DNA of 64,000 nucleotides, from the NCBI GenBank assembly GCA_018715935.1, contig DVKR01000013.1, positions 1 through 64,000 of the forward strand. Direction: 5' to 3'. The notes under the pieces are model-generated. The model was not told the origin of the DNA. It made no database searches and saw only the letters and a list, made by a program, of their open reading frames with translations. This stretch comes from Candidatus Aphodovivens excrementavium. Its GTDB lineage: Bacteria > Actinomycetota > Coriobacteriia > Coriobacteriales > Eggerthellaceae. The position numbers were made by a program, and so were the translations under genes. Shown here one piece after another: positions 1 to 64,000 of the stretch. How positions within the stretch are numbered: position 1 is the stretch's first letter; the number at the start of each line of letters is the position of its first letter.

Positions 1-87
1 AGACGATATTTCCGAACCGTGTAAGGGCTTGTAGGACAAAGGCTTCCCAAGCTTACAACGCGGGTTCGATTCCCGTCGCCCGCTCCA
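1..87 (+). pseudogene. tRNA-Gly(CCC) 3' portion, copy 1
   Basis: The last ~55 bases read as the D-stem 3' side, an anticodon arm with loop TTCCCAA (anticodon CCC), a T arm with GGTTCGATTCC, the acceptor 3' strand CGCCCGC, a discriminator T and an encoded CCA. The matching acceptor 5' strand (GCGGGCG) is absent; the bases where it should lie do not pair. The same 87 bases recur exactly at 222-308. It is therefore probably a tRNA remnant or attachment-site copy, not a working tRNA. The repeat may extend beyond the left edge of the window. Confidence 0.55.
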
Positions 88-97
88 TCGCATCATT

Positions 98-129
98 CGG
101 GCGCCGATCCTCGGGACGGTGCCCGTTTT
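98..129 (+). terminator. Rho-independent terminator after tRNA-like copy 1
   Basis: Inverted arms CGGGCGCC (98-105) and GGTGCCCG (118-125) pair with one G-U and are followed by TTTT. The hairpin lies 11 bases past the CCA end of the first tRNA-like copy, the usual place for a tRNA terminator. Confidence 0.6.
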
Positions 130-221
130 GCGTCTGGGCGTATTAAAAGTTCCCGGATTTTCCAGTATACTTTCCAGTATGCCGGAAGGCTGAGAACCGT
201 TAGTTAGGAAAGGGGCAGGTC

Positions 222-308
222 AGACGATATTTCCGAACCGTGTAAGGGCTTGTAGGACAAAGGCTTCCCAAGCTTACAACGCGGGTTCGATTCCCGTCGC
301 CCGCTCCA
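222..308 (+). pseudogene. tRNA-Gly(CCC) 3' portion, copy 2
   Basis: Exact 87-base repeat of 1-87, including anticodon loop TTCCCAA, T arm and encoded CCA. The upstream 130 bases are fully visible here and contain no GCGGGCG acceptor 5' strand, so this copy cannot fold a normal acceptor stem. Two tRNA 3' ends in tandem are what remains when integrative elements use a tRNA 3' end as attachment site. A recombination duplication is the alternative. Confidence 0.55.
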
Positions 309-318
309 GTGAGAGCGC

Positions 319-349
319 AGCGACCCCCTGAACTGGGGGTCGCTTTTTG
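319..349 (+). terminator. Rho-independent terminator after tRNA-like copy 2
   Basis: A perfect 10-bp stem, AGCGACCCCC (319-328) and GGGGGTCGCT (335-344), with loop TGAACT runs into TTTTT. It is a textbook intrinsic terminator placed just after the second tRNA-like copy. Confidence 0.85.
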
Positions 350-583
350 TTGCGGCCAAAACACGTGCAAGAATGCCCCCGAACGCGCGTTTTGGAGCTA
401 ACGGCATAATAAGGTTAGCTGCCAAAAGACGGTGCTAAGTCCGATACATTCCGCCAGATAAGCCCCGTTTTTGCGTATTGCCCCGTCGCGTTCGCTAATC
501 GATTTCGCGCTACTCCTTTGCCACGGAACTCTTGACTTGGAGCTTGCTTCAAGTGCTTCAATCGCTGCAGGCGCTATACAATT

Positions 584-730
584 CAACCGGGAACCGCCGC
601 AGCAACACGGCAACGCACAGCGATCGGTAACCGCCGCAGCAACACGGCAACGCCACGGCAACCGGGAACCGCCGCAGCAACCGGACGCCGTCGCAGCAAC
701 CGGGAACCGCCGCAGCAACCGAGCAATGCC
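584..730. repeat. Degenerate GC-rich tandem repeats upstream of merR gene
   Basis: The stretch 350-768 has no convincing gene. Within it the core AACCGCCGCAGCAAC recurs about four times with variations, interleaved with ACGGCAACG-type segments. The unit length varies (about 24-40 bp). Open frames across it encode only repetitive Arg/Asn/Gln-rich sequence and are not supported as genes. Confidence 0.6.
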
Positions 731-768
731 GCAAGCGCCGGAAGACAAGCCAAGCCGAGGGGGCATCT

Positions 769-1155
769 ATGAAAATCGCCGAAGTGAGCAAACGCTACGA
801 CATTTCAAGCGACACGCTACGCTACTACGAGCGCATCGGCCTCTTGAATCCCGTCGCCCGAACACCAAACGGCATACGCAATTACACCGAAGCGGACTGC
901 CAGCGCATCGAGTTCGTTAAATGCATGCGCAACGCCGGCATGCCCATCGAGGCGCTCATCGAATACATGCACCTTATGGACCAAGGCGACGAAACCGCAG
1001 CGCAGCGCAAATCGCTTTTGGAAGAGCAGCGCGACCGCATCGCCGAGCGCATCGAAGCGATGCAAGAAGGCCTCAACCGCCTCAACACCAAAATAGAAAC
1101 CTACGACACGCACCTGCTTACTGTAGAACGTCAAATGAATCAAGCCCGCCACTAA
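769..1155 (+). CDS. MerR family transcriptional regulator
   Basis: A 128-residue regulator. The N-terminus (residues 1-38) has the MerR winged helix-turn-helix signature: MKIAEVSKRYDISSDTLRYY, then ERIGLL and a wing with RTPNGIRNY. The second half (about 75-125) is a heptad-rich dimerisation helix with no clear effector domain or cysteine metal site, so it resembles small redox- or drug-responsive MerR proteins. The start is supported by GAGGGGG six bases upstream. The acetyltransferase gene begins 61 bases downstream on the same strand, so the two may be co-transcribed and this protein may control it. The inducer cannot be told from sequence. Confidence 0.88.
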   Translation: MKIAEVSKRYDISSDTLRYYERIGLLNPVARTPNGIRNYTEADCQRIEFVKCMRNAGMPIEALIEYMHLMDQGDETAAQRKSLLEEQRDRIAERIEAMQEGLNRLNTKIETYDTHLLTVERQMNQARH

Positions 1156-1216
1156 CGAACTTCTTCGAATCTGTTACATTGCTACATTGAACGCAAAACA
1201 GCATCAAGGAGGAATC

Positions 1217-1879
1217 GTGAATTTACCTGGGCTTATCACCGTTTCGCCCGAGCAACCGGAACTGCTTGACACGTGCGCGCGCATACTGGGCGATAGCTTT
1301 ATCGAAGAAAACTGGACCGCAACATGGCTTTCGTGCTTAGACGAGCTGGGTGTCACTCCCCAACGCAAGCAGGAGATCCTTCACGCCACCTATCTTGACG
1401 AGCTGGGGAACCACGCTCCTTATCAGGGCGTTTACCTCCTTGAAGACAAAACTGCCGCTGCGGGAGGCTACCTCTATAGCGAACTCGAAGGGCATACGCA
1501 CCCGCAATTGCAAGCCGCCTCAACGAAGCATTTCCACGCCTGCGCAACACCGCAGGAACTCGAAAGACTCATACGGCAAGAACAGCGCATGGAGCCAATT
1601 TCCCAGTTCGACTGGACGCGCACGCTGGACAACGAGGGAGATCACATTTACTTCTACATGTGGGCGGTCAGCAAGGACGCGCGCGGAAAGGGTGCGTTCC
1701 GTCGCTTGATTACACCGTTTTACGACTTCGCCGACGAGCACGGCCTCAACATCTACCTCGAGTGCTATTCAGACCGCCTGCAAAGCATGTACGAGCATGT
1801 GGGCTTCGAGCTCATCGACGTGCTCTCAGACCCCGCGTTCGACGTAACCGAGCGGCGCATGGTCCGCCGGCACGCATAG
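1217..1879 (+). CDS. GNAT family N-acetyltransferase
   Basis: About 220 residues. The C-terminal half shows the acetyl-CoA-binding GNAT fold: a beta strand HIYFYMWAVSKDARGKG (motif A, with the R-x-x-G-x-G/A-like loop RGKGAF), then a helix and the strand LNIYLECYSDRLQSMYEHVG followed by FELID, typical of motif B. The N-terminal half is less conserved. The GTG start at 1217 is chosen because AAGGAGG sits five bases upstream; an ATG at 1187 has no ribosome site. The substrate is unknown. It lies directly after the MerR regulator in the same direction. Confidence 0.75.
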   Translation: MNLPGLITVSPEQPELLDTCARILGDSFIEENWTATWLSCLDELGVTPQRKQEILHATYLDELGNHAPYQGVYLLEDKTAAAGGYLYSELEGHTHPQLQAASTKHFHACATPQELERLIRQEQRMEPISQFDWTRTLDNEGDHIYFYMWAVSKDARGKGAFRRLITPFYDFADEHGLNIYLECYSDRLQSMYEHVGFELIDVLSDPAFDVTERRMVRRHA

Positions 1880-1986
1880 CGGGCAAAGGGAGACGCCACC
1901 GCTCAAACCCTAAGGGCCAAATAAAGAGTACGTCTCCACCGGCAGGTACCGCGTCTTTTGAGGCGCCCCGCCCAAAACCCCAAGGG

Positions 1987-2087
1987 TCAAATAAAGGCTT
2001 TCGAGAAACGCTTACCGCAAACCGCAAGACGCTCGACGGCGTGCTGTTCTATGAAATAAAGGATTTCAAGAAACCATTACCGTAAAC
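1987..2087. repeat. Degenerate direct repeat in 1880-2366 intergenic region
   Basis: Two related segments about 66 bases apart both read AAATAAAGG-TTTC-AGAAAC--TTACCG-AAAC (near 1990 and 2056). A shorter relative, AAACCCTAAGGGCCAAATAAAG, lies at about 1906. The 487-base gap otherwise holds the promoter at 2184 and no gene. Confidence 0.45.
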
Positions 2088-2183
2088 CCTCTATTTGACC
2101 TGGTATTTTAAAAGACAACTGAGCGCGAAGCAGCAACCCTGAAACCGTAAATCAATAATAGTAAAGCATTTTGAGTGAACCTC

Positions 2184-2211
2184 TTGAATACCGCATTCTC
2201 CACGCTACAAT
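2184..2211 (+). promoter_or_regulatory. Sigma70-type promoter for two-component system
   Basis: TTGAAT (2184-2189), a 16-base spacer and TACAAT (2206-2211) match a housekeeping promoter. It would leave a leader of about 145 bases before the response-regulator start at 2367. No other good promoter is seen between the acetyltransferase and the regulator. Confidence 0.55.
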
Positions 2212-2366
2212 GAGGGCAAAGTGGAGCACCGAGCGAAGTGTTCGCGCGCTGTGGAAAGTTCGCGCGGATCACAAACTTTACGGTTTTCGTTAAGGCGATA
2301 CTAAGGACGAACCCCTAAGGTTTGCAGAATATCAACCTATCGATCTGGCAACAGGAGGGGGAAACC

Positions 2367-3044
2367 ATGAGGATCCTGGTAGCAGACGACGAAAAAGACT
2401 TAGTAGCAGCTCTCGAAGAATTGCTGAAACGCGAGCGTTATACCGTAGACACTGTATTCGACGGGCAGAGCGCCTATGATTACGCCTCGTCCGACAACTA
2501 CGACTGCATCATCCTAGACATCATGCTGCCCGATATCGATGGGCTGGAGGTTTTGCGTCGCCTGCGCGCAGACGGCATAAAGACGCCCATCCTTCTCCTG
2601 ACGGCGAAGAGCGACCCCGCCGACCGCATCCTCGGTCTTGATCGCGGCGCCGACGACTACCTGCCCAAGCCCTTCGTTGTTGGCGAACTGCTTGCGCGCA
2701 TCCGCGCACTTACCCGCCGCACCTCGGTGGCGGAAACCCCCGAGCTTTCCTTCGGCGATTTACGGCTCGACCGCGTTGCCTTCACGCTTGTGTGCGGCAA
2801 AACCGTCAAGCACCTCGGCAACAAGGAGTTCCAGATTCTGGAAACCCTTATCCGCCGCCAGGGCTCGCCCACGCCGGTGGAGTACCTGATGGATCACATC
2901 TGGGGCTACGACGCTTCGGTGGAGCCCGGCGTCGTGTGGACGTACATGTCGTATCTGCGCCGCAAGCTTGAAGGCATCGGCTCTAACGTGCGCATTGCCA
3001 TGCGCCGCGGGTTTGGCTATATACTGGAAGAACGGAACAAGTAG
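2367..3044 (+). CDS. OmpR/PhoB-family response regulator
   Basis: 225 residues with a receiver domain (1-115) and a winged-helix DNA-binding domain (about 125-222). The acidic pair DDE at 7-9, phosphoacceptor D51 in IILDIMLPD, the T of LLLTAKS and the K of PKPF are all present. The C-terminal half has the OmpR-type pattern, with LGNKEFQILETL and a recognition segment ending RMRRGFGY-like (AMRRGFGYIL). ATG 2367 is chosen because AGGAGGGGG precedes it by five bases. The kinase gene starts six bases after the stop, so the two form a standard operon. Confidence 0.95.
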   Translation: MRILVADDEKDLVAALEELLKRERYTVDTVFDGQSAYDYASSDNYDCIILDIMLPDIDGLEVLRRLRADGIKTPILLLTAKSDPADRILGLDRGADDYLPKPFVVGELLARIRALTRRTSVAETPELSFGDLRLDRVAFTLVCGKTVKHLGNKEFQILETLIRRQGSPTPVEYLMDHIWGYDASVEPGVVWTYMSYLRRKLEGIGSNVRIAMRRGFGYILEERNK

Positions 3045-3050
3045 GCGTCG

Positions 3051-4340
3051 GTGCATCTCGCCAAGAAAAAACCACCTGCCGCAAGCAAGCCCGTTCCCGC
3101 TGCAGCCAATAGGATTCGCCGCAAGTTCATAGCCATCACCATGGCGGCGCTTATCGCAACGCTCGCAATAATATGCGTGGGGATTTTCGTCTTCTTCTCT
3201 GTGTCAAACATGAACCGCTCCGACAGCATCATCGACCTGCTCTACGAAAACGACGGCAGCTTTCCGGAAGCAGACTCCACTCGCGAGCCATCCATGGATC
3301 CCACGTTTCTGGTAACCCCAGAAACCAGGTACGAAAACCGCTGGGCATGGGCCAACGTCGACGAGAACGGCTCTATTACGGAAATCAACAGCAACCACAT
3401 TGCCGCCTTCGACGAAAACGAAGTGCGCACTGCGCTGGAAAACGCCTGGAACTCCGGCTCGTCGCGCGGCTATTTCGGCCACTACCGCTACGGCGTGTTC
3501 AAGAATGCCGACGGCGGCGGCATGGTCATCATCCTCGATTGCTTCCACCGACAGCAGGCAGCCCTGGTGGTACTGAGAATCAGCATCGCGGTTTCGCTCA
3601 CCTGCGCCGCGATGGTTCTGCTGATACTCATCCCGCTTTCAAGACGCGTTGCGCACCCTCTCGTGCGCAACGTCGAGCGTCAGCAGCGCTTTATCACCGA
3701 CGCCTCGCACGAGCTGAAAACGCCGCTTGCCATCATTTCTGCCAACAACGAGCTCACCGAGCAGATCTCAGGCGAAACCCAGTGGACGCGCAGCACCAAA
3801 ACCCAGATAGATCGTTTAATGAAGCTCGTAAGCGGCCTCATCGACATGGCGCACACCGCAGAGGTGTCAAACGCGGCGCTGTTGCCCTCTTTCGACATAA
3901 GCGAGCTCGCCAATCGGACGGTGCAGGACTTTCTCCCCCTTGCGGAAATAAAGGGAAAGACCATCAAGGCGTCAATAGAGCCAAACGTGAAAATGAAGGG
4001 CGACCCTCAAGCCATCGAGCGCCTAATGAGTCTTTTACTGGATAACGCCATTTCACACGGAGATGATACCTGCCGCATCGACTTCACGCTCACCTCCGCA
4101 AGAAAGAAGGTTGTACTTCGCACGTCGAACCCAGCAAAAGACCTTGATGAGAAGGAAGTGTCGCTTCTGTGCGACCGGTTCTACCGGTCGGACGCCTCGC
4201 GCTCAAGATCGACCGGCGGCTACGGCATTGGGCTTTCAGTTGCCCGAGGCATTGCCGAGCAGCATAACGGCAAACTGGTGGCGTCGAAGGAAGGCGACCT
4301 GGTGGTGTTCACGGTCACCCTGCCGCGCGCTCTATTTTAG
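3051..4340 (+). CDS. Two-component sensor histidine kinase
   Basis: 429 residues starting at GTG. Transmembrane helix 1 lies at about 27-50 and helix 2 at about 172-192, flanking an extracytoplasmic sensor of ~120 residues with no recognised fold. The HisKA domain carries H220 in DASHELKTPL. The catalytic domain shows the N box LLLDNAISHGD and the G boxes GGYGIGLSVARGIAEQHNG. It is the partner of the preceding response regulator. The signal cannot be told; the sensor is rich in Asn and acidic residues. The gene converges on the MFS transporter gene, with only about 100 bases between the stops and no clear terminator there. Confidence 0.95.
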   Translation: MHLAKKKPPAASKPVPAAANRIRRKFIAITMAALIATLAIICVGIFVFFSVSNMNRSDSIIDLLYENDGSFPEADSTREPSMDPTFLVTPETRYENRWAWANVDENGSITEINSNHIAAFDENEVRTALENAWNSGSSRGYFGHYRYGVFKNADGGGMVIILDCFHRQQAALVVLRISIAVSLTCAAMVLLILIPLSRRVAHPLVRNVERQQRFITDASHELKTPLAIISANNELTEQISGETQWTRSTKTQIDRLMKLVSGLIDMAHTAEVSNAALLPSFDISELANRTVQDFLPLAEIKGKTIKASIEPNVKMKGDPQAIERLMSLLLDNAISHGDDTCRIDFTLTSARKKVVLRTSNPAKDLDEKEVSLLCDRFYRSDASRSRSTGGYGIGLSVARGIAEQHNGKLVASKEGDLVVFTVTLPRALF

Positions 4341-4448
4341 AAGGGGCTCTGCGGCGCGGCGGCGGCTGCGGGTCCACGCGGCGGCTCTGCGTCGGGGTGG
4401 CGGCGCGGCGGCGGCTCGGCGGCGACGGCCTCGCAAAGCCCGCAGCGA

Positions 4449-6137
4449 CTACCTGCTTTCTGCCTGATGCGAGGTCATCGGCTTCATGCCGTGTCCCGGG
4501 TAAGCGAACCACGCCACCACCAGCGATACCGCCATGCAGCACATCGCACACATGATAGTTACGGGGAACCCCGCCGCATCATTGACAATGCCCCACACCG
4601 CCGACGCAACACCGATGCCGATATCACTTGCAAGCAGGTACAAGGCATTTGCCGCGCCCCAGCGGTCGGCAGGCGAATTCTTCACCGCAACCGACTGGTT
4701 CAGCGGAATCGCCACGCCAACGCACACGCCGTAGGGCAAACCGGCCAGATAAAACAACAGCTCGTTTTGACCCCCAAACAGCGCCATCGTGAAGCCGACG
4801 AGGCCGCACGCAACGGTGACCACCATTATCTTGAAAGGCGCCACGGTGTCCATAAACGCCTTAGACACCAGGCGAACGCCAATCATGGCAACCGCCGACA
4901 CGGTATAGAACAGTCCGGCATTCGCATAGCCCAGCGAAGTGCCGTACAAACCCATAAAGAAGATCGAGAAACCGAAGGCAGGGCTGAGAATGAGCATGGG
5001 AATCATGCCGGGCAAGGCATGCGGCTCGAATATGCCGTCGATAAATTGCTTGATCTTTCGGGGCTTCTGCGGCGTCTCGGCTGTCCCGGCTGCCTCGGCT
5101 GCCTCGGCGGTGCCAGCTGCGCCCGTCCCCCCGACCGCGCCAGCCTCCCCGGCCACGCCAACGGCTTCTGCCGTTGCGACAGCGCCCGCTCGATCCACCG
5201 CTGCAGCCTCCCGCTGCGATGCGGTGCCGAACGCACCTTTCCGAGCGGCACGAGCAGCGGCCGCGTTCGCCTCGGCTCGCGGGCGATACGACGACGTCTC
5301 GGGCAAACGCGCCGGATTCTTCTCGTAGCGGCACAGCATTGCGAACACAAACGCGAGCGCCGCCATAACAGACATGCCCCAAAACAGGTTGGCGGCAGGG
5401 TCGGTGTTCACCAAAAACAGCGCCAGCGCCGGCCCAATTGACATCGCGAGCGCCTGCCCCAGGCCGTAGTAGCCAATACCTTCGCCCAGCCGCGAAAGCG
5501 GCAATACGTCTGACGCCGCCGTTGCCGAGGCGGTAGTTGCCGCAGAAAAGCCAATACCCTGCAGCACACGGCACACCGCAATCACCATCGTGTCCGACAC
5601 GAAAGCCGGCACAATAGTTCCCACGAAGAGAAACGCCGCACCGCCAACCATCACCACCACACGGCCAACGTTGTCGATGATCGGCCCGCACGCAAGTCGG
5701 GCTACGGCTGCCGCGCCCGAAAACACCGTCGCCAGAATGCCGGCGACCGTGGCTCCCTCGCCCATGTGGTCCAAGAACACCGACGTGCCCGAGTTCAAGC
5801 CCTGACCCACCACAAAGCAGCATAGCGTCATGATGATAATGAACACGAACAGCGGCGACCAAAGGCGCTCCCTTTTCGTCTCGCCTCCCCGTTTGACAGC
5901 GTCGCCCTTGCCGGCCGCGGCGCCTCCGTCGCGCACTCCCGCATTTTCGCAGGCTCCGCTCATGCCCGGCATGCGCGTGCCCTCATTATCGTGGGCTACG
6001 CTCGCACCCGGTATGCTCGCGCCCGCCTTATCGTGGGCTCCGCTCGCGCCTGGCCTGCGCGCTCCCGCATTTTCGCAGGCTCCGCTCGCGCCTTGCCTGC
6101 GCGCTCCCACCTCTGAATAACTGCTCTCGCTAGCCAC
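4449..6137 (-). CDS. MFS transporter with N-terminal tandem repeats
   Basis: About 562 residues with twelve predicted membrane helices in two halves of a major-facilitator fold, including the GPIIDNVGRVVVMVG loop between helices 2 and 3. A drug or metabolite exporter is the likely role; the substrate is unknown. Two oddities stand out. The cytoplasmic N-terminus has about five copies of a ~20-residue unit (GARRPGASGAHDKA, GTRMPGMSGACENA and similar), and the loop between the halves is an Ala/Gly/Thr-rich insertion of ~75 residues. GTG 6137 is chosen because GGGGGAGG lies six bases upstream. It overlaps the menG stop by eight bases, so translation is coupled. Confidence 0.85.
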   Translation of the reverse strand: MASESSYSEVGARRQGASGACENAGARRPGASGAHDKAGASIPGASVAHDNEGTRMPGMSGACENAGVRDGGAAAGKGDAVKRGGETKRERLWSPLFVFIIIMTLCCFVVGQGLNSGTSVFLDHMGEGATVAGILATVFSGAAAVARLACGPIIDNVGRVVVMVGGAAFLFVGTIVPAFVSDTMVIAVCRVLQGIGFSAATTASATAASDVLPLSRLGEGIGYYGLGQALAMSIGPALALFLVNTDPAANLFWGMSVMAALAFVFAMLCRYEKNPARLPETSSYRPRAEANAAAARAARKGAFGTASQREAAAVDRAGAVATAEAVGVAGEAGAVGGTGAAGTAEAAEAAGTAETPQKPRKIKQFIDGIFEPHALPGMIPMLILSPAFGFSIFFMGLYGTSLGYANAGLFYTVSAVAMIGVRLVSKAFMDTVAPFKIMVVTVACGLVGFTMALFGGQNELLFYLAGLPYGVCVGVAIPLNQSVAVKNSPADRWGAANALYLLASDIGIGVASAVWGIVNDAAGFPVTIMCAMCCMAVSLVVAWFAYPGHGMKPMTSHQAESR

Positions 6138-6900
6138 AGTCGGCCTCCCCCTTGCCTCCTTCTGGCTTGTATGCCACATGCACAGCGGCAATGCCGCCGG
6201 TATAGTTTTTCCAGCTCACGCGCTCAAAGCCCGCTTGCTCCATCAGGGCGGCAAGCCCCTGCTGGTTCGGAAACGCCTTTATCGAACGCGCCAGGTACAC
6301 AAACCCCTCGCGATCTCCCGTGATAAGTCCTCCCCAAAACGGAATGAGGTGCTTGAGGTAAAAATTGTAGAGGGCTCGCCACACGCGGTTGGGCGGCGTC
6401 GAGAACTCGAGGCACACCAGCGCTCCGCCCGGCTTAAGCACGCGGAACATCTCCGACAAGGCGCGCGGACGGTCGGGCATGTTGCGAATGCCATACGCCA
6501 TGGTGATGGCGTCGTAGGAGCACGAAGCGTAGGGAATGTCCTGCGCGTCTACCACTTCGAAGTCGACCGGCACCCCTTCCGAAGCGCCGTCGGCATAGTG
6601 CGATCGCGCCACGTCAAGCATTTCGGGAACGAGGTCGGTGCACTGGATGTGAGCCGGACGCTTGGCACGCGCCATCGTGAACGTGACATCGCCCGTGCCG
6701 CCTGCAATGTCCAGCACGTCGTCAGTTCCCGAAATGGGAGCCTGCTTCGCCATACCCGCTAGCCACACCTTGTAGGCGCCGAAACTGCTTACCGCATTGA
6801 AGCGTTCGTATTTTTTCGCAATAGCCGAGAAGATGTCCTTCACGCGCTCGGAAGACACTTCGGCTGGCGCTTCTTTGCCAGTTGCGGTATCGATGGCCAT
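6130..6900 (-). CDS. menG: Demethylmenaquinone methyltransferase
   Basis: 256 residues of the UbiE/MenG class I methyltransferase family, which methylates demethylmenaquinone with SAM in the last step of menaquinone synthesis. The early segment VKDIFSAIAKKYERFNAVSS is the family hallmark. It is followed by the SAM-binding DVLDIAGGTGDVTF, the DAQDIPY loop, AYGIRNMPDRPRAL and FRVLKPGGALVCLEFSTP. A start at 6900 or 6906 is chosen because TAGGAG lies just before; the open frame continues upstream but that part does not resemble the family. The stop overlaps the MFS start, suggesting one transcript. Confidence 0.93.
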   Translation of the reverse strand: MAIDTATGKEAPAEVSSERVKDIFSAIAKKYERFNAVSSFGAYKVWLAGMAKQAPISGTDDVLDIAGGTGDVTFTMARAKRPAHIQCTDLVPEMLDVARSHYADGASEGVPVDFEVVDAQDIPYASCSYDAITMAYGIRNMPDRPRALSEMFRVLKPGGALVCLEFSTPPNRVWRALYNFYLKHLIPFWGGLITGDREGFVYLARSIKAFPNQQGLAALMEQAGFERVSWKNYTGGIAAVHVAYKPEGGKGEADCG

Positions 6901-7106
6901 GGGCATAGCTCCTACAGCGCGCTGCGCAGACGCAACGCTTGCTCGCTTGTTCTGCTGGTTGCGCCCATCAGGCAGAACAGGTGCCGTCAGGGGAGATATG
7001 GGCGCGCCGCCTTGGAACGCTCCGCACCAAGGCGGCGCAAAAGTCTCAGCTAGTAAGTATACGCCATGAATGGCCTGCCCTCCGCCAGCGAAAGTGACGG
7101 GACGCG

Positions 7107-8390
7107 CTATGGCGCCAAGCACGCCAAAGGCGCCACAATCACGCCGTCGGGACGCCGGTACGCCGCTTCGGTTGCCGTAAGAACCATGAGAAACGACGGG
7201 GTTCCTTCGTGCTGTGTATCGACACGCGCTGCCAGCTTGATCAGGTGCGCCGCGCCTTCATCGATCTTGCTATAGCCCATCTTCACCTCAACGGGCGCCC
7301 ATCGCCCATCCGGTAGGACAATAACCGCGTCGGCCTCAAGCCCTGTCTTGTCACGGTAGTGATACACCGTTCCGCCCAGCGCCTCGGCATACACGCGCAG
7401 ATCATGCACGCACAAGGATTCGAACAGAAGCCCGAACGTCTCGAAATCCTCTAAAAGAGAGGTCGGCGTAACGTGCAGTAGCGCCGCAGCTATCGCCGGG
7501 TCGGTGAAATGGCGCGTAGGGCTGGTGCGAACCGCCGTCTTCGACCGCAGACGCGGCTTCCACGCCGCAAGATCCTCTGTAACGTGAGCGCGGGAAAGCG
7601 CATCGACATAGTCTGCCACGGTTGCGTCCGACGGAGGCTCACCCTGCATATCAGCCGCAATTGTGCTCAACGCCGCCTGCGAGGCAACGTTGCGCGCATA
7701 TGATCTCATGATCGAGCGCATCCATGTCACGTTGCGCCTTACCCCGTCCATCTCCTCTATGTTCGCGTTAATGAGCTCATCGACATACAGCCCCGCCTGC
7801 ATGAGGGCGATCTCGCCGTCAGGTTCGAGAACCGCCTCTGGCCAGCCTCCTCTGCAGATCGCAAACGCGTACTCCTCAACAGTGAAATCGGCGAGGGCGG
7901 CTACGTCGTCTTCGCCATCAAACAGCCCTTTGAGCGACACTGCAGCCGACGAGTCACCCGACTCGAACAGCGACATTGTCCTCATGCGCAAGGGGGCAAT
8001 CCTCCCCACACCGGAATGAGCGGGCTTTTTCTTGGGCGTAGAAGACCCGGTAAGGATAAACCGACCCTTGCCAGCCCCGCGGTCAACCTCAAAGCGGACT
8101 GCATCCCACAGCTGCGGCGCCTCCTGCCATTCGTCGATCAATCGCGGCTCGGCGCCTTCGAGAATGGCTGAAGGCCTCATTTCCGCCAGAGCCAGCAACG
8201 ATCCTTTGCGATCCGGATCCTGCATGTACACACAGCTCGCTGCGAAATGTTCCGCCGTCTTCGTTTTCCCGCACCATTTAGGCCCAGTAACGTGAACAGC
8301 ACCCGACGCGCGCAGCATCCGCTCCATAGACGAATCGACCACGCGCGGCACGTAGCCGCCTGCGGGCAGGTTAGTGATGTGTCGGCTCAT
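7107..8390 (-). CDS. DUF4143-type AAA ATPase, copy 1
   Basis: 427 residues. The N-terminal ATPase has a Walker A, VTGPKWCGKTKT (about 34-45), and a Walker-B-like PRLIDEWQEAP. The C-terminal DUF4143 part ends with GLEADAVIVLPDGRWAPVEVK, a PD-(D/E)xK-like nuclease-fold motif. Such proteins are widespread, often variably present, and of uncertain biology. A paralogue lies at 32248-33543 with the same VTGPKWCGKT and LIDEWQE motifs. A start with the good AGGAGCG site eight bases upstream supports 8390. The gene stands alone between menG and a repeat-rich gap, with 23-bp iterons ahead of it and related sequence at both flanks. Confidence 0.88.
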   Translation of the reverse strand: MSRHITNLPAGGYVPRVVDSSMERMLRASGAVHVTGPKWCGKTKTAEHFAASCVYMQDPDRKGSLLALAEMRPSAILEGAEPRLIDEWQEAPQLWDAVRFEVDRGAGKGRFILTGSSTPKKKPAHSGVGRIAPLRMRTMSLFESGDSSAAVSLKGLFDGEDDVAALADFTVEEYAFAICRGGWPEAVLEPDGEIALMQAGLYVDELINANIEEMDGVRRNVTWMRSIMRSYARNVASQAALSTIAADMQGEPPSDATVADYVDALSRAHVTEDLAAWKPRLRSKTAVRTSPTRHFTDPAIAAALLHVTPTSLLEDFETFGLLFESLCVHDLRVYAEALGGTVYHYRDKTGLEADAVIVLPDGRWAPVEVKMGYSKIDEGAAHLIKLAARVDTQHEGTPSFLMVLTATEAAYRRPDGVIVAPLACLAP

Positions 8391-8437
8391 AACGCGCTCC
8401 TATCGAGTTTTTGACAAGGGGACAATAGCACGAATTA

Positions 8438-8520
8438 GGAAGTTGGACCGTTTTTGTTTGGGAAGTTGGACGGATTTTGTTTAGGAAGTTGGACCGTTTT
8501 TGTTTGGGAAGTTGGACCGT
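8438..8520. repeat. Four 23-bp iterons upstream of DUF4143 gene
   Basis: GGAAGTTGGACCG followed by TTTTGTTT(G/A) is repeated at 8438, 8461, 8484 and 8507, exactly 23 bases apart (about two helical turns). The array lies 48-130 bases upstream of the ATPase start on the minus strand. The regular spacing resembles a binding array for a DNA-binding protein rather than random low complexity. Confidence 0.8.
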
Positions 8521-8616
8521 GAGGAAACCTTCGCGCCGTCTACCAGCGGAAGCCGCACGGGAAAGGCGCTCTTCCCTCCCGTAAAGAGCACGACATGCGC
8601 TGCCAACAGCTTGCTC

Positions 8617-8653
8617 CCCGCCAGCGAAAGCGGCGGGGAGCGCTCTATGGCGC
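8617..8653. repeat. Hairpin-forming copy of a sequence at 7079-7125
   Basis: GCTCCCCGCC, a short loop AGCGAAA and the complementary arm GGCGGGGAGC form a hairpin followed by GCTCTATGGCGCC. A related, less perfect sequence (CCGCCAGCGAAAGTGACGGG, then GCGCTATGGCGCC) lies at 7079-7120 across the 3' end of the DUF4143 gene. The pair flanks the ATPase and its iterons. The rest of 8391-8914 holds a 42-bp repeat (GAAGGCGGCCATC, near 8825 and 8867) and no gene. Confidence 0.5.
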
Positions 8654-8914
8654 CAGCGACTTGCGCCCCGCCGCCAATGCTTTAGACTGCTCAGAGACTA
8701 CTAATGCGCGGGCACGGCAATTGCGCGCAGGGCAGACGGAACGCGTCTGCTGCAGTCGCCGAACGCGAACGCGGCAACCGCGCGCATGCCGGGTGGAACG
8801 CACCAGGCACGGCACCCGCGCGTGAAGGCGGCCATCACCCGCAAGCCACGAGGGGCAGTCGCACGCGAAGGCGGCCATCGCCCGCAGGTCACGAGGAGAA
8901 GGGACAGACAGAAT

Positions 8915-10054
8915 ATGTTGCATTTCGACAGCGATTATATGGAAGGCGCGCATCCGGCCATCATCGAGCGCCTCGCGCAAACCAACTTCGACCAAACTCC
9001 CGGCTACGGAACCGACCCTGTGTGCGAAAGCGCCCGCGCGCGCATCTGCTACGCCTGCCAAACCCCCGATGCCGCCGTACATTTCTTGGTGGGAGGCACC
9101 CAGGCGAACGCCGCCGTTATCGACCAGCTGCTAAACCCGTGGGAAGGCGTTATCGCCGCCGACACCGGACACATTAACGGCCACGAAGCCGGCGCGGTGG
9201 AGGCCTGCGGACACAAGATCTTGCAGATTCCGCACCGCAACGGAAAGCTCGACGCCCAGGACGTGCGCGCCTTTTGCCAAGCGTGGGCGGAGGGAGAATC
9301 TCGCGAGCACGTAGTAGCGCCTGGCGTCGTATACATTTCGCAGGCGACCGAATACGGAACCTTGTACACCCTCGGCGAGCTGCAGGCGCTGCGCGCGGTT
9401 TGCGACGAGTTCGACATGCGCCTGTTCATCGACGGAGCGCGCCTGGGCTACGCGTTGGCCGCCCTGGAAGGCCAGCTGACCCTGCCCCAGCTGGCAGAGG
9501 TGGCGGATGCCTTCTATATCGGCGGCACCAAGGTGGGCGCGCTGTTCGGCGAAGCGGTGGTGTTCACCAAACCCGAGCTTGCCGGCCACTTTTTCACGCT
9601 CATGAAAAAACACGGCGCGCTCCTTGCGAAAGGCCGCATGCTCGGCCTGCAATTCGACGTTCTCTTTGAAGATGCCGAAGAACGCGACGGAAACCCCGCC
9701 GCGCGCGCCGATGCCTCGCAGCGCAACGCCGACGTCTCGCAACATGGCGCCGATACCGCCGGCTCGCCTTTGGTGGAAGCAGCGCGCACGCGCTACCTGG
9801 CATGCGGCCGCCATGCGGTGAAGCTGGCACGCAAGCTGGCCGAAGGCTTCGAAGGCGCCGGCTACGAACTGGCAATCGACTCTCCCACCAACCAGCAGTT
9901 CGTCGCCATCGACGACAGAACGTGCGAGCGCCTTCGCGAGCATGCCACGTTTGAGGTGTGGGAGCGCCGCGCCGACGGCAAGTTGGTCGTTCGCTTTGTA
10001 ACCAGCTGGGCCACGCGCCCCGAGGCAGTGGACGAGCTGCTGGCGCTACTGTAG
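8915..10054 (+). CDS. ltaE: Low-specificity L-threonine aldolase family enzyme
   Basis: 379 residues of the PLP-dependent beta-eliminating lyase/threonine aldolase family, expected to split threonine or allo-threonine into glycine and acetaldehyde. Visible are the N-terminal FDSDYMEGAHPAI, GGTQANAAVI for cofactor-phosphate binding, LFIDGARLGYAL with the PLP-ring aspartate, and the Schiff-base lysine in YIGGTKVGALFGE. An insertion of ~35 residues rich in Ala, Asp and Gln (about 255-290) is not typical. ATG 8915 is preferred, as the protein then begins where the family begins; GAGGAGAAGGG precedes it. It is transcribed alone. Confidence 0.88.
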   Translation: MLHFDSDYMEGAHPAIIERLAQTNFDQTPGYGTDPVCESARARICYACQTPDAAVHFLVGGTQANAAVIDQLLNPWEGVIAADTGHINGHEAGAVEACGHKILQIPHRNGKLDAQDVRAFCQAWAEGESREHVVAPGVVYISQATEYGTLYTLGELQALRAVCDEFDMRLFIDGARLGYALAALEGQLTLPQLAEVADAFYIGGTKVGALFGEAVVFTKPELAGHFFTLMKKHGALLAKGRMLGLQFDVLFEDAEERDGNPAARADASQRNADVSQHGADTAGSPLVEAARTRYLACGRHAVKLARKLAEGFEGAGYELAIDSPTNQQFVAIDDRTCERLREHATFEVWERRADGKLVVRFVTSWATRPEAVDELLALL

Positions 10055-10305
10055 GCGCACTGCCAGCACGGGCGAGCGCGCGCAAACACGTCTTAGCCGC
10101 CGGCACTGCCGCACTGCCGCACCGCCGTCACTGGCGAGCGCGCGCAAGCCCATCTCTTCCACCAGCGCCGCCACACCGCCGTCACTGGCTTGGCCGCGCA
10201 CCCACCGCACCCCTGCGCCCGCACCGCCACAAGCTGCCTGCGGTAAAATGCATAAAGAACCCGAGCATGTGAAAGAGCCGCTGTTCTTTTTGCATTGGAG
10301 GAGCC

Positions 10306-13011
10306 ATGAACCCCAAACGACACGCAGGTATCAAAGTTGCCCTGGGCGCCGCGTTGGCGGCGGTGCTCTGCCTTTTGGTGGTGTGGTGCGTGTTCCTGGT
10401 GCGCGACAAGCTCCTCTCCAACGCTGACCGCATGGGCACCAGCCTCGCCACCACCTATGCCGCCGAGGAGGAGAACCGCTTCTCGGTGTATCGCTACTTC
10501 TTACGACTGGGCGGCTCGTATCTCGACGACCTTCTTGACGAAGGCGCAAGCGAGCAAGAACTGAGCGCATGGCTTAACGAATTCGCCGACAACATGACCG
10601 AAGCCCTCGGCGAGAGCATCATCGACCCCTACGTTGTTGTCAACGGAACTATCATCGCCGCAAACCCCTGGGAAGGCGACGACGCCTACGATCTCGCTGC
10701 CACCCAGTGGTATCAAAACGCCGTGAACCATCCCGGCAGAGCAACCTATACCGACGCCTACACCGACGCCATCACCGACGGGCAGATCGTCACCCTCGCA
10801 ACCACCCTGAGCAACGAAGAAAACGTTGTCGCGTTCGACATTCGCCTGGACAGCCTCAACGCAAGCCGCAGCGCCACTACCGTTCCCGGCGACGGTTCGT
10901 ACTATCTGTTCGACCGCAAAGGAAACCTGCTCTACACCACCTCCGCCCTCGACACCAGCACCGAAGAGGTTCAGGCGTATTTGCAGCATTTGCTGGAAGT
11001 CATCGAAGCCGACACCGACGAAACCGACTCCACCAACATCGCCGGCACCGACGGCATGAACCGCAACGTGTACTACTCGCAAATGGGCAACGGCTGGCTG
11101 TCGGTAATCACCATTCCCACGCACGTGATCCTGCAAGACGGATGGGACTCTACGCTTTTGGCCATAGCGGGCGTGTTCGCCGCCATCGTGCTTGTTGCCG
11201 CTTGCTTTATGGTCTATTCGCGCATACAAGAGCGTCGCGCGCGCCACACTGCCAACACGCTTAAGCTTTTGGGCGACACGTTCTACGCAATCTATCGCGT
11301 CAACTATGTGAAAGGCACCTACGAAGCCGTCAAAAGCTCGCCGGATGTTAAAGACGAGCTGGGCGAATACGGCCAAACGGGCGACTATCAGCACCTCATA
11401 GACGTGGTGAAGCAATACGTTGACGAGCGCACGTACACCGAGTTCGAAAAGAGTTTCTCGCTGGAAAACATCCGCTCGCTGGTAAACGAAGGCGTCACCG
11501 AGTTCGGCGGCGACTTCCGCCGCAAGTTCCCAAGCGGCGTGCGCTGGGTTTCTATCCGCATCGTGCACAATGGCGATTTAGGCCTCAACGAAGTAATCAT
11601 GTGCTTCCGCGACATCGAGCGCGAAAAGCAGCGCGAACTGGTGCGTAAGGAGCTGCTGGAAAACGCGCTTGACTCCGCGCGACAAACGGTGGAGAAGAAG
11701 TCGGTGTATTTCCGCGGGGCGTCGCACGACATGCGCACGCCGCTCAACGCGATTATCGGCCTGACCGAGCTCGCGCAGCGCGACGTTGCCAATCAGGAGA
11801 AAACGCTCGACTACCTGGGCAAAATCGAGAGCGCGGGACAGCAGCTGCTTGAGCTGGTCAACGACGTTTTGGACGTGTCGCGCCTCGAGCACGGCGAAAG
11901 CGGCATGGTGAACTACGCCCCCATGAGCCTGCGCGAGTGCGTAGACAAAACGCTTGCCCTCTTCCAAGACCAAGTGCGCCGCGAAGGAAAGCACCTCGAC
12001 ACCAGCTTCGACGTCGCCGACGACAAGGTGTATGGCGACGCCAAGCGCATGAGCCAGATCCTGAACAACTTGGTATCGAACGCCTTGAAGTATTCGTTCG
12101 AGGGCGCGCGCGTGCACGTTTCGCTGCGAGAAACTGCCCGAAACGGCAGGACCGCGAAATACCAGCTGGATGTATCGGACACCGGCGTAGGAATGTCGGA
12201 AGAGTTTCTGTCTGAGGTGTTTGAGCCGTTCGCACGCGAGACCATGTTTGCGCCTACCGGGGTAACCGGCACCGGCCTTGGCATGCCTATCGTAAAAAGC
12301 TTGGTGCAGCAAATGAGCGGCGAGATCTCCGTGCGCAGCAAGCTAGGGGAAGGCAGCACGTTTTCCATTGTGCTGCCGCTGATTGTTGTGGAGGACGACG
12401 AGGAAGCCACCAGGGGCGCCTTGGATGGGGCGAGCGCAGACAAGAGCGACACGACAGGCGCAGGCGCAGGCGCTGCGGCGGTGGACGCAAGCGCGGACAC
12501 TGCGGCGGCAGGCGACGCCCAGGACACTTCCCCTTCTGCACCCGAAGCGCCTTTGCCAAACGCCGATACGCAGGTATCCGACGATGGCGAGGACGCCGAA
12601 GCGGGCGGCACTCCCGCTTTTACCCTCGAAGGTAAAACCGTATTGCTTGCAGAGGACAACGAGATAAATATGCTCATCGCAACGGAGTTCTTGCACACCC
12701 TTGGCGCCCACATCATTGAGGCATCGAACGGCGAAGAGGCTTTGCGCGCCTTCGCCGAGTCTCAGCTTGGCGTGATCGATGCCGTTCTGATGGATATGCA
12801 GATGCCCGTAATGGACGGTTGCGACGCCGCGCGCGCCATTCGCGATCTCAAGCGCGAAGACGCCGCAACGGTGCCCATCATCGCCGTCACGGCAAACGCC
12901 TTCTCCGAAGACATCGCCAAAACAAGCGAGGCGGGCATGAACGACCATCTGCCCAAGCCGTTCAGCGTTGAAGAACTGGTGACGGTGCTGCAGAAACACT
13001 TGGCAAAGTAA
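10306..13011 (+). CDS. Hybrid sensor histidine kinase with CACHE-like sensor and receiver
   Basis: 901 residues. A membrane helix at about 11-32, a long extracytoplasmic double-CACHE-like sensor (about 33-280) and a second helix (about 284-306) are followed by a PAS-like region (about 325-450). The HisKA domain has H474 in GASHDMRTPLNAIIGLTELA, and the catalytic domain has LNNLVSNALKYSFEG and TGTGLGMPIVKSLV. After an Ala/Asp-rich linker (about 705-770) comes a receiver with LLAEDNEINM, phosphoacceptor D830 in AVLMDMQMPVMDG and LPKPF. CACHE sensors usually bind small metabolites. TTGGAGGAG precedes the ATG. No response-regulator partner is adjacent. The 251-base gap upstream has a TAAAAT near 10245 as a possible -10 box. 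Confidence 0.93.
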   Translation: MNPKRHAGIKVALGAALAAVLCLLVVWCVFLVRDKLLSNADRMGTSLATTYAAEEENRFSVYRYFLRLGGSYLDDLLDEGASEQELSAWLNEFADNMTEALGESIIDPYVVVNGTIIAANPWEGDDAYDLAATQWYQNAVNHPGRATYTDAYTDAITDGQIVTLATTLSNEENVVAFDIRLDSLNASRSATTVPGDGSYYLFDRKGNLLYTTSALDTSTEEVQAYLQHLLEVIEADTDETDSTNIAGTDGMNRNVYYSQMGNGWLSVITIPTHVILQDGWDSTLLAIAGVFAAIVLVAACFMVYSRIQERRARHTANTLKLLGDTFYAIYRVNYVKGTYEAVKSSPDVKDELGEYGQTGDYQHLIDVVKQYVDERTYTEFEKSFSLENIRSLVNEGVTEFGGDFRRKFPSGVRWVSIRIVHNGDLGLNEVIMCFRDIEREKQRELVRKELLENALDSARQTVEKKSVYFRGASHDMRTPLNAIIGLTELAQRDVANQEKTLDYLGKIESAGQQLLELVNDVLDVSRLEHGESGMVNYAPMSLRECVDKTLALFQDQVRREGKHLDTSFDVADDKVYGDAKRMSQILNNLVSNALKYSFEGARVHVSLRETARNGRTAKYQLDVSDTGVGMSEEFLSEVFEPFARETMFAPTGVTGTGLGMPIVKSLVQQMSGEISVRSKLGEGSTFSIVLPLIVVEDDEEATRGALDGASADKSDTTGAGAGAAAVDASADTAAAGDAQDTSPSAPEAPLPNADTQVSDDGEDAEAGGTPAFTLEGKTVLLAEDNEINMLIATEFLHTLGAHIIEASNGEEALRAFAESQLGVIDAVLMDMQMPVMDGCDAARAIRDLKREDAATVPIIAVTANAFSEDIAKTSEAGMNDHLPKPFSVEELVTVLQKHLAK

Positions 13012-13099
13012 GGTTCTTGCTGGGAAGCAGGCAATCTGCCCTGGGGCAGACTGCACGGGGCAGACTACACGGGGTCGCGGCGGCGGAATTACAGACAAT

Positions 13100-13154
13100 C
13101 GCTCTAAATCGAACCTTTTTGCCACACGATGACATAATTGTTCGATTTAGAGCG
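13100..13154. repeat. Palindromic repeat, family 1 copy A
   Basis: CGCTCTAAATCGAAC (13100-13114) and its exact reverse complement (13140-13154) flank a 25-base loop containing CCTTTTTGCC. No T-run follows the second arm. Family 1 copy B lies 174 bases downstream. Together with family 2 these fill most of the 598-base gap 13012-13609. Confidence 0.75.
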
Positions 13155-13273
13155 CTTCAGCAGCGCTGCGAGGGCTTCTCTGCGTGTAACGCCTTCCCCT
13201 CTTGCACAGATCGCTTCTCACCTGGGAAAACGCTTCTTCTGTCGCGCTCGTCTAAACGCAGGGAAAATCGCGT

Positions 13274-13328
13274 CGCTCTAAATCGAATCTTTTTGTCGAG
13301 ATGCTCCAATAAGTTTCGATTAAGAGCG
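13274..13328. repeat. Palindromic repeat, family 1 copy B
   Basis: CGCTCTAAATCGAA (13274-13287) pairs with TTCGATTAAGAGCG (ending 13328) with one mismatch. The loop again starts TCTTTTTG. The arm sequence is that of copy A, so this is a dispersed REP-like element and not a chance hairpin. Confidence 0.7.
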
Positions 13329-13363
13329 ATTCGAGGCACTCCAAGCATGAGGAAAGAAGCAGG

Positions 13364-13451
13364 GTGCAAATCCGCGACCGAAACGCGCGTTTGAAGGGCA
13401 CTTTCGCGCGCGTTTCGGTCGCGGATTTGTATTTCGGTCGCGGATTTGCAC
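13364..13451. repeat. Long nested palindrome, family 2 copy A
   Basis: CAAATCCGCGACCGAAACGC (from 13367) is answered by its reverse complement at 13410-13429. A further inverted copy of the outer 20 bases (GTGCAAATCCGCGACCGAAA, 13364) ends at 13451. The same core, AATCCGCGACCGAAACGCGC, forms the palindrome at 56606-56672, so this is a dispersed element. Confidence 0.75.
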
Positions 13452-13551
13452 GCACCAAAGGATTTGGGACAAGAATGAGGGTCGCACAGCCAAGAACGAG
13501 GGTTGCGAGTCAAGAGCGAGGGCTGCAGGGGCAAGCATAGGGGTTGTGGGA

Positions 13552-13583
13552 CAAAAAATGAGCCGGGGGTTAGCCCGGCTCAT
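13552..13583 (-). terminator. Rho-independent terminator for surface-protein operon
   Basis: Read on the minus strand, ATGAGCCGGG and CCCGGCTCAT form a 10-bp stem followed by TTTTTT. It lies 27 bases past the stop of the small membrane protein gene and so closes the two-gene operon. Confidence 0.88.
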
Positions 13584-13609
13584 AAGGTGGGATAGTGCAG
13601 CTGCGCTAT

Positions 13610-13798
13610 CTAGCGGTTTGTCTTTCCGACTTTCGTCACCAGAACAACTCCAATGATGATAACGATCCACCAAACCACGCTCAGCACAAGATCGAGCGGT
13701 GCGTCGGTAGCGCTGAACCCCTGGAAGTGCCACAGGCACAGCAGAAGAATGGAAAGGGCTGCCAGAACGACCGTAACAATGATGTTCGACTTGCTCAT
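13610..13798 (-). CDS. Small two-helix membrane protein
   Basis: 62 residues with two hydrophobic segments (about 5-25 and 36-56) separated by a short loop, FQGFSATDAPLDL, and a basic tail ending KVGKTNR. The strong site AAGGAGGAG lies five bases before the ATG. The gene starts 20 bases after the stop of the large surface-protein gene and ends before a clear terminator, so it is a real operon member. The family was not recognised. A role in export or anchoring of the surface protein is only an inference from position. Confidence 0.7.
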   Translation of the reverse strand: MSKSNIIVTVVLAALSILLLCLWHFQGFSATDAPLDLVLSVVWWIVIIIGVVLVTKVGKTNR

Positions 13799-13817
13799 AA
13801 TGCTCCTCCTTCCGTGC

Positions 13818-16800
13818 CTATCGCATGTTTCCTGCGTTGTCTGCCTGCTGCTTGCGGCGAACGATCACCGCAATGTAGTACACAACCGTTGCGGCGATGC
13901 CAACGAGTATCAGCCAGTGCACCCAGCAGGTGGCGCTATGCGTATGGCCGGCCGCCATGGGCGTAGCGTCGTCCTCGATGCTTGACGTGCTTGCCATAGG
14001 CGTTGCATCGTCGTCGATGGCCTCTTCGTCGGTGGCGTCGGCGCCGTCAGCAGCATCCGCATCAGCGGCGGTTGCGTCTGCGCCCGTGGTGGCAGCCGCT
14101 GCTACAGCCCCGCCAGCGCCAGCTCCCGTCGTGGTGCCCGCGCCTGCGCCGCTGCCGCCGTTACCACCGTTACCGCCGGTGGTCATGCCGTTGTTGGTGC
14201 CACCGCCGTTGCCGTTTCCGCCACCATTGTTGGTGCCGTTGCCATTGTCGGAGTTGTCACCGTCGCCCGAGCCGTTAGGATCGTCGTCGGTGGTGCCGTT
14301 GGGGTCATCCGGGTCTACGTTCGGGTTGTCCGGATCATCGGGATCGTCCGGATCAACGGGAGCGGCATTGATAACGAAGGTTGCCTCAGTGAAGTCAATT
14401 ACGTAGTTGCTAGCAAGGAAGCTTCCGTTGTCGTCAAGCGCGAGGGTGCCCATGCTGATGACATACTCGCCAGCCTTCTCACCGGTCGCACGAGCAAGCT
14501 CGCCGGTAAATGCCGGGGTTTCGTTATTCTGAGCAGCACCAACCGTATACGTCAGCTCCGGGTCGGCCTCCCCTTCGGTCTTCGATGCATCGCTCGCCTG
14601 AACCGTCAGGGTTGCGGGGTTGATCTTGTAGGTGTAGCTGAGCTCGGTTCCTTCGTAGTTGCCCTGCGTGAACGTCACCTTGACAGTAAGGCCTTCATCG
14701 GTCACGTTGGTCGCATCGCCATCGTAGGTAACCTCGTAGTCGGCCGAGCTGACCACGGCATCGCCCTCGACGTACTTGACGACGGGCTCCTTCTTCTGCT
14801 CCGTGCCGTCGTAGGTCACGTCGGTCAGGGACTCGGTGTCGATGTAGAAGACTTCGTTCTTGGACGGGTCTTCGGGATCGGGCTCGAGGTTCGCCGGCTC
14901 GATGGTGAACTTGACGCCCGCCGCCACCTCAAGCTTGTAGTTCGCCGCAAGGAAGTCCCCTTCGCTGTCAGCAAGCGCGAGGGTGCCCTGCGTGATGGCG
15001 TACTCGCCCGCCGTCTCGCCGGCAGCACGGGCAAGCTCGCCGGTAAATGCCGGGGTTTCGCCGTTCTGGGCGCCACTAACCGTATACGTCAGCTCCGCCG
15101 GGTCAGGATCGCCGTAGGTCTTGGACTGGCCGCTATCCGGGGTGACGGTCAGCGTTGCAGGGTTGATCGTGTAATCAACTGTCTTGGTTCCGGTAAAGCC
15201 TGCGGACTCGATACCCGTGATGGCTACCTGGTACGTACCGGCGTTAACCGCCTCATCAACAGATTGGTCGTCACGAGACAGAGACACCGTGTAGTCTTTA
15301 CCCTCTTCCAGGATGGCGCCCTCATATTCAACCTTCACCTCAGGCATCTGCGAAGTGCCGTTGTAGATCGTTTGCTCGTCAATGGTCACCACAAAGTCAG
15401 TCGATTCGTTTATGTTGACATATGGAGTGTACGTCCACGAACCCACTAACTCGAGAAGGCCGCTTTGGGGCATCTTGACAGTAGTGACCTCTACCGGTTC
15501 GCCGTTGAAGGTCCACCCGTCGAAGGTGTAGTAGCCTTCTCCTTTTATCTCAACTTTCGTTACGGTCGGATCCTTAACCGTTACCGTTTGGCCTGGGTAA
15601 TACTGCGCATCGTCAGTGGGCAGCGTATCCTTAACAGCCTCAGGTAAGTCCTCTTGGGCATAACGGTACGTTACCCCCTTCATAGGAGCAATCTGGCAAG
15701 TTACCGTATCAGTACCAGTAATAGTCGCTTCGCTGGTAATAGTGGAGTCATCGCCAGCGAACGAGTAACGATAGTCGACAGCTGCCTCTACAGTGAACTC
15801 GATCTTTTTTGCGGCACAGTCTTCTTTTGTTGCTTCGTGAGCAACCGTGCACGAATAGGTTCCATCACCGTTGGAAATAACGTTTGACACATCATGCTTG
15901 ACACCATTAATTGTCAGGCTGTTTACACGAACATCTTCGATCGAGAGGGAGCGACCGTCCGTGGTAGTAGCTTGGGGCTTGATAGTTACATCAAGCGTGA
16001 GCTCGTCTCCCGGAACAACATTTTGCGTTTTGTCCACGGTAGCGCTTACTTCGATTTCCGGCTGATAGCCATTTACCGTAAAGGATGCGTCGAAATCGGC
16101 GAAAGCCTGGTTTCCAAACGTGCGGCTATAACCAAATGCTGCAACGTAACCCAGTCTATACGCCTGAGAGATAAGGGACTCGATCCCCGGATAACCCAGA
16201 GAAGAAGCGGCAGTTTCTAGAGAATACAGGTTTCCATCTCCCGAAGCATTAAGGCCGGTAACCAAGTAGTTATTCTCAGGCTTCACAAAGAAGACGATAT
16301 ATCCATCGTGGGCATCCCTCCAATCCCAATCCCAAGGAACAACCGAATGATTATGCCCCACCGCAGCAGCAAAGCACTCGATGTGAAGAGAATCACCGTT
16401 ATTAACCGTCACGAACTCAGGATTGCTGGAATCACCATTGGTATAATACACATATGCAACTTCGGCACCCTCGATACTTGCCGTTCCTGTCATCTCCGAG
16501 CACAGGCTCGTATCGCTTCGCGCCGTCTTCGCTGACGTCAGTTGGGCGGATGCGGAATGCGCGCTCAGCTCGATGTCGGCACTCTCTTGCTCGCCGGCCT
16601 CGTCGCCTTGGTCGTCGGAGAGAGTTGCCACAGAGTCCGCAGACCCGGATGCGTCAGCATCCTCGGTTCCCGTGGTAGACTCCGTACCTTCCGTGGTCTC
16701 GGTGGTCTCGGTGCCTTCCTCCACCTCGGTGGCGTCCTCAGCAGAAGACTCGCTTGCTTCCGGCTCCTGGGTTGCCGAAGAGGCCTCTTCCTCGGGCGTG

Positions 16801-16997
16801 CTTTCGGCACCTAAGGCGTCGGTCGTTGCCTTCGTGTCTTCTACCTCGGTGGCAATAGCCTCCTCGTCTGCATCCTGCGCACGCGCAACGGATGGCACGC
16901 CCAGCATCTGCGTGGCAAGAAAACAGGTCAAAAGCACGGCAGTTGCTTTAATGCCGAAGCCTTGCCACCCTTTCAGAACTCTCGAACCTAATTTCAT
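13818..16997 (-). CDS. Large MBG-repeat surface protein with C-terminal anchor helix
   Basis: About 1059 residues. The signal peptide (about 15-40, ending SVARAQ) is followed by a Thr/Glu/Ser-rich stalk, a globular region (about 150-320), Ig-like parts, and two copies of an MBG-type repeat. Both copies read INPATLTV, then a KTYGDPDP or KTEGEADP segment, LTYTV and ETPAFTGELARA. A Gly/Asn/Asp-rich linker precedes HTHSATCWVHW, a membrane helix LILVGIAATVVYYIAVIV and an RRK stop-transfer. No LPXTG sorting motif is seen, so it is held by the helix. ATG 16997 is preferred, with AAGGTGGGG upstream; a GTG nine bases earlier is possible. An adhesin or stalk role is inferred. Confidence 0.85.
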   Translation of the reverse strand: MKLGSRVLKGWQGFGIKATAVLLTCFLATQMLGVPSVARAQDADEEAIATEVEDTKATTDALGAESTPEEEASSATQEPEASESSAEDATEVEEGTETTETTEGTESTTGTEDADASGSADSVATLSDDQGDEAGEQESADIELSAHSASAQLTSAKTARSDTSLCSEMTGTASIEGAEVAYVYYTNGDSSNPEFVTVNNGDSLHIECFAAAVGHNHSVVPWDWDWRDAHDGYIVFFVKPENNYLVTGLNASGDGNLYSLETAASSLGYPGIESLISQAYRLGYVAAFGYSRTFGNQAFADFDASFTVNGYQPEIEVSATVDKTQNVVPGDELTLDVTIKPQATTTDGRSLSIEDVRVNSLTINGVKHDVSNVISNGDGTYSCTVAHEATKEDCAAKKIEFTVEAAVDYRYSFAGDDSTITSEATITGTDTVTCQIAPMKGVTYRYAQEDLPEAVKDTLPTDDAQYYPGQTVTVKDPTVTKVEIKGEGYYTFDGWTFNGEPVEVTTVKMPQSGLLELVGSWTYTPYVNINESTDFVVTIDEQTIYNGTSQMPEVKVEYEGAILEEGKDYTVSLSRDDQSVDEAVNAGTYQVAITGIESAGFTGTKTVDYTINPATLTVTPDSGQSKTYGDPDPAELTYTVSGAQNGETPAFTGELARAAGETAGEYAITQGTLALADSEGDFLAANYKLEVAAGVKFTIEPANLEPDPEDPSKNEVFYIDTESLTDVTYDGTEQKKEPVVKYVEGDAVVSSADYEVTYDGDATNVTDEGLTVKVTFTQGNYEGTELSYTYKINPATLTVQASDASKTEGEADPELTYTVGAAQNNETPAFTGELARATGEKAGEYVISMGTLALDDNGSFLASNYVIDFTEATFVINAAPVDPDDPDDPDNPNVDPDDPNGTTDDDPNGSGDGDNSDNGNGTNNGGGNGNGGGTNNGMTTGGNGGNGGSGAGAGTTTGAGAGGAVAAAATTGADATAADADAADGADATDEEAIDDDATPMASTSSIEDDATPMAAGHTHSATCWVHWLILVGIAATVVYYIAVIVRRKQQADNAGNMR

Positions 16998-17368
16998 GAA
17001 ACACACCCCACCTTACAACTGCAGCTACTCGGTATTTCTCGTCTCCGGATTCACCCTCAAAGACTTCCCACGAAAAAAGAGGAGCGCTTTGATCCTCTTT
17101 CACGTAGGAAGGAATGCCGCTGCCGACATTTGAGCGGTATACTCCCGTAAATCTAACGTGTCTATAATACTGATAGTTGGTTCGTTCGTAAAATCTCCGG
17201 GAATGAACTTAGCGGTTACAGGAACGAATGCGCCGCTTTTAGGATCGTTTTTATTCCTAATCCACGTATACCATATATGAATGCGTTAAATTGAGGAATG
17301 AATGCGGTTTAGCGGGCTAAAGCGAGGGAATGAGAACGAAACTGAATCGGAACGAATGCGGACCCGTC

Positions 17369-17580
17369 GTGGAACTCATGCAGAACACCCGCGAAGCTAA
17401 CGTGGAGCCCATGCAGAGCACTCGCGAAGTTAACGCGGAACGCCCATGAAGCCCCTATCGGATGCCCGCGAAGCTAATGTGGAGCACTCTCAGAGCCAAT
17501 GCAGGGCACACACAACGCCAGCGCGGAGCACACGCAGGACGAGCGCAAAACTAACGCGAAGCCCATGCAGAGCGCGTACA
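17369..17580. repeat. Degenerate ~33-bp tandem repeats between divergent genes
   Basis: Units of the form CGTGGAGCCCATGCAGAGCA followed by CTCGCGAAGCTAA recur from 17369 with increasing divergence. Upstream (17220-17365) the shorter motif GGAACGAATGCGG recurs. The gap 16998-17726 has no supported gene. At its right end, 17649-17688 and 17713-17753 form a further direct repeat (GGAAAAGGAGCT followed by CACTCACCACGA), the second copy supplying the ribosome site of the next gene. Confidence 0.6.
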
Positions 17581-17726
17581 GAACGAGCGCACGTATAATA
17601 TGGTAAAAGAGATGCAGAGCAAGCACCTCCGACAGCAAGGAACCCATCGGAAAAGGAGCTGCAGCACTCACCACGAGCAGAGGAAACGCTCTTGTGCGCT
17701 GGAGTGTGTGCGGGAAAAGGAGCTGG

Positions 17727-18818
17727 GTGGCACTCACCACGAACAGAGGGAAACGCGCAAGCGCAGACGCAAAGACCCGCCACTTGGCAGGGGTTCATCC
17801 TTTCGCAGGGGCTCATCCCTTTGCAAAGGCCCGCCCCTTTGCAAAGACCCGCCACTTCGCAGGGGTTCGTCCCCTCGCAAAGGCCAGCCACTCCGCAAGG
17901 GTTCGCCCCTTCGTCTCCCTTTTCTCCTGCACGCTGTGCCTTGCCCTTGCGTGCCTGCTGGGCGGCTGCGGCGGCAACGGCGCAGGCGAAAGCACCACCG
18001 ACGGCCCTGCCTACGAAGAGCCCGCCTCCATCACGCCAGCCGCCTTCGACGCTGCAGCAGCCATCGCAACCGGGGGCGGCAACATCGACGTCTCGCACGT
18101 TGCCGAGGGCTACGTGGCGGCGTCGGCAACCAACGCATCGCGCCTCAAGTTCCAGATCGTATGCGGGCAGGCGAGCTACAACTACGACCTTCCCGGCGAC
18201 GGCACGCCCATCGTGTGCCCGCTCAACATGGGAGACGGCGCCTACACCTTCCGCATCATGCAAAATACCAGCGGAAACAACTACGTTGAGGTGGCGTCTG
18301 CCTCCGCCCAGGTGAGCATGGCGTCGGAGTTCGAGCCGTGGATCCGCCCGAACGTGTTTTGCAGCTTCACCGATTCCAGCGCGTGCGTCCAACAGGCGCG
18401 CGACCTAGCAGCAAGCGCCGCCAACGAGGGCGACGTGGTGCGCGCCATATACGGCTGGGTGGTGGACAACATCACCTACGACAACAACAAGGCAAGCGAG
18501 CTTGCCAGCGCAACGGGCTACGTGCCCGACCCCGATCAAACCCTGCGCGACCGCACGGGCGTCTGCTTCGACTACGCATCGCTTGCTGCCGCGATGCTGC
18601 GCAGCCTTGGCATTCCGTGCCAGGTGATTACCGGCTACGTAGAGCCTGATTCGCTGTATCACGCATGGAACATGGTCTACATCAACGGCAGCTGGGTAAG
18701 CGTGGAGTTCAGCATCCAGCCCAACACCTGGACGCGCATGGACCTTACGTTTGCCGCCGCAGGCGCCGGAGAAAGCACCGGCGACGGAACCGGATACACC
18801 GACCGCTACGTATACTGA
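17727..18818 (+). CDS. Lipoprotein with transglutaminase-like core
   Basis: About 363 residues. A lipobox LALACLLGGC (about residue 73) follows a hydrophobic stretch, so the mature protein should be lipid-anchored outside the cell. The C-terminal half is a transglutaminase-like cysteine protease fold: nucleophile in RTGVCFDYASLAAAMLR, histidine in YHAWNMVYING and a downstream acidic site. The segment before the signal peptide is unusually long and made of repeats (HPFAGAHPFAKARPFAKTRHF), mirrored in DNA repeats. GTG 17727 is chosen for the AAAAGGAG site four bases upstream; the true start remains uncertain. It heads the pilus-like gene cluster, and its stop is 19 bases before the platform-protein gene. 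Confidence 0.72.
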   Translation: MALTTNRGKRASADAKTRHLAGVHPFAGAHPFAKARPFAKTRHFAGVRPLAKASHSARVRPFVSLFSCTLCLALACLLGGCGGNGAGESTTDGPAYEEPASITPAAFDAAAAIATGGGNIDVSHVAEGYVAASATNASRLKFQIVCGQASYNYDLPGDGTPIVCPLNMGDGAYTFRIMQNTSGNNYVEVASASAQVSMASEFEPWIRPNVFCSFTDSSACVQQARDLAASAANEGDVVRAIYGWVVDNITYDNNKASELASATGYVPDPDQTLRDRTGVCFDYASLAAAMLRSLGIPCQVITGYVEPDSLYHAWNMVYINGSWVSVEFSIQPNTWTRMDLTFAAAGAGESTGDGTGYTDRYVY

Positions 18819-18837
18819 AAGCGTGGAGGAGGACGCT

Positions 18838-19938
18838 ATGGATAACGAGTTGAAAGACCCTCGGCGCACGGAGGCTGTTACGCCCCCAACACCAACGCGC
18901 CTGACTTCGGCAGACGTGAGCGTGTTCTGCGAAGGCATGGCAATGATGCTCGCGGCCGGCATCCAGGTGGACGAGGCGCTCAGCCTGCTTGACGTCCGCC
19001 GCGGAAACGCCCGCCTTTCAAGCGTGTGCGATGCGGCCTACCGCATTGTTTCTAACGGACAAGGGCTTGCCGCCGCCATGGAACAAACCAAGGCGTTCCC
19101 CCGCCATGCCGTAGACATGGTGGCAATTGGCGAGCGCACCGGCCGCTTGGAGCAAACGCTTCGCCGCCTGATGCTGTATTACGACGAGGAAAGCCGCGTC
19201 TTCTCCAAAGTGCGCACGGCGGTAGGATACCCCGCCGCTTTGCTGTGCGTGATGGCGGTTATCATCGCCTTCACCGTGTGGGTGGTCCTTCCGGTGTTCG
19301 TCGACGTTTACGAAAGCCTGGCCGGCAGCCTCACCGCTGGGTCGTCGGCCTCTATTGCCGCCTCCATCGCCATCGGCTGGGTGGCGCTTGCCGTCACCAT
19401 CATTGGCGCCGCGCTCACGGTTGCAGCCGTCATTGCCAGCCGCACTCCCCGCGGCAACGCCTCGCTCATAAAGCTGCTCGAGCGCCTGCCCCTCACGCGC
19501 AACGCCATGGAAAAGCTCGCGCTTTCGCGCTTCGCGCTGGCCCTTTCTACCTACATTTCCTCTGGCGTGAACGACGACGTTGCCCTTTCCGAGTCCATCC
19601 AGACCGTTGAGCATCCCCGCATTCGCGCACGCGCGGAGCTAGCCCTGCAATTCATGCAAGACCCCGAGCGCGGCCTGGGACTTTCCGCCGCCCTTGCCGA
19701 ATCGAACTTGATGGACGCCCTCTACTCGCGCATGCTCATCATCGGCGCGCGCACCGGCAGCGCCGAAAACGTGCTGGCGGGTTTGGGCGAGACCTTCTTC
19801 AACGAAGCAACCGACAGCATCGACCGCGTTATCGACAGCGTGGAACCCCTGCTGGCCGCGCTGCTTACCGTTGCGGTGGGCGCCACGCTCCTGGCAATAA
19901 TGCTGCCGCTTATCGGCATCATGGGATCAATCGGCTAG
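18838..19938 (+). CDS. GspF/PilC-type inner-membrane platform protein
   Basis: 366 residues of the type II secretion/type IV pilus platform family, which sits in the membrane and couples the cytoplasmic ATPase to pilin movement. Two GspF repeats are visible: one around FCEGMAMMLAAGIQVDEAL, MVAIGERTGRLEQTLRRL and a second around FALALSTYISSGVNDDVALS, MLIIGARTGSAENVLAGL. Hydrophobic helices lie at about 140-165, 180-215 and 340-365. ATG 18838 is chosen because GGAGGAGG lies six bases upstream. Pilin-like genes follow immediately. Confidence 0.9.
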   Translation: MDNELKDPRRTEAVTPPTPTRLTSADVSVFCEGMAMMLAAGIQVDEALSLLDVRRGNARLSSVCDAAYRIVSNGQGLAAAMEQTKAFPRHAVDMVAIGERTGRLEQTLRRLMLYYDEESRVFSKVRTAVGYPAALLCVMAVIIAFTVWVVLPVFVDVYESLAGSLTAGSSASIAASIAIGWVALAVTIIGAALTVAAVIASRTPRGNASLIKLLERLPLTRNAMEKLALSRFALALSTYISSGVNDDVALSESIQTVEHPRIRARAELALQFMQDPERGLGLSAALAESNLMDALYSRMLIIGARTGSAENVLAGLGETFFNEATDSIDRVIDSVEPLLAALLTVAVGATLLAIMLPLIGIMGSIG

Positions 19939-19951
19939 GACGGGGGCTGCC

Positions 19952-20401
19952 ATGGCTGCAAATACCGCTCACGCCGCATACCCCCGCACGGGCGCAGGGG
20001 GGAAACCTCAGAGAGAGGGTTCGTCGCAACCGAGCCTGCACGCCACACTTCCCCGCACGGGAGCAAGCGGAAAAAGAGGCGAATCGAACCGGCAACGCGA
20101 GCCGCGTGCCCGGCGCCTTCGCGGAGGGCTTGTGGCGCTCGCTTCGCTTGCGGCGCTCCTGCTTGTTGTCGCGGCGCTCATGCTGGCCTCTTCCGCCACG
20201 CGCGCCCAAGGCGCCGAGAGCGTTCGTCAGGCAGTGCTTTCCGCCGCCATGCAGTGCTGTGCCGTGGAAGGCTCCTACCCTTCCACCCTCGAACATTTAG
20301 AAGAGCACTACGGCCTTTCCGTCAACCACAACGACTACGTAATACTGTACGAGGCCTTCGCCTCTAACGTAGCCCCCACGGTTACGGTGGTGCCCCGATG
20401 A
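19952..20401 (+). CDS. Small single-helix protein of pilus-like cluster, pseudopilin candidate
   Basis: 149 residues. The N-terminus is basic and proline/glycine-rich (about 1-55, with PRTGAGGK and PRTGASGK repeats), then comes one membrane helix (about 58-80, GLVALASLAALLLVVAALML) and a periplasmic-side domain of ~65 residues containing SAAMQCCAVEGSYPSTLEHLEEHYGLSV. The latter wording, Gly-Ser-Tyr-Pro followed by a helix, resembles the mature part of minor pilins. No G-(F/L)xxxE prepilin site is present. The stop overlaps the next start by four bases (ATGA). Confidence 0.6.
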   Translation: MAANTAHAAYPRTGAGGKPQREGSSQPSLHATLPRTGASGKRGESNRQREPRARRLRGGLVALASLAALLLVVAALMLASSATRAQGAESVRQAVLSAAMQCCAVEGSYPSTLEHLEEHYGLSVNHNDYVILYEAFASNVAPTVTVVPR

Positions 20402-21006
20402 GCCTGCGGGAGAACAGCACGCAAACGCGCAACCGCGAACAGCAAAGCTGGGCGCGAAGCCGCGCGGGGCTTTTGAGCCGTCTGGCGGCGGCAGGCAAGG
20501 CGCGCATCGAAAACGGCGAGTTTTCCGCCTCCAACATATTCGCCATCCTGTTGTTTGCCGTGTTTGCCCTGGCTTTGTTCGCCGCGCTCATTGGGGCATC
20601 CAGCGCCTACCAGCGCATTGCCGACGACTCCCAGGCGGCCAACGCCAAGCGGCTGAGCACGTCTCTTCTGAGCAACATCGTGCATGCCGCCGATTCCGCA
20701 GACGCGGTTTCTGCGATGGAAGGACCTGAAGGCGGCGTTTTGGTTCTGGCAGAGCATCTGGACTCCGGCACCTACGAAACGCGCCTCTACCTACACGAGG
20801 GCTGGGTGGTTCAGGAATACGCTTTGTCCGACGCGCCGCTTTCGCCGGAAAGCGCCACAAGGCTGGCCGAGTCGCAAACCTTTTCGTTTACGGCCGAGCC
20901 TCGCTTGGTGCGCATCTGGTGCGACGAGGGCGAAACGACGGTGGCGCTTCGCTCGCACGATGCGGTAACCGACGCCGCGCTCGATGCTTCGGAGGGTGGT
21001 GAGTAG
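20398..21006 (+). CDS. Pseudopilin-like membrane protein
   Basis: 202 residues: a basic N-terminus to about 40, then NGEFSASNIFAILLFAVFALALFAALIGASSAY, a single helix preceded by GEFSASN. The exterior domain (about 65-195) is predicted beta-rich with no recognised motif. The order, size and topology match a minor-pilin role in the cluster; the cleavage-site consensus is degenerate. The start overlaps the previous stop (ATGA), which implies translational coupling. No homologous family could be named with confidence. Confidence 0.6.
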   Translation: MSLRENSTQTRNREQQSWARSRAGLLSRLAAAGKARIENGEFSASNIFAILLFAVFALALFAALIGASSAYQRIADDSQAANAKRLSTSLLSNIVHAADSADAVSAMEGPEGGVLVLAEHLDSGTYETRLYLHEGWVVQEYALSDAPLSPESATRLAESQTFSFTAEPRLVRIWCDEGETTVALRSHDAVTDAALDASEGGE

Positions 21007-21007
21007 C

Positions 21008-21574
21008 ATGCCCGGTATCGACGAGCGCTCTTCCGCTAAGCAAGACGCGCGGCTTTCGTGGGCTTTGGGAACATACGGCATGAAGCAGCACGGCGCCGGC
21101 GGCGTGTTCGCCTCGCAAACCGATTCGCAAGACCACCTTTCCGCCCGCGCGTTGCGTCGCGCCCACCGGCAGCGCATCACGCCCGGATGGCACGGCAGGG
21201 CGTTTTTGGTGGAATCGCTGGTGTTGCTGGCGTTTCTGGTTGCGTCTCTTGCGGTTTTGATGGGTCTTTTCACCCATGCGCGCATCGAAAGCACCGAAGG
21301 CGAGCGCTTGGCGAGCGCCGTTCAGCTCGCCCAGAACGCAGCGGAGGAATTCGCCGCCAACCCCTTGGCCGCCCCGGGGCAGACCTTCGAGCACGACGGC
21401 CTTGAGGCCGAGGTGCGCGTTGAGCCCGAGCCGTCTTCTGCCGGCACCTTGTTCCACGCCACCGTGGTGGTTTGCGACGCCGATGGAAGCGGCGCGTTCG
21501 CCGTCGGGGAGGAAGTCTATCGCCTGAGCACGGCGTGCTACGTTCCCGAAGCAAGCGGAAGCGAGGTGGCGTAG
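21008..21574 (+). CDS. Pseudopilin-like membrane protein with prepilin-like helix
   Basis: About 188 residues. After a long basic N-terminus (about 1-60) comes GRAFLVESLVLLAFLVASLAVL, a hydrophobic helix with a glutamate near its start, as in type IV prepilins, although the leader is too long and the G-to-E spacing is off by one. The exterior domain contains SAVQLAQNAAEEFAANPLA, an alignment typical of minor pilins (LAQNAAE-like). ATG 21008 is preferred over 20984 because the latter lies inside the upstream gene and GGTGGTGAG precedes 21008. Part of the same tightly spaced operon. Confidence 0.65.
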   Translation: MPGIDERSSAKQDARLSWALGTYGMKQHGAGGVFASQTDSQDHLSARALRRAHRQRITPGWHGRAFLVESLVLLAFLVASLAVLMGLFTHARIESTEGERLASAVQLAQNAAEEFAANPLAAPGQTFEHDGLEAEVRVEPEPSSAGTLFHATVVVCDADGSGAFAVGEEVYRLSTACYVPEASGSEVA

Positions 21575-22084
21575 ATGAAACGCAAGCCGTCCACTATGCG
21601 CATGGGCCCTGCGAGCTTGTTCGCCCTGATCATCATCTTGTGCTTGGCGGTGCTGGGCGTGCTCTCTGCCACCAGCGCCCAGGCTGGCTCGGCCATGGCG
21701 CAGCGCCAAGCGAGCTTTGCCACGGCAGACTACGCCAACGAAACCGTTGCGCAGACCCTCTACGCTCGCGCAGACGAAGCGCTTGAGCCGGTGCGCGCAC
21801 AAGGAGGGGGCTCGCAAGCGGGCTGCACTGCGCTTGACGCCGCGCTTCCGCGCATTTCGGAAGAGGCCGCCGCTGCGGTGGAAAATCCGCCCGCCCTTTC
21901 CGTTTCGCTTGACGGCTCCCAGCTCACCGCCCATCTTGAAACCGAAGACGGACGCTGCCTGGATGTGAGCCTGCAGGTAAACGACGATGCTTCGCTGTCG
22001 GTTGCGTCGTGGAAGGCGAGCACGTTGTGGGTAGAGGACACCAGTGACGTTTTATGGACAGCAGAGAGCTCGCCGACGGTGTAA
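21575..22084 (+). CDS. Pseudopilin-like membrane protein
   Basis: 169 residues; the ATG follows the previous stop with no gap. The short basic start MKRKPSTMRMG, then helix ASLFALIIILCLAVLGVLSATSA, then a soluble exterior domain of ~125 residues starting AMAQRQASFATADYANETVAQ. The architecture is that of a pilin or PilX/GspK-type minor component. One cysteine pair (about residues 83 and 133) could form a disulfide. The fourth consecutive single-helix protein in this operon. Confidence 0.6.
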   Translation: MKRKPSTMRMGPASLFALIIILCLAVLGVLSATSAQAGSAMAQRQASFATADYANETVAQTLYARADEALEPVRAQGGGSQAGCTALDAALPRISEEAAAAVENPPALSVSLDGSQLTAHLETEDGRCLDVSLQVNDDASLSVASWKASTLWVEDTSDVLWTAESSPTV

Positions 22085-22153
22085 TTTTGCATTCGGCGGC
22101 ATGGTTTGCTTGATAGAATTAAGGATGCGTTGCGCAAAGGATGGGAGACCGGC

Positions 22154-23227
22154 ATGAGACTCGATGAGTTTTTGAAAGAAATGATTGAGGCCAAGGCTTC
22201 TGACGTGTTCATCGTCGCGGGGCTGCCTATCGCCTACCGCGTAGGGGGCAGACAGGTTCGCGCCGATTCCCCGGCGCTCATGCCCGCCGACACCGAAGCC
22301 ATGGTGCGCGCAATTTACGAAGTTGCCGGCCGCTCCATCGAGCGCTTCTTGATGGTGGACAATCACGACGAAGACTTCTCGTTTGCCCTGCCGGGTATCG
22401 GGCGTTTCCGCGCTAACGTGTTCCGCCAGCGAGGGTCGCTCTCGGCGGTCATTCGCGTTATCCCCTTCGGCCTCCCCGACCCCGAAAAACTCAATATCCC
22501 CGAAGCCGTGCTGCGCACCGCTACCCTGAAAAAGGGCCTGGTTCTGGTAACCGGCCCGGCAGGTTCGGGCAAATCGACAACCCTTGCCTGCATCATCGAC
22601 CGCATCAACCATCAACGGACAGGCCACATCATCACGATGGAAGACCCCATCGAATACGTGCACAGCCACCGCAACTGCATCGTCACGCAGCGCGAGGTTC
22701 CCACCGACATCGCAACCTATGGCGAGGCATTGCGCTCGGCCATGCGCGAGGCGCCCGACGTTATCCTTCTGGGCGAGATGCGCGACGCCGAAACCGTCGG
22801 CACCGCCGTAACCGCCGCCGAAATGGCGCAGCTGATCTTCTCCACGCTGCATACCACTGGCGCCGCCGGCACGGTAGACCGCATCATCGATGCCTTCCCG
22901 CCCTCGCAGCAGCGCCAAATTCGCCTGCAGCTTTCCATGGTGCTGCAAGCCATCGTGAGCCAGCAGCTCGTCCCCGCCAAAGACGGCGGACTGGTTCCCG
23001 CGTTTGAAATCATGTTGGCCAACACGGCCATTCGCAACCTCATCCGCGAAGAAAAAACGCATCAGATGGACTCGGTCATTGCCGCGGGCGGCGCTCAGGG
23101 CATGCAGACGATGGACCAAAGTCTCTTCGATTTGGTGCAGCGCGGCGTAATCGACCGCGAAGTTGCCCTCACGCACGGCATCCATCAGGAGGCGCTGGAG
23201 AAGCGCCTGTCTGCAGCCGGGCTCTAA
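22154..23227 (+). CDS. pilT: PilT-type retraction ATPase
   Basis: 357 residues of the secretion ATPase family; PilT powers disassembly of type IV pili. The N-terminus RLDEFLKEMIEAKASDVFIV matches the PilT start, so ATG 22154 (after GGATGGGAG) is chosen over an upstream TTG. Visible are Walker A GPAGSGKST (134-142), Asp box MEDPIEYVH, Walker B VILLGEMRDAETV, His box STLHTTGA, and NTAIRNLIREEKTHQM. The AIRNLIRE motif is the PilT hallmark needed for retraction and argues against an extension (PilB) ATPase. It lies 69 bases after the last pilin-like gene. Confidence 0.93.
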   Translation: MRLDEFLKEMIEAKASDVFIVAGLPIAYRVGGRQVRADSPALMPADTEAMVRAIYEVAGRSIERFLMVDNHDEDFSFALPGIGRFRANVFRQRGSLSAVIRVIPFGLPDPEKLNIPEAVLRTATLKKGLVLVTGPAGSGKSTTLACIIDRINHQRTGHIITMEDPIEYVHSHRNCIVTQREVPTDIATYGEALRSAMREAPDVILLGEMRDAETVGTAVTAAEMAQLIFSTLHTTGAAGTVDRIIDAFPPSQQRQIRLQLSMVLQAIVSQQLVPAKDGGLVPAFEIMLANTAIRNLIREEKTHQMDSVIAAGGAQGMQTMDQSLFDLVQRGVIDREVALTHGIHQEALEKRLSAAGL

Positions 23228-23254
23228 GCGCGGCAAGAACACACGAAGCCGCAG

Positions 23255-24493
23255 GTGCGCACGATGACCGCCGCCAACACACCATATAGCGCAAACGACG
23301 CAGCAACACCGGGCGACGCGCAGGATGCTGCTCGCTCCGGCGGCGCGCAGGGCTCCCCTGAGGCCGGCAGCACGCAGGAGGCTGCCGCGCTTGATGCCGA
23401 AACCCTGCGTGCGTCGGACATATTGGCGTGGTCGTTTTCGGTTGAGCCCGACACCATCCTCATTGTTGACGACGACCCCATCACGCGCCTGGTATTGGGC
23501 GAAATCTTCCGCCCCTACTACAAAATCGAAGAGGCGGAAAACGGGCTGCAGGCGCTCTCACTGCTGCTTGCCGACCCGCTGCGCTACTGCGCCATTTTGC
23601 TCGACTTTGCCATGGAGGGCATGGACGGGCTCGAGGTGCTGCAAAACCTGGTAAAGCGCAACCTGCTCACCCGCATTCCTGTGTTCCTCATCACCGCCGA
23701 AACCGATTTTGGCATCACGAAAGGCGCCTACGACCTGGGCGTTATGGATGTGATTGGGAAACCTATCGTTCCCTACGTGGTGGAGCGACGCGTTAACTCG
23801 GTTATCGAGCTCTACCAATCGCGAAGGCGCCTGCGCAACGCCGTCGAAGACCAGCAGGCTCAACTGCTCGACCAGGCGAATCGCATCATCTCGCTGAGCA
23901 ACGGCATGATTGAAGCCCTTGCCGCCGCCATCGAGTTCCGCGACGGAGAATCGGGCGAACACGTGCGGCGCATCCGCACCATCACGCGCATTCTGCTGGA
24001 AGGAACGCCCCTTGGCGAAGGCCTTTCCACTCACCAGATCAACGCCATCGAGCTTGCCTCCATGCTGCACGATGTGGGCAAGATCGCCATTCCCGACGCG
24101 ATACTCTGCAAGCCCGGAAGGCTTACGCCCGAGGAGTTCGAGGTCATCAAATCGCATACGGTGGTAGGCGCAGAGCTTTTGGAGGGCATTCCCCAATTCC
24201 GCGAGCTCGATGCCTTCGATTTCGCCGTGGACATTGCGCGCCATCATCACGAGCGCTGGGACGGACGCGGCTATCCCGACGGCCTGGAGGGCTCGCAGAT
24301 TAGTATTTGGGCGCAAGTTGTTGCTTTGGCGGACGTCTATGATGCGCTGCGCAGCAAGCGCGTGTACAAAGACGCCTTCACGCGCGAGCAGGCGCTGCAG
24401 ATGATCACCGACGGCGAGTGCGGGTCGTTCAACCCCGAGCTTCTGGAGACGTTCAAGGCGGCAGAGCCCGCCATCGACATGATGTATCGCTAA
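23255..24493 (+). CDS. Response regulator with HD-GYP output domain
   Basis: 412 residues. After a ~65-residue Ala/Gly-rich start comes a receiver (about 66-190) with IVDDDPITR, phosphoacceptor D in CAILLDFAMEGMDGLEV and IGKP. A helical linker leads to an HD-GYP domain with ASMLHDVGKIAIPD, LCKPGRLTPEEFEVIKSHT, HHHERWDGRGYPDG and ADVYDALRSKRVYKDAF. The metal-binding HD and GYP motifs are complete, so it is likely an active c-di-GMP (or related) phosphodiesterase. It starts 27 bases after pilT, so it may adjust pilus activity. No terminator is seen in the 123-base convergent gap after it. Confidence 0.93.
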   Translation: MRTMTAANTPYSANDAATPGDAQDAARSGGAQGSPEAGSTQEAAALDAETLRASDILAWSFSVEPDTILIVDDDPITRLVLGEIFRPYYKIEEAENGLQALSLLLADPLRYCAILLDFAMEGMDGLEVLQNLVKRNLLTRIPVFLITAETDFGITKGAYDLGVMDVIGKPIVPYVVERRVNSVIELYQSRRRLRNAVEDQQAQLLDQANRIISLSNGMIEALAAAIEFRDGESGEHVRRIRTITRILLEGTPLGEGLSTHQINAIELASMLHDVGKIAIPDAILCKPGRLTPEEFEVIKSHTVVGAELLEGIPQFRELDAFDFAVDIARHHHERWDGRGYPDGLEGSQISIWAQVVALADVYDALRSKRVYKDAFTREQALQMITDGECGSFNPELLETFKAAEPAIDMMYR

Positions 24494-24616
24494 GAGCAGT
24501 ACGATGCGCGACGCTCGGCGAGCACGCAGGGGAAGCGACACGCACGCAAGCCTCGGCTCGCGCCCAAGCTCAAGCCGCCTACGAAAAGCAGCGCAAGGCC
24601 TAGACACACACCCGCG

Positions 24617-25465
24617 CTAGAGTCGCTTGAGCGCCTCCTCGACAGCGGCAATCTGATCTTCCGGCGTTGATGCGCCGGCTGTCACCCCAATTGTCTGACA
24701 GCCCTCAAACCACGCCGGATCAAGCTCTTGCGCGTCTTCCACATGATGCGTGCGCGCACAGCGGGCACGGCAGATATCGGCCAAGCGCGTGGTGTTCGAC
24801 GAGTTGCGCCCCCCAATAACCACGAAGGCGTCAACTTGGTCGGCAAGCGCGGCAGCGGCTTCTTGACGCTGGCGCGTGGCAAAGCAGATGGTGTCTTTCA
24901 CCTCGGGGTTCACCCCGAGGTCGCGCAGCGCGTCAAGCACCGCGTCGAGCGCGGCGCGCGTCTGGGTGGTTTGCACCACCACTCCCACGGGCGGGTGCAA
25001 CTGCTCGGGCAGGTCGTCGGGGGTGGCAACGATAGTAACCCGCGTGGGATTGCTACTTGCCTCGCAGGCGCACGCGAAAAGGCCTTCGACCTCGGGATGC
25101 CCCGCTTCGCCCACCACGATCACCTGCATGCCCTTGCGCGCCAAGTTTGCCGCAGCCTTCTGCGCCCGCGCCACATGCGGGCACGTCGCGTCCACCATGG
25201 GCAGCCCCCGCTGCTGCACCGAGCGCTTCACCTCGGGCGTCACCCCGTGGCTGCGAATGACAACGGTTTCGCTTTCGTGAGCCTCGTCGAGAGAGCCGAC
25301 GGCGCGCACCCCGTGCTTCTCCAAGCGAGCAACCACGCGCGGGTTGTGAATGAGCGGGCCGAGCGTGCATGCCTGGCCGCCGTCCTGCACCGACTGCATG
25401 GCCAAATCGAGCGCGCGCTGCACGCCATAGCAAGCGCCCGCCTGTTCTGCGCGAACTACTCGCAT
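24617..25465 (-). CDS. ispH: 4-hydroxy-3-methylbut-2-enyl diphosphate reductase
   Basis: 282 residues. IspH (LytB) is the 4Fe-4S enzyme that makes IPP and DMAPP in the last step of the MEP isoprenoid pathway. The three cluster cysteines are present: C12 in EQAGACYGVQRAL, C95 in VDATCPHV and C194 in DTICFATRQRQ. Also seen are RSHGVTPEV, GEAGHPEVEG, GGRNSSNTTRL and GVTAGASTPE. The length is normal for the single-domain form. The start at 25465 overlaps the plsC stop by ten bases. The frame stays open upstream through plsC, but that part is out-of-frame shadow. Last gene of the tyrA operon. Confidence 0.97.
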   Translation of the reverse strand: MRVVRAEQAGACYGVQRALDLAMQSVQDGGQACTLGPLIHNPRVVARLEKHGVRAVGSLDEAHESETVVIRSHGVTPEVKRSVQQRGLPMVDATCPHVARAQKAAANLARKGMQVIVVGEAGHPEVEGLFACACEASSNPTRVTIVATPDDLPEQLHPPVGVVVQTTQTRAALDAVLDALRDLGVNPEVKDTICFATRQRQEAAAALADQVDAFVVIGGRNSSNTTRLADICRARCARTHHVEDAQELDPAWFEGCQTIGVTAGASTPEDQIAAVEEALKRL

Positions 25466-26331
25466 GGCGCATCTTTCTGCGACGCTTCGCCACCGGCCGC
25501 AGCTGTGGCTTGAGGCTCGGCTTCCCCCACCAGCTCCGCCGTAGTGTGCTCGGGAATGGCATGCTGGACAAACACCTCGGTGAAGTCGCGCCCGGTGGGG
25601 AACAGCGCCTTCATGTCGACCTGCTCGCGCGGCACCTGCTGCGACAACGCGAAGCACTCGCGCATGGCATACCAGGCGCAGCCTTCCATGCGGTCCTCTT
25701 TGGGAAGGAAATCGAAATCGCTCACCAGCAACGGCTTGCCGTACTCGATTGTGATTTTGGGAAAACGAATGCACTTGCCCTTCTGCTTTACGTACTCGGC
25801 GTTGCGCACGGTCATAGGCAAAATGGGCGCCTTCGCCATCTTCGCAATGAACACCGCGCCCGCATGGATCTCGGGATCCTTCGACCCTTTGCCGCGCCGC
25901 GTGCCTTCGGGCAGAATGCCCACGCACTCGTTGTTTTTCAGCATGCGGGTGGCGCGCTTGATGGCGGTGCGGTCGGCGGAGTCGCGCTTGATGGGAAAAG
26001 CGCCCACGCGCGAAAGGATCTGCCCCGCCAAGCCGTGCGCATTGTCGAACAGGCTCTCGCGGCCGATGAGGCGAACCCACTGAGAGGGACGCCCCGCAAG
26101 GTACATGAAGGCAACGTCCAGAAACGACGTGTGGTTCGCTATCACCAGCACGCCGCGCTTTTTGTTGAAGCCGCGCAGGTTTTCTCTGCCGTCAACCCGA
26201 AAGCGGAAGCACAGCTTGAAGATACCGCCGATGACAATCCAGGCAAGGTTGCCGAACCAATGCGGAATCTGCTTCTCTTTCGACGTGCCGCCAAGGGGCA
26301 TGTCCCACATTTTTTCGTAAGGAAGAAACAT
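25456..26331 (-). CDS. plsC: 1-acyl-glycerol-3-phosphate acyltransferase
   Basis: 291 residues of the PlsC/LPLAT family, which makes phosphatidic acid at the membrane. The catalytic NHTSFLD (NHx4D, about 67-73), GAFPIKRD and GILPEGTRRGKG are present. The C-terminal ~70 residues extend beyond the core and are Ala/Glu-rich. It starts 16 bases after the cmk stop and overlaps ispH. The same cmk-plsC-ispH order is common in Gram-positive bacteria (cmk fused or adjacent to acyltransferase). Confidence 0.92.
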   Translation of the reverse strand: MFLPYEKMWDMPLGGTSKEKQIPHWFGNLAWIVIGGIFKLCFRFRVDGRENLRGFNKKRGVLVIANHTSFLDVAFMYLAGRPSQWVRLIGRESLFDNAHGLAGQILSRVGAFPIKRDSADRTAIKRATRMLKNNECVGILPEGTRRGKGSKDPEIHAGAVFIAKMAKAPILPMTVRNAEYVKQKGKCIRFPKITIEYGKPLLVSDFDFLPKEDRMEGCAWYAMRECFALSQQVPREQVDMKALFPTGRDFTEVFVQHAIPEHTTAELVGEAEPQATAAAGGEASQKDAPCE

Positions 26332-26347
26332 TATGGGTTCCGCCGTT

Positions 26348-27031
26348 CTACCGAACGGCGGAACCGGCCGCCTGCGCCAAGTCGCAAATGCGGTCGATCA
26401 CGTCTTCGATGAAATGCCCAGTGGAGTCGAGCATAACCGCGTCGTCTGCCGGACGCAGCGGCGACGTTGCGCGCGACGAATCGCGCTCGTCGCGACGTCG
26501 CAGGTCGGCAAGAACCTCTTCGAAGTCGATAGAGCCGATGCCCCGGTCCACATTCTGGCGCACGCGGCGATGTGCACGCTCTTCGTCCGACGCAGTAAGG
26601 AACACCTTCACCTCAGCCTGCGGAAACACCACCGTGCCGATGTCGCGTCCCTCCACCACGTAGTTGCCGGCGTTGCCGATACGCCGCTGCTGCTCAACCA
26701 GCGCCTCGCGCACCGAAGGAGCGGCAGACACCGGGCTTACCGCGCGGTCGATCTCCGCCGTGCGGATGGCTGCGGTAACGTCCGTGCCGCCAATAAGCAC
26801 GCCGCTGGGCGTAGGCTCACCCGGCTGGTGCGTGAATTCGATGTCGTAGGTGCGGGCGATTTCGCCAAGACGCTGGTCGTCGTCGAACGCAACGCCGTTC
26901 TGCGTTGCCTGCCACGCCACCGCGCGGTACATCGCGCCGGTGTCCAAGCAGGAAAATCCCAGCTTGCGCGCTACGGCTTTCGCTACCGTAGACTTCCCCG
27001 CCCCGCTGGGGCCGTCGATGGCAATAATCAT
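26348..27031 (-). CDS. cmk: Cytidylate kinase
   Basis: 227 residues. The P-loop [19 protein letters not shown] (3-21) is followed by LDTGAMYRAVAWQA (CMP binding), VVEGRDIGTVVFPQAEVKVF, a lid with RAHRR, and RRDERDSSRATSPLRPADDA at the nucleotide-binding end, then LDSTG. All are Cmk signatures. It phosphorylates CMP/dCMP. The start overlaps the aroA stop by four bases (ATGA), so translation is coupled. Confidence 0.97.
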   Translation of the reverse strand: MIIAIDGPSGAGKSTVAKAVARKLGFSCLDTGAMYRAVAWQATQNGVAFDDDQRLGEIARTYDIEFTHQPGEPTPSGVLIGGTDVTAAIRTAEIDRAVSPVSAAPSVREALVEQQRRIGNAGNYVVEGRDIGTVVFPQAEVKVFLTASDEERAHRRVRQNVDRGIGSIDFEEVLADLRRRDERDSSRATSPLRPADDAVMLDSTGHFIEDVIDRICDLAQAAGSAVR

Positions 27032-28428
27032 TGCGTCAACCTTTCTATATCGGACAAAAAGCCCGGGTAACTAATGTTTACCGATTCGAAGCCTTTCACC
27101 TTGACGGGCACGCCTGCCGTCATGCCGGCAACCGCCCAGGTCATTGCAAGACGATGGTCGCCCTTCGAGTCGAACTCCATGCCTTCGGGAATGCGTAAGT
27201 CGGGCTGCCCCTCGATGAAAAGATCGTCGCCGTCTTCCCATGCGTCAACGCCCAGCTGCTCAAGACCCGCAACCACGGCGGCAAGGCGGTCGGTTTCCTT
27301 CACGCGAAGCTCGCCCACCTGACGGAACACCGTCACGCCCTGGGCATGAGCCGCCACCAGCGCCAGGATGGGAATCTCGTCGATAACCGACGCGATGTGC
27401 TGAGCCGGAATCTCGCAGCCTTTGAGGTGAGGTGTGTAGCATGCCTCGATCATGCCCGAGGGCTCTTTGCCGGAGGATCCGCTGCGCGCGACCTCCACCT
27501 GGGCGCCCATGCGCTCGAGCGTGCGCGTGAAGCCAATGCGCGCCGTGTTGAGGCTGACGTTCTCAATTTGAATCGCGCTGCCGGGATGCAGCACTGCCGC
27601 GCACACCAGAAATGCCGCCGACGACGGGTCGCCCGGAACGCTTACTTCGCTTGCCTGGAGCACGCGCGGGCCTTCCACCGACGACATGAGGTCGGAAGCG
27701 GTGGTGGGAACGCCGTACTGCGGCAGCATGAGCTCGGTGTGATTGCGCGAGCGCGCAGGCTCGTTGAGCACGGTGGTTCCCTGCGCGTAGGTGCCCGCCA
27801 GCAACACGGCCGTTTTCAGCTGGGCGGAGGCCATGGGTGCGTCGTACTCGATGGCGCGCAGGTTCGCGCTGCCAATTTCTGTGAGAGGCAGGTGCTCGCG
27901 CCCTTCGGGTTCGAAGCGAACGCCCATCTTCATAAGCGGAGCGGTGATGCGGCGCATCGGACGCGTGGAAAGGGAGCTATCGCCTGAAAGCGTCACACGG
28001 ATGTCCCACGGAGCCAAAATGCCCATGAGCAAACGCGCCGTGGTCCCCGAGTTTCCGCAGTCCAACGGCTCGTCGGGCTGTTTGGGACCCTGCGCGCCCC
28101 AGCCGGTAATGCCGCCGGCCAAGCTGCCGTCTGGCTGCTTTTCCAGCGACACCTCGGCGCCCAATGCGCGCACGCACCGGATAGACGAACGCACGTCTTC
28201 GGAATCGAGGACGCCCGTTACGCGGCTGGTGCCTTCTGCCATTGCCGAGAACAGCACCGCACGATGCGAAATCGACTTATCGCCCGGCACGTGAATGCTG
28301 CCGCGCAAAGGCCCTGCCAAAGGAGCGATCTCGGTGGACTCGGGGCTGGCGCAAGGGGCTGCCGCCACTTCGAAATCGGCTGCGTCCAAAGCGTTTGATA
28401 TCGAGGTGTTGTTTAGCTCATGAGACAT
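27028..28428 (-). CDS. aroA: 3-phosphoshikimate 1-carboxyvinyltransferase
   Basis: 466 residues, EPSP synthase of the shikimate pathway. After a variable ~40-residue start come PGDKSISHRAVLFSAMAEGTS (substrate-binding Lys/Ser/Arg), LDCGNSGTTARLLMGIL, SLSTRPMRRI, ASAQLKTAVLLAG, SVPGDPSSAAFLVCAA, IDEIPILALVAAHA, ELRVKETDRLAAV and DHRLAMTWAVAG. The catalytic residues are complete. The start overlaps the tyrA stop by 11 bases, which puts two aromatic amino-acid steps in one transcript. Confidence 0.97.
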   Translation of the reverse strand: MSHELNNTSISNALDAADFEVAAAPCASPESTEIAPLAGPLRGSIHVPGDKSISHRAVLFSAMAEGTSRVTGVLDSEDVRSSIRCVRALGAEVSLEKQPDGSLAGGITGWGAQGPKQPDEPLDCGNSGTTARLLMGILAPWDIRVTLSGDSSLSTRPMRRITAPLMKMGVRFEPEGREHLPLTEIGSANLRAIEYDAPMASAQLKTAVLLAGTYAQGTTVLNEPARSRNHTELMLPQYGVPTTASDLMSSVEGPRVLQASEVSVPGDPSSAAFLVCAAVLHPGSAIQIENVSLNTARIGFTRTLERMGAQVEVARSGSSGKEPSGMIEACYTPHLKGCEIPAQHIASVIDEIPILALVAAHAQGVTVFRQVGELRVKETDRLAAVVAGLEQLGVDAWEDGDDLFIEGQPDLRIPEGMEFDSKGDHRLAMTWAVAGMTAGVPVKVKGFESVNISYPGFLSDIERLTQ

Positions 28429-29602
28429 GACTGTGCTCCTTCGCGCTCAACGGTGAAAACGATACCGAGAACCCCGCTTTGATAAGCGAGGTAGACAGCT
28501 TGCCCACATCTCCCTCGTCGGTGAGGATAAGAGACAGCACCGCGCTGTCTTCGGTGATGTGGTCGATTTCAATGGACTGGATATTGCATCCCGCCGCGCT
28601 GGCAATGGTGGTAACCTCCGCCACCACGCCGCGGCGATCTTCCATGGGAATGCGCACTTCCAGCAGATCTTCGGTTGAGGGAACCCATGCTGCGGGCAGG
28701 GCGCGGCGCGCTTCGGCGGCGTCGGCGAGCAATCGCGTGAGAGTCATGCGGTCGCCCTGCTGGAGAGCCTGGGAGAACGATTGAATGATCTGGCACATTT
28801 CGTCTAGGCCCGCTTTGATGGCAGGCGCGTTGTCGAAAGCGATACCGCACCACAGCTCGGGCGAGCCGGCGGCAATGCGCGTGGAGTCTTTAAAGCCGCC
28901 CGCCGCCAATCGCATGAGCGAGCGATCCTTGTCGGCGTGGCGGTTGGCAAGCTGCATAAGCGACGACGCCATGAAGTGCGGCACGTGGCTCACGATTGCC
29001 ACCGACTGATCGTGGTCTTCGCGTCGCAGGGCGATAACGCGCGCGCCCATGCCGGTAACCAGCTCATGAAGACGCGTGAAATGCTCAGGCGGCGTGGAGG
29101 CGTCGGGGCACAGTATCCAGTACGCACCCTTGAACAGCTCGGGGCGCGCCCCTTCAATGCCGTTAACCTCGGAGCCCGCCATGGGATGGCCCGGCACGTA
29201 GTTTTGCGGATGCGGCAGAATGTCGCCCGCCACCTGGGCGATGTGCTCTTTAGTGGAGGCGGTGTCGGTGATTACGCCTGCGTAGTCCCATTCGGCAAGC
29301 AAACGCAGAATGGATTCCGTGGCGTCAACCGGCGTTGCCACCACCACCAGATCCGCCGAGCTCACGAATGCGCGGAATTCAGGGGCTTCGGGCGCGCAGG
29401 CGCCGTCTACCCAGTTACGCTGCACGGCTATTTCGCAAGTCGATTCGTCGATGTCGGCGCCATACAACTGAACAGCGGGGTAAGCTTCGCGCAAAGCAGC
29501 GGCAAGCGAGGCTCCAATAAGCCCCAAGCCCGCTATGGCAATGCGGGAAAACGGCGCCTCGGACGAGGCGTTGACGCGTTCAGATTGGTCGGCGGCCAGC
29601 AT
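28418..29602 (-). CDS. tyrA: Prephenate dehydrogenase with C-terminal ACT domain
   Basis: 394 residues. NAD-binding GLGLIGASLAAALREAY (about 25-41), DTASTKEHI, VPGHPMAGSEVNGIEGA (catalytic His) and SHVPHFMASSLM identify TyrA, which oxidises prephenate to 4-hydroxyphenylpyruvate for tyrosine. The last ~75 residues (EVRIPMEDRRGVVAEVTTIA onwards) are an ACT domain, probably for feedback by tyrosine. It is the first gene of the five-gene operon tyrA-aroA-cmk-plsC-ispH. The 119-base leader contains an imperfect hairpin (CTAGAAT/ATTCTAG near 29620-29650) but no recognisable riboswitch. Confidence 0.95.
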   Translation of the reverse strand: MLAADQSERVNASSEAPFSRIAIAGLGLIGASLAAALREAYPAVQLYGADIDESTCEIAVQRNWVDGACAPEAPEFRAFVSSADLVVVATPVDATESILRLLAEWDYAGVITDTASTKEHIAQVAGDILPHPQNYVPGHPMAGSEVNGIEGARPELFKGAYWILCPDASTPPEHFTRLHELVTGMGARVIALRREDHDQSVAIVSHVPHFMASSLMQLANRHADKDRSLMRLAAGGFKDSTRIAAGSPELWCGIAFDNAPAIKAGLDEMCQIIQSFSQALQQGDRMTLTRLLADAAEARRALPAAWVPSTEDLLEVRIPMEDRRGVVAEVTTIASAAGCNIQSIEIDHITEDSAVLSLILTDEGDVGKLSTSLIKAGFSVSFSPLSAKEHSHVS

Positions 29603-29721
29603 AGATAAACCCTTTCGTTACTAGAATACAATTCAGCCTTTTCATTCTAGCATGCAGCCTGCTGGTTAACCGTGTTTGTAACACAAAGCAGCAGCTCGAA
29701 ACCGCACCGAGCGGCGCGGCG

Positions 29722-30570
29722 CTACTCGCTCCCGGCAACGCGATGCAACGTCGCAACTTCCTCTGCAGAAAGCAGCCGCCAAGCGCCGCGCGGCAGGCAG
29801 CCCAGCTCCAAAGGGCCAAACGCTGTGCGGTGGAGCGCCGCCACGGGATGCCCGATCGCCTCGAGCATGCGTTTGACCTGATGCTTGCGCCCCTCACGCA
29901 GTCCAATCTCCACCACGTGCCGGCGCGCCGCCTTCCTCTGGTATGCGGCGCGGTATTGGCGCGAGCCCTCCGGAGGGTCGGGTTCCTGCAGAACTGCCCT
30001 CGCCGCGCGCGCCTCTTCACCGGAAAGCAGGCGTGCCTCGGCGGGCTGAGTGGGGCCGTCGTCAAGCTCGATGCCGGCGCGCAGCCGCTCCAACTGCTCG
30101 CCGGTTGGCATGCTCTCAACCAACGCGACGTAGCGTTTGAGGACGTGATGACGCGGATGCAGAAGCCGATTGCCCAGATTGCCGTCGGTGGAAAACAGCA
30201 GCAGTCCGGTGGTGTCCTGGTCGAGGCGGCCAATGGGGAACAGCCCCGGATAGCGATCGGTTGGCACCAGCTCGGCAACGGTCGAACGGCCGAATGGGTC
30301 TGACATGGTGGTAAGCAAACCTGCCGGCTTATGAAGCATCAGCGTGACAGCGCCGTCCGCCAGGCTCACTACAACGCCGTCAACCGCCACTTCATCAACA
30401 AGAGGGTCGACCTTGCTGCCCAGCTCGGTGACCACCTTGCCGTTTACCGTAACGCGCCCGGCGGTCATAAGGTTTTCCGACCCACGACGGCTTGCGGCGC
30501 CCGCGCGCGCCAAAAACTTCTGCAGCCTCATCGGCACGATGCGCTCTTCGTCGGCCAATTGATCTCCCAT
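29722..30570 (-). CDS. rluB: Ribosomal large-subunit pseudouridine synthase B family
   Basis: About 282 residues. An S4 RNA-binding domain (MRLQKFLARAGAASRRGSEN and GRVTVNGKVV) is followed by the RsuA/RluB catalytic domain with the aspartate in FPIGRLDQDTTGLLLFSTDG, then RYVALVE, GRKHQVKRM and LGCLPRGAWRLL. It modifies 23S rRNA. The start at 30570 follows AACGAG and a hairpin; the frame continues into scpB, but that part does not belong. An internal ATG at 30531 gives the exact S4 start. The scpA-scpB-rluB order is widely conserved in Firmicutes and Actinobacteria. Confidence 0.93.
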   Translation of the reverse strand: MGDQLADEERIVPMRLQKFLARAGAASRRGSENLMTAGRVTVNGKVVTELGSKVDPLVDEVAVDGVVVSLADGAVTLMLHKPAGLLTTMSDPFGRSTVAELVPTDRYPGLFPIGRLDQDTTGLLLFSTDGNLGNRLLHPRHHVLKRYVALVESMPTGEQLERLRAGIELDDGPTQPAEARLLSGEEARAARAVLQEPDPPEGSRQYRAAYQRKAARRHVVEIGLREGRKHQVKRMLEAIGHPVAALHRTAFGPLELGCLPRGAWRLLSAEEVATLHRVAGSE

Positions 30571-30589
30571 CTCGTTCGCAGCATCGGGC

Positions 30590-30619
30590 GGTTCCGTCTG
30601 CCGGCAGGCAGACGGAACC
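30590..30619. repeat. Perfect 13-bp hairpin between scpB and rluB
   Basis: GGTTCCGTCTGCC (30590-30602) and GGCAGACGGAACC (30607-30619) pair perfectly around a GGCA loop. It lies between the scpB stop and the rluB start on the same transcript and lacks a T-run. It may stabilise or process the mRNA, or act as a weak stop. Confidence 0.75.
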
Positions 30620-30622
30620 TCG

Positions 30623-31432
30623 CTACTCGTCGTCCGTCTCGAATTTGAGCGTGCTGAAGTCAATCTTTTCCACTACGCCCAATCCTTGCGCAAGCGCAGC
30701 GGCAAAAGGAGACGGCGCCTCGGCTGCAGAAGCGGCAGAAGCGTCCGCAGAAGATGCCATGTCGTTTGCATCGGATGCGCCGGTTCCACTTTCGCGAGAC
30801 GCGGCGGCCACCGCATCCATGGCCTCTTCGGAATCCACGGGCGCGGCAAGATCGGTGCGCGTTGCCGAAAGGCGCTCTCGAATGAGCTCGCGCGCTTTGT
30901 CGTCGGGCGCAAACTGGTCTAAATCGGGCAAATCGGCAGTGCTTCGCAGGCCGAACTTTTCCAAAAACGCTCGGGTGGTGGCATACAGCACCGGGTTGCC
31001 CGGAGCGTCCGCCGTGCCCGCCTCGCGCAAAAGACCCTTTTCAACCAGCGAATTGATGGAGCTGTCGGAATTCACGCCGCGCACGGCCGCCACTTGGCCG
31101 CGCGTGACCGGCTGGCTGTAGGCCACCACGGCAAGCGTCTCCAGCGCCGCCTGGGAAAGGCGGCGCGTGTCCCAGGAGATCACGTACTTCTCAATAAGCT
31201 CGTGATACACCGGATGCGTGAACAGGCGCCATCCGCCGGCAACCTCGCGGAGCTGAACGCCGCGCTCTTCGCGCGCCAGCTTGTCGCGCAGCTCAACCAG
31301 CGCTGCCTCAATCTGCGCCGGATCAACCTCCAGCATGTCCGCCAGCGTGATAACCCCCACCGGCTCGTCGGTCACAAACAGCATCGCCTCTATAGCGCCT
31401 GAAAGCTGATTTTCCTGAAGACCCTGAAACAT
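30623..31432 (-). CDS. scpB: Segregation and condensation protein B
   Basis: 269 residues. ScpB is the winged-helix kleisin partner of the SMC condensin. The N-terminus LSGAIEAMLFVTDEPVGVITLADML, YHELIEKYVISWDTRRLSQAALETLAVVAYSQPVTRGQVAAVRGVN in pieces and LREAGTADAPGNPVLYATT are typical. The C-terminal ~95 residues are an Ala/Ser/Asp-rich extension not seen in short ScpB proteins. It starts two bases after the scpA stop. Confidence 0.94.
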   Translation of the reverse strand: MFQGLQENQLSGAIEAMLFVTDEPVGVITLADMLEVDPAQIEAALVELRDKLAREERGVQLREVAGGWRLFTHPVYHELIEKYVISWDTRRLSQAALETLAVVAYSQPVTRGQVAAVRGVNSDSSINSLVEKGLLREAGTADAPGNPVLYATTRAFLEKFGLRSTADLPDLDQFAPDDKARELIRERLSATRTDLAAPVDSEEAMDAVAAASRESGTGASDANDMASSADASAASAAEAPSPFAAALAQGLGVVEKIDFSTLKFETDDE

Positions 31433-31434
31433 GC

Positions 31435-32229
31435 CTAGCCTTCCTCCCCAACCGACGTGAGCGCGTCGTCGCCCGACAAATCCAGCTCGCCGGAACCTTC
31501 AATGTATTCGATGTCGATGTCGCCGAATTGCTCGTCTTGGTTCAGCCTCACCATGGCGCGCTTGTAGAGTTCCAAAATGGCCAAAAATGTCACGACGGCA
31601 ACCGGGGTGGGCGTTTCGTTGTTCACCAAATCTGAAAAGCGCATCTTCTTCTTGTTGCGAATGCGCTGATGGATGGCGCGGACATGCACTTCCACCGGAA
31701 TGGGCTTGGCAGCGATGTGCTCCGATTCAAGCAGAAACGCCTCGCGACGGGCAAACGCCCCCGCCGCGATGAGAGCCAGGCTGTCCAGCGTGACGTCGCG
31801 CAGGAAGTCGGGCATAACCGCCAGAAACGGCGCATCGGGTCCAAACGGGCGCGCGTGCATGCGCGCTTCTGCCTCGTAGCGCGCATTGAGCGAATTGGCA
31901 GCGTTTTTGTACTGCTTGTAGACCAGAAGTCGCTCGACCAGCATATCGCGCGCGGCGCTGGGAGCAAGCTCTTCTATCTCGGAATCGAGCTCGTCGCGCT
32001 TGCGTGGTATGAGGCTTTCCGCCTTTATTTCCAGCAGCGTTGAAGCAACCAGCAAAAAGTCGCTTGCAACGTCGAGGTCGAGGTTGTCCATACGAGCCAC
32101 CTCGGCCAGATACTGATCGGTGATTTGGGTGATGTTGATGGACCCGATGTCCACCTTCTGGCGGCTTACCAGATATAACAGCAGATCAAAGGGGCCTTCG
32201 AACGAATCTATGCGAACGCGATACGACAT
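31435..32229 (-). CDS. scpA: Segregation and condensation protein A
   Basis: 264 residues. ScpA is the kleisin that bridges the SMC heads. The start MSYRVRIDSFEGPFDLLLYL is the family signature, followed by VDIGSINITQITDQYL, DLDVASDFLLVASTLLEIKA and the C-terminal winged helix with VAVVTFLAILELYKRAMVRL. The DUF4143 gene ends just 18 bases upstream on the same strand, so the condensin operon may be read from that promoter or from one inside that gene. Confidence 0.95.
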   Translation of the reverse strand: MSYRVRIDSFEGPFDLLLYLVSRQKVDIGSINITQITDQYLAEVARMDNLDLDVASDFLLVASTLLEIKAESLIPRKRDELDSEIEELAPSAARDMLVERLLVYKQYKNAANSLNARYEAEARMHARPFGPDAPFLAVMPDFLRDVTLDSLALIAAGAFARREAFLLESEHIAAKPIPVEVHVRAIHQRIRNKKKMRFSDLVNNETPTPVAVVTFLAILELYKRAMVRLNQDEQFGDIDIEYIEGSGELDLSGDDALTSVGEEG

Positions 32230-32247
32230 GGGTGAAAGTATATCTCA

Positions 32248-33543
32248 TTATGCCCCAAGCGCAGCGATCGGAATGACCATCACGCCGTCTTCACGCGTAT
32301 ACGCCAACGTGCTGCGACCGGTAAGCACCGCCAGAAACGCCGGCTCGGCATTGCGGGCAGCAGGGTTAGACAGAACCTTTTTCCGAAGCGCCTTTAAGTT
32401 CTTCGCCGCTTCATCGACTTTGGTATCGCTCAGCTTTATCTCTATGCCCGCCCACTTCTCTCCGCATTCGACGATCACGTCCACTTCAAGCCCCGCGCTA
32501 TCGCGGTAGTACCGCACGCCGTTGCCAAGGTGCGCATATGTTGACACGAACACGCGAATATCGCGCAAAACCAGGTTTTCGAACAGCATTCCGAGCGTTT
32601 GCATGTCTTTCATGAGGCTACTTGGCGTTGCCCCTAGCAACGCGGCAGCCAGCGAAGGATCGCAGAAATAGCGTTTGGGCTTTACTCGGACGCGCGCCTT
32701 CGAGCGCAAGGGAGGCTCCCACCCGTACAGATCCTCGACGATCTTAAGACGACCCAGCAGCTCGAGATACGATGCGACGGTATCCTCGTCGGGGACGCTA
32801 CCGCCGCGCCCCATGTCTTTTGCGATCGTTTTGTAGGTGACAGCTTGGCTTTCGTTCAGCGCCAATGCGCGCATAAGGCTAAGCGCCGTCGCGGGCGATT
32901 TGTTTTCATCTACCACGTTCACGTCAAGCACCGCTTGGATGTATTGGCTCGCTGTTTCCGCCGCCGCCTCATCGGTCAAGTTCATCGCAGCAGGCCAACC
33001 TCCCCTACAGCACCACCGAGCAACATCTTCAACGCTGGTTTCGCACCGGAAAGCAGGGAGCGGCTCGCCCTCCATCAATGCTTTGAGAGAAACGCGAGGT
33101 TCCGACTCGCCCAGTTCACAAAGAGTCATAGGCCTCATCGCGAGACGCGCAATTCTACCAGCGCCGGTATGGTGAACCTTTTCCCTTTCCGTTTTCCTCA
33201 GCGCCGTTGACCCCGTTAAGAGCAACAAGCCGTGCTCGCCGCCAGAATCGTCTACGAAACGGCGGGCGGCATCCCACACTTCGGGCACTTCTTGCCATTC
33301 GTCGATCAAATGAGGGGCTTCCCCCATCAAGGCCAGTCTTGGATCCGTTTCTGCCGCCTGACGTTCAATAGGATCGTCCAACTTCGTCACGCTAGCGCTA
33401 CGCGACAAAGCCGTCCAGGTTTTTCCGCACCATTTTGGACCAGTGATCTCTACGCAGCCAAAGGCAGCCATGAGAGCATCCAGCCTTCCCTCGATAAGCC
33501 TTGGCTTATATCCTTTCGGGGTAAGATCACGTTTCTGAGGCAT
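32248..33543 (-). CDS. DUF4143-type AAA ATPase, copy 2
   Basis: 431 residues, paralogue of the protein at 7107-8390. Walker A ITGPKWCGKTWTAL (about 33-46), PHLIDEWQEVPEVW, LTGSTALRK sensor-like segment, CRGGWPAA, and the C-terminal GLEVDVIVECGEKWAGIEIK, a PD-(D/E)xK-like motif. The identity with copy 1 is spread along the whole length, but the two are clearly diverged. A ribosome site GGAGGATAG precedes the ATG. It sits directly upstream of scpA with only 18 bases between, which looks like an insertion ahead of a housekeeping operon. Confidence 0.88.
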   Translation of the reverse strand: MPQKRDLTPKGYKPRLIEGRLDALMAAFGCVEITGPKWCGKTWTALSRSASVTKLDDPIERQAAETDPRLALMGEAPHLIDEWQEVPEVWDAARRFVDDSGGEHGLLLLTGSTALRKTEREKVHHTGAGRIARLAMRPMTLCELGESEPRVSLKALMEGEPLPAFRCETSVEDVARWCCRGGWPAAMNLTDEAAAETASQYIQAVLDVNVVDENKSPATALSLMRALALNESQAVTYKTIAKDMGRGGSVPDEDTVASYLELLGRLKIVEDLYGWEPPLRSKARVRVKPKRYFCDPSLAAALLGATPSSLMKDMQTLGMLFENLVLRDIRVFVSTYAHLGNGVRYYRDSAGLEVDVIVECGEKWAGIEIKLSDTKVDEAAKNLKALRKKVLSNPAARNAEPAFLAVLTGRSTLAYTREDGVMVIPIAALGA

Positions 33544-33600
33544 AGCTATCCTCCAAGCTCACATGCGTATAAGCTGTTGCACTGTCAGTGCTTTACGTGT

Positions 33601-33638
33601 CATTCGGTATTTTACCATTATTTCATTCGGTAAAATAC
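33601..33638. promoter_or_regulatory. Operator-like inverted/direct repeat upstream of DUF4143 copy 2
   Basis: CATTCGGTATTTTACC (33601-33616) and CATTCGGTAAAATAC (33624-33638) share CATTCGGTA at a 23-base interval, and TATTTTACC/GGTAAAATA is inverted. It lies 58-95 bases upstream of the ATPase start. TAAAAT on the minus strand could serve as a -10 box inside it. The 23-base interval equals that of the iterons ahead of copy 1, although the sequence differs. Confidence 0.5.
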
Positions 33639-33709
33639 ACAACACGTATTCGGGATTTTTCACATTTTATCTTCGGTGAAATGCATGTCCTTCATTCGTG
33701 AGATTCCAT

Positions 33710-33901
33710 TTTTTCTGACTAGGAAAACGCACGGAAGACACTCGGGATTTGCTGCCGCTGCACTAGTCAAGCTTCGTAGACATTTTTTCATCTTCCCTAT
33801 AGCAATGGTGGACGCTGGAGCTGGAATTCACATCGCGTTCGTAGACACTGGAGCTGTTTTTCTGACTAGGAAAACGCGCGAAAGACACTCGGGATTTGCT
33901 G
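33710..33901. repeat. 45-bp direct repeat, two copies
   Basis: The segment 33710-33754 recurs at 33857-33901 with three base differences (TTTTTCTGACTAGGAAAACG, then CGGAAGACACTCGGGATTTG). Between the copies, CGTAGACA-type and GGAGCTGG-type fragments also recur. The 375-base gap 33544-33918 has no gene and lies between the second DUF4143 cassette and the M50 protease gene. Confidence 0.75.
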
Positions 33902-33918
33902 TCGGAGCTTTTGCCCGT

Positions 33919-34602
33919 CTACATCCACGCGTACAAGAGGTTGAACAGATTGCCCGCCGTAACGTCCATATACCAGCCGATAATGTTGAGCTGCGGCAAC
34001 ATGGCGGGCAGCAAGACCAGCAAGACGATAAGAATAAGCATCGCATACTGCTGGATCTTGTAATAGACGTGCATGTATTTGCGCGGAAGGAAGAAAGCCC
34101 AGATAGACGAGCCGTCAAGCGGCGGAATGGGCAAGATGTTGAAGAAAAGCAGGCACAGGTTGGTCATAACGTAGAAGGGCAGGAAAACCAAGAACACGTA
34201 ATAGAACAAGGTGCTTGTTACCAGAAGCTGCCCAGCGGGAAGCGCAAAATACAGCGCCGCCGCAACGGCAGCACCCGCAACCGCTTGCGCCAAGTTGGCA
34301 AGCGGGCCTGCTAGCCCTACCACGAGGTCGCCTTTGCGGGGGTCTTCGAAATACGCTGGATTGTAGGGGACGGGCTTTGCATATCCGAACATCGGCATAT
34401 TCATTGCCAGCAAGCACAAAGGCAGGATGACCGTCCCGAACGGGTCGACGTGCTTGAGAGGGTTAAGCGACAGGCGTCCCTTGCTTTTGGCGGTAGGGTC
34501 GCCCAGCTTGTAGGCGGCGAAGCCATGCGCCACTTCATGCAGCACAAGCGCGGGAATGAAGGCCAGTACGGCGCATATGATCGTGGGGAGATCGTAGTTC
34601 AT
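33919..34602 (-). CDS. Site-2 protease family membrane metalloprotease (M50)
   Basis: 227 residues with about six membrane helices. The zinc motif HEVAH (residues 22-26) in LVLHEVAHGFAAYKLGD and the second motif NILPIPPLDGSSIW (third zinc ligand Asp) identify a rhomboid-unrelated, intramembrane M50B peptidase of the short YwhC/S2P form. No PDZ domain is present. The substrate is unknown; such proteins often sit beside scpAB in Gram-positive genomes, which fits the location. Confidence 0.92.
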   Translation of the reverse strand: MNYDLPTIICAVLAFIPALVLHEVAHGFAAYKLGDPTAKSKGRLSLNPLKHVDPFGTVILPLCLLAMNMPMFGYAKPVPYNPAYFEDPRKGDLVVGLAGPLANLAQAVAGAAVAAALYFALPAGQLLVTSTLFYYVFLVFLPFYVMTNLCLLFFNILPIPPLDGSSIWAFFLPRKYMHVYYKIQQYAMLILIVLLVLLPAMLPQLNIIGWYMDVTAGNLFNLLYAWM

Positions 34603-34739
34603 GGTGTCTTTTCTTCGTCTTCTCTCTCAGAAACGCAAAAGCGGCTGCCCCTTGTTTTCAATGCGAAAAAGCGCACGGTCCCTTTCACCAAGGGACGTGA
34701 AAAAGCGCACGTCCCTCGCTCACCCTTTTCGCGCGCTTT

Positions 34740-36479
34740 TTACGCAAGAAGGTTGCGGGCGGTTTCCTCAAGCTGATCGAGCATGTCGTTTGCTCCTGCC
34801 TGATCGGGCGCCTTCGCGAACAAGTATGCCTTGATCTTGGGCTCGGTGCCGCTGGGACGCACGATAAGCTTGCCGCCGCCCTGCAGGCGAAACTCAACCA
34901 CGTTCGCCTTGGGAAGGTCGCCCACGCCCTGCGCATAGTCAACCATTTCCGCCACCGCGCGCCCCGCAACTTCCGCAGGCGGCTGCGCACGCAAGCCCGC
35001 CATGATGGAGGCCATGCGCTCGGCGCCATCGGCTCCCGGATACGCCAGCGAGATTGTGCGGTTAGTCTGCCAGCCGTGCTTGTCGTAGAGCGCACGCATG
35101 GCCTGCACCAACGTCTTTCCCTGCGCGCGGTAATAGCGCGCCATCTGGCAGATGAGCATGCTTGCCACCACGGCGTCTTTGTCGCGCACGTGCGTGCCGG
35201 CCAAATAGCCGTAGCTTTCCTCGAAACCGAACATGAAGCGGTCGGGCTCGCCCGCCGCCTCAAGACGCGCAATTTGCTCGCCGATGTATTTAAAACCGGT
35301 AAGCGTACGGCGCAGCTCGAAGCCGTATTCCGCCGCGATGTCGTCGCACATCGCCGAAGACACGATAGTGGTAACCGCTACCATGCGGGCAAGGTCTTCG
35401 CCGCGCGCTGCGCGACGGCCTGCCACGTAGTCCATCAGCAAGATGCCCATCTCGTTTCCGGTGATAAGCGCGTAGTCGGAACCGTCTTCGCAGGCGGCGC
35501 CCACGCGGTCGGCATCGGGGTCGGTTGCAAGCAGCAAGTCGGGCGCGGCGCCCTCCGCTTTCCGGGCGCGGCAGCAGGCAATGCCCTCTTCCAACGCCTC
35601 GCGAATTTCGGGATTGGGGTACGGACAGGTGGGAAAATCGCCATCAGGCGCCGCCTGGCTTTCCACCACCGTCACCTCACTGACGTTGATGTCCTTCAAA
35701 ACGCGCGTGACGGTTTCCAAGCCGGTGCCGTTCAGCGGCGTATAGACAATCGACAGCCGAAGCGCCGCCTCTTCAGGCGTTTCCAGCGATTGCGCGAGCG
35801 TGGCCTCAATGAAGCGGTCCAGCGTGTCTTCCCCTATGGGAGAAACCAGCCCTTGTTGCTGCGCTTCGGCATAGCCCATAAGACGAGGGGCGCGGCCTTG
35901 CGAGGCGAAGTAGGCGACCTCTCCGATGCGCCGGGAGATCTCGGCGGCGGCATCGCTGGCGATCTGGCAGCCGTCGGGGCCGTAGACCTTGTAGCCGTTG
36001 TAGGACGACGGGTTATGGCTTGCCGTAAGGTTGATGCCCGCCGAGCAGCCCAAATCGCGCACGGCAAACGAGAGAGCCGGCGTAGGCTCGATGCGCGGGT
36101 AGAGCAGGGCGCGAATGCCGTTTGCCGCCAAAACGGAAGCGGCGAGCTGGGCGAACTCTTCTCCCTTATGACGCGAGTCGCGCGCAATGGCAACTGAAGG
36201 GTTGTCGAAATGGGCGTTGAGGTAGTCGGCAAGGCCTTGTGTTGCGCGTGCTACGGTATAGCGGTTCATGCGATTGGTTCCCGCGCCGATGACGCCGCGC
36301 AGCCCCGCCGTGCCAAACTCGAGATCTTGGAAGAACGCGTCTGCCACGGCAGCTTCGGCGCCCTCTTTTCCCGCTTCGAGGTTTGCCTGCATGGTTGCCA
36401 AATCGGAGGCGAGCTCTGTATCGTCAACATTGGCTATCCAGGTGTAGAGACGCTCTTTATTCTCAGCGGAGATGGACAT
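34740..36479 (-). CDS. Phosphoglucomutase/phosphomannomutase
   Basis: 579 residues of the alpha-D-phosphohexomutase family, long (PGM2/PgcA-like) form. Seen in order are ELEFGTAGLRG-like DLEFGTAGLRGVIGAGTNRM, the phosphoserine loop LTASHNPSSYNGYKVY, the metal loop ATDPDADRVG, the sugar loop GFEESYGYLAG and the phosphate loop RPSGTEPKIKAYLFA. It interconverts glucose-1- and glucose-6-phosphate or the mannose equivalents. Start 36479 (MSISAENKE) has AAGGAAGG upstream. The frame extends 22 codons further, but across a likely promoter with TACAAT repeats. Confidence 0.95.
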   Translation of the reverse strand: MSISAENKERLYTWIANVDDTELASDLATMQANLEAGKEGAEAAVADAFFQDLEFGTAGLRGVIGAGTNRMNRYTVARATQGLADYLNAHFDNPSVAIARDSRHKGEEFAQLAASVLAANGIRALLYPRIEPTPALSFAVRDLGCSAGINLTASHNPSSYNGYKVYGPDGCQIASDAAAEISRRIGEVAYFASQGRAPRLMGYAEAQQQGLVSPIGEDTLDRFIEATLAQSLETPEEAALRLSIVYTPLNGTGLETVTRVLKDINVSEVTVVESQAAPDGDFPTCPYPNPEIREALEEGIACCRARKAEGAAPDLLLATDPDADRVGAACEDGSDYALITGNEMGILLMDYVAGRRAARGEDLARMVAVTTIVSSAMCDDIAAEYGFELRRTLTGFKYIGEQIARLEAAGEPDRFMFGFEESYGYLAGTHVRDKDAVVASMLICQMARYYRAQGKTLVQAMRALYDKHGWQTNRTISLAYPGADGAERMASIMAGLRAQPPAEVAGRAVAEMVDYAQGVGDLPKANVVEFRLQGGGKLIVRPSGTEPKIKAYLFAKAPDQAGANDMLDQLEETARNLLA

Positions 36480-36574
36480 GGCGCACCTTCCTTGCAAATA
36501 AAACCGCACTGTCTTGCTGCATTGTATTGTATTGTATTCGAGCACGTCGGCTTGTGCATCGCTGTTGCTCCCGT

Positions 36575-37762
36575 TTAGCTGCGATACTCCTCGGCAAGCG
36601 CCTTAAACGCGGGCATGCTGTTGCGGATGACGGAAGCATCTACGCAATAGCCGATGCGCACCCATCCCTTCGCCCCGAAGCTGTCGGACGGAACAAGCAG
36701 CAGCTCGTGCGCCTTGGCGCGCTCGGCGAACGCCTGGGCGTCGGGCTCAAGCGCGCGAACCCACAAATAGAACGCGCCTTGCGGCTCGATGTACTCATAG
36801 CCCAGCTCCGAAAGCCCCTCGGTGAGCAGCTGGCGGTTGACGGCATACGCCTCAACATCGCTCGGCTCGTCCAAGCAGCGCTCGATCACGCGCTGGAACA
36901 GCGCGGGCGCGCATACGAAGCCCAGCGCGCGACCTGCACCGCACATTGCCGCGTATACGCTGTCTCCTTCGGGCTTCTCCATCTGATCCGATGCGTAGAG
37001 CCACCCTATGCGCTCGCCCGGCAGCGAAAGAGACTTCGAGTACGAATAGCACACAATCGTGCGTGCATAGATCTGCGGCACCCAGGGCACCTCGGCACCG
37101 TAAACGATCTCGCGGTACGGTTCGTCGCTGATGAGATAGATCTGGGTGCCGAACTGCGCTTCTTTTTCTTTCAGCGCCGCAGCCAGCTCTTCAAGCGCCT
37201 CCCGGCTGTACACGGCGCCCGTAGGGTTGTTGGGAGAATCGATGATCACCGCGCTCGTGCGCTCGGTGATGGCGTGCGCAATTGCCGGCACGTCCGGTTG
37301 AAAGTCGGCGGCACGCGCCGGCACCTCCACGCAGGTGCAGCCGGCGCTCTCAATGAACACCTTGTACTCGGGGAAATACGGCGCAATGACAATGACTTCA
37401 TCACCCGGATGAGTAATTGCAGCCAAACAGATTGCCAGCCCCGCCGCTGCGCCTGCCGTCATGTAGATGCGGTTCGGCGATGCTTCGAGGCCGTGACGAC
37501 GCTGGATGCTATCGGCGACCGCCTGGCGTACTGCGGGGGTTCCCTGAGCAGGCGTGTAGCCATGCAGCGCGCAAGCCGGCTCGGCAAGCGCGTCGACGAT
37601 TGCCTGGCGCACCGCGTCGGGAGCGGGGATTGAGGGGTTTCCCAAACTGAAATCGAACACGTTTTCTTCCCCGATTTCCGCCTTGCGCTGCAGGCCATAC
37701 GCAAACAGCTCGCGAATGGCCGAAGGCTCGTTGCCCAACGCCAGCATTCTGTCGTTGATCAT
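36575..37762 (-). CDS. Pyridoxal-phosphate aminotransferase, class I/II
   Basis: 395 residues of aminotransferase fold type I. DFSLGNPSIPAP, MTAGAAAGLAICLAAI, IAPYFPEYKVF, IIDSPNNPTGAVYS and the Schiff-base lysine in CYSYSKSLSLPGERIGW are present, with the substrate-carboxylate arginine near VRIGYCVD. It probably acts on an aspartate- or aromatic-type amino acid; exact specificity cannot be told. The start MINDRMLALG at 37762 is where the family begins and is preferred over an upstream ATG. It lies downstream of a MarR gene but is separated from it by a terminator. Confidence 0.9.
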   Translation of the reverse strand: MINDRMLALGNEPSAIRELFAYGLQRKAEIGEENVFDFSLGNPSIPAPDAVRQAIVDALAEPACALHGYTPAQGTPAVRQAVADSIQRRHGLEASPNRIYMTAGAAAGLAICLAAITHPGDEVIVIAPYFPEYKVFIESAGCTCVEVPARAADFQPDVPAIAHAITERTSAVIIDSPNNPTGAVYSREALEELAAALKEKEAQFGTQIYLISDEPYREIVYGAEVPWVPQIYARTIVCYSYSKSLSLPGERIGWLYASDQMEKPEGDSVYAAMCGAGRALGFVCAPALFQRVIERCLDEPSDVEAYAVNRQLLTEGLSELGYEYIEPQGAFYLWVRALEPDAQAFAERAKAHELLLVPSDSFGAKGWVRIGYCVDASVIRNSMPAFKALAEEYRS

Positions 37763-37840
37763 GACTGCCCGCCCCTTTCTCTCCGGCTCGACCCCTGCAC
37801 ATCGCAGCATTCCGCACTACGTGCCTTCCCGATTATGGCA

Positions 37841-37876
37841 CAAGAAAGCCCGGCTCCCTCGGGGCAGCCGGGCTCG
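37841..37876 (-). terminator. Terminator after MarR-family gene
   Basis: On the minus strand GAGCCCGGCT and AGCCGGGCTT form a GC-rich stem around GCCCCGAGGG and run into TTCTTGT. It lies 49 bases past the MarR stop and before the aminotransferase gene. Confidence 0.7.
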
Positions 37877-37924
37877 AAACGCTGTTCTTACACAAGCGGC
37901 GCATCCGCCGCATCGCGCAACCGT

Positions 37925-38398
37925 TTAGCAGTGGCAGCAATGGCGATGAGCTTTGCGGCCCTTCTTCTTGCCGTTAACGCCCTTGTCCTTCACCGACAGA
38001 ATCAGCTTCTCGGTAATGGCGTTCAGCTGGGCAACCTCTTCCTCGGACAGGCAGCTCAGGATGTCCTCGGCGGTTTTGTCGTTGGCGGCAACGCGCTTCT
38101 CGGCGATCTGCTTGCCGTCCTCGGTCAGGCTGACGGTGTAGGTGTGCTTGTCGGTGTGATCGCCGATGGTAACGTAGCCGTTGCGCTCGGCCTTCTTGAC
38201 GGTGTCCTTCAAAGCGGAGCGATCCCAGCCAAGAACCTTCACCAGTTCGCGCTGGGTGGTGCCGTCGTTTTCAAGCAGAGCGTTCATCAAAGCGCCCTGA
38301 CCGCGTTTGTAGCTTTTCGGGCCATTCTTGTGGAAGGCCAGGCGGGTGAGCTTGCTGGCCTTCTTCAGTTGCGCCAGCGTTGCAGCTGCTTCGTTCAT
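37925..38398 (-). CDS. MarR-family regulator with His/Cys-rich tail
   Basis: 157 residues. The winged helix-turn-helix spans about 30-105: GQGALMNALLENDGTTQREL, VKVLGWDRSALKDTVKKAERNGYVTI (recognition helix), then the wing GDHTDKHTYTVSLTEDG. Helices at 1-25 and 110-140 would form the dimer interface. The end is unusual, KKKGRKAHRHCCHC: three histidines/cysteine pairs in seven residues suggest metal binding or a redox switch. The nearby palindrome at 38480-38493 may be its operator, which would make it autoregulated. Confidence 0.85.
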   Translation of the reverse strand: MNEAAATLAQLKKASKLTRLAFHKNGPKSYKRGQGALMNALLENDGTTQRELVKVLGWDRSALKDTVKKAERNGYVTIGDHTDKHTYTVSLTEDGKQIAEKRVAANDKTAEDILSCLSEEEVAQLNAITEKLILSVKDKGVNGKKKGRKAHRHCCHC

Positions 38399-38479
38399 GG
38401 TAGTCCTCTTTCTTTCCTTTATGACATTTCAGCGGCGCTCACTATACCTGTTACTGCTCTTGCGGTAGCGTCCGGCGTC

Positions 38480-38493
38480 TAGTTATTCACTAA
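38480..38493. promoter_or_regulatory. Candidate operator for MarR-family regulator
   Basis: TAGTTATTCACTAA contains the inverted half-sites TAGT and ACTA spaced by five bases, in an AT-rich island in this GC-rich region. It is about 85 bases upstream of the MarR start, with a TATAGT (-10-like) at 38441-38446 on the minus strand between. The surrounding 281-base gap has no gene. Confidence 0.4.
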
Positions 38494-38679
38494 ACATTCA
38501 ATTATTTATTGTATCACCAGATAAATGCCTTAGTTTGAATTATTCATTGATCGCATTATTTCAAGATCGATTTATTGAGACATACGATAATTTGCCCCGG
38601 TTCACGCTTTGGGGGCATAAGCCGCACTGTCGCTGTGAACGAAAGCTACGTTGTTGCCGAGGGCGCTTTGCTGCTGCGG

Positions 38680-39216
38680 CTATTTTGCCGCCGGGCTCTT
38701 GCGATCGAAAAACGGGCTTTTCGAGTCGATGCTCACCGGAATGGCATAGACCTGCTTGCAGCATTCCAGAACCCCAAGGCGCTGCGCCGCCAACCCGGCT
38801 GAAAACAGAATGCGCGTGTCCACGCGGTAATCTGCCGCTTTCGAGCAGGCGCTTCCCAATGCAATGCCTACATCGACGCTGTTTATTGCGCACGGCACGC
38901 CGTCGGCACGCTCGCCGCAGCTTGCGTACCCGCAATGGCCGCAATTAAGCCCCTGCGCCTTTTCGTGCGTTCCCACAACCACGACGCATTGAGACGCCTC
39001 CACGTTGAGCGCGTCGCGCAGGAAAAACTTGAAGCCCTTTTCTTCGGCAATAGCCCGCATCTCGTCGGCAAGGCGCTGTTTGTCGCTGCCGTCGACAACG
39101 GCGCACTCAAGTATGTCCACGCCCTTGCCCTTTGGCGCCGTGCGCGCTGCCACCATCATCTTCTCGGCGATATCCATCGCCTGCTTTTCGCGGTTGTCTC
39201 GCTCGTTCAGAATCAT
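38680..39216 (-). CDS. DUF2148 ferredoxin-like domain protein
   Basis: About 178 residues. The central LNCGHCGYASCGER and a nearby VPCAINSVDVGIALGSACSKAADYRVDTRI are the DUF2148 signature, with cysteines spaced as for an iron-sulfur cluster (CxxCxxxxC and later C). A further cysteine pair, LECCKQ, is near the end. The role is unknown; the family is common in anaerobes. ATG 39216 is preferred to 39255 because the family-like sequence begins MILNERDNREKQAMDIAE. It is transcribed alone. Confidence 0.85.
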   Translation of the reverse strand: MILNERDNREKQAMDIAEKMMVAARTAPKGKGVDILECAVVDGSDKQRLADEMRAIAEEKGFKFFLRDALNVEASQCVVVVGTHEKAQGLNCGHCGYASCGERADGVPCAINSVDVGIALGSACSKAADYRVDTRILFSAGLAAQRLGVLECCKQVYAIPVSIDSKSPFFDRKSPAAK

Positions 39217-39270
39217 TAGCAGCCCTTCGCTCGGCTTTGCAAGACGGTAAAACAACTGTCCCTTTTCGCA

Positions 39271-39402
39271 CTAGGAGATGTGACCCAGAAAGTCCTTCGT
39301 GTAGTTGGACTGCGGGTTGTCGAGCTCCTCGTCGGGAGCTCCCCGCTCAACGGTCACGCCGCCGTCCTTGAGCGCCGCGCGAACCGCCGCGTCACGCAAC
39401 GA
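39271..39402 (-). pseudogene. 3' fragment of amino-acid ABC transporter ATPase gene
   Basis: About 130 bases align with the 3' end of the intact ATPase gene at 40588-40720. The fragment's translation, DGGVTVERGAPDEELDNPQS followed by TKDFLGHIS, matches [20 protein letters not shown] followed by TKDFLGHIA in the complete gene. The match ends near 39402, just before the surface-protein stop. It has no ATPase motifs and cannot work. With the intact copy it brackets the surface-protein gene as a direct repeat. Confidence 0.85.
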
Positions 39403-39415
39403 CAACGCGCCGCTG

Positions 39416-40525
39416 CTAGCGCTTTGCGCGCGCAGCCTTAAGCGAAAGCGCGCATCCCGCCAGCGCGGCACTTGCCAGCAGGCTCGCTGCCGCTGCAGCA
39501 GCGACAGGCGTCGCACCGTCGCCCGCCTTTGCCAAGACGGCAGCTTCGCCATCCGAGCCCGCCGCGCTCTTTGCAGCGCCGTAGCCCGATCCGGCAGCGT
39601 CCTGTCCAGATCCGTCTCCCGAATCGGCAGCGCCCTTGTTGGCGTCGCCCTTGTCCGAGGTGTCATTGCCGCTATCGGTTTCCTCTTCGCCGCCAGTAGG
39701 CGGAGTCGGCTCGACTTCCTCGCCCTCGCCAGGAGAAGTCGGCCCGTCGCCCTTCTGCCACACTGCGTAGTAGCTCAGGTTCTCAAGCCCCATCAGCTCC
39801 TGTGAGTCCCACTCGACCGGCTGCCCGTCGCGCGAGGTAGCCCAGCCAAGGAACACATAGCCCTCTCGTTCAGGATCCGGAGCGGGATCGCCCAGCGGCT
39901 CTCCGTAATGACGGTAGTAGCAGTAATCATACCCCCAATCGGATGCGTCGTAGTTGCGGTAGAAGGTAAGCGTCTGCTGGTCCGTAGAGTCGCAGTACGC
40001 CTCGATGGTCACATCGTTCGTGATTCCGGTCAGATAGAATTGCGCGGCATGCTTGTAGGACTCTCCCGGCGCGGTGCTCGGGGACGACTCGCTCATCGTG
40101 CCGCCGATGTTGATGCCGAGATTATTATTCAATTCGGAAGCAGCCCCCGGCTCGAAAAACTCCGCATCGAGATCATTCGGCTTGCACGAGGCGACAATAA
40201 CCGTATCCGCGCCGCTGCTCACCTTGATCCACTCGATGCACATATAGGAGCCGGTTGCTTCAACGGCGAAATGCACTTCTCCCGGCGTCGCATCTGACAC
40301 CCCCTGCAGCGTGATGGTCTTCAAACTCACCGCGTTCTCGCCACCGGCATCGGCTCCCGATTGTCCCTGGGCCACGTCCACTTTGCCCATGGGATTGTTG
40401 ACCTTCGCGGTAACCTGCACATCCTGTGCGTAGGCGGGCAACACCTGGAAGACTGCAAGCACCCCTGCGGCAATACAAGCAGCAAACAGCAGCGCTGCAA
40501 CGGATTTCAACGATGCGCGAACCAT
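39416..40525 (-). CDS. Secreted surface protein with InlB-like repeat and anchor helix
   Basis: 369 residues. The signal peptide (about 8-33, ending PAYAQ) leads to a beta-rich domain (about 35-200) and one Listeria-Bacteroides (InlB B) type repeat, with YYRHYGEPLGDPAPDPEREG, FLGWATSRDG and LSYYAVWQK. A Pro/Glu/Gly/Asp-rich spacer follows, then a C-terminal helix AAAASLLASAALAGCALSLK with basic end. No LPXTG motif is seen. It lies inside an amino-acid ABC transporter region, between a duplicated ATPase fragment and the ATPase gene, in the same direction. Adhesion or binding is inferred. Confidence 0.8.
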   Translation of the reverse strand: MVRASLKSVAALLFAACIAAGVLAVFQVLPAYAQDVQVTAKVNNPMGKVDVAQGQSGADAGGENAVSLKTITLQGVSDATPGEVHFAVEATGSYMCIEWIKVSSGADTVIVASCKPNDLDAEFFEPGAASELNNNLGINIGGTMSESSPSTAPGESYKHAAQFYLTGITNDVTIEAYCDSTDQQTLTFYRNYDASDWGYDYCYYRHYGEPLGDPAPDPEREGYVFLGWATSRDGQPVEWDSQELMGLENLSYYAVWQKGDGPTSPGEGEEVEPTPPTGGEEETDSGNDTSDKGDANKGAADSGDGSGQDAAGSGYGAAKSAAGSDGEAAVLAKAGDGATPVAAAAAASLLASAALAGCALSLKAARAKR

Positions 40526-40587
40526 GAGGCCTCCTTTTCAATCGCTGCTGTCAGTATACAGAAACGCACCGGGCGGGCGATAGCCCT

Positions 40588-41547
40588 CTATGCAATATGA
40601 CCGAGGAAGTCTTTCGTGCGGTCGGACTGGGGGTTGTCGAACACCTCGTCGGGAGTTCCCTGCTCAACGATCACGCCGCCGTCCATGAACACCACGCGAT
40701 CCGCCACGTCACGCGCGAAGCCCATTTCGTGCGTGACCACGATCATCGTCATGCCTTCGCTTGCGAGCTCTTTCATGACGTTGAGGACGTCGCGCACCAG
40801 CTCCGGGTCGAGTGCGCTGGTTGCCTCGTCGAATAGCATCACATGCGGGTTCATCGCCAGAGCGCGCGCGATGGCAACGCGCTGCTGCTGGCCACCGGAA
40901 AGCTGGCTGGGCTTATAGTCCACGCGCTCGCCAAGCCCCACGCGCTCAAGCTGCTCGATGGCGATTCTTTCAGCCTCTTCTTTCGAGCGCTTCAGCACCT
41001 TCGTTTGCGCAAGCATGACGTTCTTCTTCGCCGTCAGATGCGGAAACAGGTTGAAGTTCTGAAACACCATGCCCACTTTGGCGCGCACTTTGTTGATATC
41101 GGTATCTTTTGCCGTGATTTCGGTGTCCTCGAAGAATATCTTGCCGCCGGTTGGCTCCTCCAGGCGGTTGATGCAGCGCAGCATGGTAGATTTTCCCGAG
41201 CCGGAAGGGCCAAGGATCACCACCACCTCGCCACGGTACACATCCAAGTCGACCCCACGAAGAACCACCAGCTCATCGAAGCTTTTCTGCAGGTTCTGAA
41301 TGCGCACGATGGGCTGCTCGCCGGCGTCTTTGCGCTCTTGCTCAACCGCAACCGGGGCGGTGTGCTTGATGCCGTCGGCAGGCTTGTCCACAACGCAGCC
41401 GGCAGGAGCGGCGTCCGCTCTGCCAGCCTCCGCTCTCTCGGCACTCGCTTCGGCGGCGTTCGCATCGGTCGCGCTCTGCTCGACAGCGCTCATCTCGGCC
41501 GCGTCGGTTTCAGCAGCACTTGCCTGCTTGTTCTCTTTCTCGGTCAT
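40588..41547 (-). CDS. glnQ: Polar amino-acid ABC transporter ATP-binding protein
   Basis: 319 residues. Walker [13 protein letters not shown] loop [12 protein letters not shown], signature [15 protein letters not shown], Walker [16 protein letters not shown] and switch His in [15 protein letters not shown] are all intact, and the sequence is of the GlnQ/HisP type. An N-terminal extension of ~78 residues rich in Ala, Glu and Asp is unusual for the family. It follows the permease gene by 15 bases and completes the set SBP-permease-ATPase. Confidence 0.93.
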
Positions 41548-41562
41548 TGCATCAGCCCTTCC

Positions 41563-42996
41563 CTACAAGCTCGACATCTGCTCGGGCGTAATGCCCGTGC
41601 CGGACTCTTGGCCGCGTGCGGCGTCTGCCGCATCCCTCGTTTCGGAAGCGGGGCGCCCGGCCATATCGCTCACCACGCCGCGCTTTGCCTTCTTGCGCTT
41701 TTTCTTGCCGGTGCTCGCGCCCGTGTCGTTGCCCGCCAAGCGCGCCTCGAGCTTGCCGACAACCTTCGCAAGCGGCAGCGTAATCACCAGATAGAACAGC
41801 GCCGCAACAATGTAAGGCGTGATGGATCCGGTTGCCGCCACGATGGTTTTCGCATACATGACAACTTCCATAATGCCCACGGCGGCAAGCATCGAAGTGT
41901 CTTTGTAGAGCAGAATGAATTCGCTGGTCATCGTGGGGATGACGCGACGCACGGTCTGCGGGATGATAACGAAGAGCATCGTTTGGGCGCCATTCATGCC
42001 CAAGCTGCGCGACGCTTCGAACTGCCCCTTAGGAATGGACTGGATGCCCGCGCGGAAAATCTCGCATAGGTAGGCGCCCGAGTTCATGAACAGCACGATC
42101 ACACCCAACGGGAACGACGGAATTTGCACGCCCGCCAGCGGAAGCCCGAAAAACGCGATGTAGATCTGCAGGAACAGCGGCGTGCCGCGGACGATGTTGA
42201 CGTAGGTGGTGCCGATGCCGCGCAGAACGCGGAACTTCGACATGCGCATGAGCGAGAGCATGAAGCCCAGCGGGATGGCCAGCGGAAACGCGCACGCCAC
42301 AATGGCAATTGCCATCAAGAAGCCGCTAAATACAACCGGCAGGCTGGTAACCAGAAGCACCGGGTTGAGGAACAGGCGCAAAAACGTGTTGGAGTTCCAC
42401 GCCTGCACCCAGTCCTGCTCGGCAAGGTTGTTGCCCAAGACTTCAAAGAAGTCGACGCCGGCAACGGGCATCGCGGGAATGTCGGTAATCTCGTGGGTTT
42501 CTCCGTCGGAAGTGGTGTAGGTGCCCGTGACCTGCATGTCGCCGCCGGCAGCCGGGAAGAACACGCCGTAGATCTCCAGGCGCAAATCTCCTTCGTCAAC
42601 GATAGGCTCAGCAAACGTTGCCGTGAAGTTTTGTCCCTCGGCGGCAAACTCTGCGTCGGGATAGTTGCGCGTCATGCGATCGGCGCCGGTCAGCAGCGTT
42701 GCGCGCGCGTCTTCGGTGGAAAACGTCGTACCCTCAGGCAGGGTGAGCGTGACTGAAGTGATGTTCTCTCCCGCTGCCACCTCGGCGTCCCATTGGATGC
42801 GCGTCTCGGTTGCCCCCAATACGTCGTTGCTGCCTGCAGCGTCGTCGTTAGGACGCGCCGAGCAGTCCTGGGTTTCAAGCGCAAGCGCCTGAGCAGGTAT
42901 CAAGGACAGCGCAATCAGAAGGGCCGCTAAAAGCGCAAACGCCCTCGCAACCGCAGAGCGTTTGAGTGAAGCTTGGTTTTGCGATAGGTAGTGCAT
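41563..42996 (-). CDS. Amino-acid ABC permease fused to N-terminal extracytoplasmic domain
   Basis: 477 residues. The C-terminal half is a polar amino-acid permease with IPLGFMLSLMRMSKFRVLRG, NIVRGTPLFLQIYIAFFGLP and the EAA loop FEASRSLGMNGAQTMLFVIIPQTVRR. Before it lies a signal-peptide-like helix (about 15-40) and ~150 residues of beta-rich sequence ending TYTTSDGETHEITDIPAMPV, probably outside the membrane. The C-terminus has a basic tail of ~50 residues. Fused permeases of this kind usually carry a binding-protein domain, but this one lacks SBP motifs. ATG 42996 is preferred. The upstream gene encodes the separate binding protein. Confidence 0.85.
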   Translation of the reverse strand: MHYLSQNQASLKRSAVARAFALLAALLIALSLIPAQALALETQDCSARPNDDAAGSNDVLGATETRIQWDAEVAAGENITSVTLTLPEGTTFSTEDARATLLTGADRMTRNYPDAEFAAEGQNFTATFAEPIVDEGDLRLEIYGVFFPAAGGDMQVTGTYTTSDGETHEITDIPAMPVAGVDFFEVLGNNLAEQDWVQAWNSNTFLRLFLNPVLLVTSLPVVFSGFLMAIAIVACAFPLAIPLGFMLSLMRMSKFRVLRGIGTTYVNIVRGTPLFLQIYIAFFGLPLAGVQIPSFPLGVIVLFMNSGAYLCEIFRAGIQSIPKGQFEASRSLGMNGAQTMLFVIIPQTVRRVIPTMTSEFILLYKDTSMLAAVGIMEVVMYAKTIVAATGSITPYIVAALFYLVITLPLAKVVGKLEARLAGNDTGASTGKKKRKKAKRGVVSDMAGRPASETRDAADAARGQESGTGITPEQMSSL

Positions 42997-43180
42997 AGTT
43001 CTCGTTTCTCGAAAAGCGATCAACTGCCGCAAACCCTCGCTGAGAGAGGGCTTGCGGCAGACGAGCGCACAACAAAAGGAATTCAAATCGGTTTTGCCCC
43101 GGCTCGCCTGCCCGAAGCAACAAACGAGCCAGCTTGAGCACGCTCCAACAAGGAGAAGCGGTGCGTCTTAGAGACATGAA

Positions 43181-43218
43181 AGCCCGCCTTGGCTGGACTG
43201 TATCCGCCAAGGCGGGTT
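43181..43218 (-). terminator. Hairpin/attenuator between binding protein and permease genes
   Basis: Minus-strand arms AACCCGCCTTGGC (43218-43206) and GCCAAGGCGGGCT (43193-43181) form a strong stem, followed by a short TTTC. It lies between the binding-protein stop and the permease start. A partial terminator here would give more binding protein than permease, as is usual in ABC operons. Confidence 0.65.
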
Positions 43219-43294
43219 CGAATGGCCCAAGATGTGTGCCGGCGCTTCGCAGCGGCGGCTCGCTTCGCCGGCCGGAAGGCCAGCAGATGCTAAA

Positions 43295-44119
43295 CTAGCC
43301 CAGCCACTGAGCAGTAAGAGCCTCGATGGTGCCGTCTTCCTCGAGAGCCTTGATGGCCTCATTGATGGCCTCGGTCAGGCCAGCGTTGTCCTTAGACACG
43401 GCGACGGCGTACTCTTCGCCCGTTGCCTCGGTCAGAACAACCTCGGCATCGGTGTAGGCGTCGGAAACCATCTGATCAACAACGGCCATGTCCATGCATA
43501 CCGCATTTGCCTGGCCAGCCTGCATCGCGGCAAAGCAGTCGGTGGCATTGCCATAGGGCTGCACCGTTGCGTTCGGGAAGTTCTCCTGAGCGAAGGTCTC
43601 GCCCGTGGTGCCGCTCTGAACAGCGATGATCACGCCTTCGGCGTTCAGCGCCTCGGCAGCGTTGTCGGCGGTAACGTCGCCGCCCTTCATTACGGCAACA
43701 GACTGATCGGCAATGTAGTACGGGTCGGTGAAGTCAACCGACTCGGCGCGCTCGGGGTCAACCGTGATGCCGGAGATGCCCACATCTGCCTGGCCGCCTG
43801 CCTGGATTGCAGGGACGATGCCGTCAAACTGAATGGTGGTGAATTCAGCTTCCAGACCAAGCTGCTCGGCAATTGCCTTGCCCAGATCGATGTCGAAGCC
43901 TACATACTCCTCGCCCTCGAGGTTCTCGAACGGCGGGAAGTCAGGCGAGGTGGCAATGGTGAGTTTGCCCTCGTTGATCAGCGAATAGCTGGCCTCTTCG
44001 GCAGCCGGCTCGCTGCCGCCCTGCTGCTCGGAGGACTGGCCGCTTGAGCAGCCGAACAGCGCAAGCGACGCAGCCAGAGCGCCGCAGGCGGCAAGTGCCG
44101 CCATCTTCTTGAATTTCAT
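43295..44119 (-). CDS. Amino-acid ABC transporter solute-binding lipoprotein
   Basis: 274 residues. The lipobox LALFGC puts the lipid on C24. The mature protein follows the SBP family 3 pattern: GKLTIATSPDFPPFENLEG, GFDIDLGKAIAEQLGLEAEF, FDGIVPAIQAGGQADVGISG, FTDPYYIADQSVAV, then AVQSGTTGETFA, and a C-terminal AINEAIKALEEDGTIEALT. The conserved Arg in ERAESVDF for the ligand carboxylate is present. It feeds the downstream permease and ATPase. A clear promoter is at 44218-44246. Confidence 0.95.
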   Translation of the reverse strand: MKFKKMAALAACGALAASLALFGCSSGQSSEQQGGSEPAAEEASYSLINEGKLTIATSPDFPPFENLEGEEYVGFDIDLGKAIAEQLGLEAEFTTIQFDGIVPAIQAGGQADVGISGITVDPERAESVDFTDPYYIADQSVAVMKGGDVTADNAAEALNAEGVIIAVQSGTTGETFAQENFPNATVQPYGNATDCFAAMQAGQANAVCMDMAVVDQMVSDAYTDAEVVLTEATGEEYAVAVSKDNAGLTEAINEAIKALEEDGTIEALTAQWLG

Positions 44120-44217
44120 TCCCTCTCCCCTTTCCTAGGTTCCTGCTCGCCCCGCGCACTCGCCAATGCGGCGCGAGCCTTGTGCCTACGCACCTCGTCC
44201 ATTCGGACAGTTGAATC

Positions 44218-44246
44218 ACTATACGCTTTTCATGCAAGAAACTCAA
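44218..44246 (-). promoter_or_regulatory. Sigma70-type promoter for amino-acid ABC operon
   Basis: On the minus strand TTGAGT (44246-44241), a 17-base spacer and TATAGT (44223-44218). Transcription would begin near 44210, giving a leader of about 90 bases. CTCAATTGTTGAG-type inverted sequence overlaps the -35 region and could bind a repressor. The structured element at 44289-44488 lies upstream of this promoter and so is not in its transcript. Confidence 0.7.
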
Positions 44247-44288
44247 TTGTTGAGCCTCAATTATGCAAAAGAGGTGTCGGGGAGAGGA

Positions 44289-44500
44289 ATCCCGGGGCGG
44301 GCGGAGCGGGGTTTTAGCCTCTCGATTGAGGAAAGGGATGAGAAAAACGCTTTACCGCCGTCACAGTGCGCCCGCCCGGGATCGCGTGGTGGCTCGGTAC
44401 TCTGCAAGGAGGGTATCGCGCGGGCAGCCCGCGGAAGGGGAAAGCCGCCCGCGCGAATCCTATGGTAGAAAGGAAACATCAAAAGCAGTTAAGCGAAAGA
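44289..44500. ncRNA. Conserved structured intergenic element, copy 1
   Basis: Homologous to 56361-56570. Shared parts in order are an outer helix ATCCC-(G)GGGCGGGC (44289-44302) with GCCCGCCCGGGAT (44370-44382); an inner hairpin with GAGGAAAGGGA; a small helix GTAC/GTAT; a helix GCGCGGGC/GCCCGCGC; and the single-stranded motif ATGGTAGAAAGG followed by ACATCAA (from 44462). Spacing is nearly identical in both copies, and the third and fourth helices differ in sequence but keep pairing. The coding strand is not known. The rest of 44120-44557 shows no gene. Confidence 0.5.
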
Positions 44501-44557
44501 TAAAAAGACGGCAAAGCGACACCGCGCCAACGCGCACAGTGACACCGCCTCAACACT

Positions 44558-45487
44558 TTAGCTCAGCAAAGGGCTATCAGGGGGCAGGCTGACGGAGCAG
44601 TAGCCGATGCGAGGCGGCGCGCCGAATGCGCCGTGGTAATCGGATCCGCCCGTAACGATAAGGCTGAAGCGCTCCGCCAGCTGCTCACAGCGCGCGCGGT
44701 CGGCAGGCGTGTGGTCGGGGTGATGCATCTCGATGCCGCGCAGGCCGCAGCTCACCAGCTCGGGAACAAGCTCATAGCTATCCAGTTGCCCGGGATGCGC
44801 AACCACGGGAATGCCGCCGTCTTGCGCGATGGCGCGCACGGCATCGCGGGCGTCTACGTAGGTGATGTCGCGGGCGCACAAGCCCTCGCCCTTGAATAGG
44901 CCGCGATACAGATGCACGTACTCGGGGCTTCCGTAGGGATCGTCGGTAAGCGCCGCCATGATGTGCTGCTTATAGAGGGCGGTTGAGCGCTGCGCCAGCC
45001 CCATGGCACGCGCAACGTTAACCCGGTAACCTGCGGCAAGCAGCTGATTGAGCTGCCAGCGCGAGTTGGCGTCGCGGCTCTCCAGGGTAGGTGCGCACAG
45101 CGCCTCGATGGCCGGCGAGTATTCGCGCAGGCCGTATCCCAGCACGTGCACCTTGCGGTCACGCGCGAAATCGTATGCGCTAATCTCAATGCCGCCAATC
45201 ACGCGCACGCCGAAGCGCTCGCCCAAATCGCGCGCCTCGTCAAGCCCGCGCGTCGTGTCGTGGTTGGTGAACGCCACACACCCAGCTCCCTCGCGGCGCG
45301 CCTCGTCAAGCGCTTCCTCAAACGTCAGCGAACCGTCCGACACCGTCGTATGCACGTGCAGGTCGGAGCGAATTGTGTCCGTAGCTGCGTCCGTTCCTGA
45401 AGCTACGCCCGCGCTCGCGGCTGCGCCTGCTCCCTGGGCACGCTCCTCTTTGGTCGCCGCGCCTTGCCCGATACCCTCGTCGCTCAA
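44558..45487 (-). CDS. phnPP: PHP-family cyclic phosphate phosphodiesterase (PhnPP-like)
   Basis: 309 residues. The PHP metal motifs DLHVHTTVSDG (about 42-52), FTNHDTTRGL, GGIEISAYD, VVAHPGQLD, GIEMHHPDH and GGSDYHG are complete. In Eggerthella lenta the PHP protein linked to the phn genes (PhnPP) hydrolyses both ester bonds of ribose 1,2-cyclic phosphate 5-phosphate, replacing PhnP. Position at the end of this phn operon and overlap with phnL by four bases support the same role here. The first ~38 residues are Ala/Gly-rich and dispensable-looking. Confidence 0.85.
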   Translation of the reverse strand: MSDEGIGQGAATKEERAQGAGAAASAGVASGTDAATDTIRSDLHVHTTVSDGSLTFEEALDEARREGAGCVAFTNHDTTRGLDEARDLGERFGVRVIGGIEISAYDFARDRKVHVLGYGLREYSPAIEALCAPTLESRDANSRWQLNQLLAAGYRVNVARAMGLAQRSTALYKQHIMAALTDDPYGSPEYVHLYRGLFKGEGLCARDITYVDARDAVRAIAQDGGIPVVAHPGQLDSYELVPELVSCGLRGIEMHHPDHTPADRARCEQLAERFSLIVTGGSDYHGAFGAPPRIGYCSVSLPPDSPLLS

Positions 45488-46182
45488 GCCAACACCCCCT
45501 GTTGCATGTTGAACTCATGGTCGCAAAGACCCTCCATAAAGGCAAGGTCGTGGAAGATGCCCAGCATGGTGGTGCCCTGGTCTTTTAGCTGTTCGATGAG
45601 CTCGCGCACCTTGAGCTTTGACGCATCGTCCAGCGAGGCGGTAGGCTCGTCGAGCAGCAGCAGCCGCGGACGCTTGATCATGGCAGCGGCGATGTTGAGG
45701 CGCAGCTTCTCGCCGCCCGAGAACGTGCGGGGGTACAGCTCCCACAGCTCCTCGTCAAGGTCGAAGTGGCGCAGCATGCGCTCGGTCTCGGCCTCGGCAT
45801 GGGCGCGGTCATCGACGCCGAACGCCTCCAGCGCGCTTTTGAGCACGATCTCGTAGGCGGTTTGACGCGGCAGGGCAGACAGGAACTGCGACACATAGCC
45901 TAGCTCGTAGGCGCGCAGGTACAGCATCTGACGCTGGGTTGCGGTGCACAGGTCAACAAGCCCGAACCGCTCTGAGTCATAGAGAATACGACCGGCCTCC
46001 GGCAGGTTGGTCCGCCAAATGCAACGCAGGATGGTTGACTTGCCGCTGCCGCTGCGTCCGGTGATGCCAACGAACTCGCCTGGCTGAATGCTAAAGCTCA
46101 CGTCCTCGCAGCCCTGGATGCGCCGGCCGACACGGTGCAGGGTGAAAGATTTGGACAGATGCTCGATCGAAAGCAAGGCCAT
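45484..46182 (-). CDS. phnL: C-P lyase operon ABC-type protein PhnL
   Basis: 232 residues. Walker A GITGRSGSGKST, Q loop GYVSQFL, signature FSGGEKLRLNIAAAMI, Walker B RLLLLDEPTASLD and FHDLAFME. The KSFTLH start and the sequence around LRAYELGYVSQFLSALPR are characteristic of PhnL. PhnL takes part with PhnGHI in the nucleosidase step that links phosphonate to ATP's ribose. It is two bases downstream of phnM and overlaps phnPP. Confidence 0.93.
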   Translation of the reverse strand: MALLSIEHLSKSFTLHRVGRRIQGCEDVSFSIQPGEFVGITGRSGSGKSTILRCIWRTNLPEAGRILYDSERFGLVDLCTATQRQMLYLRAYELGYVSQFLSALPRQTAYEIVLKSALEAFGVDDRAHAEAETERMLRHFDLDEELWELYPRTFSGGEKLRLNIAAAMIKRPRLLLLDEPTASLDDASKLKVRELIEQLKDQGTTMLGIFHDLAFMEGLCDHEFNMQQGVLA

Positions 46183-46184
46183 AA

Positions 46185-47678
46185 TTAGCGCACCTCCGCC
46201 TGTTGCGCGTCGCAGACCGCAGACGCGGTTGTAGACGTTGCCACCAAGCCATCTGCGTGCGTGCCTGTGGGCACGGTTGCGGTTGCGGTCGCACTCGCAG
46301 GCGCGCTGGAACGTGCTCTGTTTGCAGCCTGGCGCCTTGCTCCTGCTTCGGCAACAATCTGCGCCTCGCGCCGATCGCGCCCATAGCCGCGCGGCTGATC
46401 GGGGTAGTGGGAGCGAAACACCGAATGACCCCCCACGAACGCGCGCGTTACCACCGGCATGGTTCGGCCGGCGCCGTCGCAGGCGATCTCGCGAACCAAC
46501 AGCACGTCGGCGCGCTTGCCCACGGCGATGGATCCGACCTCGCCCGCAATGCCCGCCGCCTTGGCAGGATTGATGGTGACCAAGGAGAACGCCTTCTCAA
46601 GCGACAGGTCGCAGGCATCGCGCAACATGAACACCGCATCAAGCAGCGCTGCGGGATAATAGTCGCTGCACAGCATGTCGATAGCGCCGTCCTGTACCGC
46701 CTCGCGAGCCGACAGGTTTCCGGAATGGCTGTGACCCATCAGCACGTTCGGGGCGCCGGCAAGCGTGTGGAGGCCGCGCCGGCGCGCCTCGCGGGCAATG
46801 TTCAGTGTGATGGGGAACTCAGAAATCGCCGCCTCCAGGCCGTCCATCAGCTCCAGCTTCTCAACGCTGTCGTCGTCATGCGACGCAATTGAGATGCCAC
46901 GCTCGCGCGCAATCCCTGCAAGGGTTGCCACCTGCGCGTAAGTGAGCTTGTTCGCCTCCTGCTGGTTTTTGATGATGCGCGCCACCTCCTCGTCGGAAAG
47001 GTCGCGATAGCCTTTAAGCGTATCGGCAAAGATCAGCAAGTCGCTGTACTGGCCCTGTCCCGGCGTGTGATCCATGAACGACACCAAGTCCACCTTGCCT
47101 GAGCGCAAATACGCCTCGATGTCGTCGTACAAATCCACCGAGTCCAGCTCAACGCGCATATGCAAGCGATGGCGAATAAGATGGTCGCGCTCTTCGCTTG
47201 CACGCATAGACGCCACATGGTCGATAAGCGCGCTCACGTTGCTGAAGTCGCGGATGGGCTTGTGGTCGAAAATGCTCGCCCCGTACACCGACAGCGAATG
47301 GAAAATAGTGGTGATGCCGTGCGACACGAGCTCGCGGTCGGCCTTGTAGAGCGAGGTGGACAGGTCCATGACCACGCTCGGACGCGGAGAGGCGACGTTT
47401 TCGACATAGTCGGAATGAACGTCGATGAGGCCAGGCGTTACGTAGGCGCCGCGCGCATCAACCACCGGCAGCATCCCCGCCGTGCCGTCGGGCACCATGC
47501 CCTCCCACACGCCGCTGATTGCATCCGTTTCGCGCGGAAGCTCGGAAAGCGCCCCGCCGACTTCGGTGGGCTGGATGGCAACGATGCGCCCGTCGACGAT
47601 GACGACGTCGTGGTCGCGCAGCAGGCGGTCAGCGCACACTACCGTACCGCCGCAGATGAGGTAGGAGTTCTCGTTCAT
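46185..47678 (-). CDS. phnM: Alpha-D-ribose 1-methylphosphonate 5-triphosphate diphosphatase
   Basis: 497 residues of the amidohydrolase fold. PhnM removes pyrophosphate from the phosphonate-ribose triphosphate. Motifs seen are YVTPGLIDVHSDYVEN, MDHTPGQGQYSD, ASHDDDS, MGHSHSGN, DYYPAALLDA and NPAKAAGI. The first ~400 residues match the family; the last ~75 residues are an Ala/Arg/Thr-rich tail not found in ordinary PhnM (about 380 residues). The gap of 80 bases to phnK is the largest within the operon after phnD, with GAAAGGAAA as ribosome site. Confidence 0.93.
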   Translation of the reverse strand: MNENSYLICGGTVVCADRLLRDHDVVIVDGRIVAIQPTEVGGALSELPRETDAISGVWEGMVPDGTAGMLPVVDARGAYVTPGLIDVHSDYVENVASPRPSVVMDLSTSLYKADRELVSHGITTIFHSLSVYGASIFDHKPIRDFSNVSALIDHVASMRASEERDHLIRHRLHMRVELDSVDLYDDIEAYLRSGKVDLVSFMDHTPGQGQYSDLLIFADTLKGYRDLSDEEVARIIKNQQEANKLTYAQVATLAGIARERGISIASHDDDSVEKLELMDGLEAAISEFPITLNIAREARRRGLHTLAGAPNVLMGHSHSGNLSAREAVQDGAIDMLCSDYYPAALLDAVFMLRDACDLSLEKAFSLVTINPAKAAGIAGEVGSIAVGKRADVLLVREIACDGAGRTMPVVTRAFVGGHSVFRSHYPDQPRGYGRDRREAQIVAEAGARRQAANRARSSAPASATATATVPTGTHADGLVATSTTASAVCDAQQAEVR

Positions 47679-47758
47679 CGGTTTCCTTTCCGGAAAGGAG
47701 AATTCGTAGGTCGTTCGAAATGCCAGCGAGCTGCAGCGTCGGCTCTATTCGCCGCTCG

Positions 47759-48649
47759 TCAGAGCAGCGAATAGACCAGCTGTTGCGTGTAGGAGTGCTG
47801 AGGGTCTTCGAGGATCTGGTCGGTTAGGCCGCTTTCGATGATGCGGCCGTCCAGCATTACCAGCGTTCGGTCGGCAAGCATGCGGATGACGCCCAGGTCG
47901 TGACTGACCACCAGCATGCTGACGTCAAAGTCGCGGCGGATCTGCTGGATGAGGTCGAGCACGGCTGCCTGCACGGACAGATCCAACCCTGTGGTCACCT
48001 CGTCGAGCAGCAGGATGGGCGGGTTGTTCGACAGCGCCTTGGCAATCTGCACGCGCTGCTGCATACCGCCCGAGAACAGGCGCGGCGCATCTTTAGCGCG
48101 CGACAGGGGGATGTTCACACGCTCGAGAAGTTCCTCACCGCGGTCGCGCATGGCGCCCACCTGGCGGCTGCCGGCTGCAATCATCTGTTCGGCGATGTTG
48201 GACAGCGACGAGAAATCCATGCGCAGGCCCAGATAGGGGTTCTGGTACACCATGCCGAACACCGTGTTGCGGATGCGGCGCTTGTGCTGGGGCGACGCCT
48301 CAAGCACGTTGGCCGCGCCGCCGTCGTAGGGAGCGACGCGCACCTCGCCCTCGGTTGCTCGCTCATCGAAATACAAGCACTTCATCAGCGTCGATTTACC
48401 GCTGCCCGACTCGCCCACGATGCCCACGATCTCAGCGGGATACACGTCCAGGTTTGCGTCGCGCACGGCATGGACGGTGCCACACACGGGGCACACGTTG
48501 CGTTCGAGCTTGGCGTCGGGCGCCAGGCAATGGGGGCATCCGGCGCCAAAGCGTTTGGACAGGTGGCGCACCGACAGGCACGGCTCCTCGTCCGCACCGA
48601 ACGGACGCGCGTCGCGCACGCCATCTGCCAACTGAGTGCTAGCGCTCAC
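47759..48649 (-). CDS. phnK: C-P lyase ABC-type ATPase PhnK with Cys4 insertion
   Basis: 296 residues. PhnK is the ATPase that binds the PhnGHIJ core. Walker A GESGSGKST (79-87), Q loop VYQNPYLGLRMDFSS, signature FSGGMQQRVQIAKAL, Walker B ILLLDEVTTGLD and VVSHDLGVIRML are complete. Between the first strand and Walker A is an insertion with C38, C41, C53 and C56 (GCPHC and NVCPVCG), a probable zinc knuckle. GTG 48649 is chosen: AAGGAGGAA precedes it and it overlaps the phnJ stop by 11 bases. Confidence 0.92.
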   Translation of the reverse strand: MSASTQLADGVRDARPFGADEEPCLSVRHLSKRFGAGCPHCLAPDAKLERNVCPVCGTVHAVRDANLDVYPAEIVGIVGESGSGKSTLMKCLYFDERATEGEVRVAPYDGGAANVLEASPQHKRRIRNTVFGMVYQNPYLGLRMDFSSLSNIAEQMIAAGSRQVGAMRDRGEELLERVNIPLSRAKDAPRLFSGGMQQRVQIAKALSNNPPILLLDEVTTGLDLSVQAAVLDLIQQIRRDFDVSMLVVSHDLGVIRMLADRTLVMLDGRIIESGLTDQILEDPQHSYTQQLVYSLL

Positions 48650-49505
48650 CGTCTTCCTCCTTCCCTTGAGCCTGTTGCGCACAGCGGGCGGCGCAGAAGG
48701 CAGTGTCATTGCATTGGTAGACGGTTGCGCCCGTCGCTTCGTCAACCAGCTCGTCCAAGAACACGCCCTCGGCGCCGCACAGGCGGCAGCGCTTGCCTTC
48801 GAAGCGCTCGACCACAAACGGGTAGTCCTCGAAATCGAGTGGCTTGACATCGGTATAGGGCGGCACAGCGTAGATCTTCTTCTCGCGACCGGCGCCCAAA
48901 AGCGTGAGATTGGCGGCTTGGTTGAGCTTCATGTTGTCAAAGCGCGGAATGGGCGAAGGCGCCATCACATAGCGCCCGTTCACGAGCACGGGGTGGTCGG
49001 CGCCAGTGGTGGTGGTGCCAAACTTGACGATCTGGTCGAACAGCTCCAGCCACGCACCGGTATAGTCCGCCTCGGCGTGCAGGCGCTTGGTGACCTCCTC
49101 GCGCGGCTCGAAGCTGCGCAGCGGCTCAGGGGTGGGAACCTGCAGCACCAGGATCTGATCCTCGCGCAGCGGACGCTCGGGAATGCGGTGACGAGACTGG
49201 ATGAGAGTGGCTTCCTCGGTTGCTTCGGTCACTTCGACGTCGGTGGTTGCTGCCACCAGCTTTTTGATGTTGACGGCGTTGACGCTGTCGTCGCTGCCTT
49301 GGTCGATAACTTTGAGCACATCGCCCTTGCCGATGAGGCTGAGCGTGATCTGCAGGCCGCCCGTGCCCCAACCGCGGCCGATGGGCATCTCGCGCGAAGC
49401 GAACGGCACCTGGTAGCCCGGAATGCACACGCCCTTGATGACCGCGCGGCGAATCTCGCGCTTGGACGCCTCGTCGAAAAACGCGTAGTTATACAGCTGG
49501 CGCAT
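48639..49505 (-). CDS. phnJ: C-P lyase catalytic subunit PhnJ (radical SAM)
   Basis: 288 residues. PhnJ breaks the carbon-phosphorus bond of ribose-linked phosphonate with a 4Fe-4S/SAM radical. The four cysteines C240, C243, C265 and C271 have the exact CX2CX21CX5C pattern of the family. The glycine-rich GWGTGGLQITLS loop carries the glycyl-radical residue. ATG 49505 (MRQLYNYAFFDE) follows AAGGAGG and overlaps the end of phnI; upstream codons in frame are not part of it. Confidence 0.97.
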   Translation of the reverse strand: MRQLYNYAFFDEASKREIRRAVIKGVCIPGYQVPFASREMPIGRGWGTGGLQITLSLIGKGDVLKVIDQGSDDSVNAVNIKKLVAATTDVEVTEATEEATLIQSRHRIPERPLREDQILVLQVPTPEPLRSFEPREEVTKRLHAEADYTGAWLELFDQIVKFGTTTTGADHPVLVNGRYVMAPSPIPRFDNMKLNQAANLTLLGAGREKKIYAVPPYTDVKPLDFEDYPFVVERFEGKRCRLCGAEGVFLDELVDEATGATVYQCNDTAFCAARCAQQAQGKEEDGER

Positions 49506-50742
49506 CGTCGGCCTCCTTCCCCTCGTCGCGCGTCGAGCGGACACTAGAGAGCTTGGATTGGAACGTCACATAGTGGGGAAGCTTGAGGTGCGAGATGAAG
49601 CCGGTGGCCTCGACGCCGTCCACGTGGTAGAGCACGAACTCCTCGTCCTGCGTGGGATAGCGCCTGTCCACCGAGCTCAGGCAGCGGTCGAGCACGCTCA
49701 TGGCTATCGCCTTGGTTTCGGAGGAGCCCATCACCAGGCCGTAGCCAATCTGGAACGACAGGGTTCCGTCGGCGTTCTCGTCGCCTTCCGAGAAAAACAC
49801 GCTCTCGACCTCGGTGACAGGGACGGAGCCCAGGTAGTAAGCGTCCTCGGCAGCGCCCTGCTCGAGCGGGTGATCGACCGCCACCTCCACCATGCCGCTG
49901 CGCAGCTCGCCCACCGTGGGATGTGCGGGGCCGAACCCGCGGATAGCGGCATAGCCCAGCGCCTCAACGGCCTGCGTCATGCCGCGCGCCAGCGTCTGCA
50001 GGCGCACCGAGCGCGGGGCGGGGATGGTCAGTGGAACCATGGTTGCGTCGACCGGCGGGGTGTCGTCGGCCTGTACGGGGGCCACCAGCCCTTCGGCGCG
50101 CAAGTAGTCCAGCACGCGGGGGTACCCGTCCGCAGCGGCGGATGCGGAAGCCGCTGCGTCGACGTCGGCATTGACGCGGCTTCCGACAGACGCGCCAGCC
50201 GGGCGATCGTCGCTAGCGCGGTCGCCGGCAAATGCGTCGTCGAAGCGGCCGCCTGCCGATGCCGCATCCGCCTTTGAAACAACGGCGGCAAAATGACGCT
50301 CGAGAGAGCGACACTTCTCGGCTCGTTCGGCGTCGCCTTCTTGCTCCAAATCAAATTCGAGCAAACGATGGCTGTAGTCGCGCGTGGCGCCGAGCACCTG
50401 ACCTCCCGGCACATCCTTGAACGCAGCAGAGATACGGCGCCGCACGCGCATGGCTCCCGTGTTTACGGGGCGCGAGATGTAGGGGCGTTCGAGCGTCGAG
50501 CGGAACGCGCGCAGCAGGAACACCGCCTCGTCGGGAATGCCGGACGCTTGCTTAAGCGCCAGCGCCGCCAGACGGGGCGCATAGAGGGAAGCCTCGCCCA
50601 TCACCTGGTCGATAAGCCCGGGAAAGGCGCCCTCGATTTCCTTTACGTCGGCGGCGTCATGCGCCTTGACGCGCTCGAGCTCAAGCAGCTTGAGGCTTTC
50701 CTCGATGGCGACACCGCCGCCTTTGACCGCAACGTAGCCCAT
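49489..50742 (-). CDS. phnI: C-P lyase core subunit PhnI
   Basis: 417 residues. PhnI is the nucleosidase-like core subunit. MGYVAVKGG at the start, MGEASLYAPRLAALALKQASG, RRISAAFKDVPGGQVLG, ARGMTQAVEALGYAAIRGFGP and the late FISHLKLPHYVTFQSKL are typical. An Ala/Asp/Ser-rich insertion of ~45 residues (about 160-205) makes it longer than the usual ~355. It follows phnH with a one-base overlap; AAGGAGG precedes it. Confidence 0.95.
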   Translation of the reverse strand: MGYVAVKGGGVAIEESLKLLELERVKAHDAADVKEIEGAFPGLIDQVMGEASLYAPRLAALALKQASGIPDEAVFLLRAFRSTLERPYISRPVNTGAMRVRRRISAAFKDVPGGQVLGATRDYSHRLLEFDLEQEGDAERAEKCRSLERHFAAVVSKADAASAGGRFDDAFAGDRASDDRPAGASVGSRVNADVDAAASASAAADGYPRVLDYLRAEGLVAPVQADDTPPVDATMVPLTIPAPRSVRLQTLARGMTQAVEALGYAAIRGFGPAHPTVGELRSGMVEVAVDHPLEQGAAEDAYYLGSVPVTEVESVFFSEGDENADGTLSFQIGYGLVMGSSETKAIAMSVLDRCLSSVDRRYPTQDEEFVLYHVDGVEATGFISHLKLPHYVTFQSKLSSVRSTRDEGKEADDAPAV

Positions 50743-51380
50743 CAGCGCATCCCTCCTTCAACAGACACAGCGCTGGTGCGCGGAATTGCCACCACATTGC
50801 CTGCGGGGTCGACAAGCGCGATGTCGATGCCGCAGGGAAACTCGTCGGCGCGCTCCTGGCGCGCAGCAACCCAGCTGTCGCGGTCGACCGCGAACCGGTT
50901 GGTGTCTTTGACGCCAGGCCCCGCAACCTCCACCAGCACCATGCCCGGCTTCAAGGCCTCGTTGGCTGCAGGCGCCGAAGCGACATGCGTGCAGCCCAGC
51001 AACACCGTCGCTCCCATCTCGGGAGATGTCGGCGTGCCCGGCTTGGCGTGAGCGATCGACTCGGAAACCACCCGCGCATCGGCTCTGCCGGGAACGATAA
51101 TGAAGTCCGCCTCATCAACGGAGGCGCGGCGCGCGTGGGTCTCGGAGGCAAGGTATATAGCCGCGGCATCGGACTCTGCGTCGGCGATCGCAAACGTCAC
51201 CGCCTGGTCGACAAACAGACGAGCCAGCGCGCACAACGCACCGTCGAGGGAGGCGGGGCGTACGCCGTCTTCGGCATCGGGTTCAACCGCGCGCACCAAG
51301 CCGGGGCGCGCAAACGCGTCCAGCACCTGGCGGAACGACCGCTGAGCACGAAGCAAGTCCGCGTTGTCTGCGATCATCAT
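50742..51380 (-). CDS. phnH: C-P lyase core subunit PhnH
   Basis: 212 residues. The segment LLRAQRSFRQVLDAFARPG near the start is the PhnH hallmark, followed by CALARLFVDQAVTFAI, the central DEADFIIVPGRAD, GTPTSPEMGATVLL, and near the end FPCGIDIALVDPAGNVVAIPRT with the family's PRT ending. PhnH is a PLP-fold-related subunit without catalysis that completes the PhnGHIJ core. It overlaps phnG by four bases (ATGA) and phnI by one. Confidence 0.94.
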   Translation of the reverse strand: MMIADNADLLRAQRSFRQVLDAFARPGLVRAVEPDAEDGVRPASLDGALCALARLFVDQAVTFAIADAESDAAAIYLASETHARRASVDEADFIIVPGRADARVVSESIAHAKPGTPTSPEMGATVLLGCTHVASAPAANEALKPGMVLVEVAGPGVKDTNRFAVDRDSWVAARQERADEFPCGIDIALVDPAGNVVAIPRTSAVSVEGGMR

Positions 51381-51868
51381 CGCTGGCCCCCTTCCTCGGA
51401 AGCGTCGCCGGAGGCGGCGCCGGGTTCGTCCATCGTCGAGAAATCCACCTTGGTGCGCTGAACCAGTTGCTGCTCGGCAGCCTCACACGCACGGATCCGC
51501 GCTGCCTCCTGCGCCAGGCGGTCGTCCCAGCGCGCGGCAAAAGCAGCGCCGCCCGGACCTGAAAACGCCGCGTCGATCACGGCCAACTCGTAGGCACGGC
51601 AGCGATTGCTGCCCAAAAGCAGCCCCAGCCCTACCGTCTCGCCTACGCGCACGCGGCACGACGTCATGAGCGCCTCGCCCAAATAGAACAGGCTTCCCTG
51701 CGCCGTCTCGCGCACCTGAACCATCACCAGCTCTTCACGCGGCTCGTCGAGCACCGAGATCACAGGCGCGCCGTCGCCGCCCACTCCCGCCTCGACATCT
51801 CGCACGATCTCGGACGCCAGCGAGGGATTCCCCTCCACCAGCACCCGAGTCCGTTCGTAACGTTTCAC
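51377..51868 (-). CDS. phnG: C-P lyase core subunit PhnG
   Basis: 163 residues from GTG with AAAGGAA upstream. RGLVMVQVRETAQGSLFYLGEALMTSCRV is represented here by LVMVQVRETAQGSLFYLGEA followed by TSCRVRVGETVGLGLLLG, the diagnostic PhnG core. RAYELAVIDAAF follows. The last ~45 residues are variable, rich in Ala, Glu and Arg. It starts 46 bases after the upstream phnE copy. Confidence 0.93.
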   Translation of the reverse strand: MKRYERTRVLVEGNPSLASEIVRDVEAGVGGDGAPVISVLDEPREELVMVQVRETAQGSLFYLGEALMTSCRVRVGETVGLGLLLGSNRCRAYELAVIDAAFSGPGGAAFAARWDDRLAQEAARIRACEAAEQQLVQRTKVDFSTMDEPGAASGDASEEGGQR

Positions 51869-51913
51869 TTGGGTTTTTCCTTTCGTTATCGATCGTTGTC
51901 GCGCGCCGGACGC

Positions 51914-52765
51914 CTACTTCTGCACGATGTAGCGCTTGCGCAGACGCGTCGCCATCACCTCAAGAACTACTGCCACCGCCAGGCACAAGTACACGATCAG
52001 CCCGATCTCGTGGATGTTCAGATAGAAGCTTCCGGCAAGGAACAGCTGGTAGCCAATGCCGCCCGCGCCGGCAACGGCGCCTACCGCAACCGCGTTGACG
52101 AAGTTGATCTCAAAGCGGATGAACGTCCACGACAGCATCTCGTTGACCTTCTCGGGCACCACGCCCGAGAACACGACCTGCCACCAGGACGCACCAGATG
52201 CGCGTAGTGCCTCCAGCACGCCGGGGTCGGCTTCCTCGAAGCTTTCGGAGTACGCCTTTACCAGGTACGCGACGCTGTGGAACAAAAGACCGGTAACCGC
52301 GGCTTCGGCGCCCAGGCCGATGGCGACGCTGAACACCATGACCCACAGAATGGTGGGCACCGCACGAGCAACCGACATGATGGCCTTGATGACGTTGCTC
52401 ACCTTGTTGTTGGTAAGGTTTCGCGCCGCCAACAGCCCCAGCACAAATGCGATGAGAGCGCCAATGAGGGTGGTGAGCAAGGCCAGCGCCAGCGAAACGA
52501 ACAAGCCCGTGATCACGTCGGCAAGCGTGAAGTGCCCCGCCAGACCCGGCTGCGTCATCATGGTGAAGAAGTCGCCGCACGCCTCGCCCAGCGCCTCGAA
52601 AAACGACACGTTGCCGTAGTCCATCGTTGCCATGGCGAACACCGTGAGCGCCGCCAACACCACAAGCGTCACCAAGAGCGCCCGGTTGGAGCCCGCCAAC
52701 AGGCGCGTCTTGATCTTTCCAGAACGCGTGAAGCGCGCTCCGGGCAGGTTGGCGCCGTCCATCAC
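51914..52765 (-). CDS. phnE: Phosphonate ABC transporter permease PhnE (second copy)
   Basis: 283 residues with about six helices. The ABC permease loop EADPGVLEALRASGASWWQV, then FSGVVPE, and VTGLLFHSVAYLVKAYSES are PhnE hallmarks. The last helix ends in a basic RLRKRYIVQK. It is a diverged partner of the other PhnE at 53016, so the transporter probably uses a heterodimer. The start (ATG, rightmost 52765) overlaps the small gene upstream by four bases. Confidence 0.92.
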   Translation of the reverse strand: MMDGANLPGARFTRSGKIKTRLLAGSNRALLVTLVVLAALTVFAMATMDYGNVSFFEALGEACGDFFTMMTQPGLAGHFTLADVITGLFVSLALALLTTLIGALIAFVLGLLAARNLTNNKVSNVIKAIMSVARAVPTILWVMVFSVAIGLGAEAAVTGLLFHSVAYLVKAYSESFEEADPGVLEALRASGASWWQVVFSGVVPEKVNEMLSWTFIRFEINFVNAVAVGAVAGAGGIGYQLFLAGSFYLNIHEIGLIVYLCLAVAVVLEVMATRLRKRYIVQK

Positions 52766-52962
52766 AGGCTCCCCCGCGCATCGTGGCGCTCGTAGGCGTA
52801 CTCGACCGTGCGCGGCGCGTCCTCAGCGACCTTGCCGGCAGAGCCGGCGCCCCAGCCCAAGCGCTCGAACAGCGCGTCGGTCAGCCTAGAGCGGGCAGGA
52901 GATCCCGCCTCGGCGGCAAGCAGCGTGGCGTTAGCTCGAGCGGCAATTGTGTAAGCAGTCAA
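52762..52962 (-). CDS. Small conserved-position protein between the two phnE genes
   Basis: 66 residues starting at TTG with AAAGGGA four bases upstream, ending ATGA-coupled with the second phnE gene. No membrane segment is present. The sequence includes RSRLTDALFERLGWGAGSAG and VEYAYERHDARG, which matches no family I recognise. The four-base overlap and the fit in a tightly packed operon favour a real gene, but a chance frame in GC-rich DNA is possible. Confidence 0.4.
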   Translation of the reverse strand: MTAYTIAARANATLLAAEAGSPARSRLTDALFERLGWGAGSAGKVAEDAPRTVEYAYERHDARGSL

Positions 52963-53015
52963 TTTTTCCCTTTCTCACATCTTTTCCCAGTTCACCGGCT
53001 TATATGCCGAGTGGG

Positions 53016-53882
53016 CTACATGATCTTGCGACGAACGTAGTTGGAGGTCATCTCGCAAGCGATAACCACGATGATGATGCCCAGCAACACCAGCCCAGCA
53101 ACGTCGTAGCGGAAGCTCTTGTAGTAAATGTCGAACACGAATCCGATGCCCGTGCCGGTTAGAATGCCAACCAGCGTCGCATCGCGAATGTTGGTCTCAA
53201 TCATGTAGAGCACCCAGCTGATCACCGAAGTGATGGAAAGTGGGATCACGGCCTGGGTGATGATGGCGCCGTAGCTCGCGCCCGACGCACGCAGCGCCTC
53301 AACGGGGCCGGCGGCAAGCTCGTCGATGTTCTCCAAAAAGCAGCGCACCAAATAGCCGAAGCTGGTAAGGAACAGCGCCAAAAACCCGGTGAAGTCGCTC
53401 TGCTTGAACGAGAACAGAAGGATAAACGCCCATGCCACCGTCGGAATGTTGCGGAACAGCGACGCAATGCCGCGCACGATAAGCGGAATGGGGCCGCCCA
53501 GCCCCACCGAGCGAGAGCCCAGCACGGCAAACACATAGGCAATCACCGCGGCAAGGCAGCTGGCGGCAACCGAAACCAAGATGGTTGATCCCAACGCCGG
53601 CAGGATGGCGTCCAGCTTCTCGAAGGACTCCACCGTCGGGACGAACTCGACGGCCATCCAGGCAAACCCGCTGGGAATATCCATCAGGGCGCCCAGAAAA
53701 TCGAAGCCGACATACACGCCCGACAGTGCATTGACCGCAATGAACACCAGCCCGGCAGCAACAACCGCAACGGTGCGTCGCCGGAAAAACGCGTTTGCCT
53801 TCTCGGGCGTCTCTGCCGCGGGAGACGGAGACCCACCGGCGCCAGGGCCGCCGCCTGCAAGGGCGAATTTCGCACTCATCAC
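53016..53882 (-). CDS. phnE: Phosphonate ABC transporter permease PhnE (first copy)
   Basis: 288 residues, about six helices. The permease loop AGPVEALRASGASYGAIITQ, then VIPLSITSVISW, plus IASLFRNIPTVAWAFILLFSF are typical. The start overlaps the phnC stop by four bases (ATGA). About 30 N-terminal residues are Gly/Pro/Ala-rich. It follows phnC, as in standard phnCDE sets, and it has 53 bases to the small gene after it. Confidence 0.92.
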   Translation of the reverse strand: MMSAKFALAGGGPGAGGSPSPAAETPEKANAFFRRRTVAVVAAGLVFIAVNALSGVYVGFDFLGALMDIPSGFAWMAVEFVPTVESFEKLDAILPALGSTILVSVAASCLAAVIAYVFAVLGSRSVGLGGPIPLIVRGIASLFRNIPTVAWAFILLFSFKQSDFTGFLALFLTSFGYLVRCFLENIDELAAGPVEALRASGASYGAIITQAVIPLSITSVISWVLYMIETNIRDATLVGILTGTGIGFVFDIYYKSFRYDVAGLVLLGIIIVVIACEMTSNYVRRKIM

Positions 53883-54697
53883 GCCACCGCCACGCCTGAC
53901 AGGGACGGCGGCACCGCATCGGAGGATCCGTAGATGTTCTCGATGGTGGCGCGATTCAAGGCATACGGCGAGCCGTTAAACACGACCTCGCCCTTTTTTA
54001 GGCCGACGATGCGATCGGAATACTCGATCGCAAAGTCAACCTGGTGAAGGTTCACCAGCACCGCAATGCTCCGCTCGTTGGCAACGCGGCGCAGGTGATC
54101 CATGACGTTGCGAGACGAAGCAGGGTCGAGGCTGGCAATAGGCTCGTCGGCAAGGATGAGCAGTGGATCCTGCACCAACGCGCGGGCAATGCCGACACGC
54201 TGCTTTTGGCCGCCCGACAGCTGGTCGGTGCGGGTGTAGGCGAAATCCGCCAGCCCAACCTCGGCAAGCACCTCAAAAGCGGTGCGCTTCTCCTCCTCGG
54301 TGTACAGCCCCAGCAGGCCGGCCAAGGCCGACTTGTACCCCAAGCGCCCCTGCAGCACGTTTTCGATGGAAGACGCGCGGTACACCAGGTTGTAGTGCTG
54401 AAACACCATGCTGATCCTGCGGCGCACCTGTCGCAGTTCGCGCCCGCGCACCTTGGTGATGTCGGCACCGTCGAAGGTCACCGTTCCTTCAGAGGGGTCA
54501 ATCAAGCGGTTGACGCAGCGCAGCAGCGTCGATTTGCCGGCACCCGACGGGCCGATGATAGAGACGAACTCGCCTTTGCCGATTTCCAGGTTGATCCCCT
54601 CTTCCCCGCCGAGCGCACGCGTTTTGCCGTCGTAGCTTTTCGCCACGCCGGAAAGCGCCAGCAGGGTTTCACGCTTTTGATTCATGCAGCCTCGCAT
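53879..54697 (-). CDS. phnC: Phosphonate ABC transporter ATP-binding protein PhnC
   Basis: 272 residues. Walker [17 protein letters not shown] loop [21 protein letters not shown] (a PhnC hallmark), signature [15 protein letters not shown], Walker [16 protein letters not shown] and [19 protein letters not shown]. All ATPase motifs are intact. It could start at 54697 or at 54685 (MNQKRE); the second has a slightly better ribosome site. It follows phnD by 26 bases. Confidence 0.94.
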
Positions 54698-54722
54698 CCT
54701 TCTTGCTTCGCTTGTTCCGTTC

Positions 54723-55801
54723 CTATGCGCTCAACTCGCGGATGGGGTCATACCAGTCGTCGGTCACCTCGACGAAGCAGGTCTTGTCGGAGTCTTTCTC
54801 GAAGATGCCCTTGGCGTTCTCATCCTCGGGGTCAACGAAGATCTGCTCGTTGTTGGCAACTGCGTCGGAGCAGAAGTAGTCAACGATCTTGGTGCGCGTG
54901 TCGTCGTCGATGGCCTCTTCGTTGAAGCAGATGGGCGAGTTGAGAACGGCGGAGATGCCGATGATGGTGAACTGTTCGCCAAGCACGCTGTCGAAGGGAG
55001 CCTCGGCATCAGCCTTCACCTGGTACACGGCGCCAACCGTGTTCGCCTCGCCTTCAACTAGGTCGAAGTACATGTCAACGTCAACGTCGTCGAATGCGGC
55101 GGCGTCGGCGTCGCCGGAAAGCAGGTTGACCGCCGAGCCCTGATGGGAGTTGCCGAACAGCACCTCGGAGAAAAACGCGCCGCCCTCAAGCAGCTCGTCG
55201 GAGCTTTCCAGGCCGAAGTGGCTCACGATGGTGCTGGAGGGCACCTTGAAGCCGGAAGTGGAAGTGGCGGACACGAACGAGAAAGAGCCGCCCTTGATGT
55301 TGTCGATGGAGTAGCTGTCGCCGTCGGCGTAGTTGGCGGCGTTTTCGGTCTTCACGCAAATGCGGCTGTAGTAGCATGCGCCTTCAAGACCGCCCTCTTC
55401 GTCGCTGTTGGTGAACGCGGCCTGAACCGAGGGGTTCTGGGCGTTCGCCTGGACGTAGCCTTCAGGGCCAAGCAGCGCCATCTGCGCCTGGCCGGAGGCG
55501 ATTGCCTCGATGGCGACGTGTAGTCGGTGGTGGTCATAAGCTCGGCGTCGCGGCCGCACGCCTCCTTGATGGCGGCGCCAATTGCCTCGCGAGAAGAGGT
55601 CAGATCCGAAGAGGAGTTGTCGGGCAGCCACACCATGGTGATGGGCTCGGTGGATCCGCCGTCGGAGGATCCGGCATCTGCGGAGCCGGCTGCTGCGCCA
55701 CTGCCGCTTGCCGTGCAGCCGGTCATAGCGACGACGGCGCCCGCAGCAAGGGTTGCGCCTCCAATCAAGAAGTTGCGTCGGGACATCTGGTGTTCTGCCA
55801 T
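54723..55801 (-). pseudogene. phnD: Phosphonate solute-binding protein PhnD, frameshifted
   Basis: Two overlapping frames together give one full PhnD. Frame 1 (from ATG 55801, GAAAGGA upstream) encodes a Tat-type SRRNFL signal with lipobox AMTGC and continues to Y94. There a single missing base (at about 55519/55520, TAC-ACG where TAC-CAC is expected) shifts the frame. The remainder, HVAIEAIASGQAQMALLGPE and on to VTDDWYDPIRELSA, continues in another frame to 54723. Both halves look intact on their own. It is either a recent inactivation or a sequencing error in a short run of G/C. Confidence 0.9.
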
Positions 55802-55930
55802 GGTTCGGTTCCTTTCGTTGTGGGTATCGGCTGCGCAGTGCAGCGTTGCCTATCGTAGGAACGCGGAGTCAAAACCACGTCAGATGAGATTCAGAGACAC
55901 GCAAAGCTTTTTACAAATTCACGCAACAAC

Positions 55931-55993
55931 TTGATCAAATTTGACAAAAAGGACGCAAGAAACTGGTAAAACCCCTGGTCAAAATTGATACGA
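55931..55993. promoter_or_regulatory. Paired operator-like sites upstream of phnD
   Basis: TTGATCAAATTTGACAA (55931-55947) and, inverted, TGGTCAAAATTGATACG (55978-55993) share the core ATCAA-TTTGAC in opposite orientation, about 30 bases apart. They lie 130-190 bases upstream of the phnD start in an AT-rich stretch. They look like two sites for one dimeric repressor or activator of the phn operon. No regulator gene is in the operon. Confidence 0.5.
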
Positions 55994-56085
55994 AACAAGC
56001 AGGAATTCCAAAATCCGCTTTACTGAGTCTTTAACGAAAAGACGCACGACACAGAGCAGCCACGCCCGACAAGCGCGGCAGGAGG

Positions 56086-56292
56086 CGAGCGGGCGATACG
56101 CCGAGCACCCGCAAGGAGCCCGGTGGTGAGGGTGCCAAAGGGGCGCATCTAAGACACCTCATCATTTCGCTTTTTGCGCCCCAAATCCCTGCGTTCGGGA
56201 CGGAAACGAGCGGGTGATGCGCCGGGCACCCGCAAGGACGCTGGCGGGGAAGGCGCCGAAAGCGGTTCTTAGTAGAACTCCCCTTTTCGGCG
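56086..56292. repeat. Tandem pair of two-hairpin units
   Basis: The unit GAGCGGG(C/T)GAT(A/G)CGCCG, (A/G)GCACCCGCAAGGA and a GG-rich end occurs at 56086 and 56207. Each unit folds a first hairpin (GCGGG/CCCGC at 56089 and GCGGGTG/CACCCGC at 56210) and is followed by a second: GGGGCGCA (56140) with TGCGCCCC (56175), and CGCCGAAA (56254) with TTTCGGCG ending 56292. Second-hairpin sequences differ but each pairs. The repeat distance is 121 bases. No gene spans the region. Confidence 0.55.
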
Positions 56293-56360
56293 AATCACGA
56301 AAAAGGGTGGAAGGGAGTCGTACGAAAAAGCGACGTCCGTCTTTTTTCGGGCAGTGGAGC

Positions 56361-56570
56361 ATCCCAGGGCGGGCAACGCCGCATCGAGTCTCTTGCATGA
56401 GGAAAGGGACGAGACCTGTTCGCATGCTGCCTGAATTTGCCCGCCCGGGATAACGTAATGTTCCATACCTGCCCTTCGTATTTCTTGAACGCAAGCCAGA
56501 TAGGGAAGGAGATTTGCTTGCGCAACGAATATGGTAGAAGGGCGACATCAAGCAAAGCTCAGCAGAAGTT
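56361..56570. ncRNA. Conserved structured intergenic element, copy 2
   Basis: Homologous to 44289-44500. Outer helix ATCCCAGGGCGGGC (56361-56374) with GCCCGCCCGGGAT (56439-56451); inner hairpin and GAGGAAAGGGA (56398-56409); helix ATAC/GTAT; helix CGCAAGC/GCTTGCG; then ATGGTAGAAGGG followed by ACATCAA (from 56531). Outer-helix end to the last motif is 80 bases in both copies. It lies between phnD (minus) and a radical SAM gene (plus). Either strand could be transcribed. Confidence 0.5.
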
Positions 56571-56605
56571 AAAGATTGCGATAAATCGCCGACCCCCTGC
56601 GCAAA

Positions 56606-56672
56606 CAAATCCGCGACCGAAACGCGCGCGAACGCGCCCCTCGGACGCGCGTTTCGGTCGCGGATTCGTCGG
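56606..56672. repeat. Long palindrome, family 2 copy B
   Basis: CAAATCCGCGACCGAAACGC, then a short GCGC-rich loop, then GCGCGTTTCGGTCGCGGATT. This is the same core as the palindrome at 13364-13451. No T-run follows, so it is unlikely to be a plain terminator. It lies directly after element copy 2. From 56673 to the gene start at 56894 nothing further is seen. Confidence 0.75.
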
Positions 56673-56893
56673 CACGCCGAAGTGGACCTGCTTTACCACC
56701 CGCATGCGCGTGCGAGCATGCCATTTGAGGTGTCCCTTTGGCGTGCAGCGTTATACAATGTACTTGCTTGTCTCCGCTGTCTTTTGCCTGATAAACGTCA
56801 ATGCCGTATAACGAAGCGGTTCATCGAAGGAGTACGAGCCCCTACCGAGCCAGCCACCTGCCGCTCGAGCGCCCTACACGAGGGAGGATAGCC

Positions 56894-57781
56894 ATGAACA
56901 CCGACACTTTGGTGCATCGCCCACCTTACGACATGAGTTGCCCGGTTCTACAAGTAACACGCGGGTGTTCTCACGGAAAGTGCCGCTTTTGCGACATTCA
57001 AGAAGGCAAGGGGTTCAGCGTTGTCCCCTTCGAGGAGATAGCCGAGGACATCGAAGAGATCGCCCGCAGCGCCACGCAGCTCACAAAGCGCATCTATCTT
57101 GCGGGCGGAAACCCCTATGTGCTCCCCAATGCGCATCTCGTTAAGATCTTCGACGCCATCGAAGCGCGCATCCCTACAGTAAACAGCTATGGCGGCTTTG
57201 CGCGCATCACCGACTTCAAGGCAAAGACCGACGAAGAGCTTGCAGAGCTTGCAGCGCGCGGCGTCACCGACATCACCATAGGCGCCGAAAGCGGATGGGA
57301 CGAGCTTTTGGAATACATGGAAAAGGGGCAGACTGCCCAGGATCTCATTGAGCAGGGAAAACGTCTCCACGCCGCAGGAATTAGGTTTACGTTCTTCTAC
57401 TTGGCGGGTCTTGCCGGCGCGGGTCGAGGCCAGCAAAACGCCATTGAATCGGCTCATACCTTTAACGAGGCGGCACCCGATCGCATTCTCATCGTAACGC
57501 TCACCCCCGCTAAAAACTGGCCCCTCGCCGAGGACATTGCGTCAGGCGCATGGACTCCCTACGGAGAGCGCGAGGCAGCTGAAGAAATTCGCACGTTTGT
57601 CGCCAATCTGGAGTGCCAGACAAACATCATCGCCTCGCACGACTCAGACGTGATTCGATTCGACGGAGGCATCCCCCAGAACAAAGATGGAATGCTGCAG
57701 CTTCTGGATAACTACATCCCCAAAATCAACGAAGAGGCGGCGCGACGCTTCCGCAACCTCATACACAAGGCGACGTTTTAA
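56894..57781 (+). CDS. Radical SAM protein
   Basis: 295 residues. The cluster motif in TRGCSHGKCRFCDIQEGKGF (CX4CX2C-type, near residues 22-29) follows VHRPPYDMSCPVLQV. SAM-binding features follow: YLAGGNPYVLPNAHL, GFARITDF, ITIGAESGWDELLEYM and GIRFTFFYLAGLAGAG. No second cluster or B12 domain is seen. Proteins of this shape occur widely in anaerobes with unassigned reactions. ATG 56894 is chosen because GGGAGGATAG precedes it. It is transcribed alone and ends at a terminator. Confidence 0.88.
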   Translation: MNTDTLVHRPPYDMSCPVLQVTRGCSHGKCRFCDIQEGKGFSVVPFEEIAEDIEEIARSATQLTKRIYLAGGNPYVLPNAHLVKIFDAIEARIPTVNSYGGFARITDFKAKTDEELAELAARGVTDITIGAESGWDELLEYMEKGQTAQDLIEQGKRLHAAGIRFTFFYLAGLAGAGRGQQNAIESAHTFNEAAPDRILIVTLTPAKNWPLAEDIASGAWTPYGEREAAEEIRTFVANLECQTNIIASHDSDVIRFDGGIPQNKDGMLQLLDNYIPKINEEAARRFRNLIHKATF

Positions 57782-57900
57782 ATCGGGCGCCGAGGTGTGA
57801 TGCCAAGCAGGCACCGCCACGCCGTAGGGGGGCGAGGCGCGTTTTTATCGGGCGCTGGGGGTGGCGCGAGGAGACGTTTTAAATCGGGCGCTGGGGGTGG
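57774..57900. repeat. Short direct repeats after radical SAM gene
   Basis: CGTTTTAAATCGGGCGC occurs at 57774 (overlapping the stop) and again at 57873, with a variant CGTTTTTATCGGGCGCTGGG at 57840. The last two continue GGGGGTGGCG. No gene is present in 57782-58107 besides this and the terminator that follows. Confidence 0.6.
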
Positions 57901-57928
57901 CGGCGCCCGCAGCGCACACAAATAGCGA

Positions 57929-57967
57929 GGCTCTCACCGCAACTGGCGCGATGAGAGCCCGTTTTAA
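57929..57967 (+). terminator. Rho-independent terminator for radical SAM gene
   Basis: GGCTCTCA (57929-57936) pairs with TGAGAGCC (57952-57959) and is followed by CGTTTTAAT. It lies about 150 bases past the radical SAM stop. Confidence 0.65.
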
Positions 57968-58107
57968 TCCGGAGCTTCGCGGATGAACAGATGGGTTACC
58001 GAGCAAGTGAGCGAATAGGCAGCTAGGCGAACGCCCGCGAAAGGAAAAAGCCTGAAGCCAATCCACCGGTGAGCGCCAACCGTCTTGAAGCGACTGCCTC
58101 GATGGGG

Positions 58108-58788
58108 CTATTTCGCCCCGTACTGCTCGTAGTACGCGTCAAGCGCCGTTTTAACGGCGTCGTCAATTACCACGCGTCCTTGCACCTCGCGGTTATAAAG
58201 GTACTCGGTAACTTCCGCCATACTCACAATAGAGGCAACCGGGAACCCGTACTTCTCCTGCACCTCCGCCTGGGCGGTTTTCACGCCGCCCTTGCCAACC
58301 TCCATGCGGTTCAGCGATACAATCAGGCCTTTCACGTCTACCTGTGCAGCGCCCATGAGAACGGGATACGTTTCGTCGATAGACTTTCCTGACGTCGTAA
58401 CGTCTTCGACCATCACCACGCGGTCGCCATCGTGCAAGTCCGAACCGAGCAGATTGCCCGCATCGGCGCCATGGTCTTTTACCTCTTTGCGGTTCGAGCA
58501 ATAGCGAACTTCTTTGCCGTACAGTTCGTGCAGCGCGATTGCCGTGACCACCGACAGCGGAATGCCTTTGTAGGCAGGGCCGAACACCACGTCGAAATCG
58601 AGTCCGAAGTTGTCGTGAATGGCGCGCGCGTAGTATTCGCCCAAACGCTTGAGCTGCTCGCCCGTAACATAAGCGCCGGCGTTCATGAAAAACGGCGACT
58701 TGCGCCCGCTCTTCAGCGTGAATTCGCCAAACTTCAGAACGTCGCTTTCGACCATGAACTCGATGAACTCTTGTTTGTATTGCTCCAT
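58108..58788 (-). CDS. pyrE: Orotate phosphoribosyltransferase
   Basis: 226 residues. LKFGEFTLKSGRKSPFFMNAG, VVFGPAYKGIPLSVVTAIAL, RYCSNRKEVKDHG (flexible lobe) and the PRPP loop DRVVMVEDVTTSGKSIDET identify PyrE, which joins orotate to PRPP in pyrimidine synthesis. The active-site lysines are in place. AGGAGGAGACC precedes the ATG. It is transcribed alone; no other pyr gene is adjacent. Confidence 0.96.
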   Translation of the reverse strand: MEQYKQEFIEFMVESDVLKFGEFTLKSGRKSPFFMNAGAYVTGEQLKRLGEYYARAIHDNFGLDFDVVFGPAYKGIPLSVVTAIALHELYGKEVRYCSNRKEVKDHGADAGNLLGSDLHDGDRVVMVEDVTTSGKSIDETYPVLMGAAQVDVKGLIVSLNRMEVGKGGVKTAQAEVQEKYGFPVASIVSMAEVTEYLYNREVQGRVVIDDAVKTALDAYYEQYGAK

Positions 58789-58856
58789 GAGGTCTCCTCC
58801 TGACGCTCGACTGAACTACGACGATCACCTGAGCTGAGCAAAAACACGGTTTATTG

Positions 58857-58965
58857 CCCGCGCGCCACGCGCCGCATTATCTCCCGCGCGCCACGCGCCG
58901 CATTATCTCCCGCATGCCGTGCGCCGCATTATCTCCCGCGCGCCGTGCGCCGCAAGCCAAAACGG
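58857..58965. repeat. Four 26-bp tandem repeats upstream of pyrE
   Basis: The unit CCCGCGCGCCACGCGCCGCA followed by TTATCT recurs four times at 26-base steps (the third begins CCCGCATGCC, the last is cut short after CGCCGCA). The gap 58789-59094 between pyrE and rarD has no supported gene. The array lies 69-180 bases upstream of the pyrE start. Confidence 0.8.
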
Positions 58966-59094
58966 CTTTCTCGCGTCGATGCGGCTCCCTAGTTTTGCCC
59001 ACCTTTTCATGATACGCGAAAAACGCAGTCAGCAAAACGCCCGCTACACCGGCATGAGAGCAATGCGGCGAGCACGCGAGCAGCGCAACGCGCA

Positions 59095-60177
59095 TCAACC
59101 CCGAGTGCGGGCTCGCTTTGTTCGCAAAGCCGCCTCAACGGCAATGGCAACAATGCCAATCCAGATGAGCCCCAGACACACCCCGTGCGCCAGCGTGAAC
59201 TCTTCGCCAAAGAACGCGACCGCAAGCACAAGCGACATCGTGGGACTCACGTACTGCAGAAAACCTATCATCGTCATACTGATGCGATTAGCGGCGGACG
59301 AATAGAGGAGCAGCGGAACGGCGGCTACCACGCCACTGCCCACTAACAGCACCACAAGAAGCGTTGGGTCGAACACCGCAATGGCGTTGGGCACCGCAGG
59401 CGTGAGCTGCCATATCCACGGGAACAACGCGCCCACCGCCAAGATGGCGCATCCCAGCACTCCTGTGAGAAGCGACTCAAACGCCATGCCCGGCAGCGCA
59501 GGGTAGCCGCCGCGCTTCTTCACCGCGCCGTACACGCTAAACGTGAGAGCAAGCGCAAGAATTATCCAAATGTCGCCGCCGTTGACAACCAGGAAAAACA
59601 CCACGCCGATACCGGCAAGGACGGTGGCGCCCAGCTGCATGGGAGTAAGGCGCTCACGAAACACTATCATGCCCAATGCTATATTGCACAGCGGGCACAG
59701 GTAATAGCCCACGCTCGTTTCAAGCACATGCCCCGTGCTTGCCGCCCACACGTAAACGCCCCAGTTCACCGTGATGATTATGCCCGAAGCCAAAAACGTG
59801 CGCACCGCGCGCGGATCTTTTAGCAGGTACAGGAAGCGCGTGCGTTTAACCAGCACACAAAGCGCGATAACGAACACCGCCGACCAAGCCATGCGCCAGC
59901 TGAGCACCTCAAGAGCAGGAACCGCCGAAAGGAGGTTCCAGTAAAGCGACATAAAGCCCCACAGCACATAACAAAACAGCCCTTGCAGAAAACCCGTGCG
60001 ATCGGTGTGAGTGGGAATAGCCGACGTAGGCAGTGTTTCCTCGTCAATCGAGACCGTTGTTGAACGAGGCACCGCGGCAGACAGCTCTGCCGAAACGGAG
60101 CCAGAACCAGAAAGCGGCGCCACCGAGGACGCCGCACTTAACGATGAATCGTGCGATGTGGGAGAAGGCGTGCCCAT
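59095..60177 (-). CDS. rarD: EamA-family transporter RarD
   Basis: 360 residues with about ten helices. GLFCYVLWGFMSLYWNLL (first helix) and EVLSWRMAWSAVFV are RarD hallmarks, followed by INWGVYVWAAS (here VNWGVYVWAAS), ETSVGYYLCPLCNIALGM and ISMTMIGFLQYVSPTMSLVLAV. The N-terminal ~60 residues are Ser/Thr-rich and predicted unstructured. The substrate is unknown (named for chloramphenicol sensitivity in other species). It starts 16 bases after the tatC stop, so it is read with the Tat genes. Confidence 0.9.
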   Translation of the reverse strand: MGTPSPTSHDSSLSAASSVAPLSGSGSVSAELSAAVPRSTTVSIDEETLPTSAIPTHTDRTGFLQGLFCYVLWGFMSLYWNLLSAVPALEVLSWRMAWSAVFVIALCVLVKRTRFLYLLKDPRAVRTFLASGIIITVNWGVYVWAASTGHVLETSVGYYLCPLCNIALGMIVFRERLTPMQLGATVLAGIGVVFFLVVNGGDIWIILALALTFSVYGAVKKRGGYPALPGMAFESLLTGVLGCAILAVGALFPWIWQLTPAVPNAIAVFDPTLLVVLLVGSGVVAAVPLLLYSSAANRISMTMIGFLQYVSPTMSLVLAVAFFGEEFTLAHGVCLGLIWIGIVAIAVEAALRTKRARTRG

Positions 60178-60192
60178 AGCAAAAACGCCGAG

Positions 60193-60975
60193 TTACTCGT
60201 CTTCTTCTTTAGCTGCCTCAGCTGCCTGGCGCTTGATTTTGCGCGCCAGCACGATACGCGCAATAAGCAAGCTGCCCTCGTAGAGCACGATCATCGCAGC
60301 AAACAGCAGCAGCATGGTAACCGGCGATGCGTCGGGGGTGATCATAGCCGAGATGACCATAAGCACCACGTAGACCACACGCCAGCTGCCGCGCAGCTTC
60401 TTATACGGAACGATGTCGAAGATAGCCAGGAAGAACACGATCAGCGGGAGCTCGAAAGCAAAGCCAAACCCGATCTCGAACTTGACGATAGTGTCGACAT
60501 AAGTGCTCGCGCGCGGCAAACTCGTGGCCCAGCCTTGCACTTGCCCGGTAAGGAACTGAAACGCCGGATCGAGAATAACCAGATAGCAAAAGACAGTACC
60601 TACGATAAACAAGATGACAGCCGCAGCAAACGCAGGCACGAACCACTTGCGCTCCTTGGGCTTCAACGCAGGCAGGAAAAACGCCAGAATCTGCCACAGG
60701 ATAACAGGAGAGCAGGTAACCGCCGAAGCCCACAGCGCCACCTTGAAGCTGGTGGCAAACGCCTCGAAGGGGTCGAGCGCCGTGAGAACGGCCGTGCCGT
60801 CTTGCCCCTGAGGCAGAAACTCGGCAATGGGAAGGAGCAAGAACTGGATGAGCGTTGGCGCGGCGAAATAAAAAATCAACACGCCGATGAACAGGCATAC
60901 CACGATGCGCACAAGGCGCATGCGGAGCTCGCCCAGATGATCGAAAAGGGGCATGCGCGCCGGTCCGATAGGCAT
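60193..60975 (-). CDS. tatC: Sec-independent protein translocase TatC
   Basis: 260 residues with six helices. The start MPLFDHLGELRMRLVRIVVC, LWASAVTCSPVILWQILAFFLPALKPKERK and FEIGFGFAFELPLIVFFLAI contain the family's conserved Glu and Pro residues. TatC recognises twin-arginine signals of folded proteins. A C-terminal charged tail of ~25 residues follows. It starts four bases after the upstream Tat gene. A Tat-type signal on PhnD in this window fits a working system. Confidence 0.96.
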   Translation of the reverse strand: MPIGPARMPLFDHLGELRMRLVRIVVCLFIGVLIFYFAAPTLIQFLLLPIAEFLPQGQDGTAVLTALDPFEAFATSFKVALWASAVTCSPVILWQILAFFLPALKPKERKWFVPAFAAAVILFIVGTVFCYLVILDPAFQFLTGQVQGWATSLPRASTYVDTIVKFEIGFGFAFELPLIVFFLAIFDIVPYKKLRGSWRVVYVVLMVISAMITPDASPVTMLLLFAAMIVLYEGSLLIARIVLARKIKRQAAEAAKEEDE

Positions 60976-60978
60976 AGA

Positions 60979-61578
60979 TTACTCCCCCTTCTCGCTCGTT
61001 GCGGTTTTTGCCGTGTCGGTGGAAGCACCTGCCGCCTTCGAAGCGCCAGCAGAGATGCTTTTCGCCGTCTTCGACGCAGTAGCAGAGCCGCCCTTTGCGG
61101 CATTCGCCGTGCGGGAAGAAGACCCGGACTTCGCCGCATCGCCCGAAGGAACGTCTTTCGCCGCATTGGCGGCGCGCTTTTCCGCCGCCTCCTTTTCTGC
61201 GTCGGCAGCCTTTTTGGCAGCGCGCTCCTTCTCGTAGCGAGCCTTGCGCTCGGAGAAGCTCTCCTTTCGGCTGCCCGAAGCGGCCGAGTCAGAGCCCGTG
61301 CTTGACGCCGGCTTCGAGGCAGCAGCCCCCGAAGAACCCGACTCTTTTGCCGCAGAGCCGGCCTTCTCCAAAACCTCCAGCGGGTTTTTGAACGGCTCTT
61401 TCGACTCGGGGTCGTAGACCTCGGTTTTGATGACCTTATTCATTTCGTCCTGAGCATTTCTGAACTTGCTGATAGCCTGACCCAGCGTTTTCGCCATGGC
61501 AGGAAGCCTGTCGGGGCCAACGATGAGGAACCCGAAAATCAGGATCAGAAAAAACTCGAATCCGCCTATACCGAACAA
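60979..61578 (-). CDS. tatB: Twin-arginine translocase subunit TatA/TatB
   Basis: 199 residues from TTG with GGAGAGG seven bases upstream. The start FGIGGFEFFLILIFGFLIVG, then PDRLPAMAKTLGQAI (helix, hinge P, amphipathic helix) is that of TatA/TatB. A glutamate in the membrane helix and the PDRLP hinge favour TatB, but one-component actinobacterial sets blur the distinction. The tail (about 60-199) is Ala/Ser/Lys/Glu-rich with a charged coil near residues 115-150, longer than normal. Confidence 0.85.
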   Translation of the reverse strand: MFGIGGFEFFLILIFGFLIVGPDRLPAMAKTLGQAISKFRNAQDEMNKVIKTEVYDPESKEPFKNPLEVLEKAGSAAKESGSSGAAASKPASSTGSDSAASGSRKESFSERKARYEKERAAKKAADAEKEAAEKRAANAAKDVPSGDAAKSGSSSRTANAAKGGSATASKTAKSISAGASKAAGASTDTAKTATSEKGE

Positions 61579-61797
61579 AGCAAACCTCTCCGTTTACCAA
61601 CATCACCCGCAAGCCGCGCTGCCCCCTGATTGCGGGCTGCGCACACAGCTCATTGCGTCATTTCACCCGAAAGCGAACAAGTGCATACGAAACGTCATAG
61701 TAGCACATCGCTACTATTCGAAAGCCTTAACGAGGGGTCTTCAAAAACCAAGCGTATATCAAATTCCCGTAAGGGGCGCACGGCTCAGAGCGGTGCG

Positions 61798-61975
61798 CGG
61801 CGGCATCCAGACGGCTGCCTGCGCGGCTAGTTCCGCCCCAATCGCGCGAAGCGTCTACGTGCGCAGCGGCATCCAGACGGCCGCCCGCGCGGCTCCCCCG
61901 GCGCAGACGAAACGACCGTTCTCAGTGCGCGGCGGCATCCAGACGGCTGCCCGAACGGCTAGTTGCCTCCCAGCA
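61798..61975. repeat. 66-bp tandem repeats, three copies
   Basis: The core CGGCATCCAGACGG starts at 61801, 61867 and 61933, exactly 66 bases apart. Each is followed by a (C/T)TGCC-type and GCGCGGCT-type tail, and GCGC(G/A)G before. The third copy runs into the stop of the gene at 61959. The upstream part of the 380-base gap holds an 8-bp hairpin ATAGTAGC/GCTACTAT (61697-61717). No gene is supported. The 66-base period also yields a repetitive open frame on the plus strand that I do not take as coding. Confidence 0.75.
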
Positions 61976-62171
61976 CCGCAATTGCCATCGTGGGAATGAA
62001 CAGCGCAAGAACCAAGATGATGCACACCACAACGGTGAACACCTTCTTCAGCCTTTCGGACTGCGCCTTCTTCGCCTTGGCGCGCTCTTCGCGCTCAATT
62101 GCCGCTTGGATGCGCGCCTCTTTCTGCTTGGCGGTTTGCTTTTGTTTCTTCGTGCCCGATTTCGAGCTCAT
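61959..62171 (-). CDS. Small single-helix membrane protein
   Basis: 70 residues: a basic, Lys/Gln/Glu-rich coil (about 1-42) and one C-terminal helix, VFTVVVCIILVLALFIPTMAIAVLG. It starts three bases after the amidohydrolase stop, so the two share a transcript. Short proteins of this type, a charged start and one tail helix, are common in Coriobacteriia. The function is unknown; a SecE-like topology is noted, but no SecE sequence match is claimed. Confidence 0.7.
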   Translation of the reverse strand: MSSKSGTKKQKQTAKQKEARIQAAIEREERAKAKKAQSERLKKVFTVVVCIILVLALFIPTMAIAVLGGN

Positions 62172-62174
62172 GTA

Positions 62175-63539
62175 CTAGCCCCTTAGCTTTCCGCGAATCT
62201 CGATTACCCGTGCGATGGTCTTAGCGACGTCCACGTCCACGTTCCAGTGGCTCTTTTCGTAGAGCACGTCGCCGCCAACCATGGTCATCATGATGTCCGA
62301 CGCGTTGGACGTGTTCACCACGGCGGACACCGGATCGGTTGTGGGCGTTTGATGCGAGCCCGACAGATCCACTGCGATGACGTCGGCGCACTTCCCAATC
62401 TCCAACGAGCCGATGCGGTCTTCCTGCTTGAGCGCGCGGGCGCCGCCAATGGTTGCCGCCTCAAGAAGCGTGGTTGAATCGAGGAACGTGTCGGGGTTGA
62501 CCGCGCGTTGCAGCAGCATACCCAAACGCATCTCGGTGAACATGTCGATGGAATCGGTGGCGGCAGGAGAATCGGTGCCGAAGCCCCAACGCAAACGCGC
62601 ACGCAGGAACTCGCTGATAGGAGAGAGGCCCATGCCCAGCTGAGCACTGCAGCGCGGGCAGCTGGCAACTGCGACGTCGTATTCCTTCAGCTTCTTGATG
62701 TCGTCGTCGTCAACGTGGGTGCAATGAATTGCCAGCACGTTATCGGACTCGAACGCACCCCAGTTCAGCGCATAGCGCACCGGGGAAACGCCCGTTGGGA
62801 GCCAGGGCGGAATCTCCACGTAGCCGCGCTTTGACCCCATGGTGTGCACCGCGAACGGCGAGGAGCCGCGCTTCACGAACTGGTACTCTTCCCGGCTTCC
62901 CGCCAGATGCATGGCTACCGGCACGTTTTCCTTGCGCGCGAACTCGCTCACTTTGGCGAACACGCCCGGATGGCACGTGTAGATGGCCGCCGGGGCAATA
63001 CCGATGGTCATGCGATCGGGGTTGCAGATGTCTTGCCAATGGGCAATGTCGTTAGAGGCAACGCGCATCGCGTAGTCGATGCGACGCTGGTCCATGGCCG
63101 CCACTTCGCGGTAAATCACGCTGCGCATACCCAGCATGTGCGTGGCATAGCCAGCCGCGCCCGAAAACGTGATGTCGGCGATGCAGGTGATGCCGCTCGC
63201 AATTGCCTCCAGGCAGCCCAGCATGGCAGAAGCGCGCCATTCGTTCACGTCCATCTTCGTACTCTTTTCGGCAACTGCGCGCACCCACGTAGTGTAGGGC
63301 ACGTCGTGCACGATGCCGCGGAACACCGAGTTTTCGGTATGTGTATGCAGGTCTATCAGGCCGGGCATGAGCGCCGCCATGCCAAAGTCCTTCACTTCTT
63401 CATCGGTATAGCGAGCCTTAAGATTGTCTGCCGGGCCAATGTCCTCAATTTTGCCGTTGCGAACCAGCACGGCACCGCGTTGGAACGGCTCAGACGTAAT
63501 GGGAAGAATATACTGTGCACACAAGAGCATGGGCGCCAC
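62175..63539 (-). CDS. Metal-dependent amidohydrolase/deaminase
   Basis: 454 residues of the amidohydrolase superfamily (SAH/MTA deaminase, SsnA/TrzN branch). LMPGLIDLHTHTENSVFRGI (HxH), AMHLAGSREEYQF, LAIHCTHVDDDDI (His), ASCPRCSAQLGMGLSPI and FGTDSPAATDSIDMFTEMRL (Asp) are in place for one metal and a deaminase-type reaction. A nucleoside-type deaminase is a reasonable guess, including aminodeoxyfutalosine-like substrates, but nothing here decides it. It may begin at GTG 63539 or at ATG 63530 (AGGTGG five bases upstream). A small membrane protein follows in the same operon. Confidence 0.85.
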   Translation of the reverse strand: MAPMLLCAQYILPITSEPFQRGAVLVRNGKIEDIGPADNLKARYTDEEVKDFGMAALMPGLIDLHTHTENSVFRGIVHDVPYTTWVRAVAEKSTKMDVNEWRASAMLGCLEAIASGITCIADITFSGAAGYATHMLGMRSVIYREVAAMDQRRIDYAMRVASNDIAHWQDICNPDRMTIGIAPAAIYTCHPGVFAKVSEFARKENVPVAMHLAGSREEYQFVKRGSSPFAVHTMGSKRGYVEIPPWLPTGVSPVRYALNWGAFESDNVLAIHCTHVDDDDIKKLKEYDVAVASCPRCSAQLGMGLSPISEFLRARLRWGFGTDSPAATDSIDMFTEMRLGMLLQRAVNPDTFLDSTTLLEAATIGGARALKQEDRIGSLEIGKCADVIAVDLSGSHQTPTTDPVSAVVNTSNASDIMMTMVGGDVLYEKSHWNVDVDVAKTIARVIEIRGKLRG

Positions 63540-63667
63540 CTGTCTTCCGAACTAGCGAATTGGGCAATCCTGTTAGATCATCTGATCATAATAGCATTCC
63601 CGTCTGTCTTCGCTGTGAAGCCCTCGTGGAAACACAACTGGGCGTCGGTGTGAGGGCGCCCAAAATC

Positions 63668-63695
63668 TTGCGTCATGTGGGATAACCGCTATACT
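63668..63695 (+). promoter_or_regulatory. Promoter for B12-binding radical SAM gene
   Basis: TTGCGT (63668-63673), a 16-base spacer and TATACT (63690-63695). The gene's ATG is at 63704, so transcription would start at or next to the start codon. No Shine-Dalgarno sequence is present between, which suggests a leaderless or nearly leaderless mRNA. Confidence 0.6.
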
Positions 63696-63703
63696 TCGCA
63701 CCT

Positions 63704-64000
63704 ATGCAAACACTTGACATGACATATATTCACGCGCCTGCGACCTACGATTTTCGCGAGCGCTCCATTATGTATGGCCCGGTGTCCGACATGGTGCCCT
63801 CAACGCCCATCTTCGAAATGTACCCGCTGGGCCTTACCACCTTGTGCGAATACCTCGAGCGCCACGGGCTGCGTGCACGCATTTACAACCTGGCGTCGAT
63901 GATGCTTAACAAAAAGAACTTCGACGTAGAGAAGAACCTGGCCAAGCTCGACTCCCGCATGTTCGGCATCGATCTGCACTGGATGCCGCACTGCCACGGA
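63704..64000 (+). CDS. B12-binding/radical SAM domain protein (N-terminal part)
   Basis: The first 99 codons of a gene that runs off the right edge of the window. MTYIHAPATYDFRERSIMYG, MVPSTPIFEMYPLGLTTLCEYLERHGLRARIYNL and a FGIDLHWMPHCHG end resemble the cobalamin-binding Rossmann start of B12-dependent radical SAM proteins, where EMYPLGL-type text and DLHWxxH are conserved. The cluster motif must lie beyond the window. It has no ribosome site, but the promoter is eight bases upstream. It is divergent from the amidohydrolase. Confidence 0.75.
   Translation, partial: MQTLDMTYIHAPATYDFRERSIMYGPVSDMVPSTPIFEMYPLGLTTLCEYLERHGLRARIYNLASMMLNKKNFDVEKNLAKLDSRMFGIDLHWMPHCHG

Follow-up and report, generated by a model that had tools for sequence, protein, structure and literature searches.

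Two putative Pho-type promoters with predicted structured leaders flank the phn operon of an Eggerthellaceae-like gut bacterium

RESULTS AND DISCUSSION

In the 64,000-nucleotide window (the whole stretch of DNA analyzed), the two similar intergenic segments at 44289-44500 and 56361-56570 are best described as a pair of putative Pho promoters with predicted structured leaders that flank the phn operon. The element is real and appears to be selected; a new class of RNA is not demonstrated by it. Each copy is likely to be a Pho-driven unit on the minus strand that produces either a short structured leader or a small RNA. This interpretation offers a candidate phosphate-starvation promoter motif for a little-studied family, tied to pstS and to the C-P lyase genes, and it presents a case in which a promoter on the wrong strand passed for a conserved RNA loop.

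Conservation of the two copies and assignment of the transcribed strand

An alignment of the two segments extends over ~210 nt and needs very few gaps, and in both of them 80 nt separate the end of the outer helix (44382 and 56451) from ATGGTAGAA, confirming the similarity and near-fixed spacing given in the preliminary description. Identity between the copies was 59/61 inside five blocks picked by eye (TTGATGT, TTCTACCATA, the two arms of the long hairpin D1, and the D1 loop) and 59/148 outside them. The blocks are far beyond chance, while the ~40% identity of the remainder is near the level obtained by aligning unrelated sequence. The outer helix (ATCCC.GGGCGGGC/GCCCGCCCGGGAT) is intact, with 13 to 14 bp in either copy. 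Two inner helices had been proposed to carry compensatory changes. One stands, in that GCGCGGGC/GCCCGCGC versus CGCAAGC/GCTTGCG differ in their bases and keep pairing in both copies; this covariation rests on two sequences because searches of the family, viral contigs, and 84,980 species genomes gave no further homologue of the entire unit. The other, a 4-bp GTAC/GTAT helix, is absent from every minimum-energy fold. The fold stability of the whole copies is modestly above that of shuffled sequence (z -2.7 and -2.2). Selection on the two-copy element is supported, and RNA is probably made from it.

Three stretches (GAGGAAAGGGA, GGTAGAA, and ACATCAA) are invariant between the copies and had been regarded as unpaired parts of an RNA. 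Read on the minus strand, the TATGGTAGAARGG..ACATCAA block becomes TTGATGT..TTCTACCATA, which has the form of a Pho-type box, with 6-mers recurring at 11-bp intervals, together with a -10 element. This conserved 3' block is shared with pstS and phnD and has the layout of a Pho box, which argues that GGTAGAA..ACATCAA is a promoter on the other strand rather than an RNA loop; the invariance holds, and its explanation changes. The plus strand, assumed at the outset, was likewise set aside; the same motif read on the minus strand precedes phnD at 55847-55885 in the window. The predicted strand of transcription is therefore minus, and we regard the assignment of a minus-strand Pho-type promoter as highly probable.

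An unrecognized structured RNA class on the plus strand, as originally suggested, is by comparison very improbable. Plus-strand folds equal minus-strand folds in stability, and the plus-strand loops are purine rich, both of which are consistent with that proposal. However, its conserved 3' block coincides with the minus-strand promoter common to pstS and phnD, no plus-strand promoter or terminator beyond chance was detected near copy 1, and an extension of copy 1 on the plus strand enters the antisense of phnPP. A plus-strand 13-codon peptide (ATGGTAGAA..) present in both copies was discarded when the block was recognized as a putative promoter, and a plus-strand riboswitch or GGA-motif small RNA (CsrA sponge) was discarded as lying on the wrong strand.

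Pho-type promoters in the window and in related genomes

Copy 1 carries the candidate promoter CGCTTAACTGCTTTTGATGTTTCCTTTCTACCATAGGAT (44457-44495, minus strand), in which the direct repeats CTTAAC and TTTGAT recur every 11 bp and the -10 element TACCAT lies at ~44467-44462. In copy 2 the corresponding site is TGCTGAGCTTTGCTTGATGTCGCCCTTCTACCATATTCG (56526-56564, minus strand), with TACCAT at ~56536-56531. The phnD gene has a Pho-type promoter of its own, ATCTGACGTGGTTTTGACTCCGCGTTCCTACGATAGGCA (55847-55885, minus strand), recognized by motif, matrix rank, and exact match. The layout is CTTAAC-N5-TTTGAT-N..-TACCAT in copy 1 and CTGAGC-N5-CTTGAT in copy 2, and the phnD and pstS sites are alike; direct repeats spaced by 11 bp thus stand just upstream of the -10 element in both copies. 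When minus-strand sites are compared, the window phnD reads TTTTGACTCCGCGTTCCTACGATAGG, L206 reads TTTTGACGTCGCGTTTCTACGATGTG, and the two copies read TTTTGATGTTTCCTTTCTACCATAGG and CTTGATGTCGCCCTTCTACCATATT. A weaker second Pho-like site (score 16.0) is located at 55934-55972, just upstream of the phnD promoter.

A matrix built only from the phnD-upstream sites of other genomes gave copy 1 the top score in the window (29.9) and ranked copy 1 first, phnD second, and copy 2 fourth of ~128,000 positions, a ranking that is partly circular in that those sites were chosen with a matrix holding the window sites. As a Pho site, copy 2 scores clearly lower than copy 1 (12.7 versus 29.9). A scan of the pstS locus retrieved a single outstanding site, ACCTTATCAGTTTCTGATAGCCGGTTTCTACCATAGGCA, in the phoU-pstS gap in the sense orientation (23.2, where the 99.99th percentile is 7.2); the matrix predates our look at pstS, and the version used for scoring added phnD-upstream sites of other genera and no pstS site. 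Both congeners have the motif in the gap before pstS (scores of 30.0 and 30.8). These own-genome and congener pstS sites are the cleanest evidence for the motif. The cleanest count is that of TTYCTACSATAGG, which matches the 2.08-Mb genome exactly at three places only, namely, pstS, phnD, and copy 1. Within copy 1, TTTCTACCATAGG (44459-44471) similarly has just two further exact matches in the genome, at pstS and phnD.

In other genera, the best site upstream of phnD is similarly placed (~250 to 340 nt before residue 58 in most) and has a weaker motif, with repeats such as CTGAAC..CTTACC..TTCTTACGAT. When the phn regions of other genomes were compared with the 3' half of the element, weak matches appeared before phnD, both in L206 and in the window. 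In the congener G018, the region upstream of the binding-protein gene also contains a Pho-like site (score 23.3). The same motif is found before pstS and phn genes both in this genome and in relatives.

The Streptomyces PHO-box consensus is GTTCACC. The repeats described here, which are candidate sites known from sequence alone, differ from both the E. coli and the Streptomyces consensus, reading CTKAM / TTTGAY with a -10 element of TTYCTACSAT. In architecture, they resemble the Pho boxes of PhoP (Actinobacteria) and PhoB, with direct repeats every 11 bp before the -10 element and a location upstream of pstS and phn genes (PMC7866108). The PhoP targets upstream of the Streptomyces pstS are two direct repeat units of 11 nt each, and Pho control also extends to the phn operon of E. 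coli (PMC7866108).

Predicted hairpins of the leader

The hairpin designated P2 begins directly after the promoter. In copy 1 (44416-44456, minus strand) it comprises 15 bp with the C/U-rich loop CTTTCCCCTTCC (fold z ~-2.9). In copy 2 (56475-56528, minus strand) it is predicted from folding as GCGCAAGC/GCTTGCGT, with outer TTCGT/ACGAA pairing and the C/U-rich loop ATCTCCTTCCCTAT. A strong P2 is predicted for copy 1 and a weak one for copy 2, where the stability of the inner part alone equals that of shuffled sequence (z ~0). The helix with compensatory changes is P2, a 5'-proximal hairpin such as is predicted in other Pho-type leaders. Promoter-near hairpins of unrelated sequence were predicted in 14/14 Pho-type leaders folded (12 besides the copies), a comparison read without a shuffled control and among GC-rich leaders, which often fold some hairpin. 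Since such a hairpin is predicted near the promoter in all 14, the covariation of P2 would require no new RNA class.

Downstream of P2, the long hairpin D1 occupies 44289-44382 in copy 1 (minus strand, 94 nt) and 56361-56451 in copy 2 (minus strand). The copy 1 hairpin has the arms ATCCCGGGCGGGC and GCCCGCCCCGGGAT and a terminal loop with the invariant TCCCTTTCCTCA (44327-44338), which in copy 2 lies at 56398-56409. Copy 2 D1 has a fold z of -3.3 on the minus strand and -3.5 on the plus strand. Minus-strand D1 folds alike in both copies, with the invariant C/U-rich UCCCUUUCCUC in the terminal loop, and the arms and this loop are near invariant. D1 is thus probably under constraint in both copies.

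Similarity of D1 to phnE

D1 resembles the coding sequence of phnE, which encodes a phosphonate ABC permease. Both copies of D1 align in the sense orientation with residues ~73 to 105, with 61 to 67% identity to L206, and nhmmer scored D1 against the L206 phnE at 27.5 bits (E 1.3e-6), whereas 60 shuffles gave at most 11.5. When the arms were removed, the phnE genes of L206 and L199 still ranked first and second in ~0.57 Mb, with a score that falls within the range of the interior's own shuffles. Copy 2 D1 has a phnE-like frame reading IPGG..SSLSS..LPALG. The likeness of D1 to phnE thus exceeds that of the shuffled controls and keeps the same register. In contrast to a phnE gene, copy 1 D1 has frame-breaking indels, the likeness stops at the outer ends of the arms, and there is no start site or remaining gene. 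The element had been characterized as a selected RNA and not a coding sequence or plain repeat; selection and, probably, RNA are retained from that statement, and the separation from coding sequence is not, given that D1 is constrained yet resembles phnE. The phnE of the window is less D1-like than the phnE of other genera, and antisense pairing to phnE mRNA was discarded for this reason. Small minus-strand reading frames gave no Pfam matches. The long inverted repeat of D1 also occurs within phnE coding sequences of other genera (L206:11092-11182 and L199:4807-4893), where its orientation matches that of the minus-strand unit.

Searches for RNA families and further copies

In agreement with the initial statement that no known riboswitch, RNase P, tmRNA, SRP, or 6S family is recognizable, Rfam returned no match at the gathering threshold in the window and only chance-level matches around both copies at E values up to 5. 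BLASTN of both copies against 138 family genomes and phages retrieved chance fragments only. Pattern searches of IMG/VR viral contigs and 84,980 species genomes, rescored with the covariance model, gave matches at the level of chance, and a tail pattern allowing up to three mismatches retrieved no homologue from 137 genomes. A covariance model built from both copies (R1), as had been recommended, detected no other full copy and no convincing third copy in the window or the genome. The whole-genome model search is insensitive and a weak negative, as it missed a 45.5-bit match in G039 that was seen by a direct scan of the phn region. A candidate third copy at C22 of the genome was discarded, as it lies inside an apparent dprA.

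Possible roles of the minus-strand unit

Each unit would consist of a Pho-type box and -10 element followed directly by P2 and then by D1, which would present its C/U-rich loop. When phosphate is scarce, the 11-bp direct repeats would be bound by a PhoP/PhoB-type regulator, which would turn on, from a start site that we infer downstream of the -10 element, a short structured RNA of at least ~165 nt, with its end likewise placed by inference. The UCCCUUUCCUC loop might then pair with purine-rich ribosome-binding sites, such as those of the neighboring binding-protein gene (AGGAAAGGGG) or of pstS (GAGGAAAGG). Among 55 starts tested for complementarity to the D1 loop, the binding-protein site was the best real gene and the pstS site was fourth. 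This complementarity may be a coincidence, because the binding-protein gene retains its purine-rich ribosome-binding site in congeners that lack the element. The most likely job of the pair, proposed with low confidence, is that of Pho-induced regulatory leaders or small RNAs acting through such loop-to-ribosome-binding-site pairing.

Several known small RNAs have comparable features. LhrC is multicopy, is under two-component control, and has UCCC loops (PMC4132741), and IsrR is a C-rich small RNA (PMC9410917). The element is like LhrC, FsrA, and RsaE-type C-rich Gram-positive small RNAs in having hairpins with C/U-rich UCCC loops suited to Shine-Dalgarno pairing; C/U-rich single-stranded hairpin loops are present here as UCCCUUUCCUC in D1 and in the loops of P2. 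It differs from them in that no sequence relation was found, in the phylum and signal, in being predicted from sequence, and in the terminator: no clear Rho-independent terminator that would end a short transcript follows D1 on the minus strand.

Three uses of the minus-strand unit can be considered, and the weights given to them are shares within the preferred explanation, as they differ only in what the unit does. A pair of Pho-induced small RNAs, encoded by independent genes under a two-component system and blocking the Shine-Dalgarno sequences of uptake genes with C/U-rich loops, is possible, if doubtful. The diverged copies retain the promoter, the hairpin arms, and the UCCC-type loop; the best complementarity is to the ribosome-binding site of the adjacent transporter gene, with pstS within the top five; and there is precedent in two-component-controlled multicopy small RNAs with UCCC loops (PMC4132741). 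This use has to be reconciled with weak terminators (no strong intrinsic one follows D1 on the minus strand), with the lack of homologues in our searches, and with the facts that purine-rich ribosome-binding sites are common and that the same site occurs in congeners without the RNAs. Should the short RNAs be real regulators, they would form a Pho-controlled small RNA pair, of which the literature searched describes no case for this lineage. The units may instead act as leaders of the downstream genes, a somewhat unlikely use in which copy 1 would supply the solute-binding-protein operon with a distal Pho promoter and a long leader, copy 2 would serve phnD as a distal promoter, and translation or readthrough would be tuned by the hairpins. 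Both copies are oriented toward binding-protein genes, the congener G018 also has a Pho-like site before the binding-protein gene, and when the long transcript is folded, its minimum-energy structure pairs TTCCTCTCCCC, just after copy 1 D1, with the binding-protein ribosome-binding site GGGGAGAGGGA. Nonetheless, the binding-protein gene and phnD each have a nearer promoter of their own, and copy 2 lies ~560 nt upstream of phnD.

The similarity to phnE raises the further, unlikely prospect that the copies were left behind by deletions in an older phn operon, with a Pho promoter and leader that were fused to a piece of phnE, duplicated, and are now decaying. The sense match of D1 to phnE (L206, 27.5 bits; the copy 2 frame) points in this direction. 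At this place in the congener G017, moreover, the phn operon has decayed by internal deletions joining phnC/phnE and phnG/phnPP pieces, which is one route by which a phnE-like fragment could arise. However, the arms, loop, and promoter are kept near perfectly while the rest is ~40% identical, and neutral relics do not evolve in this way; that the phnE of the window is less D1-like than those of other genera also argues against a relic. A scenario that combines these elements, in which a Pho-induced small RNA pair was born from a phnE fragment under a Pho promoter and regulates transporter translation by loop-to-ribosome-binding-site pairing in this Eggerthellaceae-like gut bacterium, is improbable as a whole.

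Genomic surroundings

The near-complete phn (C-P lyase) operon, phnD-C-E-E-G-H-I-J-K-M-L-phnPP (44558-55801, minus strand), lies between the two copies. Its phnD is frameshifted near 55520, at ~residue 100 (two overlapping tblastn pieces, window 55517-55645). With phnD split and the rest of the operon intact looking, this reflects either a pseudogene or an assembly error. Downstream of copy 1 is a gene for an amino-acid-type ABC transporter solute-binding protein (43295-44119, minus strand), with the ribosome-binding site AGGAAAGGGGAGAGGG complementary to the D1 loop. It has a separate predicted sigma-70 promoter, TTGAGT-N17-TATAGT (44218-44246, minus strand), whose GCATRAAAAGCGTATAGTG portion is retained by both congeners.

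The same binding-protein gene is preceded by other arrangements in the congeners. In G017 (L296, G017:C17:176001-184000, ~2600-4900), a decayed phn operon lies upstream of it, with phnC and phnE pieces adjoining, a second phnE that is whole, and an N-terminal phnG beside a C-terminal phnPP. In G018 (L298, G018:C12, 6199-6543), the gene is immediately preceded by a Pho-like site, a hairpin, and a reading frame of 86 codons that belongs to no known family.

Two repeats were also noted near copy 2. Between copy 2 and phnD, 59-nt direct repeats (GGAGGCGAGCGGGCGATACGCCGAGCACCCGCAAGGAG..) at 56081-56139 and 56202-56260 are 78% identical with a 121-nt spacing; they had no Rfam match and are possibly another structured element. 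A dispersed palindromic repeat (CCGCGACCGAAACGCGCG..CGCGCGTTTCGGTCGCGG) occurs in at least two places, at 56605-56669 and 13367-13448 of the window.
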